A DNA stretch of 64,000 bases, taken from Candidatus Rifleibacterium amylolyticum (lineage in GTDB: Bacteria > Muiribacteriota > Ozemobacteria > Ozemobacterales > Ozemobacteraceae). Numbering within the stretch: the first letter of the stretch is position 1; the number at the start of each line of letters is the position of its first letter. The stretch is taken from the NCBI GenBank assembly GCA_009917695.1, contig JAACJG010000002.1, forward strand, positions 186,001 to 250,000. Reading direction: 5' to 3'. A program made the position numbers and the translations under genes. The notes under the pieces are model-generated. The model saw only the letters and a list, made by a program, of their open reading frames with translations, was not told the origin of the DNA and did not search any database. Of this stretch, positions 1-64,000 are shown in pieces.

Positions 1-1
1 G

Positions 2-199
2 ATAGAAGAGTGTTACGCCAGCCTCGAGTGCCGCATTGTCGATACAAAAAACGTCAACAAATACGGCATGTTCATCGCTGAGGTCGTGCAGGCCTGGGTC
101 GATACCAAAGTAAAACAACCGCAGACCATTCACCATTACGGCAAAGAAAACTTCATGGTCGCCGGCAATCACATCAAAATCAAATCAAAGATGAAGTGA
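2..199 (+). CDS. Flavin reductase-like protein, C-terminal end (partial)
   Basis: Only the last 65 codons lie in the window; the frame is open from the left edge to TGA at 197-199. The visible residues (IEECYASLECRIVDT near the edge, then FIAEVVQAWVD, and an ending around TIHHYGKENFMVAGNHIK) match the C-terminal half of the flavin reductase / flavoredoxin family. Those are FMN-binding split-barrel proteins that reduce flavins or pass electrons to partner proteins. The catalytic N-terminal half is outside the window, so the exact substrate cannot be given. The next gene begins 43 nt downstream on the same strand. Confidence 0.7.
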   Translation: MEECYASLECRIVDTKNVNKYGMFIAEVVQAWVDTKVKQPQTIHHYGKENFMVAGNHIKIKSKMK

Positions 200-242
200 C
201 GATCTCCGGCAAATGCCGGCAGCATCTGAGACAGGAGAAGCC

Positions 243-962
243 ATGGAACTGAGCTGGCAGACGAGAAGAGAACTGGTACAATATGTTGCGGCATTTTATA
301 TGATACTGCTGTTCATATTCTGGCTGATACGCGCGAAACTGCCTCAACAGCCCAGAGAAATAGAAGCCTACGATGATTTCAAAGAGAAATTCACCGCGGC
401 TGCCAACCAGCAGATACTCTTTATTCCAGGAACGACATCAATTCTCGATTCTGAGCAAACAGTCATTATGAGCCACTGCATGAGATTTCTGGAAAGGCAC
501 AGCGGTGATCTTGCGCAACGCGAAATGACTCTGCTGGTCAGCTGCCCATTCAAATATGGATACCTCCAGGATTTTCTGCAGAGTCGCAATATTAAAGCAA
601 ATGTCGATTTTCTCGCCTTCGACACCATATCGTTTCTTTATGCTGCTGCCGGCGCAGCAGAACGCCAGAAGCCTTCGGTAACGTTTCTCGCGGGGGCATT
701 CGGCATGGAAAATCTCGTGCTGGGCGAAACTGTCAGCTGCCACGGCAGCATCCACACGGCCTGTTCTGACTTCTCATCCCTTCCAGACGCCGTAGTGGTC
801 GCTAACGGAACCATCATCGGTGAAGAACTCTATGCGCTGCCGGCCAGCGAATCTGCAACAACGGCTGACCGCATTTTTCTGGCCGTAAATGAGGCTCTCA
901 AGCTGATAACTATTGCAACAATCCTGATCGGTTCGATATACCTCAGCCTGCCCGGCCAATAG
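243..962 (+). CDS. Membrane protein of unknown function, DUF6754-like
   Basis: A 239-residue protein. I chose the ATG at 243 because AGGAGAAG sits just upstream; an in-frame ATG at 213 lacks such a site. There is one membrane segment near the N-terminus (about residues 15-30, YVAAFYMILLFIFWLI) and another near the C-terminus (about 220-235, ITIATILIGSIYLSL), with a soluble alpha/beta-looking region between them. The stretch DAVVVANGTIIGEELYALPA resembles the end of the DUF6754 membrane family as I remember it, which is a weak link. No catalytic motif is recognisable. It follows the flavin reductase gene closely and may be co-transcribed with it. Confidence 0.55.
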   Translation: MELSWQTRRELVQYVAAFYMILLFIFWLIRAKLPQQPREIEAYDDFKEKFTAAANQQILFIPGTTSILDSEQTVIMSHCMRFLERHSGDLAQREMTLLVSCPFKYGYLQDFLQSRNIKANVDFLAFDTISFLYAAAGAAERQKPSVTFLAGAFGMENLVLGETVSCHGSIHTACSDFSSLPDAVVVANGTIIGEELYALPASESATTADRIFLAVNEALKLITIATILIGSIYLSLPGQ

Positions 963-1002
963 TCTTAACCGTTAGCAAAAACAGCAACCTCAGTCAGACC
1001 GG

Positions 1003-1368
1003 TCACGATTCGTGACCAACTACAATCAAAAGGGCTTTTAAAGCCTCTTTGAGTATGCTCTGATCGACAGCCCCTATTTTTTTAACAAGCCGCTGTGTAT
1101 CGAGGCTTTTAATCTGTAACAGATCGAGAGCAGAATCCTTTTGCAGGCCGGTAGAATCATCCGCAGCAAGAAAAATATGCCATGCATTGTTGGCAAATTC
1201 AGTGCGCCAACCAGTCACTGGAACCACGACCTTTAACGGCAGAATACCAAGAGAATCGATGCTTAATATAAGAGCCGGCCGAACTTTTTTTATTTCTGCC
1301 ACTATGGTCGGGTCGAAATTGATCAGCCAGATATCACCACGAGATGGCTGTGCCAGGCTAATATTCAT
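1003..1368 (-). CDS. MazF/PemK-type endoribonuclease toxin
   Basis: A 121-residue protein with the PemK/MazF SH3-like fold signature: RGDIWLINFDPTIVAEIKKV near the start, then RPALILS and VVVPVTGW, and a C-terminal region with KSLDTQRLVKKIGAVD. MazF toxins cut mRNA at short sequences when their antitoxin is degraded. Its start overlaps the end of the upstream antitoxin gene by 11 nt, the usual antitoxin-first order. The RG-D-W loop and the conserved VVVPVT strand are present, so it appears intact. The cleavage sequence cannot be predicted. Confidence 0.85.
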   Translation of the reverse strand: MNISLAQPSRGDIWLINFDPTIVAEIKKVRPALILSIDSLGILPLKVVVPVTGWRTEFANNAWHIFLAADDSTGLQKDSALDLLQIKSLDTQRLVKKIGAVDQSILKEALKALLIVVGHES

Positions 1369-1645
1369 ACAGATCGCCTTCTGAACCGGCGAATTCGTCG
1401 TTATTCCGGTAATACTTCTGCATTTTTTCCGCCTGCAGACGTAGCAGGCTGTCTCTTACCTCGAGTGGCAACAGCAACAGATCATCCCGGGAAAGCTCGA
1501 TGGTCTTGTTCTCTTTTGCCAGCCATTCACGAATGATCGTCTCGATCTGTCGATTGATCGATCTCTTTTCGGCAGCAGCTATCATTCGCAGCTTTTCCAG
1601 TAATTCAACCGGCAAATAAAGACCATGCCTGACATGTGTAGTCAT
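1358..1645 (-). CDS. Ribbon-helix-helix antitoxin of the MazF-type pair
   Basis: A 95-residue protein. Residues 1-45 fit an Arc/CopG-type ribbon-helix-helix DNA-binding domain: a short strand (HGLYLPVELL), then LRMIAAAEKRSINRQIETII, a pattern used by many MazE-like antitoxins. The acidic C-terminal tail (ending around EFAGSEGDLYEY) is the likely toxin-binding part. The ribosome site AGAGGTG precedes the ATG. Dimers of this domain bind inverted repeats, and an inverted repeat sits inside the gene's own promoter, so autorepression together with the toxin is likely. Confidence 0.8.
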   Translation of the reverse strand: MTTHVRHGLYLPVELLEKLRMIAAAEKRSINRQIETIIREWLAKENKTIELSRDDLLLLPLEVRDSLLRLQAEKMQKYYRNNDEFAGSEGDLYEY

Positions 1646-1665
1646 AATTTTTTCACCTCTTTCTA

Positions 1666-1694
1666 AATATACGCTACATTGCGTAAACTGTCAA
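1666..1694 (-). promoter_or_regulatory. Promoter with internal inverted repeat for the toxin-antitoxin pair
   Basis: On the minus strand TTGACA (1689-1694) and TATATT (1666-1671) are separated by exactly 17 nt, a near-consensus sigma-70 promoter. Between the two boxes lies the inverted repeat TACGC-N6-GCGTA (1670-1685). A repressor bound there would block polymerase. The ribbon-helix-helix antitoxin encoded just downstream is the obvious candidate. Confidence 0.75.
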
Positions 1695-1735
1695 AGCCGG
1701 TGCGAATCTGAAAATCAGTTAACTGCACCAGGCAG

Positions 1736-2473
1736 TTATGAGGTCTTTGGCGTAATATGGGCGTCGACAAGCTGATTGACTTTTGCCAGAAAGATCTGGT
1801 TGAAGCCGGGCAGCGGGACCATTGGCGCTTCGAGGCTTTCGGTAAGAGACTCCGGCACCCTGCCCTGGCGAACGACTTCGCGGCCGGCGTTTTTGACCAG
1901 ATCGAGATAGCTGGCCAGATACCCGGCAAATTCAGGCGCACCGCCAGCCAGCAAGGCTCCGGCACCGCGATAGATTTCGCCGCAGAGTTCGAGCTGCATG
2001 TTCCGGCACAGTCTGCGGAAATACAGGCGCAGAACATCGAAATGACTCTGCTCAGGATAGCCGCAATTACTCACTGCTATCAGTCTGGTCGGTTTGGCAT
2101 GACGACGGCAGTGCCTGCTTTCGCCATGTTCATCAAATTCCCAGTGCGGGTCACCCACCGGAATAAGCCGATCGATGAATGTTTTCAGCAGCCCGGATAT
2201 ATTGTCTGCATAGATTGGCGAAGCCAGCACCACAATGTCTGAGCTGATGAACTTTTCGAGAAGCACGCTCATGTCGTCATCGATGACACATTTGCCCGGA
2301 GTTTTCTGCCAGCAGGCCTTGCAGGCAGTGCAAGGCTGAATTTTTGCCTGTGCCAGTCTTACGTGCTCGATCTGCGCGCCTTCTTCTGTCGCGCCCTTGA
2401 GAAAGCAATCGACCAGAATCGACGTGTTAGAACTGCCGGTTTTGTGAGTTCCGTTGAAAGCTGTAATCTTCAT
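1736..2473 (-). CDS. Flavodoxin-like NAD(P)H-dependent FMN oxidoreductase / iron-sulfur flavoprotein family
   Basis: A 245-residue protein. The N-terminus MKITAFNGTHKTGSSNTSIL is the FMN phosphate-binding loop of the NADPH-dependent FMN reductase fold. CTACKACWQKTPGKCVIDDD supplies a cysteine cluster (CxxCxxC, then C) like that of iron-sulfur flavoproteins and multimeric flavodoxins. SDIVVLASPIYADNISGLLK and NCGYPEQSHF are further flavin-binding segments. A GGAGG ribosome site precedes the start. It lies 58 nt downstream of the TetR gene on the same strand, and a degenerate copy of the TetR operator sits in the gap. It is probably the regulated target, with a redox or detoxification role; the substrate is unknown. 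Confidence 0.8.
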   Translation of the reverse strand: MKITAFNGTHKTGSSNTSILVDCFLKGATEEGAQIEHVRLAQAKIQPCTACKACWQKTPGKCVIDDDMSVLLEKFISSDIVVLASPIYADNISGLLKTFIDRLIPVGDPHWEFDEHGESRHCRRHAKPTRLIAVSNCGYPEQSHFDVLRLYFRRLCRNMQLELCGEIYRGAGALLAGGAPEFAGYLASYLDLVKNAGREVVRQGRVPESLTESLEAPMVPLPGFNQIFLAKVNQLVDAHITPKTS

Positions 2474-2484
2474 AAAACCTCCAT

Positions 2485-2513
2485 TTAAAAATGAATCTAT
2501 CGTTCACTTAAGG
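2485..2513. promoter_or_regulatory. Candidate second TetR operator before the flavodoxin gene
   Basis: TTAAAAATGAA, a 7-nt gap, then TTCACTTAA repeats the core (AAAAATGAA-N7-TTCA) of the strong palindrome at the tetR start, with the same half-site spacing. The right arm is degenerate. It lies between tetR and the flavodoxin gene and overlaps the latter's leader, just upstream of its ribosome site. Confidence 0.5.
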
Positions 2514-2531
2514 TTGCCCGGGCAAAAAAAA

Positions 2532-3143
2532 TCAGCAGATGGCCGCCATACCCTTGAGATGATAGTCGAGAAGCCTTGCCATAGCTTCTTTTCTATGCTT
2601 TTCAGTTATATCGGCGGCGAGAATATTTGTTGTCGCGTTCATCAGATTATCGTAGACCGTTGTCAGCAGGAGCTGGTCCGGCTCATTCCTGCGCCCGGGC
2701 GAGGACTCTGACAGGCTGGCCAGGTGTTCGTGAACGCTCTCCATTATCTTCTGCCCGACAACAGTACGAAAGCTGGCCAGGCGAGTGCCACTGCATTCTC
2801 GCATCAACACCAGAATTTTTTGACGATGGGTCAGCATGAATTTCATCAGCATTTCGTTGCCCAGCATGAGCTCTTTTGAACCGGCAACCTGCTGCGAGCT
2901 CATACCCCTGACCAGCGCAACCTTATCTGCGAGCATCTGTAAACATGATTCAACAAACGACTCAGGTATAACCGCATAGAGCAATTCTTCTTTGTTGGCG
3001 TGATAGCGATAGATGTTGCCGGTAGATACCCCGGCGGCGGTAGCGATTTCTGCCATAGTGGTGTTGTCATAACCTCTGGCAGCAAACAGCTTCAACGCTG
3101 TCTTTTCGATGGCAAGCTTAACTGATTTCTTTAAAATCTGCAT
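2532..3143 (-). CDS. TetR-family transcriptional repressor
   Basis: A 203-residue protein. Residues 10-55 form the TetR helix-turn-helix: IEKTALKLFAARGYDNTTMA, then EIATAAGVSTGNIYRYHANK, with the typical G-N-I-Y-R-Y-x-x-N/S-K ending. The rest is an all-helical ligand-binding domain without a recognisable specific motif. The start codon sits inside a 15-bp-arm palindrome that also covers the probable -10 box, so it very likely represses itself. The predicted transcript start leaves a leader of only about 20 nt and no clear ribosome site. The flavodoxin-like gene follows on the same strand and is the likely partner target. Confidence 0.9.
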   Translation of the reverse strand: MQILKKSVKLAIEKTALKLFAARGYDNTTMAEIATAAGVSTGNIYRYHANKEELLYAVIPESFVESCLQMLADKVALVRGMSSQQVAGSKELMLGNEMLMKFMLTHRQKILVLMRECSGTRLASFRTVVGQKIMESVHEHLASLSESSPGRRNEPDQLLLTTVYDNLMNATTNILAADITEKHRKEAMARLLDYHLKGMAAIC

Positions 3144-3175
3144 ATTAAAAATGAACTATAAGTTCATTTTTAATA
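3143..3175. promoter_or_regulatory. TetR operator: perfect 15-bp-arm palindrome
   Basis: TATTAAAAATGAACT at 3143-3157 is the exact reverse complement of AGTTCATTTTTAATA at 3161-3175, with a 3-nt spacer. It overlaps the tetR start codon (3141-3143) and the probable -10 box. Size and symmetry fit a TetR dimer site. Confidence 0.8.
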
Positions 3176-3201
3176 ATAACCAAATGAAGCTGAAATAGCA
3201 A
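3173..3201 (-). promoter_or_regulatory. Probable tetR promoter
   Basis: TTGCTA (3196-3201) and TATTAT (3173-3178) on the minus strand are separated by 17 nt. The -10 box runs into the palindromic operator, so bound TetR would exclude polymerase. Confidence 0.6.
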
Positions 3202-3236
3202 GACCAAAGTGTGAACGATGCAAAAAATACCAGTTG

Positions 3237-3467
3237 TTAAGCGACCTTAGCCGTTCTTTTCCTTGTCTGGCGAACCAGTTTCGCCAGGTATCGCAAGGCC
3301 TCGTTCACAGACTTCGAATCAGGAAACAGGTCTGAAAGCTCAGGATCAAGAACAACAACATTGCTTCCCTCGGCGTAACGCTTCGCATACTTTCCACGAA
3401 CGCCCCCGGAAAAATCGTATTCTTCACGCAGTTCCATGTCATCAGCATTTTTTTGGGCTTTTTTCAT
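3237..3467 (-). CDS. Orphan antitoxin-like protein (YDFSxGVRGKYA family)
   Basis: A 76-residue protein if started at the ATG at 3465-3467 (MKKAQKNADDMELREEYDFS). Longer readings upstream have no ribosome site and an unlikely cysteine-rich N-terminus. The block YDFSGGVRGKYAKRYAEGSN, then VVVLDPELSDLFPDSKSVNE and ALRYLAKL, is typical of small bacterial proteins annotated as the antitoxin component of toxin-antitoxin systems. No partner toxin frame is visible on either side, so it may be an orphan or the remnant of a pair. The neighbouring genes (MazF pair, Fic remnant, ORF6N) make this an accessory patch. Confidence 0.65.
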   Translation of the reverse strand: MKKAQKNADDMELREEYDFSGGVRGKYAKRYAEGSNVVVLDPELSDLFPDSKSVNEALRYLAKLVRQTRKRTAKVA

Positions 3468-3862
3468 AATTAGCCGGTGATTCAGGCCGTTATAAGCGCA
3501 GAGACACTGTATTGCAAGCATAATTGGAATGCAGAGACGACACTTAAGTGCCACGAAAACTCTGATATACCAGATTGCTAATCAAAAAGCCGGGTGAGAT
3601 GGCAGAAAGCATTTTAGATATCGCTGCCAGCAAGTGAACTGGAAGACCGTTGGACTCAAACAGCTATGCCTCGACGACTATCGCCTTGCGCCGATACTCT
3701 GCCATGCGCTACCGGTCCGCTGTATTATTAGATGCCCTGGAAAATTTGCTGTGGAAGCGGCAATGAATCATGGTAAGCCTGTTTGCAGGGCATTCTCGGA
3801 TAGCCTGACGTAAATCTGGCGCAAACATTTCGCAAACTTTGTCGCGAACATGTCGCAAACTT
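3468..3862. other. Gene-poor interval with short direct repeats
   Basis: About 395 nt with no convincing gene on either strand. Near 3815-3865 the motif CGCAAAC/CGCGAAC followed by a T- or A-rich spacer recurs four times. This stretch continues, past a stop codon, the reading frame of the Fic-like remnant next to it. It may be decayed coding sequence of that gene. I see no promoter or RNA gene that I would defend. Confidence 0.4.
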
Positions 3863-4113
3863 TTAAAGCAGCCTGTATTCCAGATGATGAGTCGAACCTT
3901 CTCCAGAAATCAGCTTCTGATCGATTAACAGTTTAAGATCCCGCTGTAGACTTCGACGGCTGGTTTCTGGACTCAGCTTTTCAAAATCCTGAATCGTCAT
4001 TTTGCCATGCTGAAAAGGTATCCTACTGCTTTGGCCTGCAGACCATTCAAGCCATGCTTATTCACCAGAACGTCCCGCCGAATCACCTGTTCTCCACGGT
4101 CATTACTGGCGCT
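3863..4113 (-). pseudogene. C-terminal remnant of a Fic-type / winged-helix protein
   Basis: The minus-strand frame is open from 4113 to the TAA at 3863-3865 and is closed upstream by an in-frame TAA at 4114-4116. The peptide (about 82 codons) includes [20 protein letters not shown], then [20 protein letters not shown] and [13 protein letters not shown]. This is a winged-helix pattern typical of the C-terminus of Fic-domain and RecG-like proteins, where a helix-turn-helix recognises DNA. No Fic motif (HPFxxGNGR) is present upstream, so the enzyme portion has been lost. A short protein starting at the internal ATG near 4000 cannot be fully excluded. Confidence 0.5.
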
Positions 4114-4149
4114 TTACAGAGCAGGCCATGCAGAAAGGCAGGAGTAAAT

Positions 4150-4656
4150 TCATTTCGGCTTGAAGCCGATTCGCTTCTTTTTCATTTCCCGGTCGATAAG
4201 GTCGAGAATGAAGTCGATACTGCCGCCCTGTGTTTTTACTGTTTTTTCGAGTTCTGCCAGTCTTACGCTGAACTCGCCGTGAATGGTCGCTATTGCTCTC
4301 AGCCTTACAAATGCTCTCATAATTTCTATGTTAACTTTTATTGCGACCTGTGAATTCAAGATGCCCGACAACATGGCTAATCCCTGTTCTGTAAAAGCAT
4401 ACGGCAAATATTTGATGTTATAACCTTGTCTGGTTTTCAAGGTACCATTTTGGCACCTTGAATTTTCTGCTTCTTCCTTTGTCAGCTCGAACATAAAATC
4501 AGCTGGAAAACGATCGATGTTACGTTTAACAGCACGCTTCAGCGTTTTGGTTTCGATCTGGTATAGCTCTGCCAGGTCAGAATCAAGCATGACTTTCTGG
4601 CCGCGAATAGTATAAATGCGGTTTTCAAGATTTGCTGATATCAGGTCTTTGCTCAT
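4150..4656 (-). CDS. ORF6N-domain protein (phage antirepressor-like)
   Basis: A 168-residue protein from the ATG at 4654-4656; longer upstream frames run into a non-homologous leader. Residues about 10-95 are an ORF6N domain: IYTIRGQKVMLDSDLAELYQ, then IETKTLKRAVKRNIDRFPAD, FMFELTKEE, and YLPYAFTEQGLAMLSGIL. ORF6N domains occur in phage antirepressors and in chromosomal relatives of unknown function, and are thought to bind DNA. The C-terminal half (residues 110-168) looks like a helical coiled coil. It lies downstream of tRNA-Leu in the same accessory stretch as the toxin-antitoxin genes, suggesting past mobile-element traffic. No other phage genes are nearby. Confidence 0.85.
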   Translation of the reverse strand: MSKDLISANLENRIYTIRGQKVMLDSDLAELYQIETKTLKRAVKRNIDRFPADFMFELTKEEAENSRCQNGTLKTRQGYNIKYLPYAFTEQGLAMLSGILNSQVAIKVNIEIMRAFVRLRAIATIHGEFSVRLAELEKTVKTQGGSIDFILDLIDREMKKKRIGFKPK

Positions 4657-4910
4657 GTTGCCAGTTCCACTTTGAAAGGCAGTAATTTTCGGCAAAGGCA
4701 CACTCATTTCAAATGGCTGCACAGAAGCCGGTTGTGGTGAGAATATGTTCCCGATTTGCCGTGAAGTCAAATGAAAATTCTGGTAACTGGCAACAATTCT
4801 TACGCCTCTTTACTGCCCCCGATAACCGCTCCGGCAGTTCTTTCAAAGAATTCTCAGCAAGGGGCAACCGTGCTATGTCTGGGAAGAGGTCGATAGACGT
4901 TATCTGGCGC

Positions 4911-4938
4911 AAAAAACAAAGCCCGCTGAAAGCGGGCT
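4911..4938 (-). terminator. Rho-independent terminator after tRNA-Leu
   Basis: Read on the minus strand: AGCCCGCTTTCAGCGGGCT, an 8-bp G+C-rich stem with a TTTC-type loop, followed by TTGTTTTTT. It begins 6 nt after the tRNA end. Confidence 0.8.
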
Positions 4939-4944
4939 GCGCGG

Positions 4945-5028
4945 TGCTCGAGGGGGGACTTGAACCCCCACACCCTTGCGGGCATAAGAACCTGAATCTT
5001 ACGTGTCTGCCAATTTCACCACCCGAGC
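4945..5028 (-). tRNA. tRNA-Leu (anticodon CAG)
   Basis: The minus strand folds into an 84-nt class II tRNA. The acceptor stem GCTCGGG pairs with CTCGAGC (one G-U). The D arm TGGTGAAATTGGCAGACA is typical of leucine tRNAs. The anticodon stem TAAGA/TCTTA holds the loop TTCAGGT, giving anticodon CAG. A long variable arm (TGCCCGCAAGGGTG) follows, and the T arm is GGGGG-TTCAAGT-CCCCC. The discriminator base is A. The 3' CCA is not encoded (CCG follows), so CCA must be added by the nucleotidyltransferase. A strong terminator follows directly. Confidence 0.93.
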
Positions 5029-5089
5029 GGGTTTGTTCAATTATTCTAGCAAAATCGCGACAATTTTGCAACACATTTTTGTAAAAGTT

Positions 5090-5644
5090 TTAGCGCTTCA
5101 AGCCTAGAATATTCTTCGTTCTTTCAGCAATTTCAGGGCCGCTCAGGTTTGCATATCTTGATTCGATATTGAGCTGGTAATTCCAGTAACCGATGCCCGC
5201 TGAAGTAGCTTTCTGTGATGGAATAGAAGGATCGTTCCTGAATGAAATGCAGGCGCCGCCGTCAACTATGGCTCTTTTTCCATCAACTTCAAGATCTGAC
5301 TGTTTGGTAAAGGCTTCGGCCTTTTCAACATATTTTGCCGGAATTTCAAATGGCCAGTAGCGGAAACCTGTCCCAAACGTGATCTTTTCTGCTGTAACTC
5401 TCAGCATCAGAGGTGGAACAAAAAAGTAGATCACACAGTTAATCAAGATGGCACCGCCGCAGATCACTGCAAAGAAAAGAAACACCCATTTAACAATCAC
5501 TCGATCGCCGGTGAATTCCGGGCCAAAAACCTTGTGAAAATAAGCTATATCCATGCCGACAACGAAAAACACCAGACCGACAAATGCCAGAAGAAGAAGC
5601 AACTTTCGCGAAACACGAACTTCAAGAACATTTTCCTCAACCAT
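5090..5644 (-). CDS. Two-TM membrane protein of unknown function, PH-domain-like
   Basis: A 184-residue protein with AGAGGTAAAT as ribosome site. There are two membrane segments, about residues 14-31 (LLLLLAFVGLVFFVVGMD) and 50-74 (WVFLFFAVICGGAILINCVIYF). A soluble C-terminal domain of about 105 residues follows, rich in strands (LRVTAEKITFGTGFRYWPFE). This layout resembles small membrane proteins with a bacterial PH-like domain. No catalytic residues stand out. It is transcribed toward the tRNA gene from its own region and has no obvious functional partner. Confidence 0.55.
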   Translation of the reverse strand: MVEENVLEVRVSRKLLLLLAFVGLVFFVVGMDIAYFHKVFGPEFTGDRVIVKWVFLFFAVICGGAILINCVIYFFVPPLMLRVTAEKITFGTGFRYWPFEIPAKYVEKAEAFTKQSDLEVDGKRAIVDGGACISFRNDPSIPSQKATSAGIGYWNYQLNIESRYANLSGPEIAERTKNILGLKR

Positions 5645-5831
5645 ATTTACCTCTCGATATTCCTGACGACTTCCAACAAAACCACTTATATCACATTCTG
5701 CAAAAAAAGATTAGCTCTATACGCGCATATACAAAAGCTCACTGAATATTTCAGGCGCAAAGTCGGTTTGTTTTTTCGTAAGCTTATGAGCGAAGCGGTT
5801 TGCTTAAGCAAAAGCCAGCTATGAGCCACCA

Positions 5832-7068
5832 TCATTCGTAACGCAGGGCTTTTACCGGGTCGAGTCCTGATGCCTTGGCCGCCGGGAAACTGCCAAAAAT
5901 GATTCCTACGCTGATCGAGACAAAGAAGGCCAGCAATACCGCCGAAAGCGGCACGGCGGTAGTCCAGCCGGTATAGAAGGCGATCAGCCACGAAATGCCG
6001 ATGCCGGCAACTATGCCGATCAGGCCGCCGAGAATGCTGATAAGCGTCGCCTCAACCAGAAACTGCACGACGATGTCGCGTTTCGAGGCGCCGAGAGCGC
6101 GGCGCACGCCGATTTCGCGGGTGCGTTCGTTGACCGAGGCAAGCATGATGTTCATGATGCCGATGCCGCCAACGAGTAGAGAAATGCCGGCGATCAGAGC
6201 CATTACCAGATTGAACAGCTGCTGAGTTTTCTGACTCTGTTGTAGAATTTCGAGTGGCACCTGAATTTCGAAATCGTCAATTTCTGAATGACGCCGCCGG
6301 ATCATCGAGCGCACAATATCGCGGGCCTGCAGCAAATCGTAGCCACGCTTCACTTCGATCCAGATGCTGTTGATTTCGTGATACTGGTCTTTATCTTCGA
6401 CCGGCCACTTTTCGAGACGCTGCAGACTTGTTTTGAGCGGCAGATAGACATCGCGATCATGGTCGCGACGCTTGATTGCAAGCTTGCCGGAACCACTTCC
6501 CTGCGGCTGCATGACGCCAATTACCTTGAATCTGATGCGCTCGATCTGGATTGTCTGCCCGACCGGCTCGACATCGCCAAAGACTTCGCTCGCCACGCCA
6601 GCGCCAAGCACCGCGACCAGCGCGGCGTTTTCCTGCTCAGCGGCTGAAAAAAAGCGGCCAGAAGCAACTTCGAAACGCGATGCCTGTAAAAAACCATCAC
6701 CAACTCCGACGATTTTGACCAGAGGTTTGTGGTTCAGCACATAGAGTCCGTATTCATCTATTTTTTCGGCAACCGCGATATCGATGAACTGGCATGAAGA
6801 AAGCAGATAAGAGACATCGCCCAGCGAAAGGCCGCGCGTCTGCTTTTTAAGCGCTTCGGTGAGCCGCTCACCCTGAATTTCGAGGGAACTGACGCGAATG
6901 CTGGAGTCTCCGAACTTTTTGAGTTCTTCGAGTGCCTCGCGCTCAGCGCCGGCACCGATAGAAACCATGGCAATAACCGCACCGACACCGAATATTATGC
7001 CCAACATGGTCAGAAAGGTGCGGAACGGATGGTCAAAAAGCCCGGTCAGACCGGTATTTATCTGTTCT

Positions 7069-7079
<11 letters not shown>
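5832..7079 (-). CDS. MacB-type ABC transporter permease
   Basis: A 415-residue protein from a GTG at 7077-7079, with AGGTGT ahead of it and an 11-nt overlap with the ATPase gene; any earlier start lies inside the ATPase gene out of register with the family. The N-terminal cytoplasmic and first membrane segment (HPFRTFLTMLGIIFGVGAVI, residues 14-33) is followed by a periplasmic MacB_PCD-like domain. The FtsX core at the C-terminus has three membrane segments, with GGIGIMNIMLASVNERTREI and GVRRALGASKRDIV, the hallmark coupling region. It dimerises and moves substrate in the periplasm by mechanotransmission rather than transport across the inner membrane. It is last in a six-gene exporter operon. 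Confidence 0.92.
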
Positions 7080-7804
<725 letters not shown>

Positions 7805-7812
<8 letters not shown>

Positions 7813-10405
7813 GCGAAGCCTCCATCAGGAGAACCGTTGTGCCTTCGTCGATACCCGAAGCGACAGCTGCACCGTTGAGACCATCACTGAACAACAGCTC
7901 AACCGGCTGCAGTCGCCGATCGGGCAACATGACGCAGGTAGCGGTCGCCAGCGGAATCATGGCATCGAACGGAAGATGCAGAGCATCGGGCAGATCATAA
8001 AGCGAAAACTCTACTTCGCAGGCGGTGCCAGGACGGAAGGCCGGATCGATCTGAGTTTTGCCGTTCTGCGGTGAAACCAGATCGATAACGACAGATACGA
8101 CAGCATCCTGGCGCTCTTTGAAATTAGTGACAGCAACCATGCCGACTGAGTTTACCCAACCCGGGAAAGAACGCACCGAAGCGCCCTTGAGCAGCAGCTT
8201 GACCTGATCGCCCGGCTTGATGAACTTGATATCCATTTCGGAGACATTGGCATGCACCTGCAGGTTGCGCAGATCAGCGATCTGCATGAAGGGCACGCGC
8301 TGATAAACCTGGTCACCGACGCGCGCCTTGCCAACGCCACCACCCGGCTTGTTGAGTTCGTTGTGAACGAGGACACCGCCGGCAGGCGCTTTTATACTGG
8401 CAGAATCGACTTCACGGCGCAGTTTGCCAAGAGTCATTTCGAGTTTGCGAATTTCGGCCTCGAGCAGCTTGAGATTCATCAGGTTACGAAACCCGTTCAT
8501 GCCTGCTTCGAGCTGGGCTCGTCGCAATTCAAGTTCAGCCTTGCGAACATCGAGTTCAGACAGCTTTATTGAACGTCTGGTCGGCCCGGAATCTTCATTT
8601 TCGAGTTTATAGCTGGTAACGGCATGATCTTTTTTCAGAGCAGCGAGTTCGCTCTCTGCCTGCATGAATTCGAGTTCAGAACTCAACCCCCGTTTGCGCA
8701 GTTCGGAAATATGCGCAATCTTTTCAGATGCCAGTGCGATGCGGGCATCGAGCAGTTCAAGCGCTCGCTGCAGATCGATTATCGCGTCTTCATCGCGGGC
8801 TTTAAGAAGAGCAGCATGCTTGAGCCGCGCTACTTCGAGAGCCCCTTCGCGCACTTTCAGACCGCGCGCGAGGCGTTCATCCTCAAGTGCATTCTTCTGG
8901 ATCTGAAGCTGCAGCTCTTCGTTCTTTTTGGTCAACTCAATTTCGGTATCGCGAGCGCTCTGGCTTATCTCTTCGCAATCGACGGCAGCAACCACGGCAC
9001 CGGCTTCGATGCTTTTTCCCTCATCTTCGAGATGGGTGATCTTGCCTTCAATCGCGCTGACAACAAGTGCAGCACTGGCCGTCTTGACATCGCCGGTGAC
9101 ACTCATCGTTCTCTTGAACGGACGGCGCGCCAGTCTGGTCTGGCGATTTCCTGCAAAACGTGCAAGATGCTCGGCAACGAAATCATAGCAGTAAACGCTG
9201 CCAGAAAGACCTGGCATAAAGCCCTGCGGATAAGAGGCGACTGGAACCTTGAAAGACACCTGAGTTCTGCCATCCGGCTTGGCCCGGGGAATATCGAGAG
9301 CAACCGGAACCCGCTGCATATCGTTGCCAGCCAGCAGGCGTTCAGGGAATGCATCGGCTCTGAAATAGAAATGAGTTGAAGAGGATACTGCCGGCACATC
9401 GCGCTGGTCGATGGCAAAACCCATTCCGCATTGCGACATGTCAACTATGCGCAAGAAGCTGATACCTGGATAAACCTGAGCGCCAACTCTGGTTTTGACC
9501 ATCTCAGCGCCATCGTAAGTATCGCCATATATCAGCAGACCACCGCATCTGGCGCTGATGCTAAGTGAAGCAATCTGTTTTTCGAGATCAGCAACAGTCG
9601 AAGCCGTCTGATAGTATTTGCGCAGGGCCTCCTGATAACTGAACTCATAATCTGCTATATTTCTAAGCGAAGTCCAGGTTGCCAGTTCATTCGACAACCT
9701 GGCTTTTGTCAGGTTTTCATCAGCATCAAACAACTTGCGCTGGTCGGCGTGAGACTCGACATAAGGCAGCAGGCGTGTGGTAAGAGAAGCTTCGATACTG
9801 GCAACTGCCAGATCCTTTTCGCTGTCGACCACCTCCTGTTGCGAAGCAAAACCACGGTCGGCCATTTTAGCGGCTGCAACCATCTGCAGGCGAAGCATTT
9901 TCATGCGCACGCTGGTGGCAGCAACCGATTCGCTGAGTTCGACCAGACGCTGCCAGTCACGCATATCGGCGGCCCGCTCGTATTCTATCTTTTTGGCAGC
10001 AAGCTCGACTGCGGCAATGCTGGCATTACTGGCTTCATACTCGGCAATCATTTTCAGCAACATGCGGTCACGATCGACAGTCAGACTATACTGTTCAAGG
10101 TCGGCACTCTGGCTGAGAAGCCGCTCGCTGCGATCGCCGGGCGACAGTTTAGCGATTTCCTGACCAGAATCAACCATGGAGCCTTCGGGAGCAAGCTCGA
10201 GAATCTCAGTGCTGAATGGTGGATTGAGAAGGGTTTCCTGCAATGAGATAAATTCGCCGCGGGCGTTCAGCACCTGCCATGGCTTTTGTTGACCTGATTC
10301 CTCAAGCACTCGATCAGCGGGCTGACCGCAACCCGAAAGCCAGACCAGCAGGGTTACCGGTATGACTACAAATACACACCAGATTTTTATCAGATTATTG
10401 TTCAT
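7805..10405 (-). CDS. Double-length HlyD/MacA-type adaptor lipoprotein
   Basis: An 866-residue lipoprotein, about twice the usual adaptor length. The signal sequence ends at the lipobox LSGC (Cys about 26). The protein reads as two adaptor units in tandem. Unit 1 (about 35-420) has a lipoyl-like start (ILELAPEGSMVDSGQEIAKL), a long alpha-hairpin, and a beta-barrel ending FMPGLSGSVYCYD. Unit 2 (about 440-866) starts VVSAIEGKITHLEDEGKSIE, has a long coiled-coil hairpin (about 480-690), then SIKAPAGGVLVHNELNKPGG and a barrel with VSEMDIKFIKPGDQVKLLLK. Adaptors bridge the inner-membrane pump and TolC. Overlaps of 4 nt and 8 nt with its neighbours place it in the exporter operon. Confidence 0.85.
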
Positions 10406-11844
10406 GGAAACAGCAGTTCTCCCTGCTGATCAGGCGGATTTTTCCAGAGAACCCAATCCTGGTTGAACTCTTCAACCTCAATTTCGCGGCGAGATTCGCC
10501 AAAGCGGCCAGGAACCTTGACCGAGGTTTTTTCGCCTTCCACAATCAGCAGATCGCGCGGCAAAAAAACACCGGTCTTCTCACCAAGTATTATTCTCGCG
10601 GTGCCCTTGCCGCCGATGAGAAGTTTCTCATTACTATCAAGTGCAATTTGAACAGGGAAAAACCTGATTGCGCTGTTCTGCTGCCCCCGGACCCGTCTCG
10701 GAGCTTTGCTTATCGATTTGACCGCCGCGGAAAATGTTCTGCCGGGAAGCGAATCGAATTCGACACTTGCCGAAGCCTTTTCGACGATAACATTAGCCTC
10801 AGCCTCGTTTGCCAGAGCTTCGAGATAATAACCATCATCGCCGATGATCTGCATTATGGTGACGCCAGACCAGGCCTGCTGTCCGGGCCTGAACTTGAAG
10901 TCGCCCCAGAGAACAGGATGAATGACGATTCCAGAGCGCGGCGCCTTGAGTTCAGACTCTTCCATTGACCGCGTTTCTTCGCGCAATGAAGCGCGAATTC
11001 TCTCAAGCGTTACTTCGAGGTTGTTAACTTTGATCTGAGCAGACAATGATGCCGATTCAAGCTGATTGGAAGCCAGCCAGATCTCACCTGACGCCACTGA
11101 TTTCTGATACTCGACGCGGGCAAGATCTTCTGGCAACGGTGGCTCAGAAAGATTATCGCGGATTCGGCGGGCGTAATCGAGTTCAATCTCGCGCGATCGG
11201 CGGTCGATCTCGCTGGTTTTCAGCGAAAAGGCGCTGTCAAACCCCTTTTCGGCGATCTGCTTTTTAAGATCATACTGGCGACTTGCGTGAGCAAAACTGA
11301 TTGAAGCAATCTGCAGATCAGAATGAATCTTCCAGATCTCATCTTCATTCTTGCGCTGCCAGAGCCAGCGCGCTTCATGCTCAGCCCGGGAATATTCAAG
11401 CTCTTTTTCCTTGAGAGCCTTATCGAGCGCAGCAATTTCCGAGGGCGAAACCTTCTCAAGATTGCGCATGCGGTCGAGTTGCGAAGCAAGATTGCTTTCG
11501 CTGCGGCGCATACGGTTGCGCAGATTTTCCATATCGATACTGACGACAACCGAACCGGAAGCGGCGACGCTTCCTTCATCAGCCATCGACTCGATGATTC
11601 CCCAACCGTTTTTCAGGCCGATATTGCTGATGTCTTCAGGCTTTAAAGTGGCACGCAACTCAACGAAATTCTGGCGGGTTTCGCTTTTGTATTGATAGGA
11701 AGGGCGCAACGCCTGCGAGGTTTTGCTGCATCCGGCCAGAAAAAGCTGCGACAAAACCGCCACCAGCAGCAGAAACAGCCTAGATTTGCGCAGCTCAGTC
11801 AGCGTACAAATGGCGGGTTCAGGCAATTGAGCAATCGGCTTCAT
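10402..11844 (-). CDS. HlyD/MacA-type adaptor lipoprotein
   Basis: A 480-residue protein from the ATG at 11842-11844, which overlaps the tolC stop in an ATGA and has GGGGAAA upstream. The N-terminal signal (LFLLLVAVLSQLFLAGC) ends in the lipobox LAGC. A lipoyl-like segment (NIGLKNGWGIIESMADEGSV) is followed by a long helical hairpin (about 110-310). The second lipoyl half (LKAPRSGIVIHPVLWGDFKF) and a beta-barrel domain come next. It is the second adaptor of this operon and presumably contacts the TolC protein encoded immediately upstream. Having two distinct adaptor genes, one of them doubled, is unusual for a single pump. Confidence 0.82.
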   Translation of the reverse strand: MKPIAQLPEPAICTLTELRKSRLFLLLVAVLSQLFLAGCSKTSQALRPSYQYKSETRQNFVELRATLKPEDISNIGLKNGWGIIESMADEGSVAASGSVVVSIDMENLRNRMRRSESNLASQLDRMRNLEKVSPSEIAALDKALKEKELEYSRAEHEARWLWQRKNEDEIWKIHSDLQIASISFAHASRQYDLKKQIAEKGFDSAFSLKTSEIDRRSREIELDYARRIRDNLSEPPLPEDLARVEYQKSVASGEIWLASNQLESASLSAQIKVNNLEVTLERIRASLREETRSMEESELKAPRSGIVIHPVLWGDFKFRPGQQAWSGVTIMQIIGDDGYYLEALANEAEANVIVEKASASVEFDSLPGRTFSAAVKSISKAPRRVRGQQNSAIRFFPVQIALDSNEKLLIGGKGTARIILGEKTGVFLPRDLLIVEGEKTSVKVPGRFGESRREIEVEEFNQDWVLWKNPPDQQGELLFP

Positions 11845-13370
11845 TTTTCCCCTTCGGTTTCTACAGGCACTACCAGAAGAGCCTTGCCTGACTGCTGGCA
11901 ACAGGGTTCAACCCCAAGATATTGTGCCAGCATGCCGGTCTCGTAAAGCAGGCGCAGCCATTCGGTTATCAGTCTTGACTCGCCCTGCACTACTGCGAGG
12001 CTGGCGTTGTCGAAATCCTGCTGATACCGGGTAAGATCGAGCAGGGTAACCTTGCCAAGCTGAAAATTCAGGCGCTGACCGTCGAGAACCTCAGCCGAGA
12101 GTTTCTGCGAAGCAGTGAGTGACACCAGATTGCGGCGATAAAACTCAAAGCGCTCATAAGCCTGAGTAACCGAGGTTTTGATATCGTCGCGCTTCTGGTT
12201 CATGCGCTCTTCAAAAGCTTTGAGCTTGTGACGCTGGCTGGCCAGACTGAGTTTTTCGGCCTCGGGTCCGAAACTGAAGTTGTAGGACACCGAAACATCC
12301 CAGTTTTTATCTGGCATTTCATCGGCGGCATCGACATCAAATGAACGTCCCTGCTTGCCCCAGCGCATGCGGGCACTTACATCAGGGCGGCTCAATTCGC
12401 GCAGTTTTTCAACATGAGTGCGCTGTAGATTATGCTGACTTTCATATACGCGCCAGTCGGGACGATTTTTATAGGCTGTTTCGAGAAGATCCTCGATTAT
12501 GAGATTATCGGGAATTGACTGCAGCACTGTTTCTAGCGAAAAACTTGCCAGTTCCGGGCTCCAGGTGCTGTTTCCCAGTCGCGATGCCAGACTGCGATCG
12601 CTGTCACGCAACGCCAGAGTTATTTCTTCGTTGCCGGTTTCAGCCTGTTGCAGCCTCATGCTTGCCTGTTTGAGATCGAGTTCGCTGCCAATGCCTGTAT
12701 TCAGCTTTATTTCAGCTTCTTCAACGAGAGTAGCGTAAAAACTGGTGTTCTGCTTTTTCAGAGCCTCATTGCGTGCGGTAACGATGCGATCGAAGAGGCT
12801 CTGTAAAGAATCGAGCAGCACATCAAGCAGCACAGAATCGGTCTGCGCTTCGCTCATACTGTAGGTCGCATGGGCAATTCGTCGATCCAGCGCATCTACT
12901 CTGGCATCATTACGTAACAAACCGGTTTGCCAGCCAAGATAAAGCGACCTGAAATAGCTCGCCTGCGAACTGGTATATTCGGTTTTGCTTTGAGAATATT
13001 CATAGCTGATCTGGCCCAGCGGAGTCTTCTGCATCAGAGCTGCGGCCCCGCCCTGCCGACGCGTGCTGTAATCTTCTTCAAAGCCGGTAACTGAGTTAAA
13101 GCTTCGATTGGCAGACTTGCTCGAATCAGCAGTGTAACTGAACTGCGGCGAGAAAACGGCCAGAGCGCGATTTTTGTCAGCCAGTGAGCTTTCGAGTTCA
13201 TGCCCGGCGGCAAGCAGACTGCGGTTGCCCTTAACTACCCGATCAGCAAATTCCCGCAAGGGCGACGGGGCAAGCAGGGTGAATGTAGCTACATCACTAT
13301 CTGCCAGCAGAAGAGCTGGCGTCACCATAAATACAGCGATGAGACAGGCCAATTTACCGATGGTATTCAA
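11841..13370 (-). CDS. TolC-family outer membrane efflux protein
   Basis: A 509-residue protein starting at TTG (13368-13370), with GGAG eight nt upstream and a TTGA overlap with the previous stop codon. The signal peptide is about residues 1-23 (LACLIAVFMVTPALLLA). The body has the two long helical repeats of outer membrane efflux proteins. The first half ends near IVTARNEALKKQNTSFYATL, and the second runs from LETAYKNRPDWRVYESQ to QLGKVTLLDLTRYQQDFDNA. The last motif, with its run of polar helix residues and a conserved asparagine, is typical of TolC/OEP repeats. It provides the outer membrane channel of the export complex. Confidence 0.9.
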   Translation of the reverse strand: MNTIGKLACLIAVFMVTPALLLADSDVATFTLLAPSPLREFADRVVKGNRSLLAAGHELESSLADKNRALAVFSPQFSYTADSSKSANRSFNSVTGFEEDYSTRRQGGAAALMQKTPLGQISYEYSQSKTEYTSSQASYFRSLYLGWQTGLLRNDARVDALDRRIAHATYSMSEAQTDSVLLDVLLDSLQSLFDRIVTARNEALKKQNTSFYATLVEEAEIKLNTGIGSELDLKQASMRLQQAETGNEEITLALRDSDRSLASRLGNSTWSPELASFSLETVLQSIPDNLIIEDLLETAYKNRPDWRVYESQHNLQRTHVEKLRELSRPDVSARMRWGKQGRSFDVDAADEMPDKNWDVSVSYNFSFGPEAEKLSLASQRHKLKAFEERMNQKRDDIKTSVTQAYERFEFYRRNLVSLTASQKLSAEVLDGQRLNFQLGKVTLLDLTRYQQDFDNASLAVVQGESRLITEWLRLLYETGMLAQYLGVEPCCQQSGKALLVVPVETEGEK

Positions 13371-14044
13371 GCAAGACGCTCCATTTCGATCTGCAATACT
13401 GTGCTGGTTGTGAAAAAAGCCCCTGAATTGTCGGGCATTGGCATGCGATAGCGATATTCTATGTGGTTGCTACAGCCATGAATCCACTTTTCCGACTCGT
13501 CATAGCTGAAAATACCCTTGCCAATGAGGCCACTGGCTGGATCGTCAGGGTGAGCCGAAAACAGTTCGGTTGAAAAAATCATGAGACTGGCATTTTCTTC
13601 GGCGCTGCCGGCAAAACAGTAGCGGGTATGAAAAGCGGTAGCCGCGCCAGAAGACTCTTCAACCCTCTGCACCCAGCTGTCGCCAACCTCCAGCGCCTGT
13701 TCGGGAAAACGCATCATCGAATGCTCGGCACCCTGCCAGGCTGCGTTACCGCCAACCCAGCGAACAGTGCCGAGACTGTCCATCTGCATGGTTGATGCAA
13801 CACCGGTCTTAGGCAACGATTCAGCCGGCACATTTTTGTCAGCCGAAACATGGTCAATAATGACCTTTATCATAGCCTGATCGGCATCACAGCTGACGAT
13901 TTGCTGGCTTATGCGCATTTCCATGTTGATCGGGTTGTTGATCTTGCCCATAGGCATCTCTATGTCTACTCCACCCTTGATGGAAATGACATAGCGCATC
14001 TTTCTGCCCTGTGAAAAACCATATCTGAATAAATAACTGCTCAT
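13367..14044 (-). CDS. DUF6263-like protein at the head of the exporter operon
   Basis: A 225-residue protein. YLFRYGFSQGRKMRYVISIK at the start and the later block FPEQALEVGDSWVQRVEES recall DUF6263-type proteins, which are beta-rich, exported or envelope-associated and of unknown function. No clear signal peptide is visible, so its location is uncertain. The ribosome site is weak. An internal ATG at 13997-13999 with AGGG upstream is a possible alternative start, but it would remove the first conserved strand. It is the first gene of the six-gene exporter operon, linked to tolC by a 4-nt overlap, and is probably tied to the exporter's job. Confidence 0.55.
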   Translation of the reverse strand: MSSYLFRYGFSQGRKMRYVISIKGGVDIEMPMGKINNPINMEMRISQQIVSCDADQAMIKVIIDHVSADKNVPAESLPKTGVASTMQMDSLGTVRWVGGNAAWQGAEHSMMRFPEQALEVGDSWVQRVEESSGAATAFHTRYCFAGSAEENASLMIFSTELFSAHPDDPASGLIGKGIFSYDESEKWIHGCSNHIEYRYRMPMPDNSGAFFTTSTVLQIEMERLA

Positions 14045-14558
14045 GGTCGCTATTTATACCTGAAATCGCCGACATTTACCAGAGTAAAATCAGGTTTAAC
14101 GACAGAATATCGTCACCCTTCGAAAAGAGAAGAAGACTCGCACAAAGGCGCAGAGGCACTAAGAAAGATAAGAGAAAGAGAAAGAGAAAGAGGAAAAGAA
14201 GAAGAGCATCCGCAGATTAGGTAGATCGCGCAGATTGCCGGATAAGAAGAGAGAGGAGATGATCAATACCGATACCGATCCCGATACTCGATACTTAGAG
14301 CGAAAGCCGCTCGTTGCCCTGAGGAGCTTTAGCAAAGCAGGGTCAGGCGAAGTCGCAGAATCCAGTTTTTGCGCTTTTATGGATCCTGCGACTGCGCTTC
14401 GCTTCGCTCAGGATGACAAACAAAAGTTGATGGAAAGCGCATAGACTCACGATTACGAGAACGAGCACGAGATTGAGCGAAAGCAAGGTTATTTTTAGCG
14501 AGAGTGTTGCCGATATGGCGTTGCGGATTTTGTTTGAAATTTCAATGGTGGTGTTATC
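14045..14558. repeat. Non-coding interval made of dispersed and hexanucleotide repeats
   Basis: No gene is credible here; a 69-codon frame at 14235-14444 simply reads through the repeats. Four elements follow one another. A purine tract built on AGAAAG (14171-14206) comes first. A GATACC/GATCCC tract (14265-14294) is second. Two imperfect hairpins follow: CCCTGAGG...CAGGG (14318-14343) and ATCCTGCGA...TCGCTCAGGAT (14381-14417). Last is an ACGAGA/ACGAGC tract (14449-14480). Such sequences recur between genes in many bacterial genomes. Confidence 0.7.
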
Positions 14559-14969
14559 ATGGCCAGAATAGTATATCTCACTCTCCTGCTGGCGCTTGCA
14601 ATAAGCGCAACGGCGCATGCGGACTCACAAAAGCCCGATTTACAGCTCTCGGGCAATGAAATTGATCTGCTGGTAGGCTCTCCAGTCGGCGTCGAAGAAC
14701 CGCTGGATTCTCGCAGAACCAGGGTGGACGAGAGTATCAGACACGATTTCAGCAATCTGCTTGAAGAAGACTTCAATTCCGAGGCTGAGCTCACAGAAAT
14801 CGACTGGTCTGATGCCGAAGACACGAATGTCGAACCCGATCAGGCGGAATCAATGATGATCGACCTGCTGGCAGAGACCGGCGAGCTTGAAAATTTCGAC
14901 TTTTCCGAAGAGAGCGAAACTGATGAAGCGAATTCTATCGACAACGTTGAAACGGAGTTTAAGCTGTGA
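14559..14969 (+). CDS. Small acidic exported protein of unknown function
   Basis: A 136-residue protein. Residues 1-22 (IVYLTLLLALAISATAHA) form a clear signal peptide with an AHA cleavage site. The mature part is strikingly acidic, with many Asp/Glu and almost no basic residues in its last 70 positions, and has no recognisable domain. It is probably disordered. The gene lies 35 nt before the HAMP membrane protein on the same strand, so the two may form an operon. The start has only a weak ribosome site (GGTGG). Confidence 0.6.
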   Translation: MARIVYLTLLLALAISATAHADSQKPDLQLSGNEIDLLVGSPVGVEEPLDSRRTRVDESIRHDFSNLLEEDFNSEAELTEIDWSDAEDTNVEPDQAESMMIDLLAETGELENFDFSEESETDEANSIDNVETEFKL

Positions 14970-15004
14970 TAATCTTAAAAAAAAGTTTTCAGGAGGGTGA
15001 CTAA

Positions 15005-15646
15005 ATGTCAGAAATCCGGCGCCGCAAGAAGTATTTTATCAAACCGGGCTTCCAGAGCAGGTTGACCGCGATTTTTATTCTCATTGTAATCATCGTCGCC
15101 AACATCGTCGGCGCCCTGGTTTACGGTTTTTCGGTTGAGAGGCTCGAAAGTAATCTGGTGGAAGAAGCCAAACTGCCGGTCGACAGCAAGCAACTTGGGC
15201 AAGCCCTCTTGCCTGGCGTCATAACGGCGCAGCTTATCAGTATTTTTGTGGTGGCGTTCATCTGTATATTCGTGACGCATACGATAGCAGGCCCGGTGTA
15301 CCGCATGGAAAAAGTAGTGCGCAACATCGGCGAAGGCGACCTCACCCACTTCATCAAACTCCGCCCGAAAGATGAACTCAAAGATCTGGCTGACGCAATG
15401 AATGAAATGACCATGGGACTTCGCAACAAGGTCATCAGTTTCCGCGAAAACACCAGCAAGATCCAGGAGGGCGTCGCTCTCGCCCGCAGCACCGGCAAAC
15501 TCGACAAGCTCGACGAGGTCCTCAAGGCCGTAGAAGCCATGGAAGAATCACTTGGCTCATTTACCCTTGAAAAAGAGAAACGCGAGCGCAAGGTTGTCGA
15601 TGACGATGAAGGCGCAGAAAAAGATCAGGAATACGCCAAGAGCTGA
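15005..15646 (+). CDS. HAMP-domain membrane protein without an output domain
   Basis: A 213-residue protein with a strong ribosome site (AGGAGGGTGACTAA). There are two membrane segments, about residues 18-40 (LTAIFILIVIIVANIVGALV) and 74-97 (TAQLISIFVVAFICIFVTHT), separated by a short loop. A HAMP domain follows (TIAGPVYRMEKVVRNIGEGD to ELKDLADAMNEMTMGL, about 97-145), then a helical tail rich in Glu and Lys. No kinase, cyclase or methyl-accepting module follows, so signal output would need a partner protein. Similar short HAMP proteins are known but their role is unclear. Confidence 0.8.
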   Translation: MSEIRRRKKYFIKPGFQSRLTAIFILIVIIVANIVGALVYGFSVERLESNLVEEAKLPVDSKQLGQALLPGVITAQLISIFVVAFICIFVTHTIAGPVYRMEKVVRNIGEGDLTHFIKLRPKDELKDLADAMNEMTMGLRNKVISFRENTSKIQEGVALARSTGKLDKLDEVLKAVEAMEESLGSFTLEKEKRERKVVDDDEGAEKDQEYAKS

Positions 15647-15664
15647 TATTCTCAGATTATTCAG

Positions 15665-15697
15665 ACCGGGTAACGGCACCTGCCGTTACCCGGTTTT
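15665..15697 (+). terminator. Rho-independent terminator after the HAMP gene
   Basis: ACCGGGTAACGGCA and TGCCGTTACCCGGT form a perfect 14-bp stem with a CC loop, followed by TTTAGTTT. It lies 18 nt after the stop codon and separates the gene from the convergent deacetylase gene. Confidence 0.88.
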
Positions 15698-15709
15698 AGT
15701 TTAGCTGAA

Positions 15710-16492
15710 TTATGGCGAGGCTTTTTGAATTACAGATTCAGCCGTATCGCGCGAGGTTATCGGTATACGTTTTATCGAAAACGGGTTGGCGCCAGGCTCG
15801 TTGTAGCCATAAACACTGGTAAAATGCAGGCGAAATCCTGAGTTGCGTGCAACAACCGAGAATTCTGAATTAAATTTGCCGTAGGGCCAGGCGAGCGCAA
15901 CAGGTCGAGTTCCCAGAATCGATTCGAGACGCGAAGATGAAATGCGCAGATCACGATTCAGCAGATGCAATACCGGGTTTTCCGGATGTCCGGCAAAGGC
16001 TTCATAGATTGCTAGAGTGTCGGTGTGCAGATCATGGGTATGAGAGCCAAAATCAAAATAGCCACTGTCGGCCATATCTTTTATCTGGCGCTCACTCAGA
16101 TATTCGGCAAATTGAATACGCCGACCAGCTCGCGAAGTGATCATAAAAATTGTCATTGGCACCCTGAGTCGGCGCGCTACCGGCAAAGCGTAATGATAAA
16201 GACTTTGATAACCGTCGTCAAAGGTTATGAGAACCGGCTTGTCAACAGACAGAGTGCCGGCAAGAAAAAGACGGGTCTGCGCCAGAGTCAGTGGCCTGAA
16301 ACCAGCATCGAGAAGAGCTTGAACATGCTCGACAAACTGCTCAGGGGTGCAGGAAACGTCTGATGTAACTTTCTGTTGAATATGATGGTAGACCAGCACA
16401 GCCAGACGCGCTGGATTGGCAGCCAGTTCTGCCGGATACAATACTACCAGCAGCAGATATAAAGCCAGAGCCCACAACAGCTTTCTGGGCAA
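15710..16492 (-). CDS. Polysaccharide deacetylase family protein (exported)
   Basis: A 260-residue protein that appears to start at TTG (16490-16492), with GGGAG eleven nt upstream and no nearby in-frame ATG. Residues 1-25 form a signal peptide or anchor (LLWALALYLLLVVLYPAELA). The NodB-type carbohydrate esterase family 4 motifs are in order: LVYHHI, then LITFDDGYQSLYHYALPVA (catalytic and metal Asp), GSHTHDLH (two metal His) and LAWPYGKFN. Such enzymes remove acetyl groups from cell-wall or capsule polysaccharides outside the cytoplasm. The C-terminal PFSIKRIPITSRDT is typical of the PgaB/IcaB-like branch. Confidence 0.88.
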   Translation of the reverse strand: MPRKLLWALALYLLLVVLYPAELAANPARLAVLVYHHIQQKVTSDVSCTPEQFVEHVQALLDAGFRPLTLAQTRLFLAGTLSVDKPVLITFDDGYQSLYHYALPVARRLRVPMTIFMITSRAGRRIQFAEYLSERQIKDMADSGYFDFGSHTHDLHTDTLAIYEAFAGHPENPVLHLLNRDLRISSSRLESILGTRPVALAWPYGKFNSEFSVVARNSGFRLHFTSVYGYNEPGANPFSIKRIPITSRDTAESVIQKASP

Positions 16493-16515
16493 AACAAACT
16501 TCTCCCGTACAACGA

Positions 16516-16543
16516 GAACCGCCCGTCTACTGACGGGCGGTTC
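16516..16543 (-). terminator. Hairpin after metK
   Basis: GAACCGCCCGTC and GACGGGCGGTTC make a perfect 12-bp stem with a 4-nt loop, 17 nt after the metK stop. The T-run on the minus strand is weak (TCTCGTTGT), so its strength as a terminator is uncertain. Confidence 0.55.
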
Positions 16544-16559
16544 AGAATTTACTCAGCAA

Positions 16560-17741
16560 TCAGAGGCCGGCTGCCTTTTTGAGCGCTTCGACCTTGTCAA
16601 GTTTTTCCCATGGCAGATCGAGATCGCCGCGGCCAAAATGACCGTAAGCAGCGGTCTGGCGATAGATCGGGCGGCGAAGATTCAGATTTCTGATAATTGC
16701 ACCTGGTCTGAGATCGAAATTATCGGTGATGATCTTCTCGATTTGTTCAGGAGATACTTTGCCGGTGCCAAAAGTGTTTACATGCACAGACAGAGGCTTG
16801 GCAACGCCAATTGCATAGGCGATCTGAATTTCGACACGGCTGGCCAGGCCAGCTGCAACGATATTCTTGGCAACATAGCGACCCATGTAAGCGCCAGAGC
16901 GGTCGACCTTGGTCGGATCCTTGCCGGAGAATGCGCCACCACCATGTGCGGCCATGCCGCCGTAGGTGTCGACGATGATCTTGCGGCCGGTAAGACCAGA
17001 ATCACCCTGTGGGCCACCGACGACGAATCTGCCGGTGGGATTGACATAGAATTTGGTGTTGGCATCGATCAATTCGGCCGGAATTACTTTCTTGATGACC
17101 TTTTCGATCATGTCTTCAGTGATCTTGGCATGAGTTGCAGAAGGATCGTGCTGAGTAGAAAGAACTACTGCATCAACACGGGCAACTTTGTTGTCACGAT
17201 ATTCTACAGTTACCTGAGCCTTGCCATCGGGTCTGAGATAATCGATGCTCTTGTTCTTGCGAACTTCGGCGAGCTTGCGGCAGATGTTGTGCGCATAATA
17301 GATCGGAGCGGGCATGTAATCAGGAGTTTCGCTGCAGGCAAAGCCTACCATCATACCCTGGTCACCGGCGCCGGTATTGAGTTCTTCATCTTTATCGCTG
17401 CCATCTTTGGCATGGTTTACACCCTGCGCGATATCGGGAGACTGTTCGTCGAGGGCTACCAGAACACCGCAGCTTTTGCCATCGATACCAAAATCGGCAT
17501 TGGTATAACCGATTTCAGTCAGAACACGGCGGGCGATGGCCTGCACGTCGACATAGCACTTGGTGGTGATTTCGCCCATTATCAGAGCAAGACCGGTAGT
17601 AACTGCTGTTTCGCAGGCAACGCGGCCTTTGGGGTCATTGGTCAGAATTGCATCGAGCACGGCATCAGAAATCTGGTCGGAAACCTTATCGGGGTGTCCT
17701 TCTGTAACCGATTCAGAGGTAAAAAAGAAATTCTTGTTCAT
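16560..17741 (-). CDS. metK: S-adenosylmethionine synthetase
   Basis: A 393-residue protein from the ATG at 17739-17741, preceded by GGAGG. It makes S-adenosylmethionine from methionine and ATP in the cytoplasm. The family signatures are present: [20 protein letters not shown] at the N-terminus (methionine and ATP binding), then [12 protein letters not shown], and [20 protein letters not shown] (phosphate-binding loop with catalytic Lys/Asp). Length and domain order are standard, with no fused parts. A near-consensus promoter lies 35 nt upstream, and I see no S-adenosylmethionine riboswitch in the leader. The long open frame on the opposite strand is only a shadow. Confidence 0.97.
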
Positions 17742-17775
17742 GGAGTCCTCCGTGTACCTTTCAATAAGTGGCGTG

Positions 17776-17804
17776 ATTATAACAGCCACCCCCGACAGCG
17801 TCAA
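17776..17804 (-). promoter_or_regulatory. metK promoter
   Basis: TTGACG (17799-17804) and TATAAT (17776-17781) on the minus strand, 17 nt apart, with the metK ATG 35 nt beyond the -10 box. This is close to the sigma-70 consensus and leaves a leader of about 28 nt, too short for a riboswitch. Confidence 0.85.
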
Positions 17805-17890
17805 GCAAAACTCAAGAAAATTATCGTACAGCAGAACGGGTCGCCGGGCCCCTGTTCGAAGCCTTGCGACCCGCCCTAGATGGCAGCTTT

Positions 17891-18040
17891 CTACCTGTTA
17901 TTGTTGAACGAGGCAGAAGTCTGCATAGTGGCGGTTGAGGAATAGAGCATTCCGGATACTTCCCTGTAGGCGATGCCGTAACTTACAACAAACCCGACAA
18001 CCCCCGTAAGAAGCGCCAGAACCAGAGCTATTATTCTCAT
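17891..18040 (-). CDS. 49-residue single-span membrane protein
   Basis: A small gene with an excellent ribosome site (GGGAGGAC seven nt before the ATG at 18038-18040), which is the main support for it. Residues 2-24 form one hydrophobic span ([20 protein letters not shown]). The short polar tail ends in SASFNNNR. No family is recognised. It lies between metK (same strand, downstream, with its own promoter) and the divergent DUF445 gene. Its function is unknown. Confidence 0.6.
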
Positions 18041-18177
18041 AATCCGTCCTCCCTTCCACTGACACTGCCTTATCGGCAAATTCCCTGATTTGCCTGACCT
18101 AAAAACTGGCAGCTGGTAAATTTTTGTGCGATAATGCGATACGATTAAGCAACATAAGAAAACAAAGGGTTCGGTAT

Positions 18178-18828
18178 ATGCCTGCACTCTGGCAAAGCTT
18201 CATTTTATCAGCATTTCTTGGCGGACTGATCGGCTGGGTAACCAACTGGCTGGCTATAAAAGCCCTGTTCAGGCCAAAAGAACGCTGGAACTTTCTGCTG
18301 TTCGAATTTCAGGGTCTTCTTCCCAAGCGCCAGAAGGAACTGGCAAACAATCTCGGCAAGATTGTCGAAGGCGAGCTGATCAGCGTCGAAGAGTTGATCA
18401 AGAAAGTTGAGCCGGCCGATATCGACCCAATCATCGAAGCTGTCATGCGCAAAAACCGTGATGACATGGAAAAGCGCATAAAAGATTTCATTGGCAGTAT
18501 TGCCAACAAGATCCCATTTTTCAATCTCAGCGCCGATACTCTGGTTAAATCGGTAATGGATCGAATCGAAAGCGAGCTCTGTGTAGTGCTCAAAAAACAG
18601 GTGCCTATGCTGCTCGATCGCGCGGCTGAGAAGGCCGCCGAAAAAATTTCCGTGCAGGAAATAGTCATAGAAAAAGTCTGCAAAATGGATCTTATCAAAC
18701 TCGAAAACATCTTCAACCGTATCGCCGACAAAGAAATGAAAGCGATCATCCGTCTCGGCGGCTTTCTCGGGGTCATTGTCGGCATAGTTCAATGGGCAAT
18801 TCAGAACTTCGTCATCGCCGCCATGTAG
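18178..18828 (+). CDS. DUF445 family membrane protein
   Basis: A 216-residue protein; the ATG at 18178 fits the family N-terminus better than an in-frame ATG 54 nt earlier. LSAFLGGLIGWVTNWLAIKA followed by LFRPKERW and GLLPKRQKELANNLGKIVEG is the hallmark of DUF445 (YheB-like) proteins. The protein starts with a membrane span, has a long helical middle, and ends in a second span (about 195-214, GGFLGVIVGIVQWAIQNFVI). Family members are conserved in bacteria but their biochemical role is unknown. It is smaller than the longest DUF445 proteins but complete at both ends. Confidence 0.85.
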   Translation: MPALWQSFILSAFLGGLIGWVTNWLAIKALFRPKERWNFLLFEFQGLLPKRQKELANNLGKIVEGELISVEELIKKVEPADIDPIIEAVMRKNRDDMEKRIKDFIGSIANKIPFFNLSADTLVKSVMDRIESELCVVLKKQVPMLLDRAAEKAAEKISVQEIVIEKVCKMDLIKLENIFNRIADKEMKAIIRLGGFLGVIVGIVQWAIQNFVIAAM

Positions 18829-18956
18829 TGGCTGCAATCAGCCTGCTCACGGTTCAGTCAGCAGTCCGACGGATTTTGTTTACAAACTGTGTACACAAGA
18901 TTAAAATTCGTTCAGATTCGGTTGATCCGAATATGTTTTACACACGGGAGACAGAC

Positions 18957-19382
18957 ATGAAGATCAAAGTTCTGTTGGTTACGCTTTTGATGATGGCTTT
19001 AACTGGTGCGGTTTTTGCAGGTGTAATGCCTTCGGCAGAAGAACTTGGGGTCATCGACGCCATGATTGACAAGATGATGGCAGGTTACAACGCCAGCGAT
19101 GCCACGGCATTTTATGCAGACTGGGCGACCATGATGGCGGCGATATGCACTCCTCAGGCTTTTCAGACGCTGTATGTAGACAATTATATGAAAACTTTCG
19201 GAGCTTATGCTTCGCGAACGGTCAATGCCGATGAAACCGTGGTAATGCCTGATGTTCCGAATGGCCTGGTAGTATACACTGCCAAATTCGCCAACAATGA
19301 AAATGTAAAAATGAGTGTCAACCTGATGAAAGAAGATAATGTCTGGAAAATCCAGCAACTGACCATTCAGGCCATGCCCTGA
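18957..19382 (+). CDS. Exported NTF2-like/DUF3887-like protein
   Basis: A 141-residue protein from the ATG at 18957, with GGGAG upstream; a longer frame exists but is out of character. Residues 1-21 are a signal peptide (IKVLLVTLLMMALTGAVFAG). The mature part begins with a helix (AMIDKMMAGYNASDATAFYA), then FGAYASRTVNADETVVMPDV, ending VNLMKEDNVWKIQQLTI. That pattern matches small periplasmic NTF2-like/DUF3887 domains, which bind ligands or partners through a cone-shaped pocket. No enzymatic residues can be assigned. A weak terminator follows. Confidence 0.6.
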   Translation: MKIKVLLVTLLMMALTGAVFAGVMPSAEELGVIDAMIDKMMAGYNASDATAFYADWATMMAAICTPQAFQTLYVDNYMKTFGAYASRTVNADETVVMPDVPNGLVVYTAKFANNENVKMSVNLMKEDNVWKIQQLTIQAMP

Positions 19383-19403
19383 TCGATTGTTGATCTCAGA
19401 CAG

Positions 19404-19433
19404 ACCGGTCGGCGCTTAGGCAGACCGGTTTTT
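19404..19433 (+). terminator. Possible terminator before pyruvate kinase
   Basis: Two copies of the self-complementary ACCGGT (19404-19409 and 19424-19429) can pair across a 14-nt loop and are followed by TTTTTCTGT. The stem is only 6 bp, so this is tentative. Confidence 0.4.
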
Positions 19434-19525
19434 CTGTGCAAAAATTGCGCAGTATTTCTGGCATATTTTTTGCTGCAAAACTGCCGCTATTCACAAATGA
19501 TACAGGAAAGGCATTCAGGCAAACT

Positions 19526-21130
19526 ATGCGTAAAACCAAGATATTAGTCACACTCGGCCCCTCGGCAGAAGAAGAAAATGTATTAAGAGAGCTCATCAAC
19601 GCCGGAATGAACGTGGCACGCCTCAATTTTTCACATGGTGATTACGAAGAACACGGTGTGCGCATCGAGCGTGTAAAAAAGCTGCGCGACGAAATGGCCA
19701 AGCCGGTAGCGCTGCTGCTTGACACCAAAGGACCTGAGATCCGCACTGGCGAGATCGAGGGCAAAACCATTTTTCTCGAAGCCGGTAAACAGATAGTTCT
19801 GACGACAGAAGATATCATCGGAACCCCGGAGCGACTCAGTGTCTCACACAAGCAGTTACCATCGCTTGTTGAGAATGATTCAACTATTCTTCTCGACGAT
19901 GGACTGATTCAGCTGCATGTCGAATCGGTACCAGACGACAAAAACATCTGCTGTTCAGTTGTTAACAGCGGCTCAATCAAGTCTCGACGAGGAGTCAACG
20001 TGCCGCGACTCAATCTGAACATGGCGAACCCGACCGGCAAAGACCGTGATGACATAGTATTTGCGGCAAAAAACGACTTTGATTACATCGCTGTCTCGTT
20101 CACCGAGTCTGGCGATACCATACGTAAGGTTAAGGCCATACTCGAAGTCGAGGGTAAGCCAGGAATCAAGGTTATCGCCAAGATCGAAAACCACGCCGGA
20201 TTGAACAATTTTGACGACATCCTGGCGGTTGCAGATGGAATAATGGTTGCGCGTGGCGATCTCGGCGTCGAGCTGCTGCCAGAAGAAGTTCCGATCGTTC
20301 AGAAAGAGATCATCAGAAGATGCTACATGGCCGGCAAACCCGTCATAACAGCCACTCAGATGCTGCATACAATGATCGAAGCGCCTCGCCCGACACGAGC
20401 AGAGGTATCAGACGTGGCCAACGCAATTTACGACTTTACTTCTGCGGTAATGCTTTCGGGAGAAACCTCGGTCGGCAAATACCCGGTCGAATGTGTCAAA
20501 TTGCTGGCACGCGTCGCCGCCAATACCGAAGAAGCCATAGATTACAAGAGAATCTATGCCGCATTTGCCAGCACCGAAGAATTCGCCGACCGCACCGGCG
20601 CGGTTACCAATGCCGCCATCACCACCGCTTATAATGTTGGAGCTACGGCAATCATAACTGTGACCGAATCCGGCAGAACCGCCCAGGCGTTATCCAAGCT
20701 GCGACCAAGCATTCCGATCATTGCCGTGGTAAGCAACCGTCAGCTTTATCATCAACTCAGCATCAACTGGGGCATCACCCCGGTTATGGGCTCACGTTTC
20801 ACCAGTATTGAAGAGCTCTACCGCGAATCGGTAAGGCTGAGTCTTACCACCGGTTTCATTAAAGAAGGCGACACAGTCGTGCTGGTAGCTGGCCTGCCGG
20901 TAGGCCGCAGCGGTGGCACCAACATGATCAAGGTCGAAACCGTCGGGCACCCCGGCCCCTGCCCAAAACGCCGCAAGGATGACGAGCCTTCACAGGCTCT
21001 GCAATTCAAGCTTGGCCTCGAAAAGAGCGCACATGCGCGCCTGAACCAGCCCGCTGCCGGCGGCGCCGGCACCCCGCTCGATCTGCTCAGTCGCCCGCTG
21101 GTTTCGAGCCCACGTCACAACATGCGCTGA
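19526..21130 (+). CDS. pyk: Pyruvate kinase with a C-terminal extension
   Basis: A 534-residue enzyme of the last glycolytic step (phosphoenolpyruvate + ADP to pyruvate + ATP). The ATG at 19526 gives the standard N-terminus RKTKILVTLGPSAEEENVLR; earlier codons do not fit. The family motifs are ARLNFSHGDYEEH, LLDTKGPEIRTGEI, IAKIENHAGLNNFDDILAVA, IMVARGDLGVELLPEEVP and KPVITATQMLHTMIEAPRPT, followed by VMLSGETSVGKYPVE. The C-terminal regulatory domain ends at about residue 472 (GGTNMIKVETV). A further 60 residues rich in Pro, Gly, Arg and Ala follow, with no known domain and low-complexity composition. The gene appears to stand alone. Confidence 0.96.
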   Translation: MRKTKILVTLGPSAEEENVLRELINAGMNVARLNFSHGDYEEHGVRIERVKKLRDEMAKPVALLLDTKGPEIRTGEIEGKTIFLEAGKQIVLTTEDIIGTPERLSVSHKQLPSLVENDSTILLDDGLIQLHVESVPDDKNICCSVVNSGSIKSRRGVNVPRLNLNMANPTGKDRDDIVFAAKNDFDYIAVSFTESGDTIRKVKAILEVEGKPGIKVIAKIENHAGLNNFDDILAVADGIMVARGDLGVELLPEEVPIVQKEIIRRCYMAGKPVITATQMLHTMIEAPRPTRAEVSDVANAIYDFTSAVMLSGETSVGKYPVECVKLLARVAANTEEAIDYKRIYAAFASTEEFADRTGAVTNAAITTAYNVGATAIITVTESGRTAQALSKLRPSIPIIAVVSNRQLYHQLSINWGITPVMGSRFTSIEELYRESVRLSLTTGFIKEGDTVVLVAGLPVGRSGGTNMIKVETVGHPGPCPKRRKDDEPSQALQFKLGLEKSAHARLNQPAAGGAGTPLDLLSRPLVSSPRHNMR

Positions 21131-21147
21131 ATTCTTACGCTAACTTA

Positions 21148-21190
21148 ACAAGCCTTCTGAACCTGCAATTTGCAAGAACAGAAGGCTTGT
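21148..21190. terminator. Hairpin between convergent pyruvate kinase and aminotransferase genes
   Basis: ACAAGCCTTCTG and CAGAAGGCTTGT form a perfect 12-bp stem around a 19-nt loop in the 75-nt gap between two converging genes. T-runs are modest on both sides, so it may act in either direction. Confidence 0.6.
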
Positions 21191-21205
21191 CTCTCTATGG
21201 CGATT

Positions 21206-22273
21206 TTATGACAGAAAACGCTTGAGGGTATCGATGAAATAATGGTTCTGTTCGGGACTGCCGACACTTACGCGCAGATGCTTCGCCAGCAGCGGGTGCG
21301 CCCCGACGTCGCGAATCGCGATATCGTTCTGTTTAAGAAATTCGAACAGATCAGCCGAACGTTCACCGGCGGTGAAGGTAAGAAAGTTGGTAGCCGACGG
21401 CAGGGTTTTTATGCCGTCGATCTCCAGCATGTCTTTGTAAAGCTGTTGTTTGAGAGCAACAGCGGCGGCTGTGTGTCGCAAAAACACGTCTTTATTAAGA
21501 AGCATGGTCATCACGAAGGCCTGCACCATGATGCTGGTATTGAAAATAGTCTGTACCTTGCGGATTTCTTCGACATTCTGCGGCTGACTGACCAGATAGC
21601 CAAAGCGCAAACCGGCGGCTGAAAAAGACTTGGAGAACGACCTGACAACGATCAGATGTGAAAAATCAGCAACCCGGTCTACCATTGTTTTGCCGCTGAA
21701 TTCAAAATAGGTTTCATCGAGCAGCACCGGCTTTTTGGTGTTTTCGAGAATGTGAAGAATTTTTTCGTCGTTCAACAGGTGTCCGGTCGGGTTATTGGGG
21801 TTACAGAGAATGCCGAGGCGACAATCAGGAGAATTGAGGACTTCGAGATATTTTTTCTCGTCAAAATCGAAATCGGGCAGATAGTCGATAAACTTGATTC
21901 CCAGACCTGCTGCACGTGAATAGGTTGAATAATCGAAATACGACGGAGCGAGAGAAACAGCAAAAGCGGCGTTATTTTCGCGAACAGCAAGAAAGCAGGC
22001 AAACAGCATGTCGTCAGCGCCATTGCCCCAGAGCAGATTGTCTTTGCTTACCCCATGCCCGACGTAATCAACCAGCAGTCGCTTGAGTTCACCGGTTACC
22101 TGGCTGAAATAGCGGTTAAGGTGAACTTCCTGCATGGTCTGCTGAAAGGCTTCGTCTATTGCCTGAAAGGGGTCGAGAACGCTCTCATTGAGGCACATCA
22201 TGTTCTTTTTGCGCGGAACCGAGATATCGGCAGGCGGGCCGGCCTGCAGTAGATCTTTACGAAAAAGGTTCAT
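21206..22273 (-). CDS. Histidinol-phosphate aminotransferase-like PLP enzyme
   Basis: A 355-residue fold-type I aminotransferase. The key elements are CNPNNPTG (157-164), VLLDETYFEF (Asp186 and Tyr for the cofactor ring) and RSFSKSFSAAGLRFGY, with Lys215 as the PLP-binding lysine and Arg223 as a cofactor phosphate contact. The N-terminus has LNESVLDP in place of the usual LNxNENP. The C-terminal LLAKHLRVSVGSPEQNHYFI is typical of HisC and its threonine-phosphate decarboxylase (CobD) relatives. It is not next to other histidine genes, so the substrate could differ from histidinol phosphate. The ribosome site is AGGAAAG. Confidence 0.85.
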   Translation of the reverse strand: MNLFRKDLLQAGPPADISVPRKKNMMCLNESVLDPFQAIDEAFQQTMQEVHLNRYFSQVTGELKRLLVDYVGHGVSKDNLLWGNGADDMLFACFLAVRENNAAFAVSLAPSYFDYSTYSRAAGLGIKFIDYLPDFDFDEKKYLEVLNSPDCRLGILCNPNNPTGHLLNDEKILHILENTKKPVLLDETYFEFSGKTMVDRVADFSHLIVVRSFSKSFSAAGLRFGYLVSQPQNVEEIRKVQTIFNTSIMVQAFVMTMLLNKDVFLRHTAAAVALKQQLYKDMLEIDGIKTLPSATNFLTFTAGERSADLFEFLKQNDIAIRDVGAHPLLAKHLRVSVGSPEQNHYFIDTLKRFLS

Positions 22274-22359
22274 TTCACTTTCCTTTCCTGCTATGCTTTT
22301 TCAGCAATCTTAACAGGGAATATGCTACAATTCAAGCAATGCAGGTTTGAGGTGAACGC

Positions 22360-23919
22360 ATGGCAAGACAATATGACAATCAGCCCAAAAGCATGGGCTG
22401 CGGCACAATAATCGGTCTCATTCTGTTGTTTTTTCTGACCCTGGCTGACAGATTTGAGGATAAACGTGAAAAAAGCAAACAGGCAGCAAATGTTCAGTTG
22501 GCATCTGGAAGAATCGATGCGGCAACCAGCCAGATTGCGCGGCAAAGTGATGAGAACCTGATGCGATCCTATGGTCCCAAATCAGCTGACTATGAACTCG
22601 ACGCAAAAACTGGACGCACACTTTTGCACATGCTTTGCACGCTCAATCGACATCAAGTCCTCAAAAGCATGCTGGAAGGAGGCGCTTCGCCGAACCCTCG
22701 CGATTTTCGCAAAGAAACGCCCATGCATGTAGCTTTACAGAGAAAAAGCAGTGAATGTGTCGATCTGCTGTTAAAGCACGGAGCCGATCTGACCGCGGTT
22801 GACAATAAAAACTATTCGATTCTGCATGCTGCATCTGAATTCGGCTATTACGAGGTAGCCAAAGAAGCATTAAGAGCTGGCGCTGATATCGAAGCAGTAG
22901 CCTACGATTTTACTCCCCTGCATTGGGCCTGTTTCCGCGGCCAACTGCGTCTCGCCGTTCTGCTCTGTGAAAATGGGGCAAACACATCAACCTATGGCAA
23001 AGGCTGGACACCTGGTGATCTTGCCTTCGGCAAGCATCCTGAAATCGTAAGCTATCTGGCCAGTCGCAACGCACCCTTCAGTCAAGGTTTTCTGGTCGAA
23101 CACTATGACCTCAAAGATGGCTGGCCCTTTTTGAGCGAGTATGAAATTATCGCCATGTCTGGTGATCATCCGGCAATGCAGGCAGTGCGCAATGATTCGC
23201 CAGAACAACTTGAAGAGCTTAACGGTCAGATGATCGAGCTCGACATCAGCAACAAAGCCGACACGCCTCTTCTCATCGTTGCGATTGCCAATCGCAAAAA
23301 TTTGGCGGCAAAATATCTGGCCGGATACACAAAAAAGCTCAACGCCTGCGACACAAACGGCAAAAATGCTTTGATGTATTCTCTTGAAAAGGGCAGTAAA
23401 GACATCAGCCGCATCCTGCTAAAACGTGGCATAAAGCTCGATCATCTTGACACAGGCGGCAACAGTGCCCTGCATTACGCAATCGCGACTCTTGACAACG
23501 ATATCGTAGCTGAAATGATCGAAAAAGGTGCCGACATTTTTGCCGTAAACTATTTTGCCCGAGGCATGATGCACGTTGCTGCAGAAAATTCCAACGAAGT
23601 TATTTTTGCGACACTTATTGCGAATGGTTGTGACGTGAACCAGGAAGACATCAGAGGCAACACCGCACTGCACCTGGCTGCCCAGGCCAACAATCTGACC
23701 ATTCTAAGAGCTCTTTTAACCAACGGTGCCGATTTTGCGGTAAGAAACATGCAGGGAAAAGTTGCAGCCGATCTCGCCACCAGCCACGAAGCTTCTCAGC
23801 TGCTGCGCAACCGTTTTGAGATCGAGGGCTCCAACCCGGCGACCCGCGAACTCCCGGCCGAAGTACGCACTATGACTGTGCCAACCAGCGAGCTGGTCGA
23901 ACAGAGAAATGCCAGATAA
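22360..23919 (+). CDS. Membrane-anchored ankyrin-repeat protein heading the cyclase operon
   Basis: A 519-residue protein with GAGGTGAACGC before its ATG. One membrane span lies at about residues 15-30 (GTIIGLILLFFLTLADRF). From about residue 85 onward it is ankyrin repeats. Examples are TGRTLLHMLCTLNRHQVLKS, ETPMHVALQRKSSECVDLLL, YDFTPLHWACFRGQLRLAVL and GNTALHLAAQANNLTILRAL, roughly nine to ten copies interrupted by a less regular stretch around 235-280. Ankyrin repeats bind other proteins. Charge flanking the span is ambiguous, so I cannot say which side of the membrane the repeats face. The gene overlaps the first cyclase gene by 11 nt, so a physical link to the cyclases is plausible. Confidence 0.85.
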   Translation: MARQYDNQPKSMGCGTIIGLILLFFLTLADRFEDKREKSKQAANVQLASGRIDAATSQIARQSDENLMRSYGPKSADYELDAKTGRTLLHMLCTLNRHQVLKSMLEGGASPNPRDFRKETPMHVALQRKSSECVDLLLKHGADLTAVDNKNYSILHAASEFGYYEVAKEALRAGADIEAVAYDFTPLHWACFRGQLRLAVLLCENGANTSTYGKGWTPGDLAFGKHPEIVSYLASRNAPFSQGFLVEHYDLKDGWPFLSEYEIIAMSGDHPAMQAVRNDSPEQLEELNGQMIELDISNKADTPLLIVAIANRKNLAAKYLAGYTKKLNACDTNGKNALMYSLEKGSKDISRILLKRGIKLDHLDTGGNSALHYAIATLDNDIVAEMIEKGADIFAVNYFARGMMHVAAENSNEVIFATLIANGCDVNQEDIRGNTALHLAAQANNLTILRALLTNGADFAVRNMQGKVAADLATSHEASQLLRNRFEIEGSNPATRELPAEVRTMTVPTSELVEQRNAR

Positions 23920-26908
23920 CAGTTCTGACCGCCAGTTAAAAAAGCTGGCGCCCAAAATACCTGAGCTTGGCCATCTTCTGTTATTCTGGCTGCTGGCAAT
24001 CGGATTGCCGTTTCTGGCGATTCTCGTTCTGCTCAACAGCAGTGAATATAACAAGCTGGAACAATTACAGAGCTCGGTCAGCGACAAGATGTTCGACAAC
24101 ATGGGCGCTTTGTTGCGCCAATGCAGCTCTGAATCATATTTCAAGAATAGTGTCACACAAGCCGAAACAGCTGCCGGCCTGCCACCGCGTCATGCAAATC
24201 TTGTTATAGAGAAGCTTGCCGCCAATGAAATTCACAAAAATCTTGCCGGTGAGTTTTCTCGACTCGGCGGACTTAAGCTGATCACAATCATTTCAGGCAA
24301 TCAGGACTTATCAGATATTGAGATACATCATGACAGCATTGATTTCGCCGATTATCCCAAACCCGGTCAGTGGGCGGCCAGAACGCTGCTGAAAGCAATC
24401 ATCGCACGCATGCAGAACCAGCCGACAGATCAGATGCTTTCAGCAGTTGAACAGCGCATGCTGAGAAATTTCAACGATTCAATTTTCGGAAACTATTTTA
24501 ATCCGGTTGTCAGCAATGAAGACTTCAACAGCGGATTCATCGTCAGGAACAAAGGTACGAATCTTCACACCGTCCGCAGAATCGTCTTCAACAATAAAAA
24601 AGAGGTTGTATTTTCCTACCTCGCCATCTTTGCCGAAACCGCCAGAATATTCGATGAAGCATGGCTAAAAACCAGTCTTCAGGCGGCATCTTCTGAATTC
24701 GAACTCGATTTCGTGTTGAAAACGGCAATCGCATTTCCTTTTCTGGTGAAGAACAAGAATTCGAGCCTCAGTCTTTATGCTCCGATCAGCTATGGAAAGC
24801 TCAACGCCGGAGCGCATGCATCAGGGAATCTTATCGACCGGCTGACTGCGCAGGGAGAACTGACCAGAAGGCCGGCGCATTATCCTCACCTCAAGTTGAC
24901 TTCGAGACCGCTGCGACAGATGATCGGGAATCGCTATTTTTATGCAAGGATGCTGGTGTTTCTGTTCTTATGTCTTACTCTTCTGGCTTTGAAACACTTT
25001 CAACAGACGGGAATGCTGAATCTGCGAATAAGGCTGCGTTTATTCGCGGCGGTTTTTCTGGCAACAGTTCTGCCGGCAACCGCCTTCATGTTTTCGGTCT
25101 ATCGTCACAACCGGCAGCAGACAATATTGCGACAAACCGCCCTGATAAAAGAAATGAAAACCAGACTCAAGCTCTTAGAGCTCAACCTCAGATCTCAGGA
25201 CGAAATTATCAACCAGAAAGCTTACAACCTTGTCGATGAACTCAGCCAGAACATAGATAAACCAGATCAAGTCATCGAAAGCATACTCAGCCGACATGCA
25301 AAAGGCAGTTTCGTCGGAGCAATGCTCATCAAAAACAACGGTCTCAGTATCGAAATTGTCGACAGAAATGCAGCAACACTGCGCAATAATCCTGAGCATT
25401 TAAATTTTTCACGAGATATCTACTTTGCCTCGATGATTAAATTTTTTGATTTTCTCGGGCTCATTCTCGATCAGTTCTATGCCAGACTCGAAAGCACACC
25501 AAACGGCCGAAAGCTCAAGGCGCTGTCGACAATTTTCACGACAGAAGATGTCGAAAACTTCTGCAGCTACGAAGGTTCAGCTCAGACAACAAAAAAGGAC
25601 TCAGCTACTCTCCGCTTCATCAGCTTCAAAATCATTCCGCATGGCAACAGAAAAGGCGCCAATGCTGCCGTATTACTGCTCGTGCAGGACATTCGCGAAG
25701 TCGTCGAGCAAATTCTTGCCGAACAACTGAGCAGCTGGTCTTTTTACGAGCAGACATGCGATGAAGGCCGAATTCGCAACACACTGACAGGCACCCATGA
25801 TCTCGATGCCAGTTCGCTTGACCTGACAAGAATCTGGCCGCCTGGGCAGCAATTTGATGAAAACCAGAAGAGCCTGCTTGAAGAAATTACCAACGGAAAA
25901 GCTGAAGTCAGCCGAATAATAACCGGCGCAGACTCTCCTTATGTTGCCATGGTTGCCGCCAAAATCGGCGGGTATCCGCTTATTGCTGTTTCACAATGTT
26001 CAATGAATGGCCTGAACGCCGACAACAGTCAGACAGACCTGTTTCTGCTGGCAAGCTTTGCTTATCTCATGCTTATTCTGATAATGCTGGTCAGCCTGCT
26101 TGATGAACTCTTTGCTACTCCGATAAAGACGCTCCTGCAGGCAGTTAAGTTAACAGAAAACGGCTGCGAAGCAAACATAACCAATGATTTTACCAATGAA
26201 CTGGCGGCATTGACCGGTGAGTTCAATATAATGAACCGAAATCTCAAAGAGCGCGAACGACTGACCAGATTCATCTCGAAAGACGCTGCTCAGACGATTT
26301 CGCGTGAGAGCAGAGAAATGTCAGACATCCCGCCAGCTAGAGAGAATCGCAGCATATTGTTCATTCATATTCGTGGTTTCAGCGAACTAAGCGAAAAACT
26401 CAACCCGGAAAGTCTGATAGCCCTGCTCAATCAGTTCTTTCCTTTTGCCGAAGCTGCAATAAACGACAATGGCGGACAGATAGACAAATATATTGCCGAC
26501 GCAATAATGGCGGTTTTTGCCGACAGAGCCGACGGTCATCCGGCTGCATTGATGGCCTGTCAGGCGGCAGATAAGATTCGCAGCAATATTTCAACACTCA
26601 ATGCCATTCTGGCCGCACAAGATCTGCCAGGCGTGATCCTGGGAATCGGTATCGCCAGCGGCGAGGTCATAGCAGGCAAAATAGGCGCGCAAACCGGCAG
26701 GCGTGATTACACTGTCATCGGCGACAGAGTCAATCTGGCGGCCCGACTCGAAAGCATGTCGCATTTTTCCGAAAGAACTCGCATTCTTGTAGATCAGCAG
26801 ACAAAACAGTCGGCTGTCGCGACATTTTCTTTTAAAGACTACGGCGAATTGCCGGTAAAAGGAAAAACATCTCTGGTTCAGGTTTATGAGCTCATCGCCA
26901 ACAGATAA
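23909..26908 (+). CDS. Membrane class III nucleotide cyclase, C2-like half (pair 1, partner A)
   Basis: A 999-residue protein with four membrane spans (about 22-42, 348-365, 377-398, 712-736), two large extracytoplasmic regions, a HAMP-like linker (about 737-790) and a C-terminal class III cyclase domain (about 813-980). In that domain the first metal ligand is replaced: ILFIHIRGF has His820 where FxDI is expected. The rest is kept: Lys860 and Asp864 in DKYIADAIMAVF, and Thr935, Asn942 and Arg946 in YTVIGDRVNLAARLE. It therefore holds the ATP-base and transition-state residues but an incomplete metal site, like the C2 half of animal adenylyl cyclases. Its end overlaps the next gene by 23 nt. 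Confidence 0.9.
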   Translation: MPDNSSDRQLKKLAPKIPELGHLLLFWLLAIGLPFLAILVLLNSSEYNKLEQLQSSVSDKMFDNMGALLRQCSSESYFKNSVTQAETAAGLPPRHANLVIEKLAANEIHKNLAGEFSRLGGLKLITIISGNQDLSDIEIHHDSIDFADYPKPGQWAARTLLKAIIARMQNQPTDQMLSAVEQRMLRNFNDSIFGNYFNPVVSNEDFNSGFIVRNKGTNLHTVRRIVFNNKKEVVFSYLAIFAETARIFDEAWLKTSLQAASSEFELDFVLKTAIAFPFLVKNKNSSLSLYAPISYGKLNAGAHASGNLIDRLTAQGELTRRPAHYPHLKLTSRPLRQMIGNRYFYARMLVFLFLCLTLLALKHFQQTGMLNLRIRLRLFAAVFLATVLPATAFMFSVYRHNRQQTILRQTALIKEMKTRLKLLELNLRSQDEIINQKAYNLVDELSQNIDKPDQVIESILSRHAKGSFVGAMLIKNNGLSIEIVDRNAATLRNNPEHLNFSRDIYFASMIKFFDFLGLILDQFYARLESTPNGRKLKALSTIFTTEDVENFCSYEGSAQTTKKDSATLRFISFKIIPHGNRKGANAAVLLLVQDIREVVEQILAEQLSSWSFYEQTCDEGRIRNTLTGTHDLDASSLDLTRIWPPGQQFDENQKSLLEEITNGKAEVSRIITGADSPYVAMVAAKIGGYPLIAVSQCSMNGLNADNSQTDLFLLASFAYLMLILIMLVSLLDELFATPIKTLLQAVKLTENGCEANITNDFTNELAALTGEFNIMNRNLKERERLTRFISKDAAQTISRESREMSDIPPARENRSILFIHIRGFSELSEKLNPESLIALLNQFFPFAEAAINDNGGQIDKYIADAIMAVFADRADGHPAALMACQAADKIRSNISTLNAILAAQDLPGVILGIGIASGEVIAGKIGAQTGRRDYTVIGDRVNLAARLESMSHFSERTRILVDQQTKQSAVATFSFKDYGELPVKGKTSLVQVYELIANR

Positions 26909-29891
26909 CACTAAGGTAGAATCATCTCGACAGCTGAAAATCGGGCGCAGCATGTTTCTCAGGCTGGCCCCGGTGATGCTGTGGATATTGGCAATCTGCC
27001 TGCCAATGCTTATTGGCAGCCGCGTTTACTTTATCTCTCTCAGACAGAGACGAATTGATATTGCCGATCAGGCGAGGCAGCAACTGATGGCAAAGGCTCA
27101 GCAACTATCCTTCAGACTTCAGCCCAAAACCATTGCCAGAAATTTTTTCGAGATTGAAAACTATGACTGGCACTTTGCTAACTACCGCTATAACTCAGTA
27201 AAAAATGTATTCGAAAATCTGCCGGTGGTTAAATCACTGCCGGACTTCGATAAAAGCATTGACAGCGAGTTGGTTCGATTCAGCAGATACATCGAAGCTA
27301 ATTTCAAATTTGCGCCTGAGTTTTTGTTTGCGCTCGACGAAAATGTAGAAGATTGTGGCATACTTGTATCGAAACGCCTCGATCTTCTGGATGACGAACG
27401 GCTTGCACTGCGGGAAGAACTTTCCGAAATCTGCAAAAGGTTGAACTACACAGCAATCTTCGCAGATCAGACGCCGAGAGAATTGAGACACTACAAGGAT
27501 TTTCCAGTCTTCAATAAATTACTGGGTATCGCTCATCCTTTTAACACACGAGCCTGGCGAATCGATGGCAGATTTTCGGCAAAACTTAATCAGAACATTT
27601 ATCTGGTAACCATGTGCTGTCCGCTACTGAACAATCGGCAAAATCATGTGCTTATGGGGTTTACCATCGACAACATCAGGCAGGACATCATACTCGATCG
27701 ACTCTGCGACTCGCTCAGTGATGAGTTTATCAGCCTGAAGTCCGGCCTGTCAGCTGAACACAATTTTCCGCTTTTTATCGGACAGGGTGATAAAGTCGAA
27801 ATGTTGACCAGATTACCAGTTGCTTTTGAACAGCTTTTCAGCGCAAAAATGAACAAAAAGACAGATAAAAAGACGGTGATCAAACTTACTGCCAACACCA
27901 AAGCTTCTGACCGACAATTCGAACTGGCTATAGACAAAGTCAAGATTGTGCTCTTTATTCTGGCCGGCATCAGCCTGCTGATCGCGGTCAGCCTCTCGAT
28001 GGGAAGAATTGAAGTCAAAGCGGGCCTGACCGGAATAATAGCAACGAGTTTTGTCGCCTGCATGGCCTTTCCACTGTCTGCAATATTCTGGCAGGGTTTG
28101 TTGCAATACCATTCGAATAGAGAAAGCGACACCCAGCAAGTCATGCATAAGATCTCGCGTAATATCAGAGAACTCGATCAGAGCTTTCTGCTGCAAAGTT
28201 ATCGTCGCATGCTGCTGCTCAAATTCATCGCTGCAGGTTTTGAGCGACTGCCCATGCCTGCCTGGGGGCGCATGGCCAGGCTTATGTTTTCTGACCAGGC
28301 AGAAGACCGCTTTTCAAATCATTTTAGAACTTATTATCTCTACGATGCCCTCGATCGCGAATTTTACCGTGGTCAGGTTAAAACCGAAAATCAGGTCATA
28401 AGCGAGATGTCGCGCCTTTTCGTAGGTGTTTCACGCAAGCTGATGATGCAGATTGGAGCGATGTCGGGCCTGAGCGAAAATGACCGCAACCGGATAGGGC
28501 AGATCGCCGATTTTGCATCAGGTCTGATGGAGCAGCTTATGCGACCAAAATTGCTGAATCAGATTTATAAAACCCAGGGCGAGCTTTTTATGAGTGACTT
28601 TATGGCCAGGCGTTCTTTACTCTGCAGTCATTTTCTCAAAGCCGCCGGAAAAATCGTAGGATTCATGATTTTTGTGACTGAGAACTATCAGTTGATGGAA
28701 CTCATTGGCGAGATGCAGCAGGAAGGCCTTTTCCCTTCACGGCTGGCGGTTGATGATTACGATGTTGAACTGGTTTTCTACCCGATCGATGATTATGCTG
28801 AGCGTGGACTCAAAAGTCGCATAGCTTACAGCGACAAAAACAGCGTATCTCAGAATGACGGTTTTAAGGAAATTGCAAACTCTCTGTATGCTGGCGCTGA
28901 CTTCAATCAGATAAACAATCTGCACCTGAAAGACCCGCATCTGATAGTTACCGACAAAATCTTCGAAAACAATGTATTTGTATTTGCACTGGCAAGGCCG
29001 GTAAAAAGCCGTCATCAAGTTCCCTGGCCCCTGATTGCTTTAACGCTGGTTGCAGTCACAAGTTGTCTGACTCTGGCGGCTGGCGTAGCTAGAATGTTAC
29101 TGATGCAGATTCCCCCGTTTCTCTTCGCCATGCGACAGATAGAAAACGACAGATACGACTGGCAACTTGCTCTGCCCGGCAGCGATGAGTTTGCTGAGCT
29201 CGCTGTATCGATCAATTCGATGCGGGTCAGTCTGCTCGAGCGAAAGAAAATGATGCAGCTGGTTTCGGCCAACGCGATCGAAGCGGCTCAATCAGACCTT
29301 AAACAGCAAAGCCGGGCAAAACGGCGCGAAGCGGCGATTCTTTTTTGCGATATCAGAAGCTTTACCACAATAAGCGAAAGCAGGTCTGCCGAAGAAGTTG
29401 TCGAAATGCTCAACCATTACTTTTCGCGCATGTGCCCGATCATTGAGGCTCAGGGCGGATTTGTCGACAAACTCATCGGCGATGCCATTCAGGCCGTATT
29501 TTACGGCGATGCAGCGACAGCCGTTCTGACTGCCGCAAAATGCGCAGTGCAGATGCGGGTAAGCCTCGGCGATTTTAATCAACAACGAGTAAACCAGGGG
29601 CTGTTTACCATAGATAACGGCATTGGCATAGCAGCCGGAACAGTGATAACCGGGCTGGTCGGCTCGCAGACCGGCAAACTCGACGCCGCACTGCTCGGCA
29701 ACGTATTGCAAAAAGCTCAGAAACTTGAAGCACAAAGCAAACATGCTGTTGACAGCAAAATCCTGCTCGATCACGAAAGCTGGCAAAAGGTCAGAGACAA
29801 AATTATCGTCAGAACGTTCAGCGATCCTTCTTCTACCGAATCGCCAGGTAAATGTCTGTATGAACTGGTAAAAATCAAAGAAACGACATGA
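26886..29891 (+). CDS. Membrane class III nucleotide cyclase, C1-like half (pair 1, partner B)
   Basis: A 1001-residue protein with the same plan as its neighbour: spans at about 27-46, 354-373, 376-402 and 714-738, HAMP-like linker, and cyclase domain about 814-985. Both metal aspartates are present (Asp822 in ILFCDIRSFTT, Asp866 in DKLIGDAIQAVF), as is Lys862. The opposite half of the site is lost. Where YTVIGDxVNLAARLE is expected it reads AALLGNVLQKAQKLE, so Thr is Ala935, Asn is Gln942 and Arg is Lys946. On its own it should not be able to stabilise the transition state. It complements the preceding gene product exactly. An ATG 66 nt downstream is an alternative start. Confidence 0.9.
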   Translation: MSSSPTDNTKVESSRQLKIGRSMFLRLAPVMLWILAICLPMLIGSRVYFISLRQRRIDIADQARQQLMAKAQQLSFRLQPKTIARNFFEIENYDWHFANYRYNSVKNVFENLPVVKSLPDFDKSIDSELVRFSRYIEANFKFAPEFLFALDENVEDCGILVSKRLDLLDDERLALREELSEICKRLNYTAIFADQTPRELRHYKDFPVFNKLLGIAHPFNTRAWRIDGRFSAKLNQNIYLVTMCCPLLNNRQNHVLMGFTIDNIRQDIILDRLCDSLSDEFISLKSGLSAEHNFPLFIGQGDKVEMLTRLPVAFEQLFSAKMNKKTDKKTVIKLTANTKASDRQFELAIDKVKIVLFILAGISLLIAVSLSMGRIEVKAGLTGIIATSFVACMAFPLSAIFWQGLLQYHSNRESDTQQVMHKISRNIRELDQSFLLQSYRRMLLLKFIAAGFERLPMPAWGRMARLMFSDQAEDRFSNHFRTYYLYDALDREFYRGQVKTENQVISEMSRLFVGVSRKLMMQIGAMSGLSENDRNRIGQIADFASGLMEQLMRPKLLNQIYKTQGELFMSDFMARRSLLCSHFLKAAGKIVGFMIFVTENYQLMELIGEMQQEGLFPSRLAVDDYDVELVFYPIDDYAERGLKSRIAYSDKNSVSQNDGFKEIANSLYAGADFNQINNLHLKDPHLIVTDKIFENNVFVFALARPVKSRHQVPWPLIALTLVAVTSCLTLAAGVARMLLMQIPPFLFAMRQIENDRYDWQLALPGSDEFAELAVSINSMRVSLLERKKMMQLVSANAIEAAQSDLKQQSRAKRREAAILFCDIRSFTTISESRSAEEVVEMLNHYFSRMCPIIEAQGGFVDKLIGDAIQAVFYGDAATAVLTAAKCAVQMRVSLGDFNQQRVNQGLFTIDNGIGIAAGTVITGLVGSQTGKLDAALLGNVLQKAQKLEAQSKHAVDSKILLDHESWQKVRDKIIVRTFSDPSSTESPGKCLYELVKIKETT

Positions 29892-29904
29892 CAAAAAAAG
29901 CTTT

Positions 29905-32835
29905 ATGAAAACCATCAGACCAGAAAGACTTTCGAATACCAGACTTTTTGTGTTCTGGCTGATCGTTTTTGTGCTGCCACTGATAACTGCCAGAATACTG
30001 GTTAATCTGCATGCCAACCAGCTGACGCAAACCGAAGAGAGCGATCTCAGAACAGCCCTGCGCCAGGAAATGAGTCTCTATCTAACCGACCTCGAGCTCA
30101 GCAGCCAGATTGAAAAACAGATAAAAAAGGTTGAACGACTGCTCGCAAGTGAGCTTGCCGCGAGCGCCAAACCTTATGATGCAAAAAATATCTGCGGCCT
30201 CTCACAGCGTTTTTTCGAAGAAACCGGCATATTCATGCCGGCGCTGATCGCGGCTTATATTCCAGAAAGCAGAGAAACCGAGATATTGCGCATAAATACC
30301 GATTCTCTCAATCCCGGGCGCAAGTCGCTCGAGATAATTCTGACTTATCTCAACGATCTGACCAATAACTCAAACGCTGAAAACCAGGCCAGGCTCTATC
30401 AGCAGATCTGCCGGTCTGCCTTTGGCGAGTTGCTGCAACCGGCCAGGCAACCAGGTCTTCTGGTCAGTGGTTTTTTGAGCAAAGGCCGTGGCGACCGTGC
30501 CTTTGTTTATCACAACAGTATCGAAATCCGCAGAAATGGGAAAAAATTCATTTTGTTTGCAGTATTTGCTGAAGCTGAAACTGGACTCAAGGAACTGCTG
30601 AATCTGGCCAGGCAACAGAACAGCAGCCCTGCAATCACCAGAAGCTTCGCGATGATGAGCACCGCGGCTGACCGCGACTTTTTTTTCGACCGCCACAACA
30701 ACCTGAGTTACGCTGTACCGATACCTCCGGCAGTCTTACGAACTGGCTCGCATGCTGGCAAAGACTGGTATTCCAACATCTTCGCAACGAACAAGGCATT
30801 AGAGAAACCTGCCCGACTGCCTTTTGCCGTGGTAACTCACCAGCCAGAAACCTCCAGACAAAAGAATGTTTCCGGGAATGATCTCGCCAATCTTTTACTG
30901 CTGGCATTCTTTTTCATCGGCACGGCACTCGTTCATCAGATCGCAACTCTCCGCTTCGCCCGGGCACCGATCAACCGCAAGTTTGCCCTTTGTATCATGC
31001 TTTCGACAGTTCTGCCATTTTCAGTATTGATCGTATCTGCATACCGTTACACGAGGCATTTCAGCCTGAGCATGATTCAAAACCGCCTGCACCAGATGGG
31101 GAACGAGCTATACCTCATCGAAGCAAACATTCACAGCCACTCCCAGCGCAAAAGATTCAACATCTACACATTTCTCAAGCGTTTGCAGAACAGCTCACAC
31201 CTTTCATCAACAAGGCTCAGACAGATGCTCGACGATGAATTCGGCCGACTCTACATCGGCTATATGTTTTTCCGCAACGATGCGACTCTGATCGAGCGAT
31301 TGCCCGATACGAGAACAGCCAGCAGTGACGACCGCAGCAAATTACTTCTGATGCGGGACCTTACCCTGGCGCAGTTTTACGATGTTTTTGTCCACTCCTC
31401 AGCACTTGCCAGAAATTTTGCCGAAAACAGCGCGATGATTCCAGACTTCAAGCGCTGGCGTGCATTTTCAGTGCATTACAATCCAATTGACCGGAACTCA
31501 TTCTCGATACAGGATGGAGAGAATTTTCCGGTGAAAATCTCAGAGCGGCAATACATAGAGTATTCCACTCACAACCTGTTCAGTAATCCTTCGGCAAAAG
31601 CGGTGTGGGCAGGTCTTATTCTGCTGGTCGATGCACACGCAACCGCCGAAAACTATCTGAACCAGCTGCCAGGGCATACTTTTACCCGAACTCATGGCGA
31701 CTCGCTGACCCATACCGCCATATTTCGCCTGAATACGCAGGAGCAGATCGACCGGCAGATCGCCTGGCCCCGCAACGCCCTTTCCGACAACCTGATGCTG
31801 CAAACCGCCATGAGTCTGGCTTCAGGAAAAACAGAATCGGCATGGTACAGCTTCGACAAAACCGGTGCCGTAAACCTGTTCTGCGCCAGGGCCGTTTCTG
31901 ACACGCCTTTTGTTGTTGTTTCACGCGGCGAACTGACGGTTACCAACGTAATCGAAGCCTTTCTACCGGTGCTTCTGCTGCTGGTAATAATTTATCTGCT
32001 GGCACTGACCAAGCTGCTGAGCCTGATTCTTGCCGAAAGCTTCATCAAGCCGGTCAACCTCATGCTTGACGGCCTGACTGCGCTGGATAAAGGCTTTTAT
32101 CCGGTTGTCGCCTGTGACTCTGCCAATGAGCTGGGCAGCCTGGTCGGCGATTTCAACGACATGGTCGAAGGCATGCGGCAACGGCGAATTCTCGAACGCT
32201 TTATATCAGACGAAGTTTCGCAGACAGTTGCCGAGAGTGCTTCAGACCCCGACAAGCTTGCCGGCAACCTGGTGCATCGCGCAATCATGCTCATTCATAT
32301 CCATAATTTTGATGAGCTGTGCGAAAAACTCGAGCCGGAATCAGTTATTGCACTGCTCAATATTTACTTCAGCAAACTTGAACCTGCTGTTACCTCGCAG
32401 GGTGGGCAGATCGACAAATACATCGGCGATGCCATAATGGTAAGCTTTGCCGGCGAGCGCTGCGGTGGGAAGCCTGAACTGGCCGCCTGTATGACCTCTT
32501 TGCAATGCCGCGGCAAAATGCCTGAAATCATGGCCAGATTAGCAGAAAGAGGGCTGCCGGCGATAGTTATCGGCACAGGAATCGCCGCCGGCACGGTAAT
32601 TCTCGGCAAAATCGGTGCGCGCAACGGGCGCAAGGATTTTACTCTGATCGGCGACGCAGTGAATCTGGCCGCAAGGCTTGAGAGCGCATCGCGATTCGAT
32701 GGCAGACCGCATATTCTGATTTCTGAAAGTGTCAGAACAGCTGCGGCGAACATTCGCTGCAAGCCGCATGCCCGGCTCAAGGTCAAAGGCAAAGAAAATG
32801 CAGTTGAAGTCTTTGAACTGGAGGAAATCGCCTGA
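29905..32835 (+). CDS. Membrane class III nucleotide cyclase, C2-like half (pair 2, partner A)
   Basis: A 976-residue paralogue of the protein at 23909. Spans lie at about 14-33, 328-349, 360-383 and 683-710, followed by a HAMP-like linker (LGSLVGDFNDMVEGMRQRR) and the cyclase domain from about 792. The first metal ligand is again His (His798 in IMLIHIHNF). Kept residues are Lys838 and Asp842 (DKYIGDAIMVSF) and Thr913, Asn920 and Arg924 (FTLIGDAVNLAARLE). The same Asp-to-His change in both paralogues argues for a kept feature, not random decay. The 13-nt gap to the gene before it contrasts with the 1-nt overlap to its partner downstream. Confidence 0.9.
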   Translation: MKTIRPERLSNTRLFVFWLIVFVLPLITARILVNLHANQLTQTEESDLRTALRQEMSLYLTDLELSSQIEKQIKKVERLLASELAASAKPYDAKNICGLSQRFFEETGIFMPALIAAYIPESRETEILRINTDSLNPGRKSLEIILTYLNDLTNNSNAENQARLYQQICRSAFGELLQPARQPGLLVSGFLSKGRGDRAFVYHNSIEIRRNGKKFILFAVFAEAETGLKELLNLARQQNSSPAITRSFAMMSTAADRDFFFDRHNNLSYAVPIPPAVLRTGSHAGKDWYSNIFATNKALEKPARLPFAVVTHQPETSRQKNVSGNDLANLLLLAFFFIGTALVHQIATLRFARAPINRKFALCIMLSTVLPFSVLIVSAYRYTRHFSLSMIQNRLHQMGNELYLIEANIHSHSQRKRFNIYTFLKRLQNSSHLSSTRLRQMLDDEFGRLYIGYMFFRNDATLIERLPDTRTASSDDRSKLLLMRDLTLAQFYDVFVHSSALARNFAENSAMIPDFKRWRAFSVHYNPIDRNSFSIQDGENFPVKISERQYIEYSTHNLFSNPSAKAVWAGLILLVDAHATAENYLNQLPGHTFTRTHGDSLTHTAIFRLNTQEQIDRQIAWPRNALSDNLMLQTAMSLASGKTESAWYSFDKTGAVNLFCARAVSDTPFVVVSRGELTVTNVIEAFLPVLLLLVIIYLLALTKLLSLILAESFIKPVNLMLDGLTALDKGFYPVVACDSANELGSLVGDFNDMVEGMRQRRILERFISDEVSQTVAESASDPDKLAGNLVHRAIMLIHIHNFDELCEKLEPESVIALLNIYFSKLEPAVTSQGGQIDKYIGDAIMVSFAGERCGGKPELAACMTSLQCRGKMPEIMARLAERGLPAIVIGTGIAAGTVILGKIGARNGRKDFTLIGDAVNLAARLESASRFDGRPHILISESVRTAAANIRCKPHARLKVKGKENAVEVFELEEIA

Positions 32836-35816
32836 TGCAGCGCATTTACATCAGTTCAAAACCAGGCCGGCTGACAAGATACGCACCGCTGCTGCTATGG
32901 TTCATGGCAGTGCTTTTACCACTTTTTGCCGCCAGGTTGATTTTCAGTTCTGCCATAAAAATGGAAAACGATCTCTATCGCTCACGCATGCAGCAGAAGC
33001 TCAGAGTAGAACTGCAGAAATATGATACTGCACTTCACCCCGGGAATTTCTTGAGCGATGCAATTGCGAGAAGCGCAAGCGAACAAATCATGCGGAACTG
33101 GATAAACGGCCGGGAATATAGCGCCGATTACCGCACTCATCCTGTTCTCAGCCATTTGCCGGCGATGTTTGCCTCAGACTCTTCGACGATCGAAAATTTT
33201 GTTGAACTCAGCCAGCGCCTGACAGGAATGAGCCCTCAGATTGTTTTCGTCATCTCTGAACAGGAAAAAGACTGCCAGTGGAGCCTGAAATCGCCGTTCG
33301 ATGTACCAGAAGATGATGCCGCTGTAAAACGAGAGCTTGCCGGAGTCTGGCAGATAATGGAAATGCGCAACAGCTTTGGCAAACGGCCAGTGCCGGCAGA
33401 ATACGATGTTCTCGAAAATTTCCCTATATTTGACAGGGTATTGGGTCTTCTACAGCCGTTAAAGACTTCTTATGGCTCGATTATCGAACGCTACTCTTCC
33501 CAGGCCCGAGATGTAGTCTATCTGACCTGCCTGCCAGTTCCTGCCGGCATTACCGGAAAGGCTAACCGCTATATCATGGCGGGATTCTGCCGGTCGGCCT
33601 TTTCTACTCAATTCATGCTCGAAAAAACCACGAAAAGCTTTACAAAATCAGGTTTCAGCCACCGGGCAGCATTGTCTTCAGAAAAGATACTGCCTGCCTT
33701 CAAAGAAACTGATGAGCTGATGGTGCTTACCGGTCAGGTTCCAATGCTTTTTGCCAGGCTCTTTGCAGAAGTTAAGCTGCCACCGGGCCATCAACCGGCA
33801 ATCAGCATCAGCTGCCCCAGACTTTCGCCAGATGCAAAGGCAAAAAACAATCTGGTTGAACTGCTGCTGAAACTGGTGGCAGTATTATCTTTCATGCTAC
33901 CGGTGGCGGCGATGCTTGGGCGCATTGGCACCGCGGCCAAATTGTACAAACTGGTGCGCGCCTGTTTTTTGATCGGTATTCTGCTGCCCCTGGCAGCTTC
34001 TGTCTGGCTCGGCATCTGCCACATCAATTCAAAAAAACAGCTGGAAACCGAGCAGCTGCTTGATTTTATGCAGAATCAGCTGACTCTGACGGAACAGAAA
34101 ATACTTTTGCAGCAATCGCGCAGTGTTCTGTTTCAGAATATTTTCGCAGAAAGCGCCGGCAACCTGACTGCCGAAAGATTGCGCCAGCTGAATCAGATTA
34201 CCAGATACGTCAGTACCATGCCAAAAAACAAGAACCTGATAGATGTCTGCCCACGCATGAACAGACGGTTTTACACATACTTTTTCGTTCATCCTGAAAT
34301 CGATGGCGATATAATCGGCCTGGCATCAGGCCAGGGGCAGGCGGCCGGAACTCTCAATCCTGTTTTTTCAAGTCCCGCCCGTGAAGTTCTGTTTCAGCTT
34401 GGAGCCTACAAAAGGATGTCTGGCGACAAGGCTCGCAACCTGCTGCAGAAATCGCAACTGACCATGGGTCTAATCGATGTCGCCATCGACCTCAAATTGT
34501 TATCAAGAACATTCGCCGAAGAACGCTCGCCTGTTTTCAACAGCATGACGACGGGCAGAGAATGCATCACCAGCATTTTCTGGAAAAACCGCAAGCACGA
34601 AAAATCCGGGATCATTTTCCTGCAGTCGAATCGCGAAGGCTGGAAAAATGAAATTCTCGAACTGATCGAAGAGGGACTTTTGCAGACGGTTTTTCACCAG
34701 AATGGCTACGAAATCACGCTGCATGTTTACTTTCCAAATCCTCATCGACAGAGAGTTCTCGACAATGACGCGCACGAAGTTGTCGCCCGCTTTGCACCTG
34801 ATAAAAAAAGCCTGTGGGAGAGTGCTCAGGCGATGTTTCTAGTCTCAAAAACTTCACGCATCAACAACCTTGATTCAGATAAGCCGCACCTGCTGACCGG
34901 GCTGGAGGTAATCAAAGGCGATGCCTATCTTATGGCGCACGCAGTGCCAGTTCCCGGCATCCATCTGATCAGCGATGCAGCTATTTATCTGCTTCTCCTG
35001 CTGTTAGTCGTTATCAGCAGCTATTACCTCGCCGGCGGTGTTGCCTGGGTGCTGTTACGCTCGATTCCGGCTTTTCAGGCATCGATGCAGGAAATGGCAG
35101 AGCAGAATTTTCGCTGGCAGATAGAATTGAACAGCGGCGACGAGTTTGACAGGCTCGCGCACACTTTCAACCATCTTGGCCGCCAGCTTTACGAGAAACA
35201 GCAGATCAGCCAGCTGGTGTCACGCAACGTTCTCGACGTCATAAACTCAGGTGACGATCTGATGCTGCGTCCTGGCGGCAGCCGGGTAACCGCTTCGATA
35301 CTCTTTGCCGATATCCGCGGCTTCACGACTCTCACCGAAAAACACCAGCCCCAACAGATCGTATCGATGCTCAACGATTACTTTTCGCTGATGGCCGAGC
35401 AGATCGAGAGCCGCGGTGGCATCATCGACAAGTTGATTGGCGATGCTATTCAGGCGGTTTTTTATCATCATGAATGCGAAAATGGGGCTGAAGCCGCGGT
35501 AAAAGCCGGGATGGCCATGCGAGAAGCGTTGCCGGCATTCAATAAGCTTCGACAGCAACAGGGACTGTTCACGATCGACAATGGCGTTGGCATCTGCACC
35601 GGCAGCGTTATCTGCGGGCGCGTGGGTTCAGAACAGGGCAAACTCGATGCAACGCTGGTCGGCAGTCTGGTCGGTCAGGCAGCTCAGCTCGAAAGCATGA
35701 GCAAAGCCGGAGCCAGCAGTAAAGTGTTCATCGACCAGGCTACCGCAAAAATGCTTGGCAAATACCTGAACTGCCATCCCGTAGCCGCACAGAGCAACGT
35801 TTTTGAAGTGGCTTAG
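32835..35816 (+). CDS. Membrane class III nucleotide cyclase, C1-like half (pair 2, partner B)
   Basis: A 993-residue paralogue of the protein at 26886. Its ATG overlaps the previous stop (TGATG) and has GGAGG upstream, so translation is coupled to its partner. Spans lie at about 17-38, 338-362, 372-396 and 710-742, then a HAMP-like linker and the cyclase domain from about 818. The metal aspartates are present (Asp826 in ILFADIRGFTTL, Asp870 in DKLIGDAIQAVF), with Lys866 and Thr940. The transition-state pair is lost: Asn is Gly947 and Arg is Gln951 in ATLVGSLVGQAAQLE. It shares GLFTIDNG and the GKLDA segment with the other B partner, showing that the pairs arose by duplication. Confidence 0.9.
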   Translation: MQRIYISSKPGRLTRYAPLLLWFMAVLLPLFAARLIFSSAIKMENDLYRSRMQQKLRVELQKYDTALHPGNFLSDAIARSASEQIMRNWINGREYSADYRTHPVLSHLPAMFASDSSTIENFVELSQRLTGMSPQIVFVISEQEKDCQWSLKSPFDVPEDDAAVKRELAGVWQIMEMRNSFGKRPVPAEYDVLENFPIFDRVLGLLQPLKTSYGSIIERYSSQARDVVYLTCLPVPAGITGKANRYIMAGFCRSAFSTQFMLEKTTKSFTKSGFSHRAALSSEKILPAFKETDELMVLTGQVPMLFARLFAEVKLPPGHQPAISISCPRLSPDAKAKNNLVELLLKLVAVLSFMLPVAAMLGRIGTAAKLYKLVRACFLIGILLPLAASVWLGICHINSKKQLETEQLLDFMQNQLTLTEQKILLQQSRSVLFQNIFAESAGNLTAERLRQLNQITRYVSTMPKNKNLIDVCPRMNRRFYTYFFVHPEIDGDIIGLASGQGQAAGTLNPVFSSPAREVLFQLGAYKRMSGDKARNLLQKSQLTMGLIDVAIDLKLLSRTFAEERSPVFNSMTTGRECITSIFWKNRKHEKSGIIFLQSNREGWKNEILELIEEGLLQTVFHQNGYEITLHVYFPNPHRQRVLDNDAHEVVARFAPDKKSLWESAQAMFLVSKTSRINNLDSDKPHLLTGLEVIKGDAYLMAHAVPVPGIHLISDAAIYLLLLLLVVISSYYLAGGVAWVLLRSIPAFQASMQEMAEQNFRWQIELNSGDEFDRLAHTFNHLGRQLYEKQQISQLVSRNVLDVINSGDDLMLRPGGSRVTASILFADIRGFTTLTEKHQPQQIVSMLNDYFSLMAEQIESRGGIIDKLIGDAIQAVFYHHECENGAEAAVKAGMAMREALPAFNKLRQQQGLFTIDNGVGICTGSVICGRVGSEQGKLDATLVGSLVGQAAQLESMSKAGASSKVFIDQATAKMLGKYLNCHPVAAQSNVFEVA

Positions 35817-37910
35817 TTATTTGCTCTGGACTCGGAAGACGCCGTCCCAGTCGGGGCCGGGCGGGTTTTCGTGCAGTTCGCGACAGCGGCTCAGATACAT
35901 TTCGGCAGCCGGGTCTTCCTGCAAAATAGCGAGAAGCGCCTGAAATTTTTCATAAGACTCGCGCCAGCTGCGATTGAGATAACTTTGCAGGGCTTCTTCT
36001 GACAAAGATGCGATTTTGAGAAGATCTTCAGCCCCGGCATTTTCTTTTGAACCCAGCAGCTGATAGATTTTTACGCTGCCATGCCGGCCTTTAACCGCGA
36101 CGATATCGAGCGGCCTGAAAATAAAATCATTACCTGCAGCCATTGCCGTAGACTGACTGACGATTATTTCTGTTTCGTAAAGCTTGTTGAGCCCCTCAAG
36201 GCGACTGGCCAGATTGACGTTATCACCTATGGCCGTGTAATTGAAGCGGTCAGAAGACCCGAAGTTGCCGACAAGCGAAACTCCGGTGTTTATACCTATT
36301 CTGGTAGCAAAAACTTCCTTTCCTGCCGTTCGCCACTTTTCGTTGAGCTCGCCGATGGCTCTGATAATCTCAACTGCCGCCTGACAAGACTGCCTTGCCT
36401 GTTCAGAACTGCTCATCGAAGCGCCCCAGAAGGCCATTACCGAGTCGCCGATATACTTGTCGATCGTTCCGCCATGGCGATGGATCAGGGCGGCGATGCA
36501 GTCGAAATACTGCGAAAGCTGCTCCATCAACTGCGATGGCGATACCTTTTCAGCTATCGAAGAGAAATTGGAAATGTCGGTGAACATCAGGGTGATCTCT
36601 TCGGCATGCGCTTCAAGGCGAGCTTCATCATGCCGATTGACCAGCCCCAGAACTATTTCTGAGGGCACATATTTCTTAAAGGCACCAAGTGCTTTTTTCA
36701 TCGAATTCATGGCTTCGCTCATCGCATGAATCTCTGAAATTGGCGATTGAATATTAATTTCACCCTCGAAATCGAGTTTCTGAATCTTTTCAGCTTCGTG
36801 CGTAATGCGCTTGATCGGATCGGTAAGTTCACGCGCCAGCGCCGAAGTCAGAAAGCCTCCAATAATCAGCAGCCAGAAAGAAAACAGCAGTGTCGTCTCA
36901 TGAATTCTCGCTATTGGCCCGATAAAATCCTCTTCCGGAACGATTATGCCAAGAATCCAGTCGCGGCCAAAATTATCAGGAAACGGCCTGAACGAAGCAA
37001 TATAGTTATCGCCGCCGTGTTCATAAGTAAAACGCAGCTTCTTATCGTCGATATATTTTTCCAGCGCCGACTTTATCCAGCCAGTCTTGATGCTCTGCTG
37101 CAAAGGTGAGCGCGGCGCTCTTACGTTGTCGACATCGAGACCCGATTTTTCCGGATAAGCCAGAACATTGCCTTCGCTGTCGGCAATGAATGCCAGCCCC
37201 GAGTCGCCAATTTTGAGACTTTTCAGGAACTCGGCCAGCTCGCCCAGTCGAAAATCGATACCAACTGCGCCGGCAAAGGTTCCATCAGGGCCATAAACCG
37301 GATGAGCGCAGGTAATGCCCGGCACCTGATCGGTAAAAAGCCGATATTCACGACTCCAGACAGCACGTCCTTCGGCTTTGGCCAGCACATACCAGGGGCG
37401 CTCGCGTGGGTCGAAATTGAGAATCGAACTGCTGCGCGTCGCTATTATCTGCCAGTCATGGTCGCGGTCAATTTCGATCATGCCGGCAGGGCTATCGGTT
37501 CGCGAAATTATGCGGGTCGAATAAGTGCCGTCGGTCATGCGACGCGCCATCACGAAATTGCCACCCTCATCTCCGAGGTAAACCGCCGAAAACTGGGGGT
37601 AAGCATCTAAAGCTTCAAGACTGATAGTCTCGATCATTTCGGGAGAATTGGCGAACGAATCACCACGCTCGATCATGCGCCGCAACAGGTGACCGGTCTT
37701 GCGGGCCGGGTCGAGATGATTGCTGGTCTGCCGGATAATCGTCTCTGAGATCTGGTATAGCAGCTCATCAGAAGACTGCAACATGATCTCAGAATTGCTG
37801 CGGTAACCATAAATGACAATACCGGCGACAATAAGCGAAAACAGGGCAAGAAACGAGAAAAAAACAACCACCTGCAGGCGATAGGTTCGGTAGAGAGCTC
37901 GTTTCATCAT
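35817..37910 (-). CDS. Cache-HAMP-adenylate cyclase with all catalytic residues
   Basis: A 697-residue protein from the ATG at 37908-37910; a GTG 36 nt upstream is also possible. The first span is about 12-37, followed by a periplasmic dCache-type sensor (YLGDEGGNFVMARRM, then WSREYRLFTDQVPGITCAHP and GAVGIDFRLGELAEFL). The second span (about 338-358), HAMP, and a class III cyclase domain come next. All six key residues are present: Asp445 (LMFTDISNF), Lys485 and Asp489 (DKYIGDSVMAFW), Thr559, Asn566 and Arg570 (YTAIGDNVNLASRLE). It should work as a homodimer making cAMP. A short TPR-like tail ends in NPPGPDWDGVFRV, shared with the cyclase at 57264. It converges on the four-cyclase operon with no gap. 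Confidence 0.92.
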   Translation of the reverse strand: MMKRALYRTYRLQVVVFFSFLALFSLIVAGIVIYGYRSNSEIMLQSSDELLYQISETIIRQTSNHLDPARKTGHLLRRMIERGDSFANSPEMIETISLEALDAYPQFSAVYLGDEGGNFVMARRMTDGTYSTRIISRTDSPAGMIEIDRDHDWQIIATRSSSILNFDPRERPWYVLAKAEGRAVWSREYRLFTDQVPGITCAHPVYGPDGTFAGAVGIDFRLGELAEFLKSLKIGDSGLAFIADSEGNVLAYPEKSGLDVDNVRAPRSPLQQSIKTGWIKSALEKYIDDKKLRFTYEHGGDNYIASFRPFPDNFGRDWILGIIVPEEDFIGPIARIHETTLLFSFWLLIIGGFLTSALARELTDPIKRITHEAEKIQKLDFEGEINIQSPISEIHAMSEAMNSMKKALGAFKKYVPSEIVLGLVNRHDEARLEAHAEEITLMFTDISNFSSIAEKVSPSQLMEQLSQYFDCIAALIHRHGGTIDKYIGDSVMAFWGASMSSSEQARQSCQAAVEIIRAIGELNEKWRTAGKEVFATRIGINTGVSLVGNFGSSDRFNYTAIGDNVNLASRLEGLNKLYETEIIVSQSTAMAAGNDFIFRPLDIVAVKGRHGSVKIYQLLGSKENAGAEDLLKIASLSEEALQSYLNRSWRESYEKFQALLAILQEDPAAEMYLSRCRELHENPPGPDWDGVFRVQSK

Positions 37911-38120
37911 TGCATCCGTCTGAAATGTTTTTTGAGATTCTAACACTTTTTTCCGGCAATAGCAGCAATATCAATTCTCCTGTTCTGAGCCGTATAGATA
38001 AGTTGTTTATAATTTTACGGAAAAGTTATATGATTGAGCCTGTGCCGGAACATTTGCGTTTTGCTGGCATTCGCTGCAAAATTCTGTTAAATACACTGCA
38101 AAAAAACGCGGAGGTAAGGA

Positions 38121-40145
38121 ATGTTAGACAACAAAACCATAGCAGAAGCCATGACGATAAAACTCGATGCGACACTGCCCGAATACCCTGAATTTGTGCC
38201 AGGCATGCGACGCGCACCAGATCGCGGCTTTACGCTCAACCGCCAGGAAACCGAAACCGCACTCAAAAACGCTTTACGCTATATCCCCGAAGAGCTGCAC
38301 GAAGCACTCATACCAGAATTTCTCGATGAGCTCAAAACACGTGGAAGAATCTATGGTTACCGATTCCGGCCGGCCGGCAAAATTTTCGGAAAGCCCATAA
38401 ACGAATACAGGGGCAATTGTACCGAAGGCAAAGCTTTTCAGGTCATGATCGATAATAACCTTGATTTCGCCATCGCCCTTTATCCTTATGAACTGGTTAC
38501 CTACGGCGAAACCGGTCAGATCTGCCAGAACTGGATGCAGTATCGCCTGATCAAAAAGTATCTTGAAGTTATGACAAGCGAACAGACACTGGTAGTCATG
38601 TCTGGCCACCCGCTCGGGCTGTTCCGGTCGCACCCGTCAGCGCCGCGCGTCATTATGAGCCATGGCCTGCTGATAGGCATGTTCGACAATCAGGAAGAAT
38701 GGCACCGCGCCATGCAGCTCGGCGTTACCAATTACGGCCAGATGACCGCCGGCGGCTGGATGTATATCGGCCCGCAGGGCATAGTTCATGGCACTTTCAA
38801 CACCATCCTCAACGCCGGCCGCATCAAACTCGGCATCAAAGCAGACGAAGACCTGACCGGGCACCTGTTCGTATCATCGGGACTCGGCGGCATGAGCGGC
38901 GCTCAGCCAAAGGCTGTCGAAATCGCCGGCGGTGTCGGCATTGTTGCCGAGGTCGATGAGTCGCGCATCAAAACCCGGCACGAGCAGGGCTGGGTTTCGC
39001 TCGTCGCCAAAACCCCGGCCGAAGCTTTTGCCATGGCTGATGAGCATATCAAAGCCCGCAAAACCACCTCGATCGCCTTTCATGGCAATATAGTCGATCT
39101 GCTCGAATATGCAGTCGATAAAAAGATCCACATTGAACTGCTGTCAGACCAGACTTCATGCCATGCCGTTTACGACGGTGGTTACTGCCCTAAAGGCCTC
39201 AGTTTCGAGCAGCGCACAGAGATGATCGCCAGAGACCCGGCAAAATTCAGACAACTGGTCGATGCCTCGCTGAAAGACCATTTCAAGGCGATCAAGACGC
39301 TGTCAGAACGTGGCACCTACTTTTTCGACTACGGCAACGCCTTTATGCGATCAGTTTACGATGCTGGCGTCAAAGAGATCTGTGCAAATGGTGAAAATCC
39401 GCGCGATGGCTTCATTTTTCCGTCTTACGTCGAAGATATAATGGGGCCGATGCTTTTCGATTATGGCTATGGCCCGTTCCGCTGGGTATGCCTGAGCGGC
39501 CGCCACGAAGATCTGCAAAAGACCGACAAAGCAGCGATGGAATGCATCGACCCGACCCGACGCGCCCAGGATCGCGACAACTGGGTATGGATACGCGATG
39601 CCGAAAAGAATGCGCTGGTAGTAGGAACTCAGGCCCGCATTCTTTATCAGGATACTGAGGGCCGCGTCAAAATCGCTCTAAAGTTCAACGACATGGTGCG
39701 TAAAGGTGAGATTGGCCCGGTAATGCTGGGCCGCGACCATCACGATACCGGCGGCACTGATTCACCTTATCGCGAAACCGCTAACATAAAAGATGGCAGC
39801 AACATCACTTCAGAAATGGCGGTTCATTGTTACGCCGGCAACGCCGCGCGCGGCATGAGTCTGATTTCGCTGCACAACGGTGGTGGCGTCGGCATCAGCA
39901 AGTCGGTCAACGGTGGCTTTGGCCTGGTTCTCGATGGCAGCGAACGCATCGACGAGATCATCAGACAGGCGATGACCTGGGATGTCATGTGTGGCGTCTC
40001 GCGCCGCGCCTGGGGTCGCTGCGAAAACGCCGTCGAAGTTACCGCAGCTTTCAATAAGTCAGGCAAAAAAAACCACGTCACCCTGCCCTTTATACCGGCC
40101 GAAGACAAGATCAAAAAAGCCGTCTCAAAACTCTTCGACAAATAA
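38121..40145 (+). CDS. hutU: Urocanate hydratase
   Basis: A 674-residue enzyme of histidine breakdown that hydrates urocanate to imidazolonepropionate with a bound NAD+. GGAGGTAAG precedes the ATG. Family blocks include GRIYGYRFRPAGKIFGKPIN, MSGHPLGLFRSHPSAPRVIM, TAGGWMYIGPQGIVHGTFNT, SGLGGMSGAQPKAVEIAGGV (NAD-binding region), LLSDQTSCHAVYDGGYCPKG and LGRDHHDTGGTDSPYRET. The length matches the long form of the family (about 670 residues) rather than the 550-residue proteobacterial form. No other hut gene is in the window, so the pathway must be encoded elsewhere. A strong terminator follows. Confidence 0.96.
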   Translation: MLDNKTIAEAMTIKLDATLPEYPEFVPGMRRAPDRGFTLNRQETETALKNALRYIPEELHEALIPEFLDELKTRGRIYGYRFRPAGKIFGKPINEYRGNCTEGKAFQVMIDNNLDFAIALYPYELVTYGETGQICQNWMQYRLIKKYLEVMTSEQTLVVMSGHPLGLFRSHPSAPRVIMSHGLLIGMFDNQEEWHRAMQLGVTNYGQMTAGGWMYIGPQGIVHGTFNTILNAGRIKLGIKADEDLTGHLFVSSGLGGMSGAQPKAVEIAGGVGIVAEVDESRIKTRHEQGWVSLVAKTPAEAFAMADEHIKARKTTSIAFHGNIVDLLEYAVDKKIHIELLSDQTSCHAVYDGGYCPKGLSFEQRTEMIARDPAKFRQLVDASLKDHFKAIKTLSERGTYFFDYGNAFMRSVYDAGVKEICANGENPRDGFIFPSYVEDIMGPMLFDYGYGPFRWVCLSGRHEDLQKTDKAAMECIDPTRRAQDRDNWVWIRDAEKNALVVGTQARILYQDTEGRVKIALKFNDMVRKGEIGPVMLGRDHHDTGGTDSPYRETANIKDGSNITSEMAVHCYAGNAARGMSLISLHNGGGVGISKSVNGGFGLVLDGSERIDEIIRQAMTWDVMCGVSRRAWGRCENAVEVTAAFNKSGKKNHVTLPFIPAEDKIKKAVSKLFDK

Positions 40146-40152
40146 CCCGTGC

Positions 40153-40187
40153 AAAAAAAGCGGCGCCTTTGCAGGCGCCGCTTTTTT
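40153..40187. terminator. Bidirectional terminator between hutU and a methyltransferase gene
   Basis: AGCGGCGCCT and AGGCGCCGCT form a 10-bp stem around TTGC, flanked by seven A on the left and six T on the right. The stem can therefore extend to about 16 bp, and a T-run follows it in both directions. It serves both converging genes. Confidence 0.9.
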
Positions 40188-40203
40188 GTTTCAGATAAAG
40201 CTT

Positions 40204-41052
40204 CTAGCGGGTCCAGACGTATAGAGCCTGGGAGACCTGATATGTCAGGTTCAGGCGACCGGCTGAGTCTTTTTGAATGACAGATTCGAGATAAGCGTCG
40301 AATTCGGCAGTGTTACAGTCTTCGGCTTTGACGCCGGCTTTTTTAAGCAGGGTTTCGCGCGCTTCTTCGAGACTGGTGAATGTCCAGCGGAAGGGGCGCT
40401 TGATGATGTGCAGATCGGGCAACATGCCGCAGTCGACCATCGCAAAATAAAGCACGCCGACGCGCATGCGCTCGAGCGGAACAGTGTCGAGCGCAAGAAT
40501 CTGCCGCATTTCAGAGTTTAACGGCGAATCGGCATGCGGAATCAGAATAATCAGGCGGCGCACACAGGCGTCAGCAAGCTTCTGCAGGGTTCGAGCCAGA
40601 TGCGGCTGCCGCTGTTCGTCAGCTGATATTACGCCGAGACTGTTGAGGCAAAGCACGGTATCGTAGCGGCCGGGCAGTTGCAAATCGAGCCAGCGGCCAG
40701 GCAGTTGTCGGATATTGGCAACTCCTTCGCGTTTGGCCTGCTGTTGCAGCTGATCGAGCATCGCCTGCGAGAAGTCGGTGGCAGTAACTTCTTTGACCAT
40801 TCCAGCCAGAGGAATGGCAAAAGTGCCAGGCCCGGCGGCAACATCGAGAACGGTCTCGTCACGCGACCATTCGAAACGCTTTAAAAACTCCAGGCTTTCC
40901 TGACGGGCATCGTCAGAATGCACCTTGGCAGCGAAGTCTGCCGACCGGCTGCTCCAGAATTCGGGAGTTTCCTTGTCAGAGTTATCACCGTAGTTCTGCG
41001 ACCAGCTGTGCTGATAAAACTCGCGGATTTTGTTTATATCGAAGTTCTGCAT
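40204..41052 (-). CDS. Class I SAM-dependent methyltransferase
   Basis: A 282-residue protein from the ATG at 41050-41052, preceded by AGGAG; longer frames add an unrelated leader. Motif I is ETVLDVAAGPGTFAIPLAG (about 73-91), with the acidic loop in VTATDFSQAMLDQLQQQA and motif IV-like YDTVLCLNSLGVIS. These identify a Rossmann-fold methyltransferase, but the substrate cannot be told. The N-terminal IREFYQHSWSQNYGDNSD and FWSSRSADFAAKV resemble methyltransferases found next to corrinoid or metal-related genes in anaerobes. That is only a faint hint. It faces hutU across a shared terminator. Confidence 0.82.
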   Translation of the reverse strand: MQNFDINKIREFYQHSWSQNYGDNSDKETPEFWSSRSADFAAKVHSDDARQESLEFLKRFEWSRDETVLDVAAGPGTFAIPLAGMVKEVTATDFSQAMLDQLQQQAKREGVANIRQLPGRWLDLQLPGRYDTVLCLNSLGVISADEQRQPHLARTLQKLADACVRRLIILIPHADSPLNSEMRQILALDTVPLERMRVGVLYFAMVDCGMLPDLHIIKRPFRWTFTSLEEARETLLKKAGVKAEDCNTAEFDAYLESVIQKDSAGRLNLTYQVSQALYVWTR

Positions 41053-41222
41053 CTGAATTCTCCTGTAGCTACAACTATACCTCTTACCCTGCCTCTTTTC
41101 TACATCGATATCGCCCTGGTCTTCACAAATTATTGAATCCTGCATTTTCAGAATCGGCATCTCACGAATACCGCCCATTCGGGCTCTCGGCGGAATCTTT
41201 AATAACTCGGCGTACAAAGTGA

Positions 41223-41245
41223 GGCTGTCTCCTCATGAGACAGCC
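41223..41245 (-). terminator. Hairpin after the 323-residue gene
   Basis: GGCTGTCTC and GAGACAGCC form a perfect 9-bp stem with a CTCAT loop, 53 nt beyond the stop codon of the upstream minus-strand gene. The T-run is weak (TCACTTTG), so strength is uncertain. Confidence 0.5.
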
Positions 41246-41297
41246 CGAAAGCATTGGTTTGCACCCAATATAATCCCTTGTAACTCCCTTTTTTATC

Positions 41298-42269
41298 TTA
41301 TATCAAAACTTCTTCAGCCTGATCGGGAACGTCTTCGTCTACGGCGTTGATTCTCAGTGACGGGGCCGTTTCCACTACTTCCTTGTCCCGGCTCACAGCG
41401 TTGTCGAAATATGAGATCGACACGCCTGCCCTGACGACTTTGCCATTGATTGCGCCCGACATATCTTCTATAAGCTGAAGAAATCTTTCAAGAATACTTT
41501 CTTTTCTGCTGATGGCAGCTGAATCGTTGCTGACCGCCAAAGCCTTCTGTTCTGACTGTTCCGGCACTATTTTGAGCGGCTCGGTCGCGCCTTTGACCAT
41601 CGACAGCTGATAACCGCCACCGTAACTGACGGCTCCGGCTGAAGATGAGCCAAGGCTTGCAGGATTGGCAGCGCCTTTGTTGATGCTGTCCTGCAGATAT
41701 ATCTTGGCAATATCAGCCATCGACACACCAGTCAGCGAAGAAGCCGACCCGCCACCGAGACTCGACATCCATGAATTCGAAGTCATCGATGCAATTACCG
41801 ACTTAAGACCATAGTCAGCAGCATTCAGCATGTCATTGACCATGCTTCTGGTAGTATCCAGGCCTTTGCTGACTGAGCTCTCAGCCTGGCCAAGATAACT
41901 GTCGAGCACGTCCACGCCAGCATCCTTTTCGGCGAGCAGTTCACTGACAAATCCCTTTGTCAGGCTGGTGAATTCTTCGACAAGACTCTGACTCATACCG
42001 CCAATATCACCGCTTACTCTTATAAATACTGTAAAACGATACATGGCTGAGCGGTTCGCTTCTGAATCGGCTGAAGTCTCGACAGCATCAGCAACTGAGT
42101 CTTCAGCAACATTTGCGGCTCCGCAGTTCACACAACCGGAATCAGCAGACTTGTCTTCGATGGCAGTTTTTACAACCTGGTCGAATCCTTCCTTCTCAGG
42201 TGCCGTTTCTTTGCCGACAGCAGTCGAAGGACTGTCATACATTTTGGCGACAACATTTATTGCAGACAT
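41298..42269 (-). CDS. Uncharacterised 323-residue protein
   Basis: A 323-residue protein with an excellent ribosome site (AGGAGGCATT). I do not recognise a family. The first 80 residues are polar and low in structure. About 80-130 is helical (QSLVEEFTSLTKGFVSELLA). The middle is rich in Ser, Gly and Ala (SLGGGSASSLTGVSMADIAK, then GAVSYGGGYQLSMV). The C-terminal region contains ILERFLQLIEDMSGAINGKV and ISYFDNAVSRD. There is no signal peptide or membrane span. It follows a 41-residue gene in what appears to be a two-gene operon. The composition suggests a structural or surface-related protein, but this is a guess. Confidence 0.6.
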   Translation of the reverse strand: MSAINVVAKMYDSPSTAVGKETAPEKEGFDQVVKTAIEDKSADSGCVNCGAANVAEDSVADAVETSADSEANRSAMYRFTVFIRVSGDIGGMSQSLVEEFTSLTKGFVSELLAEKDAGVDVLDSYLGQAESSVSKGLDTTRSMVNDMLNAADYGLKSVIASMTSNSWMSSLGGGSASSLTGVSMADIAKIYLQDSINKGAANPASLGSSSAGAVSYGGGYQLSMVKGATEPLKIVPEQSEQKALAVSNDSAAISRKESILERFLQLIEDMSGAINGKVVRAGVSISYFDNAVSRDKEVVETAPSLRINAVDEDVPDQAEEVLI

Positions 42270-42282
42270 AATGCCTCCTGAT

Positions 42283-42408
42283 TTAACGTTCTATTACGGC
42301 AACCGGGCCGGCCGAGGGCTGATGCACCACTTTCAGCAGCGATTGCATCATCAGAGAATCGATCTTCTCAAGCAGCTTCCTGCGCTGTTGTCCATCAATT
42401 TTATACAT
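42283..42408 (-). CDS. 41-residue protein upstream of the 323-residue gene
   Basis: A very short gene supported by a textbook ribosome site (AAGGAGCAAGC before the ATG at 42406-42408) and by its position 13 nt before the next gene. The peptide is basic and helical in its first half (MYKIDGQQRRKLLEKIDSLM) and ends VAVIER. It has no membrane span and no family I recognise. It may act with the downstream protein. Confidence 0.6.
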   Translation of the reverse strand: MYKIDGQQRRKLLEKIDSLMMQSLLKVVHQPSAGPVAVIER

Positions 42409-42576
42409 TGCTTGCTCCTTATTTTTCAGGCCGAGAGGTGGCTTTTCCGATTCGTCTTAGTCTCTAATTACTTCATCGTCTTAAACTTCACCGGAATTTA
42501 AGTGAAATTTCAGCCGGTTAGAGCTATAATTTATTAGTTTTCTACAAAATGCTCGCATTTTTAAACAAAGAACCCT

Positions 42577-43611
42577 ATGTACAGATTTTTTAAAAAGTTT
42601 TTTTCGACGACGATGATTTTGTCCTGCCTGCAATTGATCATTGTCAGCGCGACTCTGGCGGATGATTCATTTTCACTCAGGCCAGTCAGACCACCAGCAT
42701 TCAAACGCCTGTCACGGCTGCTGGAAAAGGCACAAAGCTCACCACTGCTTAATACTGTCGATACGCTGATGAGACTCTCAGGCATCTATGAAATTGCTGC
42801 TGCATGCAGTAATCCGCGAATCGTCATACTTCCCCCGGCTGTCAGGGCAGATCGAGCATCATCTGACAATACCGGATCGATAAGAATACTCAGCGCAAAT
42901 CTGCTGCTGTTCCCGGCCCCGGTGGTTTTAGATCAGGAACAGCGAATCGCTGAGTTTGCAAAATGCGTGCGCAGCCTCAACCCAGATATAATACTCACCC
43001 AGGAAGTCTGGGATAACAAAAGTCTTGGCCTGTTGATTGCAGCTCTACCCGACTATTATTCAATCTTCTCACCTGGCATAGGCTATAATCATTCAGGTTT
43101 GCTGACATTGTGCAGATTCGCCCCAGAAACATGCATAATGCGGCGTTTTCCGACGTCTTTGCAACATTCACTTGAAGAATTCATGGCACAAAAAAGCATT
43201 CTTCAGACATCGCTCAGATATGATGGACAGATTCTGCATTTGTTCAACACTCATCTGTATTCAGCGGCACCGCACAAGAGATACCGTCCCAACCTCAGAC
43301 AATTCAAGTTGTTGGCAGACATTGTTGATAATCTATCAGGTCGAACCATTGTCGGCGGTGACATGAACCTGCTGCCAGCTGATCTCAAAATTCTCTTGCC
43401 GGAAAGTCTGCGGCTCGAAGGCTGCAATCTGCCAACAGCCGGCTACCCAAATCTCAAGAGAAAACTCGATTACATACTGGCGGGCAACAGATCAGGCCAG
43501 ACCGTCATATCAGGCAGGCGAATAGATCCGCCGCGACGTTTTTCCGACCATAATCCGGTATTTGCCAAAATCAAATTTCTTGACAAAAAAGACATCACAC
43601 GACCAGATTGA
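42577..43611 (+). CDS. Exported endonuclease/exonuclease/phosphatase-family protein
   Basis: A 344-residue protein. Residues 1-28 look like a signal peptide (MILSCLQLIIVSATLADD). The EEP catalytic set is complete and in order: RILSANLL (Asn), ILTQEVW (metal Glu), LFNTHLYS (catalytic His), VGGDMNLLP (Asp and Asn) and FSDHNPVFA (Asp-His pair). Members cut DNA, phosphoinositides or sphingomyelin. With a secretion signal, an extracytoplasmic nuclease or lipid phosphodiesterase is plausible. A TATAAT box at 42525-42530 may belong to its promoter; the -35 is unclear. Its 3' end overlaps the convergent cyclase gene by 17 nt. Confidence 0.8.
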   Translation: MYRFFKKFFSTTMILSCLQLIIVSATLADDSFSLRPVRPPAFKRLSRLLEKAQSSPLLNTVDTLMRLSGIYEIAAACSNPRIVILPPAVRADRASSDNTGSIRILSANLLLFPAPVVLDQEQRIAEFAKCVRSLNPDIILTQEVWDNKSLGLLIAALPDYYSIFSPGIGYNHSGLLTLCRFAPETCIMRRFPTSLQHSLEEFMAQKSILQTSLRYDGQILHLFNTHLYSAAPHKRYRPNLRQFKLLADIVDNLSGRTIVGGDMNLLPADLKILLPESLRLEGCNLPTAGYPNLKRKLDYILAGNRSGQTVISGRRIDPPRRFSDHNPVFAKIKFLDKKDITRPD

Positions 43612-46600
43612 AAACTTCCACTTCCTGTTTTTTACCACGGATTCTTTCGATGGAAACCGGCTTTACAGGATAACTTGAGCCCAGGCAGTCCCTTACGGCA
43701 CCAGAAATTATAATCGGCATGGATTCGCTGTTTGCCAGCGAACACATACGTGCAGCAACGTTTACCGGGTCGCCGATAACGGTATTGTCGATACGAACTT
43801 CTGGGGTGCCAATTATACCAGAGATTACCCGGCCGGAATTGATGCCAAAAACCGGCTTGATATCAGGGTCTGCCTTGAAATCATGCAGAATACGTTTCGC
43901 CAGCTTTATAGCCGCAACAGCAGCATTCTTTTTGCCATGTCGTTCGTGCGAAAATACTATCAGCAGCTTTTCACCAACCACTTTGTCAACTTCCCCACCA
44001 TATTCATCAGCATAGCGGAAAAATCTCTCAAGGCTGAATTCAAGCTTGCGCTGAACCGCCTTCTCATCGGCTGTCGTAGCGAATTCGCTAAAACCATCAA
44101 AATCTGCAAATAGTATGGTAAACTTGGCCTCACTGCCCTGGCGCGCTTTTTCGAATAGTTCAGGATTGCTGGCCAGACGTCGGACAGATTCAGACACGAA
44201 GCTGCCAAGAGCGTTTCGCTCGCGCAAGCCTTTGACCATGCGATTAAACGCCCGTGAAATAGAGCCAAATTCGTCTTCACGACTGTCTTTAAGTTTTACT
44301 TCATAATTGCCGGCTTCGATACAGTTGAGACCCCAGAGAAGATGCTCCAGTGGCCCGGTAAACGATCTGCTGATATTGATCGCTGCCAGCACGGCAAAAA
44401 TCAGAAACACAATCAATCCAGACATGAAAATCACACTGCGCCAGAATTCGATGCGGTCGAGATATGAAGTATCCTGCCGACCACCCACCGTATATAACCC
44501 GAGATACCTGCCGGGAAGCGCCTGATATATAGCTTTTTCATCGCCCGTTCCCACATATCTGGTAATGCGCCGATTGCGAGAAGCGCTTCTTATCAATGTA
44601 GACAACCTTGGCGATTCGGTATCCTGCGAGAAAAACGACTCGGCCCGAAATCCGCTGAAGGCCTGCACCAGAACTGGGTCTGCCGCAATAAAGGCCGCCG
44701 GGTCAAAAATGTCGAGCAATGAAACCAGCTTTCTGCTGTCATTGTTTACATTTATGATTTCGGCAAAAGCATTCTTGAGATATGACTCGCCAATTGCGTA
44801 TTCATCCCAGCCAACCCCGCAGAAGTACTCGATCAGACCACCTATGCGCAGCGGAAAAACTGTAAACAGGGTTGTACCAACGCTTGTTCGCATGCTGCTG
44901 AGCCCCTCGAGCCGCGAAAAAATTTCGTAAAAACGCTCGTTGCCAAAAGAGGTTATGATGTGTTTTTTGATCTCATCATACATGGCCTTTTCAATTGCCT
45001 CTGCTGAAGCAGTTTTTTTACTTTCCAGCAGTCCCGGGACAAATTCATCGCGCGCAAAAAACTTCTCAATGGTTTTACGATACATATTGAGCAGCATAAA
45101 CATTGAATCATTGCGAGATTCGGCGCTATGTCCAACAACTTCACGTTTAAAGCGATCGTAATAGCGAAGAAAACCATTTGGCCCCATTACCAGTATTGCA
45201 TTGGCACGGCGCCCAGGATCACCAGAGGTTTTATAACTACTTATAAATGGCGCAAAAGCTCTTTCAGCAATATTAAGAACATCCTGGTCATGAGCCTTAA
45301 GATCAATATTCGCTCTTTCTGCTGGCGAATTCTCGTAAAGAGCCTGCTGCTCTCTTGCTTCTTTCAGTGAACGAATAGTATCCGGATGTGCGAAAGATTT
45401 TAAGAAACTCTGAAACAGATTGGCATTGTAAAGACGTATGCCAGAATCAATACCGGTTAAAGTATTGTGCAGATTACGCTCTATTTTGAGCCTCTCGCTC
45501 GCAGAAGCCTCACGCAATATCAGTTGAAATATCGAGCGACCCATCATGAACGGCATGAATATAGCAAAGAGACTGGCCAGGATCAGAACCTTGCCAACGC
45601 TTAACTTAAGACCACGGCCAAAAACTACGGTCTGAACGAAGACAAGAAAGACCAGACAGACACCAGCAAAAGCCAGCAATCTGTAAATCTGAGTAGATCG
45701 CGCATCAGATAAACCCTGTAATCTTGCGATAACAACTGGAAAGAAAGGCGTTCCGGTAACTTCTCGACCGATGACCACAGCCAGACTGCCATGCCTGAAC
45801 ATCTCTGTGCGCATATGTCTGTTATTACCGGCCTTGCCAATGAAATCACGACAAACCTGATTGACATAATCTGTCTCTGATTTCTTTTTCGCTATCTGCA
45901 GGCTGTTTCCGGCAACGAATTCGCCGCTGCGGCCATCGAAAAAAGCAGCAGCAAAATTCCCGACAGACTCTGTTTCGGCAATGGTCTTAAAAACATGCAA
46001 AGCCGACATTTTATGCAAGTCGATACGACAGAAAAAATATACCAGCTGACCGTTGGCTACCGTCAGTTTATCCCAGTATACGCCAACACAGCGCTCTGCT
46101 GACCTGAAAGTTGCCATGCGACCAGCGCGCATCTGCATGAAAACGATCTTATCCACCGGATCACCGATATATTCATGCAACAAATCATCGCATTCCTTAC
46201 ACAATTCTTCATATTTCGGATTGAAAAAAACATCTTCTTTGTAATTGCGGGTTTTAAGATCATCAATGGCAAGAAATCTTGCCAGAAATTCTGGATTGGT
46301 TTCGCCTCGCAAATCTGCCGAATTCAGAAGGTTTCCCTTACCATCAGCGATAGCTATCGCAAGCGAGTATGGTGGCAGGCTTTTTTCAACGAAATCAGGG
46401 GCCCAGCCGTAACGAAACAGAGCCATGTGATTGTTCGAAACCAGATCGCGAAAACGACTGAAGGTATTTTGCACAGTCGAATAAATGTTGGCTTCCTGCC
46501 GCACCCGGTTATTGTATTGTATGGCCTGCACCATCTGATTCGTTGCCATGCGTTCATCGGTTACCAGCCGGCTTTCCAGGCGAAAAGCCAGAGCCAGAAT

Positions 46601-46645
46601 TGTAATGAAGATCATTGTAAAAAACAGACTTCTATGAAGGCTCAT
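43595..46645 (-). CDS. Membrane class III nucleotide cyclase, C2-like half (pair 3)
   Basis: A 1016-residue protein, second in its operon; the start overlaps the upstream stop by 4 nt (ATGA) and has GGAGG. Spans lie at about 7-24, 318-340, 352-368 and 736-756, then HAMP (SFTGPLEHLLWGLNCIEAGN) and the cyclase domain from about 840. Asp848 is present (ILFADFDGF), but the second metal ligand is Glu892 (DKVVGEKLLIVF in place of GD). Lys888, Thr955, Asn962 and Arg966 are intact (NTVIGDPVNVAARM). The Glu could still bind metal weakly, so activity alone is not excluded. It supplies exactly what its partner at 46642 lacks. Confidence 0.9.
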   Translation of the reverse strand: MSLHRSLFFTMIFITILALAFRLESRLVTDERMATNQMVQAIQYNNRVRQEANIYSTVQNTFSRFRDLVSNNHMALFRYGWAPDFVEKSLPPYSLAIAIADGKGNLLNSADLRGETNPEFLARFLAIDDLKTRNYKEDVFFNPKYEELCKECDDLLHEYIGDPVDKIVFMQMRAGRMATFRSAERCVGVYWDKLTVANGQLVYFFCRIDLHKMSALHVFKTIAETESVGNFAAAFFDGRSGEFVAGNSLQIAKKKSETDYVNQVCRDFIGKAGNNRHMRTEMFRHGSLAVVIGREVTGTPFFPVVIARLQGLSDARSTQIYRLLAFAGVCLVFLVFVQTVVFGRGLKLSVGKVLILASLFAIFMPFMMGRSIFQLILREASASERLKIERNLHNTLTGIDSGIRLYNANLFQSFLKSFAHPDTIRSLKEAREQQALYENSPAERANIDLKAHDQDVLNIAERAFAPFISSYKTSGDPGRRANAILVMGPNGFLRYYDRFKREVVGHSAESRNDSMFMLLNMYRKTIEKFFARDEFVPGLLESKKTASAEAIEKAMYDEIKKHIITSFGNERFYEIFSRLEGLSSMRTSVGTTLFTVFPLRIGGLIEYFCGVGWDEYAIGESYLKNAFAEIINVNNDSRKLVSLLDIFDPAAFIAADPVLVQAFSGFRAESFFSQDTESPRLSTLIRSASRNRRITRYVGTGDEKAIYQALPGRYLGLYTVGGRQDTSYLDRIEFWRSVIFMSGLIVFLIFAVLAAINISRSFTGPLEHLLWGLNCIEAGNYEVKLKDSREDEFGSISRAFNRMVKGLRERNALGSFVSESVRRLASNPELFEKARQGSEAKFTILFADFDGFSEFATTADEKAVQRKLEFSLERFFRYADEYGGEVDKVVGEKLLIVFSHERHGKKNAAVAAIKLAKRILHDFKADPDIKPVFGINSGRVISGIIGTPEVRIDNTVIGDPVNVAARMCSLANSESMPIIISGAVRDCLGSSYPVKPVSIERIRGKKQEVEVFNLVV

Positions 46646-49533
46646 AAGCTGCCTCCAGTTTTGCTTACCATTTCATACGCGTCTTCATCGTCGAGTTTGA
46701 CGTACGAGTAGCTGCCCCTGGTCAAGGCATGGACTTTATCTGAGACGATCACCTTTGAATAGCGGCCTCTTTTGGAAAAGGCCTCGAGTGTCTCTGCTTT
46801 GATGCGTGCTTCGCCAATGACAAGATACTCGTAACGACTTCCGGCTTTAACTGTGCCAGAAAGCAGATGCCCAACCTCTATGCCGACACCGAACGCATAA
46901 GCGAAACGCCCTTCTGCCACTCGTTGCCCGCAGATCTGACTTTGTTTTTCGATCATGGCAGAAGCGGCGTGCATTGCTGCTTCTGCTGCTTCACCCAAAC
47001 TTTCACCGTAAAAAATTGCGATTATGGCATCGCCAACAAACTGTTCGATCATTCCACCCTGTTTTTTGATACAGGCAGACATGGCGCTGAGATGCTCGTT
47101 CAGCATCGTAACAATTTCACGAACCGGATAACGCTCGCTGAGAGTCGTGAATGAACGGATATCCGAACAGAGTATCGCGCCAAAACGACCTTCCATAACC
47201 TTGTGGCCGGCTTTTTCATCCATGGCAACCTGCTGATCAAGAGAAGCTGAGACAAAACGACCAAGGTTTCGTCTTTCTCTGATTCCGTCAACCATCTTGT
47301 CGAAAGCCGTGCTGAGCCGGCCGAGCTCATCTTCACGATTCAATCTCAGCTGTTTTGAGTAATCTTCGGCCGAAATCTGCGTCAAACCGTTTTCTACATC
47401 GACCAGCGGCTTTACCAGATACTCTGCGGTCAGGCGTGAAATTAAAAAAACCGGGATCGCCATAAGAACGACCAGAAATGACAGAATCATTTCCTGCTGA
47501 TAGGCACGCAGGCGAAAGTTCTTGAAAAAAACCATGTTGGCAAGAATGAACGGCCCTGATTTAACACAGGGATGAACCACCATAAGATGGTCTTCGTTCT
47601 GCTCGGCCATGCTGGTCCGGTTTACAGCTGCCAGCTCGATAAGATGCCCGGCCCTGCTGCTTATAAGTCTTTCATCTCTGCTTCCGGCCGCCGGTAAAAT
47701 TATATTCGAGCGTGAACCTTTTATTTCAGCAATAGCATAAATATTGTCGGCAAAGATATTCTGCAAACTGATTACAGACTCGAGCAGATATTGTTTGAAT
47801 GCGCGTGAAATGCTTACTCTAAACATATACCAGTTGCGAACAAGGCCGTCTTTCAGCAAAAAATTCTGATAAACAAAATACTTTTCATCACTGAAATCAA
47901 CGAATTCAAGGTCGCCGCGATTAGAAAGGAAATAACGCATTACCTCTTTGCCACTGCGACCTCTGAACATTTGTAAATCAGGTTCTTCACCAGACATAAC
48001 CTGCGGTGAAATACTGAAACAGGCCTTTCTGATCCAGCCACCGTACATGTTAAATGTCGCCAGTTCGCGCGACTCTGAGAACTCGGAATCTGAAAACCTG
48101 TAGAGTCGAGATTCGATACTGGCAACGTCGGGAGGATAAAGATAGGCTGCATCGATTTTTAAACCGGCTTCAACAAATTTGCCAGGTAAAGCTGCCATGG
48201 CCGAGTCCCATTTATCTGCATTCCATTCGGTCAGCGATGAAATCCAGTCAGGATCGTTCTCCAATCGCGAGCAAAAATTGTGATACTCGGTCAGCAGCTC
48301 TTCTCCGGAGGTATCAGCTTCTTCCAGCTGCTGTACCGCATCTTTGATCGCTTCCTGTTCAATTCTGTAGGCCGAGGCATCAACATGAAAAAGCCCTGCT
48401 ACATAAAAAACCAGCAGCGGCAGAATACCGACAACCATAAAAGTCAAAGTCAGCCAGGCTTTAAGACTTATACCGACAGGATTACCACTGATCATTACTC
48501 TGGTGAACACAAGAATCCAGGCAGTATAGAAAAACAGACGAAGAACGAAGCTGAAAAATGGCTCACGATAATCACTAACCGGATTACCCCGGCTCATTAC
48601 CCAGATTTCGTAAGGCACGGCGTAATCAAGGAATTCGCGCATGATTCGAAGACCACGATAATTCACGAATTTTCCGGGGGGCAACTTGCGGTCACGACTG
48701 ACACCAGATTCTTCAAGCTCTTTTATGCAGAGCGCTATCCTGCTACGTTGTTCCTGGTTCAGATAATCATCATAAATTGGTGTGAGATCACGACTGGCAT
48801 GTCGCAAAGGCACAAGAACAGAGCTCACCGAACTGTAGCGCTGACCGAGGAGACTTCCGGCAAACCTCATTGATTCAACACGAGTCACTACTGATGGAGA
48901 AAAGATCATCATAAATATCAGCCGCTGGCCAGAAGGCATGGTTATACTGTCCCAGATCGTTAAAACTGATTTGCCCTCATAAACTGCCGCCGATATCTTG
49001 CCTGCCCGCGAGTTTCTGACAAGTTCAAAGTCGAGAACTTCGCCAAAAGCCCCGCGAACACTTGCATTGAGACTGTTCAACTCACTGCTTGCATAGCTGT
49101 CCTGAGGCTTACTCAAGCCATCGAGAATTCTTTTGAAAAATCTCTGCTTAACTCGTGTATAGCCATCGCCTTCGAACATCTTCACCGAATTTTTGCCGAC
49201 AACTCCGGCATAAATATGTTCTGGCATAAACTTTTTCGGGAAAAATCGTCTCATTTCATGCATGAATACTGCGCCATCGACCTGAGAGTCCTTGGCATAG
49301 CCGCCCAAACTCTTGTTCAGCAGAAAAAATCGCCTGGCGATCTGCATTTCAAGAGACCACAGCGATCTGTACAGCTGTAGATAGTTGCTCGCCAACTGTT
49401 CCCAGCGCGTAATTTCGCGCTCTTTATGAATATTGTTGCGTTGATGCTGGTTGTATTCCAGCAGACCAAATGGCAGCAAGGTCAAAACGAAAGCGAAAAT
49501 CAAAGGCAGAGCCATGCTCAGGCGTCGCTTCAT
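46642..49533 (-). CDS. Membrane class III nucleotide cyclase, C1-like half (pair 3)
   Basis: A 963-residue protein, first in the two-gene operon. Spans lie at about 5-25, 332-350, 359-381 and 681-702, with HAMP (LVKPLVDVENGLTQISAEDY) and a cyclase domain from about 785. Both metal aspartates are kept (Asp791 in ILCSDIRSFTTL, Asp835 in QFVGDAIIAIF). All four residues of the other half are lost: Lys is Gln831, Thr is Leu904, Asn is Ile911 and Arg is Thr915 (YLVIGEARIKAETLE). This is the most extreme of the six. A homodimer cannot be active by the known mechanism, but pairing with the next gene product would give one complete site. Confidence 0.9.
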   Translation of the reverse strand: MKRRLSMALPLIFAFVLTLLPFGLLEYNQHQRNNIHKEREITRWEQLASNYLQLYRSLWSLEMQIARRFFLLNKSLGGYAKDSQVDGAVFMHEMRRFFPKKFMPEHIYAGVVGKNSVKMFEGDGYTRVKQRFFKRILDGLSKPQDSYASSELNSLNASVRGAFGEVLDFELVRNSRAGKISAAVYEGKSVLTIWDSITMPSGQRLIFMMIFSPSVVTRVESMRFAGSLLGQRYSSVSSVLVPLRHASRDLTPIYDDYLNQEQRSRIALCIKELEESGVSRDRKLPPGKFVNYRGLRIMREFLDYAVPYEIWVMSRGNPVSDYREPFFSFVLRLFFYTAWILVFTRVMISGNPVGISLKAWLTLTFMVVGILPLLVFYVAGLFHVDASAYRIEQEAIKDAVQQLEEADTSGEELLTEYHNFCSRLENDPDWISSLTEWNADKWDSAMAALPGKFVEAGLKIDAAYLYPPDVASIESRLYRFSDSEFSESRELATFNMYGGWIRKACFSISPQVMSGEEPDLQMFRGRSGKEVMRYFLSNRGDLEFVDFSDEKYFVYQNFLLKDGLVRNWYMFRVSISRAFKQYLLESVISLQNIFADNIYAIAEIKGSRSNIILPAAGSRDERLISSRAGHLIELAAVNRTSMAEQNEDHLMVVHPCVKSGPFILANMVFFKNFRLRAYQQEMILSFLVVLMAIPVFLISRLTAEYLVKPLVDVENGLTQISAEDYSKQLRLNREDELGRLSTAFDKMVDGIRERRNLGRFVSASLDQQVAMDEKAGHKVMEGRFGAILCSDIRSFTTLSERYPVREIVTMLNEHLSAMSACIKKQGGMIEQFVGDAIIAIFYGESLGEAAEAAMHAASAMIEKQSQICGQRVAEGRFAYAFGVGIEVGHLLSGTVKAGSRYEYLVIGEARIKAETLEAFSKRGRYSKVIVSDKVHALTRGSYSYVKLDDEDAYEMVSKTGGSL

Positions 49534-49600
49534 TAAGACCTTTCTCCCCCCATAGAATGTTTATAGCAGCCATGGTAAAACAAATTCGCCAGATTATCCA

Positions 49601-49624
49601 GTTATCATTGTCGTTATCATTATC
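49601..49624. repeat. Short GTTATC-type microsatellite
   Basis: GTTATCATTGTCGTTATCAT followed by TATC, a degenerate 12-nt unit, in the gap between divergent genes. It resembles the hexamer tracts at 14171-14480. Confidence 0.5.
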
Positions 49625-49704
49625 TTTCTGCCAGCTTGATATCAACCTTTACAAACCGGCAAAAAAAATATAGATTCAGGATAGTCTAACAAGGAAAGCC
49701 GATA

Positions 49705-50196
49705 ATGATTAACATCTTAAAAAGCCTGTCGGTCATGCTCGTAATCCTGCTGGCCATGTCTGTTGCCGGCTGTTGCGGCAAGAAAATGCCGGTGCTTGAA
49801 GAAGCGGGCAAAGCCTATCTTGAAGGTGATTACCGCAAGGCGGTACTCATGTTTCTACCCGAAGCTGAAGATGGCAACCCGGAAGCCCAGGTCAATATCG
49901 CCTTCATGTATTACTGCGGCATGCACGTCGAAAAAGACCACAGTGTCGCAGCTGAATGGTATCGTAAAGCAGCTGAGCGCAATAACGTAACCGCCCAGTT
50001 CAGTCTCGGCACCCTTTATGAAAACGGTGAGGGAGTTAACCGCGACTTCGAAGAAGCTTATTTCTGGTATAGCCTGGCAGAAAAACAGGGTGACAAAGAT
50101 GCGCAGCGACTGCGACGCGAAGTCGAGCAACGCCTTTCTGCCGCCCAGATCAGCAGTGTAAAAGCTCGACTTGCCGCCTGGAAACCAGTACAATAA
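49705..50196 (+). CDS. Sel1-repeat lipoprotein
   Basis: A 163-residue protein with AAGGAAAG before its ATG. The signal [14 protein letters not shown] ends in the lipobox VAGC (lipidated Cys at about 23). Three Sel1-like helical repeats follow: [40 protein letters not shown], then [20 protein letters not shown]. Sel1 repeats are scaffolds for protein contacts in envelope or signalling complexes. It lies divergent from the third cyclase pair and 31 nt before a glycosyltransferase gene on the same strand. Confidence 0.85.
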
Positions 50197-50227
50197 ATAC
50201 TCTAATACGAAGCATACAGAGGACACA

Positions 50228-50947
50228 ATGAAACTTTCCGTCGTCATTCCAGTTTACAATGAAGAAAGCACCGTTGAAACAATAGTCGATCTCGTCACCA
50301 GGGCTCCGCTCAGCATAGAAAAAGAGCTGATTCTCGTCGACGACTGCTCAACCGACAATACCCGCAGTATCATCGAAACAAGACTGACCGGTAAAGTTGC
50401 CAAAACCATCTTTCACGAAAGAAATCAGGGCAAGGGTGCGGCACTCAGAACCGGCTTCGCCGCGGCCACTGGCGACATAGTAATAGTTCAGGATGCCGAC
50501 CTCGAGTATAACCCCAACGAATTTCAGCGCCTCATTGACCCAATTCTGGCCGGCAAAGCCGATGTCGTCTATGGCTCACGTTTTGTCAGCGGTGAACCGC
50601 ATCGCGTCCTCTATTTCTGGCACTCGGTCGGCAATCAATTGCTGACCTTGCTATCGAACATGTTTTCCGATCTCAATCTGACCGACATGGAAACCTGTTA
50701 CAAGGCTTTCCGCCGCGAAATTATCGCCGGTATCGAAATTGAAGAAAACCGCTTCGGCTTTGAGCCCGAAATTACCGCCAAAATCGCACGCATAAAAGGT
50801 ATTCGTATCTACGAAACCGGCATATCATACAGTGGCCGCACTTATGAAGAAGGCAAAAAAATAGGCTGGCGAGATGGTGTCGCCGCGCTCTGGTGCATAC
50901 TAAAATACAATCTGCGCCAGGCACGCAAAGCCAGGCGCAGAGATTAG
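50228..50947 (+). CDS. Family 2 glycosyltransferase (dolichyl-phosphate mannose synthase-like)
   Basis: A 239-residue protein from the ATG at 50228 (GAGGACACA upstream). The GT-A fold is clear: [57 protein letters not shown], then the metal-binding [19 protein letters not shown] and [13 protein letters not shown] complete the pattern of soluble polyprenyl-phosphate glycosyltransferases (DPM1/GtrB-like). There are no C-terminal membrane spans. It probably charges a lipid carrier or extends an envelope glycan. Sugar and acceptor cannot be predicted. Confidence 0.9.
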
Positions 50948-50967
50948 CTGAAAGAACGCGGCCGGGT

Positions 50968-51903
50968 TCAGCCGTCGTGAGTTATTTTTGTAATCAGTTC
51001 CTTAAGAACTGCCTCAGCGCGATCATGCTCGATCTGACAGGTGCCAGCAGCATGATGCCCACCACCACCGTATTTGAGCATAAGCTCGCCGATATTGGTT
51101 TTTGAACTGCGGTTGACAATCGACTTGCCAACGGCAAAAACAGTATTCTGCTTCTGAAAACCCCAGAGAATGTGAATCGAAATATTGCAATGCGGATTGA
51201 GAGCATAAATCATAAAGCGATTGCCGGCATGAATGACTTCTTCGTCACGCAGATCGAGAACTATAAGATTTTTGTAGATTTTTGAGCAGCGGCGCAGCTG
51301 CTCCCTGAACAGCTCTTCCTGTTCGAAATACAGATCGACACGGGCCTTTACATCAGGCATTTCCATGATTTCTTCGATGCTCATATCCTTGCAACAGTCG
51401 ATCAGATCCATCATCAGCTGGTAGTTTGAAATACGGAAAGTCCTGAAGCGTCCAAGACCGGTACGTGGATCCATCAGGTAATTGAGCAGAACCCAGCCAG
51501 AGGGTTTGAGAATCTCGTCGACACTGAACTGAGCGGCATCTGCCTTATCGACCGCTTCCATCATATCTTCGGCGATTTTGGGAAAGCGCTCGCGCCCGCC
51601 GTAATAGTTGTAAACCACTCTGGCCGCAGACATGGCGTCAGGCTCGATAATATGGTTGTCGCGCTGCCCCTCGTTGCGTATCGTTTCACTCAGGTGATGG
51701 TCGAAAACCAGATGAGCGCCGGCAACATAAGGCAGGTTGGTGGTGATATCGCGTTCGTTGATCTCAACCTTGCCATCCTGCATGTCCTTCGGATGCACAA
51801 ACTTGATATCATCGATCATGTTCATATCTTTAAAGAGTACGGCACAGACGAGCCCATCAAAATCACTGCGGGTCACCAGACGATATTTTTTTCCCTCTGT
51901 CAT
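50968..51903 (-). CDS. DHH/DHHA1-family phosphoesterase
   Basis: A 311-residue protein from the ATG at 51901-51903, where GGAG lies seven nt upstream; a start 42 nt earlier has no ribosome site. The N-terminus has LVTRSDFDGLVCAVLFKD (metal Asp motif), HLVFDHHLSE (the DHH motif) and later a DHHA1 domain ending in KYGGGGHHAAGTCQIEHDRA. The family includes RecJ, NrnA nano-RNase/pAp phosphatase, cyclic-di-AMP phosphodiesterases and exopolyphosphatase-like proteins. The standalone size and lack of sensory domains fit an NrnA-like or exopolyphosphatase-like enzyme. A link to the nearby cyclic-nucleotide genes is speculative. Confidence 0.85.
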   Translation of the reverse strand: MTEGKKYRLVTRSDFDGLVCAVLFKDMNMIDDIKFVHPKDMQDGKVEINERDITTNLPYVAGAHLVFDHHLSETIRNEGQRDNHIIEPDAMSAARVVYNYYGGRERFPKIAEDMMEAVDKADAAQFSVDEILKPSGWVLLNYLMDPRTGLGRFRTFRISNYQLMMDLIDCCKDMSIEEIMEMPDVKARVDLYFEQEELFREQLRRCSKIYKNLIVLDLRDEEVIHAGNRFMIYALNPHCNISIHILWGFQKQNTVFAVGKSIVNRSSKTNIGELMLKYGGGGHHAAGTCQIEHDRAEAVLKELITKITHDG

Positions 51904-52048
51904 TCCAGTCTCCAGTTCAACAATTTTATGCAGGTAATTTACCATGACACAGCGCCAATTTCCACATTTTCAATCAGACAGCCAGCGCGGCTTGCCTTAA
52001 ATATGGCAAGATAGTAGACTGTTCGCGACATAGAGATTGGGGAGCAAG

Positions 52049-54109
52049 ATGACAGACAGCAGAGGAAGATTTAATCAACATGGCATCGCCATGTTTTCTG
52101 CGATTTTTGTGCTGCTGATTATTGCTGTCCTGGCCATGCAGCTGCATTTTTTTGCGCGCCAGGCAAAATCCAATGCCTTTCGCTTTCAGACGTCGGAAGT
52201 AGCCCGCCAGATCGCTGCCGCCGCCATGGAAGAAGCCTTCGCCCATGTTCTCGCTGCCAGCGAAATGCCTGACGCCAATTTTTACCGACGTATGGTTGAC
52301 CGCTCTGGCGATATCGACTGTAGCCGCCTTGCGCCCGGACAGAAAAATCTGCCAGGCGTAGAAATACCGCTTGAATTGACGCAAAAACAGACCGCATGCA
52401 TGGAAACTGCCTCCAGATTCTCGGTCAGTGCAACTGCCCGTATCATTGATTTTCGCGGCAATGACATGTCAGACACCAGCTATTACGGTCAGGAAGGCGT
52501 TGGTACTCTTGAGCTCAAAGTCGTCGTCGAGCCCCGCGATAAATTCAGAGATGTTATCAAAAGCGGCTGTGCCATGACCAGACATCATGACTACAAGGTT
52601 GTCGCCATTGTTGCCAGGCGCGACAACAACAGACAACGAGATGGCTACGCCGGCAGCTACGTTCTTGACTACGCATTGTTTCTTCGCAACGGTCAGGAAG
52701 AATTCGACAATTCTGCCGGTACCAGCCTCAACCCTTTGCGGCATCACCTGATAATCAGCCAGGGCAGCCCTGAACCGGCAAAATTCGGCAAGGTGCTGTT
52801 CGGCAACAAGCCTGGACAAAGCGTCTATCTCAATATCGACAGTAACCGCATGCATTTTGTGCCGGCGCCACACCAGAAAGAATTTCTCTACAATCCAGCT
52901 GACCAGCAGATTTTCAGGCTGCTGCCTGATTTTTTTACTGCGGTAAAACGCCTGGCAGCTCCCATGTTTCCTGATATAGAGCTGTCTTATGACAATTTCG
53001 TGATGACCAACTTCGCTGCTGACTTTCTTCTTGAACGGCTGCCCGTCTGCACCAGCGACTTTGCCGCAGATGACTCTCTGGCCAGCATGATAGAAATTAG
53101 AAATGCCCTGACGTTAAAGCGCTGGCCGGCGATCAGCGACCCACTACAACAGGAAAGTGGCGCTGGATTGGTGATTGAACCAGAAGAACATCTTGCACAG
53201 ATACTCGAAGGCGATGTACGGCAGCGATTTTTACAGATTGTCAGTCTGTTTATCGAGCTCGCCGACGCCCGCATTTTTGCGGGGCCAGGTGGCGAAACCG
53301 ATCTCGACAGCCGACGTATCGACGACCGCAAACTGCTCGAAGACTTTTCGACACGCAAGTTTGCCTGCTTCGATCCCGAGAATTTCAGTGGCAGACAGCC
53401 ATATGGAGTTGATTCTGATTATCTGCGCTCACACATTTATCGCGACATCAGAGACGAAAATATCTTCTCGCGGCTTGACACCACCTGCTCTTACCAGTTG
53501 TCACCAGCGTCTCCGCTTCCTCAGCCGGTATTTTATCTCAAGCGCTGGGCCGGTCGCATCGAAGATCCGTCTCTCGCAGCCGTCCCCTTCGCCCACATCA
53601 ATCTCTGGGCGAGGCAGCGCCTTTCCAGAAAACAACTTGAAGAATTCGGCATATATGATGCAACCCGGAAAATACTCAGACTACGCGGTATAATAAATTG
53701 CCGCGAGCCCATCGTTCTTGGTAACGAGGGCGAAATCGAGGTTGAGGGTTGCGGTATACTCATAGCGCCAGGCATACGTATAGAAAATGGCATCAGAAAA
53801 TCTCAGAAAAAAGAAAGTATCTGCGTTCTGGCTACTCGTGGCCAGCCAATCATAGTCAATACCGATCGCAGAATCGAGGCGTCTCTGGTAAGCATGGGCA
53901 TTCTCGACCGCAACGGCCATATCAGAGCCAGCCGCCGCCTTGACCTTTTTGGTGCCCTGGCGGTCGATCAACTGGCAATTGAACGCTGGGCACCCGAGGT
54001 CGAGCATCGCATCACTTATGACCCCGCTCTCAAACGCGAGCACGATCTCTATCAAATCAACATCTCACGCTGGACAACCTTTGAGCGGGTTCTGGAGAGC
54101 GAAGAATGA
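52049..54109 (+). CDS. Large PilX/GspK-like prepilin-associated membrane protein
   Basis: A 686-residue protein from the ATG at 52049, with GGGGAG upstream. The N-terminus NQHGIAMFSAIFVLLIIAVL has a Gly followed by a hydrophobic stretch without Glu at position +5, as in PilX/GspK-type minor pilins. The rest is a large extracytoplasmic region without recognised domains. The C-terminal third (AVPFAHINLWARQRLSRKQL, then IVLGNEGEIEVEGCGILIAP) is strand-rich and recalls bactofilin-like or assembly-surface folds. It overlaps the next prepilin gene by 4 nt, so the three genes form an operon. Function as a pseudopilin-complex component is inferred from position. Confidence 0.65.
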   Translation: MTDSRGRFNQHGIAMFSAIFVLLIIAVLAMQLHFFARQAKSNAFRFQTSEVARQIAAAAMEEAFAHVLAASEMPDANFYRRMVDRSGDIDCSRLAPGQKNLPGVEIPLELTQKQTACMETASRFSVSATARIIDFRGNDMSDTSYYGQEGVGTLELKVVVEPRDKFRDVIKSGCAMTRHHDYKVVAIVARRDNNRQRDGYAGSYVLDYALFLRNGQEEFDNSAGTSLNPLRHHLIISQGSPEPAKFGKVLFGNKPGQSVYLNIDSNRMHFVPAPHQKEFLYNPADQQIFRLLPDFFTAVKRLAAPMFPDIELSYDNFVMTNFAADFLLERLPVCTSDFAADDSLASMIEIRNALTLKRWPAISDPLQQESGAGLVIEPEEHLAQILEGDVRQRFLQIVSLFIELADARIFAGPGGETDLDSRRIDDRKLLEDFSTRKFACFDPENFSGRQPYGVDSDYLRSHIYRDIRDENIFSRLDTTCSYQLSPASPLPQPVFYLKRWAGRIEDPSLAAVPFAHINLWARQRLSRKQLEEFGIYDATRKILRLRGIINCREPIVLGNEGEIEVEGCGILIAPGIRIENGIRKSQKKESICVLATRGQPIIVNTDRRIEASLVSMGILDRNGHIRASRRLDLFGALAVDQLAIERWAPEVEHRITYDPALKREHDLYQINISRWTTFERVLESEE

Positions 54110-54570
54110 GAAGAAATGGTTTCACGCTCATCGAAATAGTATTTGCCATGGCGATTCTGGCGGTGGCGGCACTTTCAATGTTCATGCTCAACCGTTCATC
54201 AAACCAGCAGGCTATGGACTCATACTACGAATTTCTCGCCTTCAGCCTGGCGCGTGAGCCAATCGAGGTCTTTCGCGGCTTTGGCTATGACAGTCTGCGC
54301 ATGATTGTCGATGGCAATGTTTCACCGCCGGCGGGATACAAAATAAACAGCATGCAGGATCTTGATTTCGACCCGTTTTCACCAATACAGTATCCGGCTG
54401 AGGCAACCATGTTCAAACGCCTGATCGAGCTTAAACCTGTCAGTCATGGCAACCTCAACGCCATACAGATAAAAGTTACCGTAGCCGCCAGAAGCAGCAG
54501 TCGCATCGAGGTCTGGATGAAAAACCGCGCAGTGACTCTTGAATCTTTGATTCTGGAGCGCCCACGATGA
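54106..54570 (+). CDS. Prepilin-like protein (type IV pilus / type II secretion)
   Basis: A 154-residue protein starting MRRNGFTLIEIVFAMAILAV, a class III signal: Gly before the cleavage point, Phe at +1 and Glu at +5, then a hydrophobic helix. Such proteins are processed by the PilD peptidase and assemble into pili or pseudopili. The rest (about 30-154) is a short alpha/beta domain with no specific motif. It overlaps the genes on both sides by 4 nt. The small size fits a minor pseudopilin (GspI/GspJ-like). Confidence 0.85.
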   Translation: MRRNGFTLIEIVFAMAILAVAALSMFMLNRSSNQQAMDSYYEFLAFSLAREPIEVFRGFGYDSLRMIVDGNVSPPAGYKINSMQDLDFDPFSPIQYPAEATMFKRLIELKPVSHGNLNAIQIKVTVAARSSSRIEVWMKNRAVTLESLILERPR

Positions 54571-55373
54571 TTAATGCCAACGTCAATCGCCCAGCAACGA
54601 GCTTCTACAAAAGCCGTGTTACCCACAGCTCATCAGTAAAAGCAAAAGCAAGAGGATTCACCCTGGTTGAAATCATGGTGGTAACTGCCTGCCTGGCTCT
54701 GCTCGCAGGTACAACCTTTTTGCTGATAAGAGCGGGAACCCGCTCTTCTCTCCAGGGTATGCTGCGACTTGAAACCACGCTCGAAGCGCGCAAAATTATC
54801 AGGCAGGTTTACGCAGACCTTAAACTTGCCTGTTTCCCGCTGCCTTATAATTCGGTCTATAACTTCGAAAACGTTATGTACATCACCGGCGCCCCGCCGC
54901 ATAACATGTACAGCTTCTTGAGTTTTCCGACCCACGCCCGGCTTGAAGAAGTCATGTCCAGTCCATATAGCGGCATAAATTATCGCGAAACCGCTTTTAT
55001 AAACTATCGAGTCGAGCCAACCGCTTCAAATACAAGATCTCTTCTGAGATTGACAAGAGAAGAGACCTTCAAAGGCGAGACCAGAACAAAAGTTCTCAGT
55101 GAACGCGTCAATTTTTTCGAGATTAAGCCCGTCATGCTTCAGCCTTACGGTCGCAATCAGCATTATTTTCTGATCACTTTGCAGCTCGTGGACTCTATTG
55201 ATGCCAGTGAACTGAACAGGATCCGCGCCGGTGAAAAACTGCAAAACGACCGTAGCAACCTTGCTGTCGCCGATTTTTTTGACATTGTCTACCCCGAATT
55301 CTTTCATGCCGCCTGGAACCAGCCCGGAATCAACCCAAACTGGCACACCCAGATCAAAATTCCTGGCCAGTAA
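54567..55373 (+). CDS. Prepilin-like protein, second of the operon
   Basis: A 268-residue protein with an unusually long leader (about 30 residues) before the processing site KARG/FTLVEIMVVTACLALLAG, where Glu again lies at +5. A shorter start within the leader is possible. The mature domain (about 235 residues) is larger than most pseudopilins and contains IIRQVYADLKLACFPLPYNS and RVNFFEIKPVMLQP, which are GspJ-like. It is the last gene of the three-gene pilin operon. Confidence 0.82.
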   Translation: MINANVNRPATSFYKSRVTHSSSVKAKARGFTLVEIMVVTACLALLAGTTFLLIRAGTRSSLQGMLRLETTLEARKIIRQVYADLKLACFPLPYNSVYNFENVMYITGAPPHNMYSFLSFPTHARLEEVMSSPYSGINYRETAFINYRVEPTASNTRSLLRLTREETFKGETRTKVLSERVNFFEIKPVMLQPYGRNQHYFLITLQLVDSIDASELNRIRAGEKLQNDRSNLAVADFFDIVYPEFFHAAWNQPGINPNWHTQIKIPGQ

Positions 55374-55450
55374 TTTTTTTTGTAACCCTGCAACTTTTTA
55401 CCATTCCCGATCGTAAGTTGATTGAAACAGCTATGCAGGGAAAAAATACC

Positions 55451-56284
55451 ATGGCCGACAAAGAGCACAACAAAATCTGCCAGGACTGCCTGGAAACACT
55501 GATCGACCGGTCGTCTGCCGACAACCGGGTTTTGCAGCACCTGCAGAACTGTGAAGCCTGCCGGCAGGCTGCCAGTACACTCTCCCTGATGAAAAATGAG
55601 GGCACCGCCTTTGTCGGCGAAAGTCACCCCGACCTCAGACTCAAAATCATCAAGCGCCTGGCACCGCTGGTTGCCGCCCGCAAAGAAGCGACAAACACAG
55701 AATCAACTTACAGCTTCGCCTGGCTCTGGAAATTATCTCTAGCCTTCATAGTAATTCTGGCAGCCCTGCTAACGTCTCTGCAGCAACCAACAAAAGTCAT
55801 GACGCCACCGGCCGGCTCGCCGCAAATTGCCAGTCTGCCGATGCAGCATTCTTTTAAACTCAGTCTGAACGGCGGTGAGTCGCGTGAAGTATCACTGGAC
55901 AATCCGGTAGCCCTGTTCGCCGGCGATTCTGGCGAAATTACGCTACCAGACCGCTCACGCCTGCTGGTAAGCGGCCCGGCCCGCCTAACTCTTGCTCCGC
56001 GCGGCTTTCATTTACTGCAAGGTCAAGTCAGGGCTGAAGTTGCACGGGGAACCGAAGAATTTTCGGCGACAACCCCACACGGAATTATTACCGTTCTTGG
56101 TACAGTTTTCGTCTGCGAAACCCACGCCCGGTTTACAACTGTCGAAGTGCTTTCGGGCAAAGTGAGAGTCAGCTCCGACAATGCCCCGGCGGTAATTCTG
56201 GGGCCCGGAGAAAAATCGCGAATGGGCCAGCAGACAGTCGGCTCCACTGAAACAGGAACAATTCCATCATTAGACAGTGAGTAG
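55451..56284 (+). CDS. Membrane anti-sigma/FecR-like protein with zinc-binding domain
   Basis: A 277-residue protein from the ATG at 55451 (MADKEHNKIC); starts 18 or 33 nt earlier are possible. Residues 1-45 contain His30-x3-Cys34-x2-Cys37 (HLQNCEAC), the zinc-binding anti-sigma (ZAS) motif. A membrane span lies at about 90-110 (LWKLSLAFIVILAALLTSLQ). The outer part is a FecR domain: ITLPDRSRLLVSGPARLTLA, then LLQGQVRAEVARGTEEFSAT and GIITVLGTVFVCETHARFT. This layout lets an outside signal release a bound sigma factor. An ECF sigma gene lies directly opposite, converging on it. Confidence 0.85.
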   Translation: MADKEHNKICQDCLETLIDRSSADNRVLQHLQNCEACRQAASTLSLMKNEGTAFVGESHPDLRLKIIKRLAPLVAARKEATNTESTYSFAWLWKLSLAFIVILAALLTSLQQPTKVMTPPAGSPQIASLPMQHSFKLSLNGGESREVSLDNPVALFAGDSGEITLPDRSRLLVSGPARLTLAPRGFHLLQGQVRAEVARGTEEFSATTPHGIITVLGTVFVCETHARFTTVEVLSGKVRVSSDNAPAVILGPGEKSRMGQQTVGSTETGTIPSLDSE

Positions 56285-56311
56285 TGCTGAAATTTCCCTG
56301 TGCAAATAATT

Positions 56312-56893
56312 TCAGCAGCTCCCGGCAGCGCCGGGGGCTTTTTTTTCGAGAGATATGCGCAAACGCCCCATGATTCTGAAAAAACGTGAGCGCAGAGTCA
56401 CCTCGACTTCGCCAGTTAGTTCTGCTATTTCGGCGAAGGGCATTGCCTGAAAAACTCTCAATTCTACAAGAAAGCGTTCCTGTGGATTCAAAGTCTGCAG
56501 CAATTCGCTGGCGGTCTGGCGCTCGACCACCTCTTGTTCAGGCGTCGGTGCCGGTTCCTGTACAACCTGCTGCAAATGCTCGCGACGACGGTTTTCGCGG
56601 CGACACTGATCAAAATAGAGATTTCTCCCAACCGTCAACAACCAGGAAGCGAAACGCTTCTGTTCATCATAAGCATCGAGCTTTCGAATGACCCGTTCGA
56701 AAGTTTCCTGAACGAGATCTTCTACCGACGCTTCTGGTGCGCGCAGATATCTGAAGAAGTTCATCAGCTGGTTGAGGTAGCGATCGACAAGGCGATCGAG
56801 AGCACTTACGTCGCCTTCTCTGATCTTTCTGATGAGAACAAGATCTTCATTCTGCCGGGCTGTTACGGCACCCGGTCTGGCAGTATCTGTCAT
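56312..56893 (-). CDS. ECF-type RNA polymerase sigma factor
   Basis: A 193-residue protein with GGGGGAAG before its ATG. Region 2 spans about residues 25-95 (IREGDVSALDRLVDRYLNQL, then SVEDLVQETFERVIRKLDAY and RFASWLLTVGRNLYFDQCRR). Region 4 spans about 125-180 (LQTLNPQERFLVELRVFQAM, PFAEIAELTGEVEVTLRSRF). There is no region 3, as expected for ECF factors. It is the third gene of an operon with a cyclase and a small membrane protein, and sits tail-to-tail with a ZAS/FecR anti-sigma gene whose terminator overlaps its 3' end. Confidence 0.92.
   Translation of the reverse strand: MTDTARPGAVTARQNEDLVLIRKIREGDVSALDRLVDRYLNQLMNFFRYLRAPEASVEDLVQETFERVIRKLDAYDEQKRFASWLLTVGRNLYFDQCRRENRRREHLQQVVQEPAPTPEQEVVERQTASELLQTLNPQERFLVELRVFQAMPFAEIAELTGEVEVTLRSRFFRIMGRLRISLEKKAPGAAGSC
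56317..56347 (+). terminator. Terminator of the anti-sigma gene
   Basis: AGCTCCCGGC and GCCGGGGGCT form a 10-bp stem (one G-U) with an AGC loop, followed by eight T. It lies 33 nt after the stop codon and inside the last codons of the convergent sigma-factor gene. Confidence 0.85.
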
Positions 56894-57267
56894 CAGCTTC
56901 CCCCACCCGATTCCTCTGAATACTGGCTGATTTTGCGCATGGTTCTGATTCGGGCCAGGTAAACATTGTCAGCACTGCGCCTGAACGGAACCAGTGCGAC
57001 CCGTTGCAGACTGCCTGGTTCCGGAGGACGAAAGCCTTCGGCCTGAGGTTCTATGATAAAACGTTCGCCAAGAGTAGTCACGAACTCGGCGATGCCGTTT
57101 TCAAGCCTGGCGATTTTACCTTCACGTACATATTGTTCTGCCAGCACAGCGCCCCCATGCGCAGGAACGCTTGAAGAGCGGCCTGGCATGAACAGGCGGA
57201 TCATCATCAACACAGCAAATGCGAGCAAAATCAGTCCTGTAATAATATATAGATTTGTGCTCTTCAT
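56893..57267 (-). CDS. Small membrane protein between a cyclase and a sigma factor
   Basis: A 124-residue protein with one N-terminal span (about 7-27, YIITGLILLAFAVLMMIRLF). A soluble domain follows (AVLAEQYVREGKIARLENGI, then EFVTTLGERFIIEP and SLQRVALVPFRRSADNVYLA) with a few strands and no known motif. Its start overlaps the cyclase stop in an ATGA and its stop overlaps the sigma-factor start in a TGATG. It is clearly part of their operon. Its role is unknown; a link between the cyclase and the sigma factor is one guess. Confidence 0.7.
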   Translation of the reverse strand: MKSTNLYIITGLILLAFAVLMMIRLFMPGRSSSVPAHGGAVLAEQYVREGKIARLENGIAEFVTTLGERFIIEPQAEGFRPPEPGSLQRVALVPFRRSADNVYLARIRTMRKISQYSEESGGGS

Positions 57268-59609
57268 GACTTTGAGGTCATGGTCCAGACGCCGTCCCAG
57301 TCGGGAGCCGGCGGATTCTTTTCGAAATGATAACAGCGCCCGACATACATTTTGCAGAGCTCATCACGCCGGTTGAGTTTTATGGCGGCCTCAAACTCGG
57401 CAATAGCGGGTTGCCACTGCTGCTGGCGGTAAAGATCGATGCCGCGATGAGTGAGTTCGACGACCTGCTCAAGATTCGGAAACGACTGGCGGTCGTGGTG
57501 ATCGAGTATTTCGAAAACCTTGACCGGTCGGTTCTTGCCTTTAACCCTGATCATATCGACTTCACGCGTCTGATAACGATATTTGAGCTCATCAAAAGTC
57601 TTTTCACTGACCAGGATATCGGCATGATAAAACTTGGTGGCGCCTTCCAGACGCGAAGCCAGATTGACACCATCGCCGATTACCGTGTAATCCATGCGCT
57701 TCATCGAGCCGATATTGCCAACGAGAACGTTGTCAGTAGCAATGCCGATGCCGATATTGATCGTCTGCTTGTTATTAAGCATGCGCTCAGCATTGAATTT
57801 GCGCAGAGTCCTCATCATCTCTATCGCCGTTGCAAGAGCGCGATCAGCATCTTCGCCGGTCGAGAAAGGTGCGCCAAATACTGCCAGCATGGCATCACCG
57901 ATAAACTTATCGAGAATACCACCGTGATGAAAAACAATATCGACCATGCCGCTGAAATAATCGTTGAGCATCGATACGGTTTCCTGTGGCCCAAGCTGTT
58001 CAGAGATCGTTGTAAAATTTCGTATATCTGAGAACAGAATACTGAGCTCACGCATCTGCCCGCCGAGCTGTGCTTCGCAATCCATAAGCTGATCAGCAAC
58101 TTCTTTGGTCATGTAGCGAGCCAGCGTTCCTTTGAGTCGCTTTTCAACCGAAAGGTCTTCAAGAATCACCAGGCCACCCATGGGTTGATCCTGAATGTCG
58201 CGCAGCGGCACCACCGTCATGTTGACCGATACCTTCTTGCCCTGGAGATTGGTAATTTCGGTGTCGATGAAGTTGTCTGAGTCGTTGGTCGCGATAACTC
58301 GTCGCAGACTGTCGACAACCCAGTGATTATCACCAGTAAAGGTAATATCTGCATATTTGCCGATGACCTGGCTCTCTTCAGCGCCAAGAATGCGCAGAGC
58401 GATGCCGTTGCACTTCTCGATGCGGCGCATGTTATTGAGGCTGATGACACCGTTACTCAGGCTTCTCAGGATGCTCTCGCTGTAATGCTGGGCGTTGAGC
58501 ACTTCGTTGAACAGTTTGGCGTTTTCGATGGCAATACAAGCCTGCGCCGAAAAACTCGCAAGTTTACGCTCATCCTGGCGCGAAAAAGCTCCGCCGCGCT
58601 TGTTAAGAACCTGAGTGACTCCGATTCTTACGCCGTGCTTGTTGATGAGCGGCATGCACAAAATATTATGCGTGCGGTAACCGGTCTTGCGGTCTACTTC
58701 CTGATTGAAACGACTGTCTTTGTAAGCATCAGGAATATTAACAGTATTACCGGTCGTAAAAACCTCGCCGGCGATGCCGCGATTCGCGGGAATCCTGATT
58801 TCCTGATCGCGCATGCCCAGCGCGACCTGAGACCAGAGCTGATTGTTCTTTTCGTCATGCAGAAAAATCGTGGCGCGGTCACAGTTGAGAATCATGATCA
58901 CCGCTTCCATAATCTTCTCAAGAAGCGGCTTGAGCTGCAATTCTGAGGAAATGACCGAAGTGATTTCGAGCAGATGCGACTCATTTTCGCGCGCCTGCTG
59001 TATCTGTTCGAACTGATGAGCATTATGCAGAACCCGCGCTGAATTGGTGGTCACCTTTTCGAGCACCACCATCTTCTCTCTCGGCAGTGGCAGCTGAGCG
59101 ACGTTGATCAGCTCGAGAACACCAATGACCATTCCGCTTGGCTGCAGGCTGAGAGGGAGACAGACCATGTTGCGTGTCTGGTAACCGGTCTGTAGATCAA
59201 TCTCCTGATTGAAAAGCGGATCTTTATAAGCGTCTTCACAAACACGTATCTCACCTGAAGCAAGAACGGCACCGGCGATTCCCTTCTCGAGCGGAAAACG
59301 GATTTCTTCGGTTGCTTCGCCGCCAAAAACTCGCGAAAAAAGCTCACCAGACTCAGAATCTACGAGAAAAAGGGTACCCCGCTCAGCACCCGCGATGTCG
59401 GATGTGACTTCTACAAGCAACTGCAACAGGTTATCAAGCAGCCGTTCAGAGACATTAAGAAGGTCAGCCACCTGTTCAAGAATCTCGACAAGCGCCCTGG
59501 AATAGTCACCACCGGCAGTATCTCTGACACTGCCGACGATTTTTTTGATTTCGCCGTCATCAAGCCTTTCGGTGAGAATGCGATGAATTATCTGAGCGCT
59601 GCTTTGCAT
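57264..59609 (-). CDS. Cytoplasmic GAF-GAF-PAS adenylate cyclase with all catalytic residues
   Basis: A 781-residue protein without membrane spans; GGGGACT precedes the ATG. Order: GAF 1 (about 55-205), GAF 2 (about 225-370), PAS-like (about 385-500), class III cyclase (about 520-690) and a TPR-like tail ending NPPAPDWDGVWTM. The catalytic set is complete: Asp528 (ILFSDIRNFTTI), Lys568 and Asp572 (DKFIGDAMLAVF), Thr642, Asn649 and Arg653 (YTVIGDGVNLASRLE). A homodimer should make cAMP under control of small molecules bound by the GAF domains. It begins an operon ending in an ECF sigma factor. Confidence 0.95.
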   Translation of the reverse strand: MQSSAQIIHRILTERLDDGEIKKIVGSVRDTAGGDYSRALVEILEQVADLLNVSERLLDNLLQLLVEVTSDIAGAERGTLFLVDSESGELFSRVFGGEATEEIRFPLEKGIAGAVLASGEIRVCEDAYKDPLFNQEIDLQTGYQTRNMVCLPLSLQPSGMVIGVLELINVAQLPLPREKMVVLEKVTTNSARVLHNAHQFEQIQQARENESHLLEITSVISSELQLKPLLEKIMEAVIMILNCDRATIFLHDEKNNQLWSQVALGMRDQEIRIPANRGIAGEVFTTGNTVNIPDAYKDSRFNQEVDRKTGYRTHNILCMPLINKHGVRIGVTQVLNKRGGAFSRQDERKLASFSAQACIAIENAKLFNEVLNAQHYSESILRSLSNGVISLNNMRRIEKCNGIALRILGAEESQVIGKYADITFTGDNHWVVDSLRRVIATNDSDNFIDTEITNLQGKKVSVNMTVVPLRDIQDQPMGGLVILEDLSVEKRLKGTLARYMTKEVADQLMDCEAQLGGQMRELSILFSDIRNFTTISEQLGPQETVSMLNDYFSGMVDIVFHHGGILDKFIGDAMLAVFGAPFSTGEDADRALATAIEMMRTLRKFNAERMLNNKQTINIGIGIATDNVLVGNIGSMKRMDYTVIGDGVNLASRLEGATKFYHADILVSEKTFDELKYRYQTREVDMIRVKGKNRPVKVFEILDHHDRQSFPNLEQVVELTHRGIDLYRQQQWQPAIAEFEAAIKLNRRDELCKMYVGRCYHFEKNPPAPDWDGVWTMTSKS

Positions 59610-59675
59610 ATCAGTCCCCTACCAACCCACATATTCTATAGCAAAACCGAACAAATGCCAACAGTTCAGAAAATC

Positions 59676-60707
59676 TCAGTAGTTGTCGTATATTTTAAAT
59701 TCGGGGGGTTCAGACAATATCGCTTCCATAAGGCCGTTAAGGGAGCGCGAGAGAGCACGACCGACCTGGATGGAAGTCTCCCCTTCCTTTATTGCTACCC
59801 GGTTTGGATTGCGGGAAAGATCGATTTTGCCGATTCCATAGCTTACCGCCAATGCAGTTCCTATCGTCTTGAAATTTAGCTTTACCCCGGAATCTTCAGA
59901 GAGATTCCACGACATGACGCCCTGCTGCAGCGAAATATCGACAGCGGCAATTCGTTTCAGAGCGGCATCGAGAGTAACCTTGTCGATCTTGAAAACAGCA
60001 TCGGCATCGAAAACGACAACCGCATTTTCGGCAATACGAATCTTGTGCGCTCCGGTCGTGGTTTTAACATACATTCCTTCACGCAGTCCCGTCTTAAAAC
60101 CGACAACCTCACCCCATTGCGCTTCAAAGTCGGTTTTGAGCAACAGAGGCGGCTTGTCTATCTCACACAACAAGGTTTTAACCTCGGCGATGCGCTCGTT
60201 TTCACGCTCTATTGCGAACTGATTTGATTTAAAAAACATCTGCCCGACAATGAAAAGCGTCACCAGCACCACGCCGATGTTGATAAGCTTTTTCTTAAGT
60301 TTCTCAGCCTTCTGTTCGGCCTCAATCTCGGCTTTCTCAGAGCTTAACTTGGCCCTTCTTACACGAGCATACAGTTCATAAATCTCGTTCTCTGAAAATC
60401 CACGCTTTTTCAGCTGATCGATCAGAATGCGCAAGCGGTTGCGCTCTTTGAAGATACCCTCAAGCTCATCTTTGTATGCGGCCTGATACCAGAATTTTGA
60501 AGCATCGAGATCAAAATTGTCGTCGTCCTGGTTCTGATCGACAATTCCGAGAATGCGATCGGCGATTTCGTCAGGGCTCAAGCCATCCAGTTTATCAGCC
60601 TCGGCTGGCTTGCCGGGCTTGGCGACACTTGCTCCAACAGTCTTTGCAGTACCGCCAGCTTTGGCCTGCTGGTTCTTACCAGGGGGGGTATTCACGCTGC
60701 TGCTCAA
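59676..60707 (-). CDS. FecR-like membrane protein with long cytoplasmic part
   Basis: A 343-residue protein starting at TTG (60705-60707), with GGAGGAAAGA directly upstream. The first 40 residues are Pro/Gly/Lys-rich. About 70-140 is helical and charged (ELEGIFKERNRLRILIDQLK, then AKLSSEKAEIEAEQKAEKLK). A span lies at about 146-162 (LINIGVVLVTLFIVGQMFF), followed by an extracytoplasmic FecR-like beta domain: VGFKTGLREGMYVKTTTGAH, KIRIAENAVVVFDADAVFKI, and LQQGVMSWNL. It lacks a ZAS zinc motif. It ends the minus-strand operon that starts beyond the right edge. Confidence 0.65.
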   Translation of the reverse strand: MSSSVNTPPGKNQQAKAGGTAKTVGASVAKPGKPAEADKLDGLSPDEIADRILGIVDQNQDDDNFDLDASKFWYQAAYKDELEGIFKERNRLRILIDQLKKRGFSENEIYELYARVRRAKLSSEKAEIEAEQKAEKLKKKLINIGVVLVTLFIVGQMFFKSNQFAIERENERIAEVKTLLCEIDKPPLLLKTDFEAQWGEVVGFKTGLREGMYVKTTTGAHKIRIAENAVVVFDADAVFKIDKVTLDAALKRIAAVDISLQQGVMSWNLSEDSGVKLNFKTIGTALAVSYGIGKIDLSRNPNRVAIKEGETSIQVGRALSRSLNGLMEAILSEPPEFKIYDNY

Positions 60708-60728
60708 ATCTTTCCTCCAGAAATCATT

Positions 60729-61802
60729 TCATTCAAAATTAACAGAAATGTATTGCGGATTGCACAACAAAAATGCGACCCAGGCCTCATCAAGAGCATC
60801 GCCGGCATTATTCTCGAGTTTAACGTCAAGAGGCTCATGTAGCGGACAACTCCAACTGTGGCGGCTGAAAACAAAAATATTACCACTGCACACCGGCAGG
60901 TTCGGCAACATCCAGTTCCGCTCAAGATCGGCCTTCACTGCATCAGGCTCGACCACTCTCGCAACCCCCAGGCTTGACATCTGCAACAGACGCGCCTGAT
61001 AAACATAATCGACCTCAGCGTAGCGCTCTGAAATTTCAGGAGGCGCCAGCAGCATATTGGCAGAACTGCAACGCTTCTGACAATATCTCTGACTGCGCAC
61101 CCTGTCCTGCAGGAAACGTCGGGCGAAGTGTTCCGGGTCATTCACTGCGGCGAGCAACTGCTCTGCAGCCGAAGCGACAAGGTCAGCCGGTGACGTTATC
61201 GAGTGCAGAATAGTGGCGTCAGACGCCACATAGCCCAGCCCCGGCACGAAATTTCTGTCGGCAAAAATCGCAGGGAAAGCGCCAACCAGCCTTATCAGCG
61301 ATTCACGCACCTGAGCTTCCATGCGCTCGGGTTTCTGCTCAAGCCATTCGACAAATTTCAGGCGCGCGCCCAGCCAGGTAAAAACAAAGCGAAGGTGCCA
61401 TGGCTGCGGCTTTTCAAGACTTTCGGCAAGAATACGCCCGGCTTCCTGGTATCGGTTCTTGAGAAGATAAGCTCTAACCAGCCAGAAGTCAGGATTTTTG
61501 TGCAACGGCCAGAGCAGCAGATCAGCCGCCAGCTTCTTGGCAATTATAAGATCGGCTGAAGCCGGGCGGGTCTGAACGCTGGCTGAAGCTGTCGTTTCTG
61601 CCATAACGGCTTCGGCTGGCAGTTCGGCGGGAGATTCGTCAAGAACAGGCGCCGCAACTGGCGGTTCGATTGAAAATACCGATTCTGATGGTTCGATATT
61701 CTCTGGAAGATCCGGCCTGGCATACCTGTCATAGTAATAATGAATGCTCCAGCCAAAAATCAGTATGATTGCGACTATCAACCAGAACTCAATTCTTTTC
61801 AT
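60729..61802 (-). CDS. Single-span membrane protein with helical repeat-like outer part
   Basis: A 357-residue protein with an N-terminal anchor (about 7-27, WLIVAIILIFGWSIHYYYDR). A Pro/Glu/Ala-rich linker (about 35-85) and a mostly helical domain follow (PHKNPDFWLVRAYLLKNRYQ-like region: FWLVRAYLLKNRYQEAGRIL, then FVFTWLGARLKFVEWLEQKP). Four Cys near 240-320 could form pairs. I recognise no family. It overlaps the upstream TPR gene by 4 nt and is followed 21 nt later by the FecR-like gene. Confidence 0.6.
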   Translation of the reverse strand: MKRIEFWLIVAIILIFGWSIHYYYDRYARPDLPENIEPSESVFSIEPPVAAPVLDESPAELPAEAVMAETTASASVQTRPASADLIIAKKLAADLLLWPLHKNPDFWLVRAYLLKNRYQEAGRILAESLEKPQPWHLRFVFTWLGARLKFVEWLEQKPERMEAQVRESLIRLVGAFPAIFADRNFVPGLGYVASDATILHSITSPADLVASAAEQLLAAVNDPEHFARRFLQDRVRSQRYCQKRCSSANMLLAPPEISERYAEVDYVYQARLLQMSSLGVARVVEPDAVKADLERNWMLPNLPVCSGNIFVFSRHSWSCPLHEPLDVKLENNAGDALDEAWVAFLLCNPQYISVNFE

Positions 61803-63004
61803 CTTTTCTGGCTTCCGTCAAGAATCAGGTTAACTTCCGAGAGAAGAATGCCGGCCTGCTCACCCCATGACAGGCTGCCGGAACACTTTTGCAGATGATC
61901 ACGTGCCACCTCAAGCCATTCCTGCCTGAAATTATGCAGCTGCCAGAGTTCCAGAGCCAGTCTCGCCGCCTGATAATGCCAAAGTTCGTCTGATATTCTG
62001 GCCGTGGCAGAAATATGCAGCGCCCAGGCATCATCATAGCGCGTATCGAAAAAGGCTTCTCTGGCATTGTCTGACAATGTGGCATACCAGCTCGACGATT
62101 CCTTTGTATTGTCAGTTCTTTCAGATTTTTTACCAGGAACTATGCCGTAACCGGCAAGATAGCGTGAAATTGTCTGAAGAGCAGAATCCTTCTCCCAGTC
62201 AAGATTTCTTACAGCGACACGCTCGATGAATCTTCGATACTTGTCAAGGTCCAGCTCGCCGGCATTCCACAACAGAAACTGCCGGATAGTCTCCTGATAT
62301 GTGTCTTTGGCCGGATTTTGCAGTCGTTTCTGCAACATCGGCCAGCTGGCATCGGCCATAACTTCGGGCTTTTCAACGACTACCGCAAAAATTATCTGAA
62401 TCGCGTTCTGGCTGTTGTTGTCGCAGTTTTCAGCGGCTTCCCTGATAATCAGCTCATACTTGCCTGGCGGCGAGCTGACCGGAGAAACTTCTGGCCGCTC
62501 AGCAACAGCAGCTGAGCCAGTTGCAGCGCCCACGCTCATCGACGCCACAACTGGTTCTATGACAGTTCCAGAGGCATTCTCAGGCACAATGGAAATCTTC
62601 GCCAGAAAATCCTTATAAACTGCCGCTTCTGGCGCAAGTTGAACTGCATATTGTGCCTGGGTTATCGCCTGCTCACGCAGACCGCCGGCCATAAGCGCTT
62701 CGGCCAGAGCATGCCTGTAAACAGCGCTGGCGGGAACTTTATAATTCAGCCAGGTCAGGCGTTTGATTGCCGCTTCATGCTGTCCCTGCCTGGTTTCGGC
62801 CAGAGCCAGCATAAAATGGCCTTCGAGATGTTCAGGTGAAGCGGCAAGAAGATCTCCAGCCGCGACTGTTACCTCATGCCATTTCTGCATCTGGTAAGCC
62901 AGGCGTGTTTTTTCCAGCGCCACACTTGCCCGCGCATCAGTCGCAAAAGCAGGACAAAGAACTGAGGCAAAAAATAGAATTATTACCAGAACACCAGGTC
63001 GCAT
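61799..63004 (-). CDS. Exported TPR-repeat protein
   Basis: A 401-residue protein. Residues 1-21 form a signal peptide (VLVIILFFASVLCPAFATDA). TPR repeats occupy about 30-130: LAYQMQKWHEVTVAAGDLLA, then EGHFMLALAETRQGQHEAAI, AVYRHALAEALMAGGLREQA and QYAVQLAPEAAVYKDFLAK. The remaining 250 residues are helical, ending GSLSWGEQAGILLSEVNLIL, without a named domain. TPRs serve as protein-binding scaffolds. It shares an ATGA overlap with the downstream gene, so both likely act in one extracytoplasmic assembly. Confidence 0.75.
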   Translation of the reverse strand: MRPGVLVIILFFASVLCPAFATDARASVALEKTRLAYQMQKWHEVTVAAGDLLAASPEHLEGHFMLALAETRQGQHEAAIKRLTWLNYKVPASAVYRHALAEALMAGGLREQAITQAQYAVQLAPEAAVYKDFLAKISIVPENASGTVIEPVVASMSVGAATGSAAVAERPEVSPVSSPPGKYELIIREAAENCDNNSQNAIQIIFAVVVEKPEVMADASWPMLQKRLQNPAKDTYQETIRQFLLWNAGELDLDKYRRFIERVAVRNLDWEKDSALQTISRYLAGYGIVPGKKSERTDNTKESSSWYATLSDNAREAFFDTRYDDAWALHISATARISDELWHYQAARLALELWQLHNFRQEWLEVARDHLQKCSGSLSWGEQAGILLSEVNLILDGSQKR

Positions 63005-63085
63005 TAAAAACCTTTCGAACAGCCTGTTGTGTGACTGGGCATAGACTGCCCGATATACTATAAAGGTTTTACGACCCGGTGTAAA

Positions 63086-63700
63086 TCAGTTGTCGCCATT
63101 CACCGTTACAGTTGCGGAAGCCTGTTCCTGTAATGCTTTTTGAAAAACAGCAAAAAGCTCAGGAATCGCCTTGCCGACCTCTTCGTGAAGCTTGCCAGAT
63201 TCAACGACTTTTTCGCCGGGAACAGAAGCTTCGCCGGTTTCTTTATTTCCTTCAAGCATCAAATTGACGGCCCGGCCCAGTTTTTCAAGTTGCTCTTTGA
63301 TTTCCGGCAGGCCTTCAGGATTGGTCGTGAGATTGATGGCAAGATCAGCAAAGCTGATAGTCTGTTTGATAAAATGACTGAGCTGCTGAAGTTGCGGTTC
63401 AAAAAGAGATTCCTGCAGATTACGCCGGGCAGCGCGCATCGACCACGCAACATAGCCATAGGAATTATGGGCAAAATGCAATGCTTCAATGAGATAACCC
63501 TGCACATGAAGTTTGTGCTGAGGCTGTAAGCCGACGAATATATGCTGTACCGGCAAAACCGGCGAAGGTTCGACTGGAGCCGCCATCACAGAGGACTCAG
63601 GCACCGGCCCAGACTGCTCTTCAGCAGCGTAGCCAACAGTTATAGCGCCAGTCAGCGCAATTACACCAGAGATTGCAAGCAAAATGGTCTTTCTCAGCAT
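63086..63700 (-). CDS. Exported helical protein of unknown function
   Basis: A 204-residue protein from the ATG at 63698-63700, where AGGGGGATGTT gives a good ribosome site; an ATG 33 nt earlier lies closer to the upstream gene but has none. The signal peptide is about 1-25 (KTILLAISGVIALTGAITVG). The mature part is helical (LHVQGYLIEALHFAHNSYGY, then AARRNLQESLFEPQLQQLSH and IKEQLEKLGRAVNLMLEGNK). No family is recognised. It belongs to the same operon as the TPR and FecR-like genes. Confidence 0.6.
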   Translation of the reverse strand: MLRKTILLAISGVIALTGAITVGYAAEEQSGPVPESSVMAAPVEPSPVLPVQHIFVGLQPQHKLHVQGYLIEALHFAHNSYGYVAWSMRAARRNLQESLFEPQLQQLSHFIKQTISFADLAINLTTNPEGLPEIKEQLEKLGRAVNLMLEGNKETGEASVPGEKVVESGKLHEEVGKAIPELFAVFQKALQEQASATVTVNGDN

Positions 63701-63719
63701 AACATCCCCCTGTTGTCTG

Positions 63720-64000
63720 TTAAAAAGTTTCAAGAACTGTCGAGATACGAAAGTTGCTCTGTTTGCGCACCTTCAGTTTATCCTGGAATGGGTAGCTCAC
63801 CACAAATTCGACGGTGAGAACGGTAACATTTTCATCTGGGAAAAATCTGCTCGATGAATTGATCTCTTCAACATTACTCATCAGCTTCTGTTCGCCGATT
63901 ACCGCGCCGCCCTGAACAACCCGGCCATAAAACTCGATATTTGGCTTTGAACCCTTAAGAAAACCGGTTACCGTCGATTCGATATACTTACTACTGGCCG
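63720..64000 (-). CDS. Protein of unknown function, C-terminal end (partial)
   Basis: The frame is open from the right edge to the TAA at 63720-63722, giving 92 residues. They are strand-rich (YIESTVTGFLKGSKPNIEFY, then GRVVQGGAVIGEQKLMSNVE, VTVLTVEFVVSYPFQDKLKV and RISTVLETF). The start and any signal or membrane segment are outside the window. It ends 19 nt before the next gene of the operon. I recognise no family. Confidence 0.6.
   Translation of the reverse strand, partial: ASSKYIESTVTGFLKGSKPNIEFYGRVVQGGAVIGEQKLMSNVEEINSSSRFFPDENVTVLTVEFVVSYPFQDKLKVRKQSNFRISTVLETF

Follow-up and report, generated by a model that had tools for sequence, protein, structure and literature searches.

Tandem class III cyclases of Candidatus Rifleibacterium amylolyticum as predicted one-site heterodimers, with a conserved histidine in the dead pocket

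Two tandem pairs of class III cyclase genes in Candidatus Rifleibacterium amylolyticum, here called A1/B1 and A2/B2, very probably encode obligate heterodimeric membrane adenylyl cyclases in which each pair would form one live and one dead site. The split of catalytic residues between neighbouring genes, the conservation of this split in 92 pairs and the natural fusions of the two halves lead to this reading. The genes lie in a tight run within the window, which is the whole stretch of 64,000 nucleotides that was analysed, and the residue at the first metal-binding position alternates along it, with His in A1, Asp in B1, His in A2 and Asp in B2 (Table 1). Two types of domain are distinguished throughout: the M type keeps both metal-binding aspartates (D1 and D2) and has lost Asn/Arg and the triphosphate-binding Lys, and the NR type keeps the base-binding Lys and Thr, Asn/Arg and the triphosphate-binding Lys.

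A class III site draws its metal-binding aspartates from one chain and its base-selecting residues, Asn, Arg and Lys from the other (PMC2576301, PMC4174876, PMC3591389). Since each site uses two chains, the metal ligands of B and the remaining residues of A would make up one complete site, and the His/Asp of A with the remainder of B would make up a dead one. At the proposed live interface, the two metal-binding aspartates would come from B, and A would contribute Lys and Thr for base selection, Asn to orient the ribose, Arg for the transition state and Lys to bind the triphosphate. At the mirror-image interface, His820 and Asp864 of A1 would face a B1 that lacks Asn, Arg and the KGK motif, and cyclisation would not be expected; the His would line this dead pocket and probably has a structural or ligand-binding role that keeps it in this clade. 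The homodimeric enzyme Rv1625c shows that residues divided in this way can support catalysis, since its D300A and R376A mutants regain activity when co-expressed (PMC4821796). From the distribution of residues, we infer that the partners associate physically, that they share a single active site, that the substrate is ATP and that the second pocket may have a regulatory role. Lys and Thr at the base-selecting positions go with ATP and with class IIIb-like enzymes.

Table 1. Features of the window and of fused cyclase genes at other loci (positions of the window, or of the locus named; D1, K, D2, T, N and R are the catalytic positions in order)
Feature	Position	Strand	Residues and remarks
Ankyrin-repeat protein	22360..23919	+	N-terminal hydrophobic segment; end overlaps A1 start
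A1, NR-type subunit	23909..26908	+	999 aa; ORF, Pfam PF00211 (E 7.5e-18), hydropathy, residues
A1 cyclase domain	26345..26893	+	His820, Lys860, Asp864, Thr935, Asn942, Arg946, KGK984-986
A1 His820 codon	26366..26368	+	CAT; first metal position
B1, M-type partner subunit	26886..29891	+	1001 aa; start overlaps A1 end by 23 bp
B1 cyclase domain	29328..29867	+	Asp822, Lys862, Asp866 kept; Thr/Asn/Arg replaced by A/Q/K; without KGK
A2, NR-type subunit	29905..32835	+	976 aa; paralogue of A1
A2 cyclase domain	32275..32820	+	His798, Lys838, Asp842, Thr913, Asn920, Arg924, KGK961-963
A2 His798 codon	32296..32298	+	CAT; first metal position
B2, M-type partner subunit	32835..35816	+	993 aa; start overlaps A2 stop by 1 bp
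HAMP of B2	35040-35189	+	
B2 cyclase domain	35289..35810	+	Asp826, Lys866, Asp870 and Thr kept; Asn/Arg replaced by G/Q; without KGK
Complete cyclase	35817..37946	-	709 aa; D K D T N R; convergent with B2
Third window pair, NR subunit	43595..46645	-	1016 aa; Asp848 kept, Glu892 at D2; K, T, N, R kept
Third window pair, M subunit	46642..49533	-	963 aa; D Q D L I T at D1 K D2 T N R
Fused M-NR ORF	L200 2770-9546		
Fused M-NR ORF	L201 1415-9031		
Fused M-NR ORF	L202 1746-8978		
Fused M-NR ORF	L108 7886-13861		
Fused M-NR ORFs	L011, L012, L020		

All six pair members of the window match the cyclase family PF00211, at 33.7-68.5 bits (cut-off 21.9). Each subunit is predicted to have four transmembrane helices, placed by hydropathy at residues 23-41, 343-361, 374-392 and 713-731 in A1, with two regions of about 300 aa between the helices in addition to the class III cyclase domain, and many subunits carry a HAMP domain. 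AlphaFold models of the single A1 and B1 chains are usable in the cyclase domains (pLDDT mostly 80-90) and poor in the sensor regions, where the mean pLDDT of 57.5 and 63.9 is too low to name a fold. Both cyclase domains adopt the class III fold when compared with CyaB (3r5g): the A1 model reaches a TM-score (target) of 0.89 with an rmsd of 2.2 over 196 columns, and the B1 model a Z of 22.9 with an rmsd of 3.9 over 187 residues. Fold searches with the A1 and B1 models returned cyclase domains and are uninformative about the sensor regions; the Pfam search of the pair subunits gave only cyclase and HAMP domains at reportable level, with no sensor family and no H-NOX. The best PDB matches of the M and NR halves are bacterial cyclases.

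The surroundings of the pairs are partly shared with relatives. An ankyrin-repeat gene also lies upstream of the His pair in four of them (L159, L172, L182/L183 and L208), and its product may be a partner or regulator of the pair. The complete cyclase that converges with B2 is syntenic with the His pair in L172, L182 and L208.

The genome as a whole (G000) has 61 class III cyclase domains, roughly double the 'up to 30' isozymes that the literature gives for a single strain (PMC9552081). Thirty-six of them form 18 pairs; in 13 the two genes are adjacent, in the other five a single ORF of about 2000 aa contains both domains, and each of the 18 joins an M to an NR domain. The full residue set is present in 23 of the 25 unpaired domains. 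This contrast between paired and unpaired domains gives a Fisher p of 8e-15, a value that ignores relatedness, and random matching of 18 M and 18 NR domains would produce only mixed pairs with a probability of 3e-5, which relatedness turns into a guide only. For a homodimer, A1-type chains are short of D1, and B1-type chains of Asn/Arg and KGK. Two unpaired degenerate cyclase domains, neither half complete, also occur in the genome (L025 38-2170 and L038 1355-2440). Cyclic-nucleotide-binding domains are matched 19 times in this genome, which makes a cyclic nucleotide output plausible.

The same arrangement recurs in relatives, which were found by an alignment-based scan of genome contigs that yielded five genomes of the same genus and 16 of the same family; a contig scan with a single protein as query detected no relatives. 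Regions were taken from 19 of these 21 genomes, and 173 further domains were read. Domains were paired greedily by simple adjacency, which at L159 joined B1 to A2 rather than to A1 and left the M+NR count unaffected. This gave 94 pairs from this genome and its relatives together. Both sides could be scored in 92; the remaining two have an NR half that is truncated at a contig end or interrupted by unread bases. All 92 scorable pairs are M+NR (18 in this genome and 74 in relatives), with no M-M, NR-NR, full-full or doubly broken pair among them, and the pairs are mostly overlapping genes. Unpaired halves also occur in the draft contigs of the relatives, and several of them lie at the edge of a contig or close to a broken frame. 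The split extends to another family of the phylum, where further pairs obey it and some NR domains have the D1 loop deleted. In the Spirochaetaceae genome Cf509_bin4, small cyclases have Phe or Ser in place of D1 (L081 1061-5095, L235 2394-5761 and L241 1395-3311), and two of them adjoin partners with degenerate Asn/Arg; the same evolution may have taken place separately there.

The residues that defined the sorting were D1, D2, Asn and Arg, so that the finding at these positions is the absence of pairs other than M+NR. M domains keep D1 and D2 in 94 of 94 cases each; NR domains keep Lys, Thr, Asn and Arg in 92 of 92 each and have lost D1 in 88 of 92, and in the four that retain it D2 is changed to Glu. 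These four cases, which include the NR subunit of the third window pair, are mutual orthologues. Lys, Thr and the KGK lysine are independent of the sorting, and they too separate the halves: Lys is present in 92/92 NR against 57/94 M domains, Thr in 92/92 against 27/94, and the KGK lysine in 91/92 against 8/94. Across 175 columns, NR exceeds M most strongly at Asn, Arg and Thr, with Lys860 also listed; in the opposite direction, Glu829, Arg822 and Thr825 near the metal loop lead and D1 ranks sixth.

Fusions and trees bear on the origin of the split. Nine ORFs of 1986-2538 aa, five in this genome and four in relatives, join an M to an NR domain in one chain, with the M half first in all nine. 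In a tree of the 61 domains of the genome, a single branch separates M from the rest (support 89/87), and the best tree requires two changes for NR, with a single origin still compatible; in a tree of 233 domains built by a faster method, M, NR and unpaired domains are each set apart by one branch (supports 92, 79 and 90). Fusion needs two changes on the larger tree, which implies one or two fusion events. M and NR arose perhaps once each, so that the pairs are not independent events. The trees of the M and NR partners mirror each other, with a distance correlation of 0.79 that none of 500 permutations equalled, and the tree of the B partners parallels that of the His clade; joint inheritance of neighbouring genes alone could explain this. 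Two complete cyclases, L021 and L022, share part of their N-terminal region with both halves and adjoin M and NR in the 61-domain tree, a kinship as expected if the ancestor was homodimeric. The pairs would have originated when a homodimeric cyclase was duplicated and the copies underwent complementary loss, independently of the animal adenylyl cyclases.

The feature that first drew attention to the locus is the His in A1 and A2. A preliminary description had placed His820 of A1 and His798 of A2 at the position of the Asp in the FxDI motif, and alignment with all 61 class III domains of the genome, together with the solved CyaB, confirms it: the aligned CyaB residue is the Asp of FSDIRGF, and the tandem neighbours 26886-29891 and 32835-35816 have Asp (GAT) at the equivalent position. 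His is present in 17 of 17 NR orthologues of A1 and A2, from nine genomes and three genera, in cyclase domains with a mean identity of 45%. The residue at this position is shared in 52/52 comparisons within the His clade against 125/483 elsewhere in the half-family at similar identity (about 0.4), and its conservation in the clade is more than chance. Other NR clades have A, S, G, Q, R, K, T, E or V at the same position, with D in four cases. The variety of residues that had been named as evidence against conservation is thus absent among orthologues and present in the wider half-family, which makes the His clade-specific and not essential to the architecture.

The preliminary description had further held that the His predates the duplication and was then kept. 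The clade of A1 and A2 is monophyletic (support 96), and A1-type and A2-type genes each recur with His in other genomes, which places the His before the duplication and bears out that claim. Its view that the change is not random decay also stands: the genes of the His pairs have open reading frames, with no sign of the nonsense or frameshift mutations that decay would leave, and dN/dS is about 0.10-0.18, many dS values between more distant pairs being saturated. We therefore reject simple decay. A comparison of rates between 'dead' and 'live' proteins brought little contrast, as between G001 and G002 dN/dS is 0.15 for A1 and 0.18 for B1, with purifying selection in both. The suggestion of a dead pocket that may be regulatory, in the manner of animal adenylyl cyclases, is a good fit, but A1 and A2 are not two independent dead enzymes: each forms half of a pair, whose operon partner carries the live portion of the site and itself lacks the remainder.

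The role of the His is the weakest part of the heterodimer account. Within that account, as a sub-hypothesis, His820 and Asp864 of A1 with Lys862 of B1 might bind a nucleotide or metal without turnover and so set the activity of the live site, a reading that we put forward tentatively and hold at somewhat short of an even prospect. In the His clade D2 is Asp in 17/17 domains, and the partners keep Lys in 15/15, have always lost Arg and have mostly lost Asn. D2 and the partner's Lys are both kept in 13 of 13 His pairs against 23 of 77 other pairs without D1, and only in the His clade are the two invariant at the dead site, which hints at a non-catalytic ligand pocket. In human soluble guanylyl cyclase (sGC) the corresponding pseudosymmetric cavity has been proposed as the regulatory site, and in adenylyl cyclase it is the forskolin site. 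Against this, one clade is one evolutionary event, the retention of D2 and Lys may be structural, and other NR clades manage without the set of His, Asp and Lys.

The His may instead be a neutral relic, reached by one base change after the Asp had become dispensable and held since by inertia or packing; this is possible, although we incline against it. The position varies freely in other NR clades, and about one sixth of the columns of the clade's domain (32/193) are invariant in any case. A relic would, on the other hand, have had to survive as His in 17 of 17 domains that average 45% identity, across three genera and despite duplications, and equally diverged clades do not hold their residue at this position.

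It is very unlikely that the His replaces Asp as a metal ligand and that A1 and A2 are active homodimers with an altered metal preference. Only a single residue is changed in these chains, which keep Asp864/842, Lys, Thr, Asn, Arg and KGK; the always-adjacent partner, however, has intact aspartates and lacks exactly what A keeps, and sister clades carry G, A, S or K there, which are poor metal ligands. We reject the proposal on partner complementarity and on these sister-clade residues. That M-M and NR-NR homodimers serve as non-catalytic receptors or dominant-negative regulators of complete homodimeric cyclases, of which the genome has 23, would suit the fact that neither subunit alone builds a canonical site, but is highly improbable because it leaves unexplained the exact complementary split in every pair, the invariant catalytic residues of each half and the M-NR fusions.

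Bacterial class III adenylyl cyclases have been described in a review as homodimers, a fundamental difference from eukaryotes (PMC4821796), and elsewhere as homodimeric with no fused dimeric class III cyclase known in bacteria (PMC9552081). If the heterodimer reading is true, these sequences contradict both sources on homodimers and the second on fused dimers, as a bacterial group would have dozens of complementary pairs and no fewer than nine fusions, alongside complete cyclases encoded by single genes in the same genome. A search of open-licence literature found no work on cyclases of Riflebacteria, and none pairing 'heterodimeric adenylate cyclase' with 'bacterial'. The full proposal, which reads from sequence an independent rise of animal-style (pseudo)heterodimers and their expansion to at least 18 pairs in one genome, some fused in a C1-C2-like way, with the dead site of the His clade turned into an allosteric pocket with conserved His, Asp and Lys, is possible but doubtful as a whole. 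The pairs by themselves would represent a second occurrence in evolution of the step by which a homodimer with two sites becomes a heterodimer with one, including graded states in which D1 is lost, D2 is changed or the loop is deleted, and they make the purpose of a dead site directly testable by comparison.

Among known systems, the mammalian adenylyl cyclases AC1-9 are similar in partition, with the metal aspartates on one of the C1 and C2 domains and the base-selecting Lys with Asn/Arg/Lys on the other (PMC4174876). C1/C2 and the proposed pairs would have in common one live and one dead site, read here from sequence, and the fused relatives share the C1-C2 order with the metal half first. 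The mammalian halves lie in one chain, whereas the window genes are separate and a single chain is found in the nine fused ORFs; each mammalian half has six transmembrane helices, whereas four are predicted here per module of about 1000 aa, with two large regions and HAMP in several. The mammalian enzymes (class IIIa) have Asp at the second adenine-selecting position, where Thr is found here in 92/92 NR domains. The nearest solved sequence relatives of the window genes are bacterial, namely CyaB, Cya2/CyaC and OaPAC-type domains.

The bacterial enzymes Rv1625c, CyaB and CyaC have the same fold and catalytic residues as the window pairs but are homodimers with the full set in each chain and two equal sites. 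The alpha and beta subunits of sGC show the same partition (PMC3591389): two separate genes form one shared active site, to which alpha gives the metal aspartates and beta Arg and Lys, beside a pseudosymmetric cavity. The sGC sensors probably differ, the Pfam search of the window genes having given no H-NOX, and the base-selecting residues here are of the adenine type, Lys/Thr. A further obligate class III heterodimer is found in the rhodopsin cyclases of chytrid fungi (RGC1/RGC2, NeoR), but there neither half has lost any residue known to be required for cyclisation (PMC8815786).

Follow-up and report, generated by a model that had tools for sequence, protein, structure and literature searches.

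Two overlapping cyclase genes

The window, a stretch of 64,000 nucleotides from the genome of Candidatus Rifleibacterium amylolyticum, harbors two consecutive genes on the minus strand. The first (46642..49533, 963 aa) encodes a subunit with a C1-like cyclase domain and the second (43595..46645, 1016 aa) a subunit with a C2-like domain; they are called 46642 and 43595 below. The stop codon of 46642 and the ATG of 43595 overlap by four bases (46642..46645, minus strand), an arrangement of the translational-coupling type, and start/stop overlaps of similar size recur in many related pairs. A related operon lies on the plus strand of the same window (23909..35816), with a C2-like gene at 23909, a C1-like gene at 26886, a C2-like gene at 29905 and a C1-like gene at 32835. 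Its order is thus C2-first, and both its C2-like domains have His at metal site 1.

Pfam detects HAMP and Guanylate_cyc domains in both products, and PF00211 scores of 52.3 and 33.7 bits, above the curated cut-off of 21.9, place them among the class III cyclases. In 46642, the HAMP domain spans aa 704-753 (47275..47424, minus strand) and the cyclase domain, delimited by Pfam and alignments, aa 786-950 (46684..47178, minus strand). The equivalent regions of 43595 are aa 758-809 (44219..44374, minus strand) and aa 841-1012 (43610..44125, minus strand). Four hydrophobic peaks are found in 46642 (aa 7-25, 326-344, 363-381 and 683-701) and four transmembrane (TM) peaks in 43595 (aa 3-21, 323-341, 350-368 and 738-756). 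AlphaFold2 models, with a mean pLDDT of 84 for 46642 and 78 for 43595, have the same layout: one TM segment, a first extracytoplasmic domain, two TM segments, a second extracytoplasmic domain, one TM segment, HAMP and cyclase. Foldseek matched the models to CyaC, CyaB, Cya2 and OaPAC, in agreement with a cyclase fold; with the full models, the results were dominated by the cyclase domain. A Pfam search of the N-terminal halves of both subunits gave no sensor domain match. With hhalign, the sensor half of C1 and that of C2 proved homologous to each other from end to end (99.6%).

Catalytic residues are divided between the two subunits

Six catalytic columns (metal 1, base 1, metal 2, base 2, transition-state N and transition-state R) were located by alignment to cyclases of solved structure, OaPAC and CyaB among them, and to all 61 cyclase domains of the same genome. 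The residues found at these sites are D791, Q831, D835, L904, I911 and T915 (DQDLIT) in 46642, and D848, K888, E892, T955, N962 and R966 (DKETNR) in 43595, which confirms the letters and numbers given in an earlier note on this sequence. Both metal-binding aspartates are thus on the C1-like subunit, whose four base and transition-state positions read Q, L, I and T. The C2-like subunit has K, T, N and R at those positions, and its metal-site residues are D and E. The canonical six-residue set of homodimeric enzymes is found on neither chain. Judged by these residues, 46642 and 43595 can together form one complete active site.

Complementary pairs in the genome and in the phylum

Domains were classified by the six sites. 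A domain was considered C1-like if both metal aspartates were kept and N and R were lost, and C2-like if K, T, N and R were kept and the metal aspartates were lost or altered. The 5.39 Mb genome contains 61 class III cyclase domains, 36 of which make up 18 adjacent, complementary C1+C2 pairs; five of these pairs are single ORFs of around 2000 aa that carry both domains. The remaining 25 are unpaired, 23 of them complete. The genome also has 19 matches to cNMP-binding domains, which are possible cAMP targets.

A sample of 60 non-redundant pairs was then assembled from fetched loci of the phylum. A contig search with a single protein gave no matches, and a query with an alignment recovered relatives. 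Those with names are metagenome-assembled genomes of Candidatus Riflebacteria, including Ozemobacter, and some that carry other labels share contigs or synteny with genomes of the same family. Loci from outside Riflebacteria retrieved in the C1-like search had complete domains only, in a search biased to C1-like motifs. A few C1-like or C2-like domains without a partner were present in the fetched loci, most of them where a contig ends or a frame is broken.

Both metal aspartates are present in every C1 domain of the 60 pairs, with variation at the K, T, N and R sites, and every C2 domain has K, T, N and R. Metal site 1 of C2 can be G, A, S, Q, D, H or other residues (56 of 60 lack Asp), and metal site 2 is D in 31 domains, E in 23, N in four, H in one and Q in one. 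Invariance of D/D in C1 and of K, T, N and R in C2 indicates that both halves of the active site are under constraint while neither chain is whole. If labels are dealt at random, the probability that all 18 pairs of the genome are complementary is 3e-5, and that of 60 complementary pairs out of 60 is 1e-17, both calculated with shared descent ignored. In addition, the tree of C1 domains mirrors that of C2 domains (Mantel r = 0.82 for the 60 pairs, 0.80 for the 18 pairs of the genome), and these r values were reached in none of 10,000 and 20,000 permutations. Because the 18 pairs come from one genome, speciation cannot be the cause of mirroring within it. Lastly, 15 of the 60 pairs are fused into proteins of around 2000-2500 aa with the order 4TM-C1-4TM-C2, which is direct evidence that the partners function jointly. 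The complementary division of labor proposed in the earlier note is thus strongly supported by pairing, invariance, co-evolution and fusion.

The C1-like gene comes first in 57 of the 60 pairs; C2-first pairs are found in another family of the phylum (f3). The gene order of 46642 and 43595, described previously as reversed, is so relative to the operon at 24-36 kb, but it is not an oddity; the uncommon order is that of the operon.

A putative heterodimeric receptor cyclase

Our reading of these data is that 46642 and 43595 are the subunits of a membrane-bound receptor adenylate cyclase that works only as a heterodimer and has a single active site, to which we assign a probability of about 85%. 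In each subunit, four TM segments and two extracytoplasmic domains would make up a sensor, linked to the cyclase by HAMP. The metal-binding aspartates D791 and D835 would come from the C1-like subunit, whereas the C2-like subunit would provide the adenine-selecting residues K888 and T955 as well as N962 and R966 for the transition state. ATP would be cyclized at a single site in the C1/C2 interface, and adenine recognition by K and T would make cAMP the product. The mirror-image second site is expected to be dead, as K, T, N and R are missing from the C1-like subunit. Two signals might be sensed across the membrane and transmitted to the cyclase through HAMP.

One split or several

The earlier note had proposed to test whether C1-like and C2-like domains each form one clade, and had suggested that the split either arose independently of the 24-36 kb operon or had drifted far. 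When cyclase-domain trees were built with the six catalytic columns masked, all C1 domains fell on one side of a branch and all C2 domains on the other, with C1/C2 support of 92/88, 98/88 and, after addition of more C2-first pairs, 41/93. The clades are therefore not an artefact of the six catalytic letters, as they persist without them. Removal of wider motif regions loosens both clades and collapses the backbone, and AU tests do not discriminate there. A clade made of the window pair alone is rejected by the cyclase domain (p = 6e-44), which indicates a split that is older than this pair and common to its lineage. By the same domain, independence is rejected neither for the 24-36 kb type (p = 0.33 and 0.29) nor for f3 (p = 0.17).

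Sensor halves give another picture. Trees of full-length sequences and of sensors alone unite C1 with C2 in the lineage of the window pair (support 97 and 92), and with the sensor halves one clade for all C1 is rejected at p = 7e-13 and one for all C2 at p = 1e-5. One clade for each type is recovered with cyclase domains but not with sensor halves. The sensor halves favor at least two splits, though their identity of 10-13% makes this suggestive only; cyclase domains speak weakly against independence from the 24-36 kb operon.

Two histories, both compatible with a heterodimer, may be considered. One is that the split arose independently at least twice, in the lineage of the window pair, which includes the fused proteins, and in that of the 24-36 kb operon; in each, a complete cyclase would have been duplicated and complementary residues lost afterwards. 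We give this history roughly even odds. Besides the trees that unite C1 and C2 of the window lineage and the rejection of single clades, it agrees with a cyclase domain that does not reject such a lineage clade (p = 0.42), with the C2-first order of the 24-36 kb type and f3, and with the different replacements at the metal sites, exemplified by metal site 1 of the 24-36 kb type, where each of the 12 C2 domains included in the tree has the conserved His. On the other hand, the masked trees do group all C1 (41-98) and all C2 (88-93), and sensor identity of about 10% between lineages makes alignment error and long branches matter.

The other history involves a single C1/C2 split followed by drift, with homogenization of sensor halves between partners. 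It is the one suggested by the cyclase-domain trees, and obligatory dimerization of the partners could couple the evolution of their sensors. However, identity between partner sensor halves is 13.0%, compared with 12.2% between non-partners of the same lineage; this near-absence of an excess speaks against ongoing homogenization, and there is no sign of recent conversion. Domain support also drops without the motif columns. We consider a single split a tentative option, somewhat below an even chance.

The division of labor would have arisen in Riflebacteria on its own, when a complete cyclase of the same layout, probably a homodimer, was duplicated. A broader proposal is that the phylum has split a homodimeric receptor cyclase into a heterodimer at least twice and has fused it at least once into a single-chain 4TM-C1-4TM-C2 enzyme; we regard it as a little short of an even bet.

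Metal site 1 of the C2-like subunit

Even at 36-40% identity, orthologs of the pair keep gene order, the 4-base overlap, complementarity and the flanking genes. Of the 60 C2 domains, only four have Asp at metal site 1, all of them orthologs from the genus of the window. In 43595 this residue is D848 (codon GAT, 44102..44104, minus strand), which is also present in the three other close orthologs examined (G001, G002 and G005). A syntenic ortholog (G012) has Ser at this position (AGT instead of GAT), and another from the same genus (G004) has Ala at metal site 1 and Gly at metal site 2. A careful tree of C2 domains places the Asp clade (97/94) beside the Ser ortholog (100/100), inside a C2 clade that is otherwise Asp-free. 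Two changes, one loss and one regain, suffice to explain this distribution. As the four Asp-bearing orthologs are nested among relatives without Asp, regain is the shortest history, and the metal-1 Asp of 43595 was most likely regained rather than kept, contrary to the initial view. In turn, E892 (codon at 43970..43972, minus strand) was discarded as a special feature: Glu occupies site 2 in 23 of 60 C2-like domains. With an Asp that was probably regained, an ordinary Glu and the usual gene order, the idea that this pair reached complementarity by a different route holds only in part.

These data also bear on the possibility that two copies of 43595 make up an active homodimer whose metal ligands are Asp848 and Glu892, 46642 being a regulatory pseudo-cyclase partner. 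A homodimer of 43595 may conceivably have weak activity, given that its first metal site holds Asp and its second is also acidic; K, T, N and R are on the same chain, and D848 recurs in the three close orthologs. Nevertheless, variability of metal site 1 among orthologs, with Ser in G012 and Ala in G004 (plus Gly at site 2), argues against a required role of D848, Asp is absent from site 1 in 56 of 60 C2-like domains, and a pseudo-cyclase would not need the invariant D791 and D835. We thus view this explanation as improbable, and the existence of orthologs without D848 or E892 argues that solo activity of the Glu892 partner, suggested previously, is probably needless. Less probable still is that both genes encode degenerate, dead cyclases kept as signaling scaffolds or en route to loss: each domain alone does lack essential residues, but decaying pseudo-enzymes would hardly retain exactly complementary residue sets, invariant in 60 pairs, or intact frames and order in orthologs at 62-70% conservation.

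A bacterial series from solo to fused cyclases

According to a review by Schultz (2022; PMC9552081), bacterial class III adenylate cyclases homodimerize, and fused dimeric species are unknown in bacteria. We found no description of bacterial heterodimeric or fused class III cyclase pairs in the open-access literature. Class III chemistry and a division of labor like that of eukaryotic membrane adenylyl cyclases (tmACs) are known; what is new is a bacterial receptor family, differently built and, as the sequences suggest, separately evolved. In Riflebacteria the series is whole, with complete cyclases that stand alone, complementary genes in tandem and fused proteins, so that the gain from linking or splitting a cyclase becomes directly testable. 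The pairs could also serve engineering as heterodimeric two-input cAMP receptors. If true, repeated splitting and fusion would be a surviving, multi-stage replay of the origin of animal membrane adenylyl cyclases, with many sensor pairs per cell, in one bacterial phylum.

Comparison with known cyclases

The closest parallel is provided by the tmACs (ADCY1-9), class IIIa pseudoheterodimers that, like the window pair, have two homologous membrane halves. In both cases C1 has the two metal aspartates and has lost N and R, while C2 has K and N/R and has lost or altered metal aspartates. The six-site letters are DKDDTH in AC5 C1 and SKSDNR in C2 of AC2 and AC5; Ser at metal site 1 of C2 is common to AC2/AC5 and several Riflebacteria C2 domains. 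The fused Riflebacteria form even reads membrane-C1-membrane-C2, as tmACs do. Differences are, however, evident. The window pair consists of two separate genes and is fused only in relatives; instead of a hexahelical membrane domain, each half has four TM segments, two large extracytoplasmic domains and HAMP; and the adenine site has Thr where tmACs have Asp. In a quick comparison tree with tmAC and soluble adenylyl cyclase (sAC) domains, AC5_C1, AC5_C2 and AC2_C2 are set apart in a clade of their own (98), which does not support common descent. Kinship with either tmACs or sAC was rejected, as they occupy separate clades. The best reading is that the division of labor is convergent with that of eukaryotic tmACs.

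ADCY10 (AC10; C1 DKDLDL, C2 NKCTNR) and its bacterial double-cyclase relatives divide labor in the same way. Unlike the window pair, with its two chains, TM segments and HAMP, ADCY10 is soluble, carries both domains close together in one chain and has another position in the tree. AC10-like double-cyclase proteins are found in another family of the phylum (L172, L173), which shows that bacteria, too, have fused forms that are soluble.

Homodimeric bacterial membrane cyclases of class III (Rv1625c/Cya and HAMP-linked receptor cyclases) share the catalytic fold and the six-site chemistry, but they have six residues per chain and two sites, a set that neither window subunit possesses. Solo cyclases of around 1000 aa from the same genome (e.g. 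L040 and L041) share the layout of the subunits. Dependence on two homologous subunits is known from fungal NeoR rhodopsin-cyclases, active only as heterodimers (PMC8815786). Animal heterodimeric soluble guanylate cyclase is likewise active only as a heterodimer of homologous subunits. Both are, however, eukaryotic guanylate cyclases with other sensors.

Cyclase complement of the host genome

In the genome from which the window derives (5.39 Mb, 35 contigs), class III cyclase domains number 61, whereas cNMP-binding domains gave no more than 19 matches. One such match (contig C1, 274142-274384) adjoins a cyclase pair at 275524-281369 on the same contig. Two unpaired cyclase-like domains, at 151854-152939 on contig C6 and 425002-426669 on contig C2, lack most of the catalytic residues (they read ENYDRQ and ERGSAT, respectively, in the order metal 1, base 1, metal 2, base 2, transition-state Asn and Arg), and judging from these residues they are possible pseudo-cyclases.

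Syntenic orthologs of the window pair (43595-49533) were also detected in MAGs labelled Erysipelotrichia and Candidatus Methylomirabilis (loci L093 and L095), which look like mislabelled Riflebacteria.

In every C2-like domain of the type found in the 24-36 kb operon (window 23909-35816; loci L186-L194), metal site 1 is occupied by His, and this residue is kept across genomes of the same genus and of g8. The choice of residue is not random, and the His may have a separate role.

Cyclase domains joined in one chain

Genome G029 (family f7) encodes two proteins, L172 (1411 aa) and L173 (1530 aa), that resemble the soluble adenylyl cyclase AC10, and in each of them two split-labour cyclase domains lie side by side; the AC10 match was checked on L173 alone.

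Natural 4TM-C1-4TM-C2 fusions of ~2000-2500 aa, in which C1-like and C2-like halves each carry four TM segments, are found in the host genome (L033, L034 and L047, contigs C1 and C23) and at L083-L088 and L115. Because they split into two groups in the C2 tree, two separate fusion events may have occurred. The order of their parts is tmAC-like.
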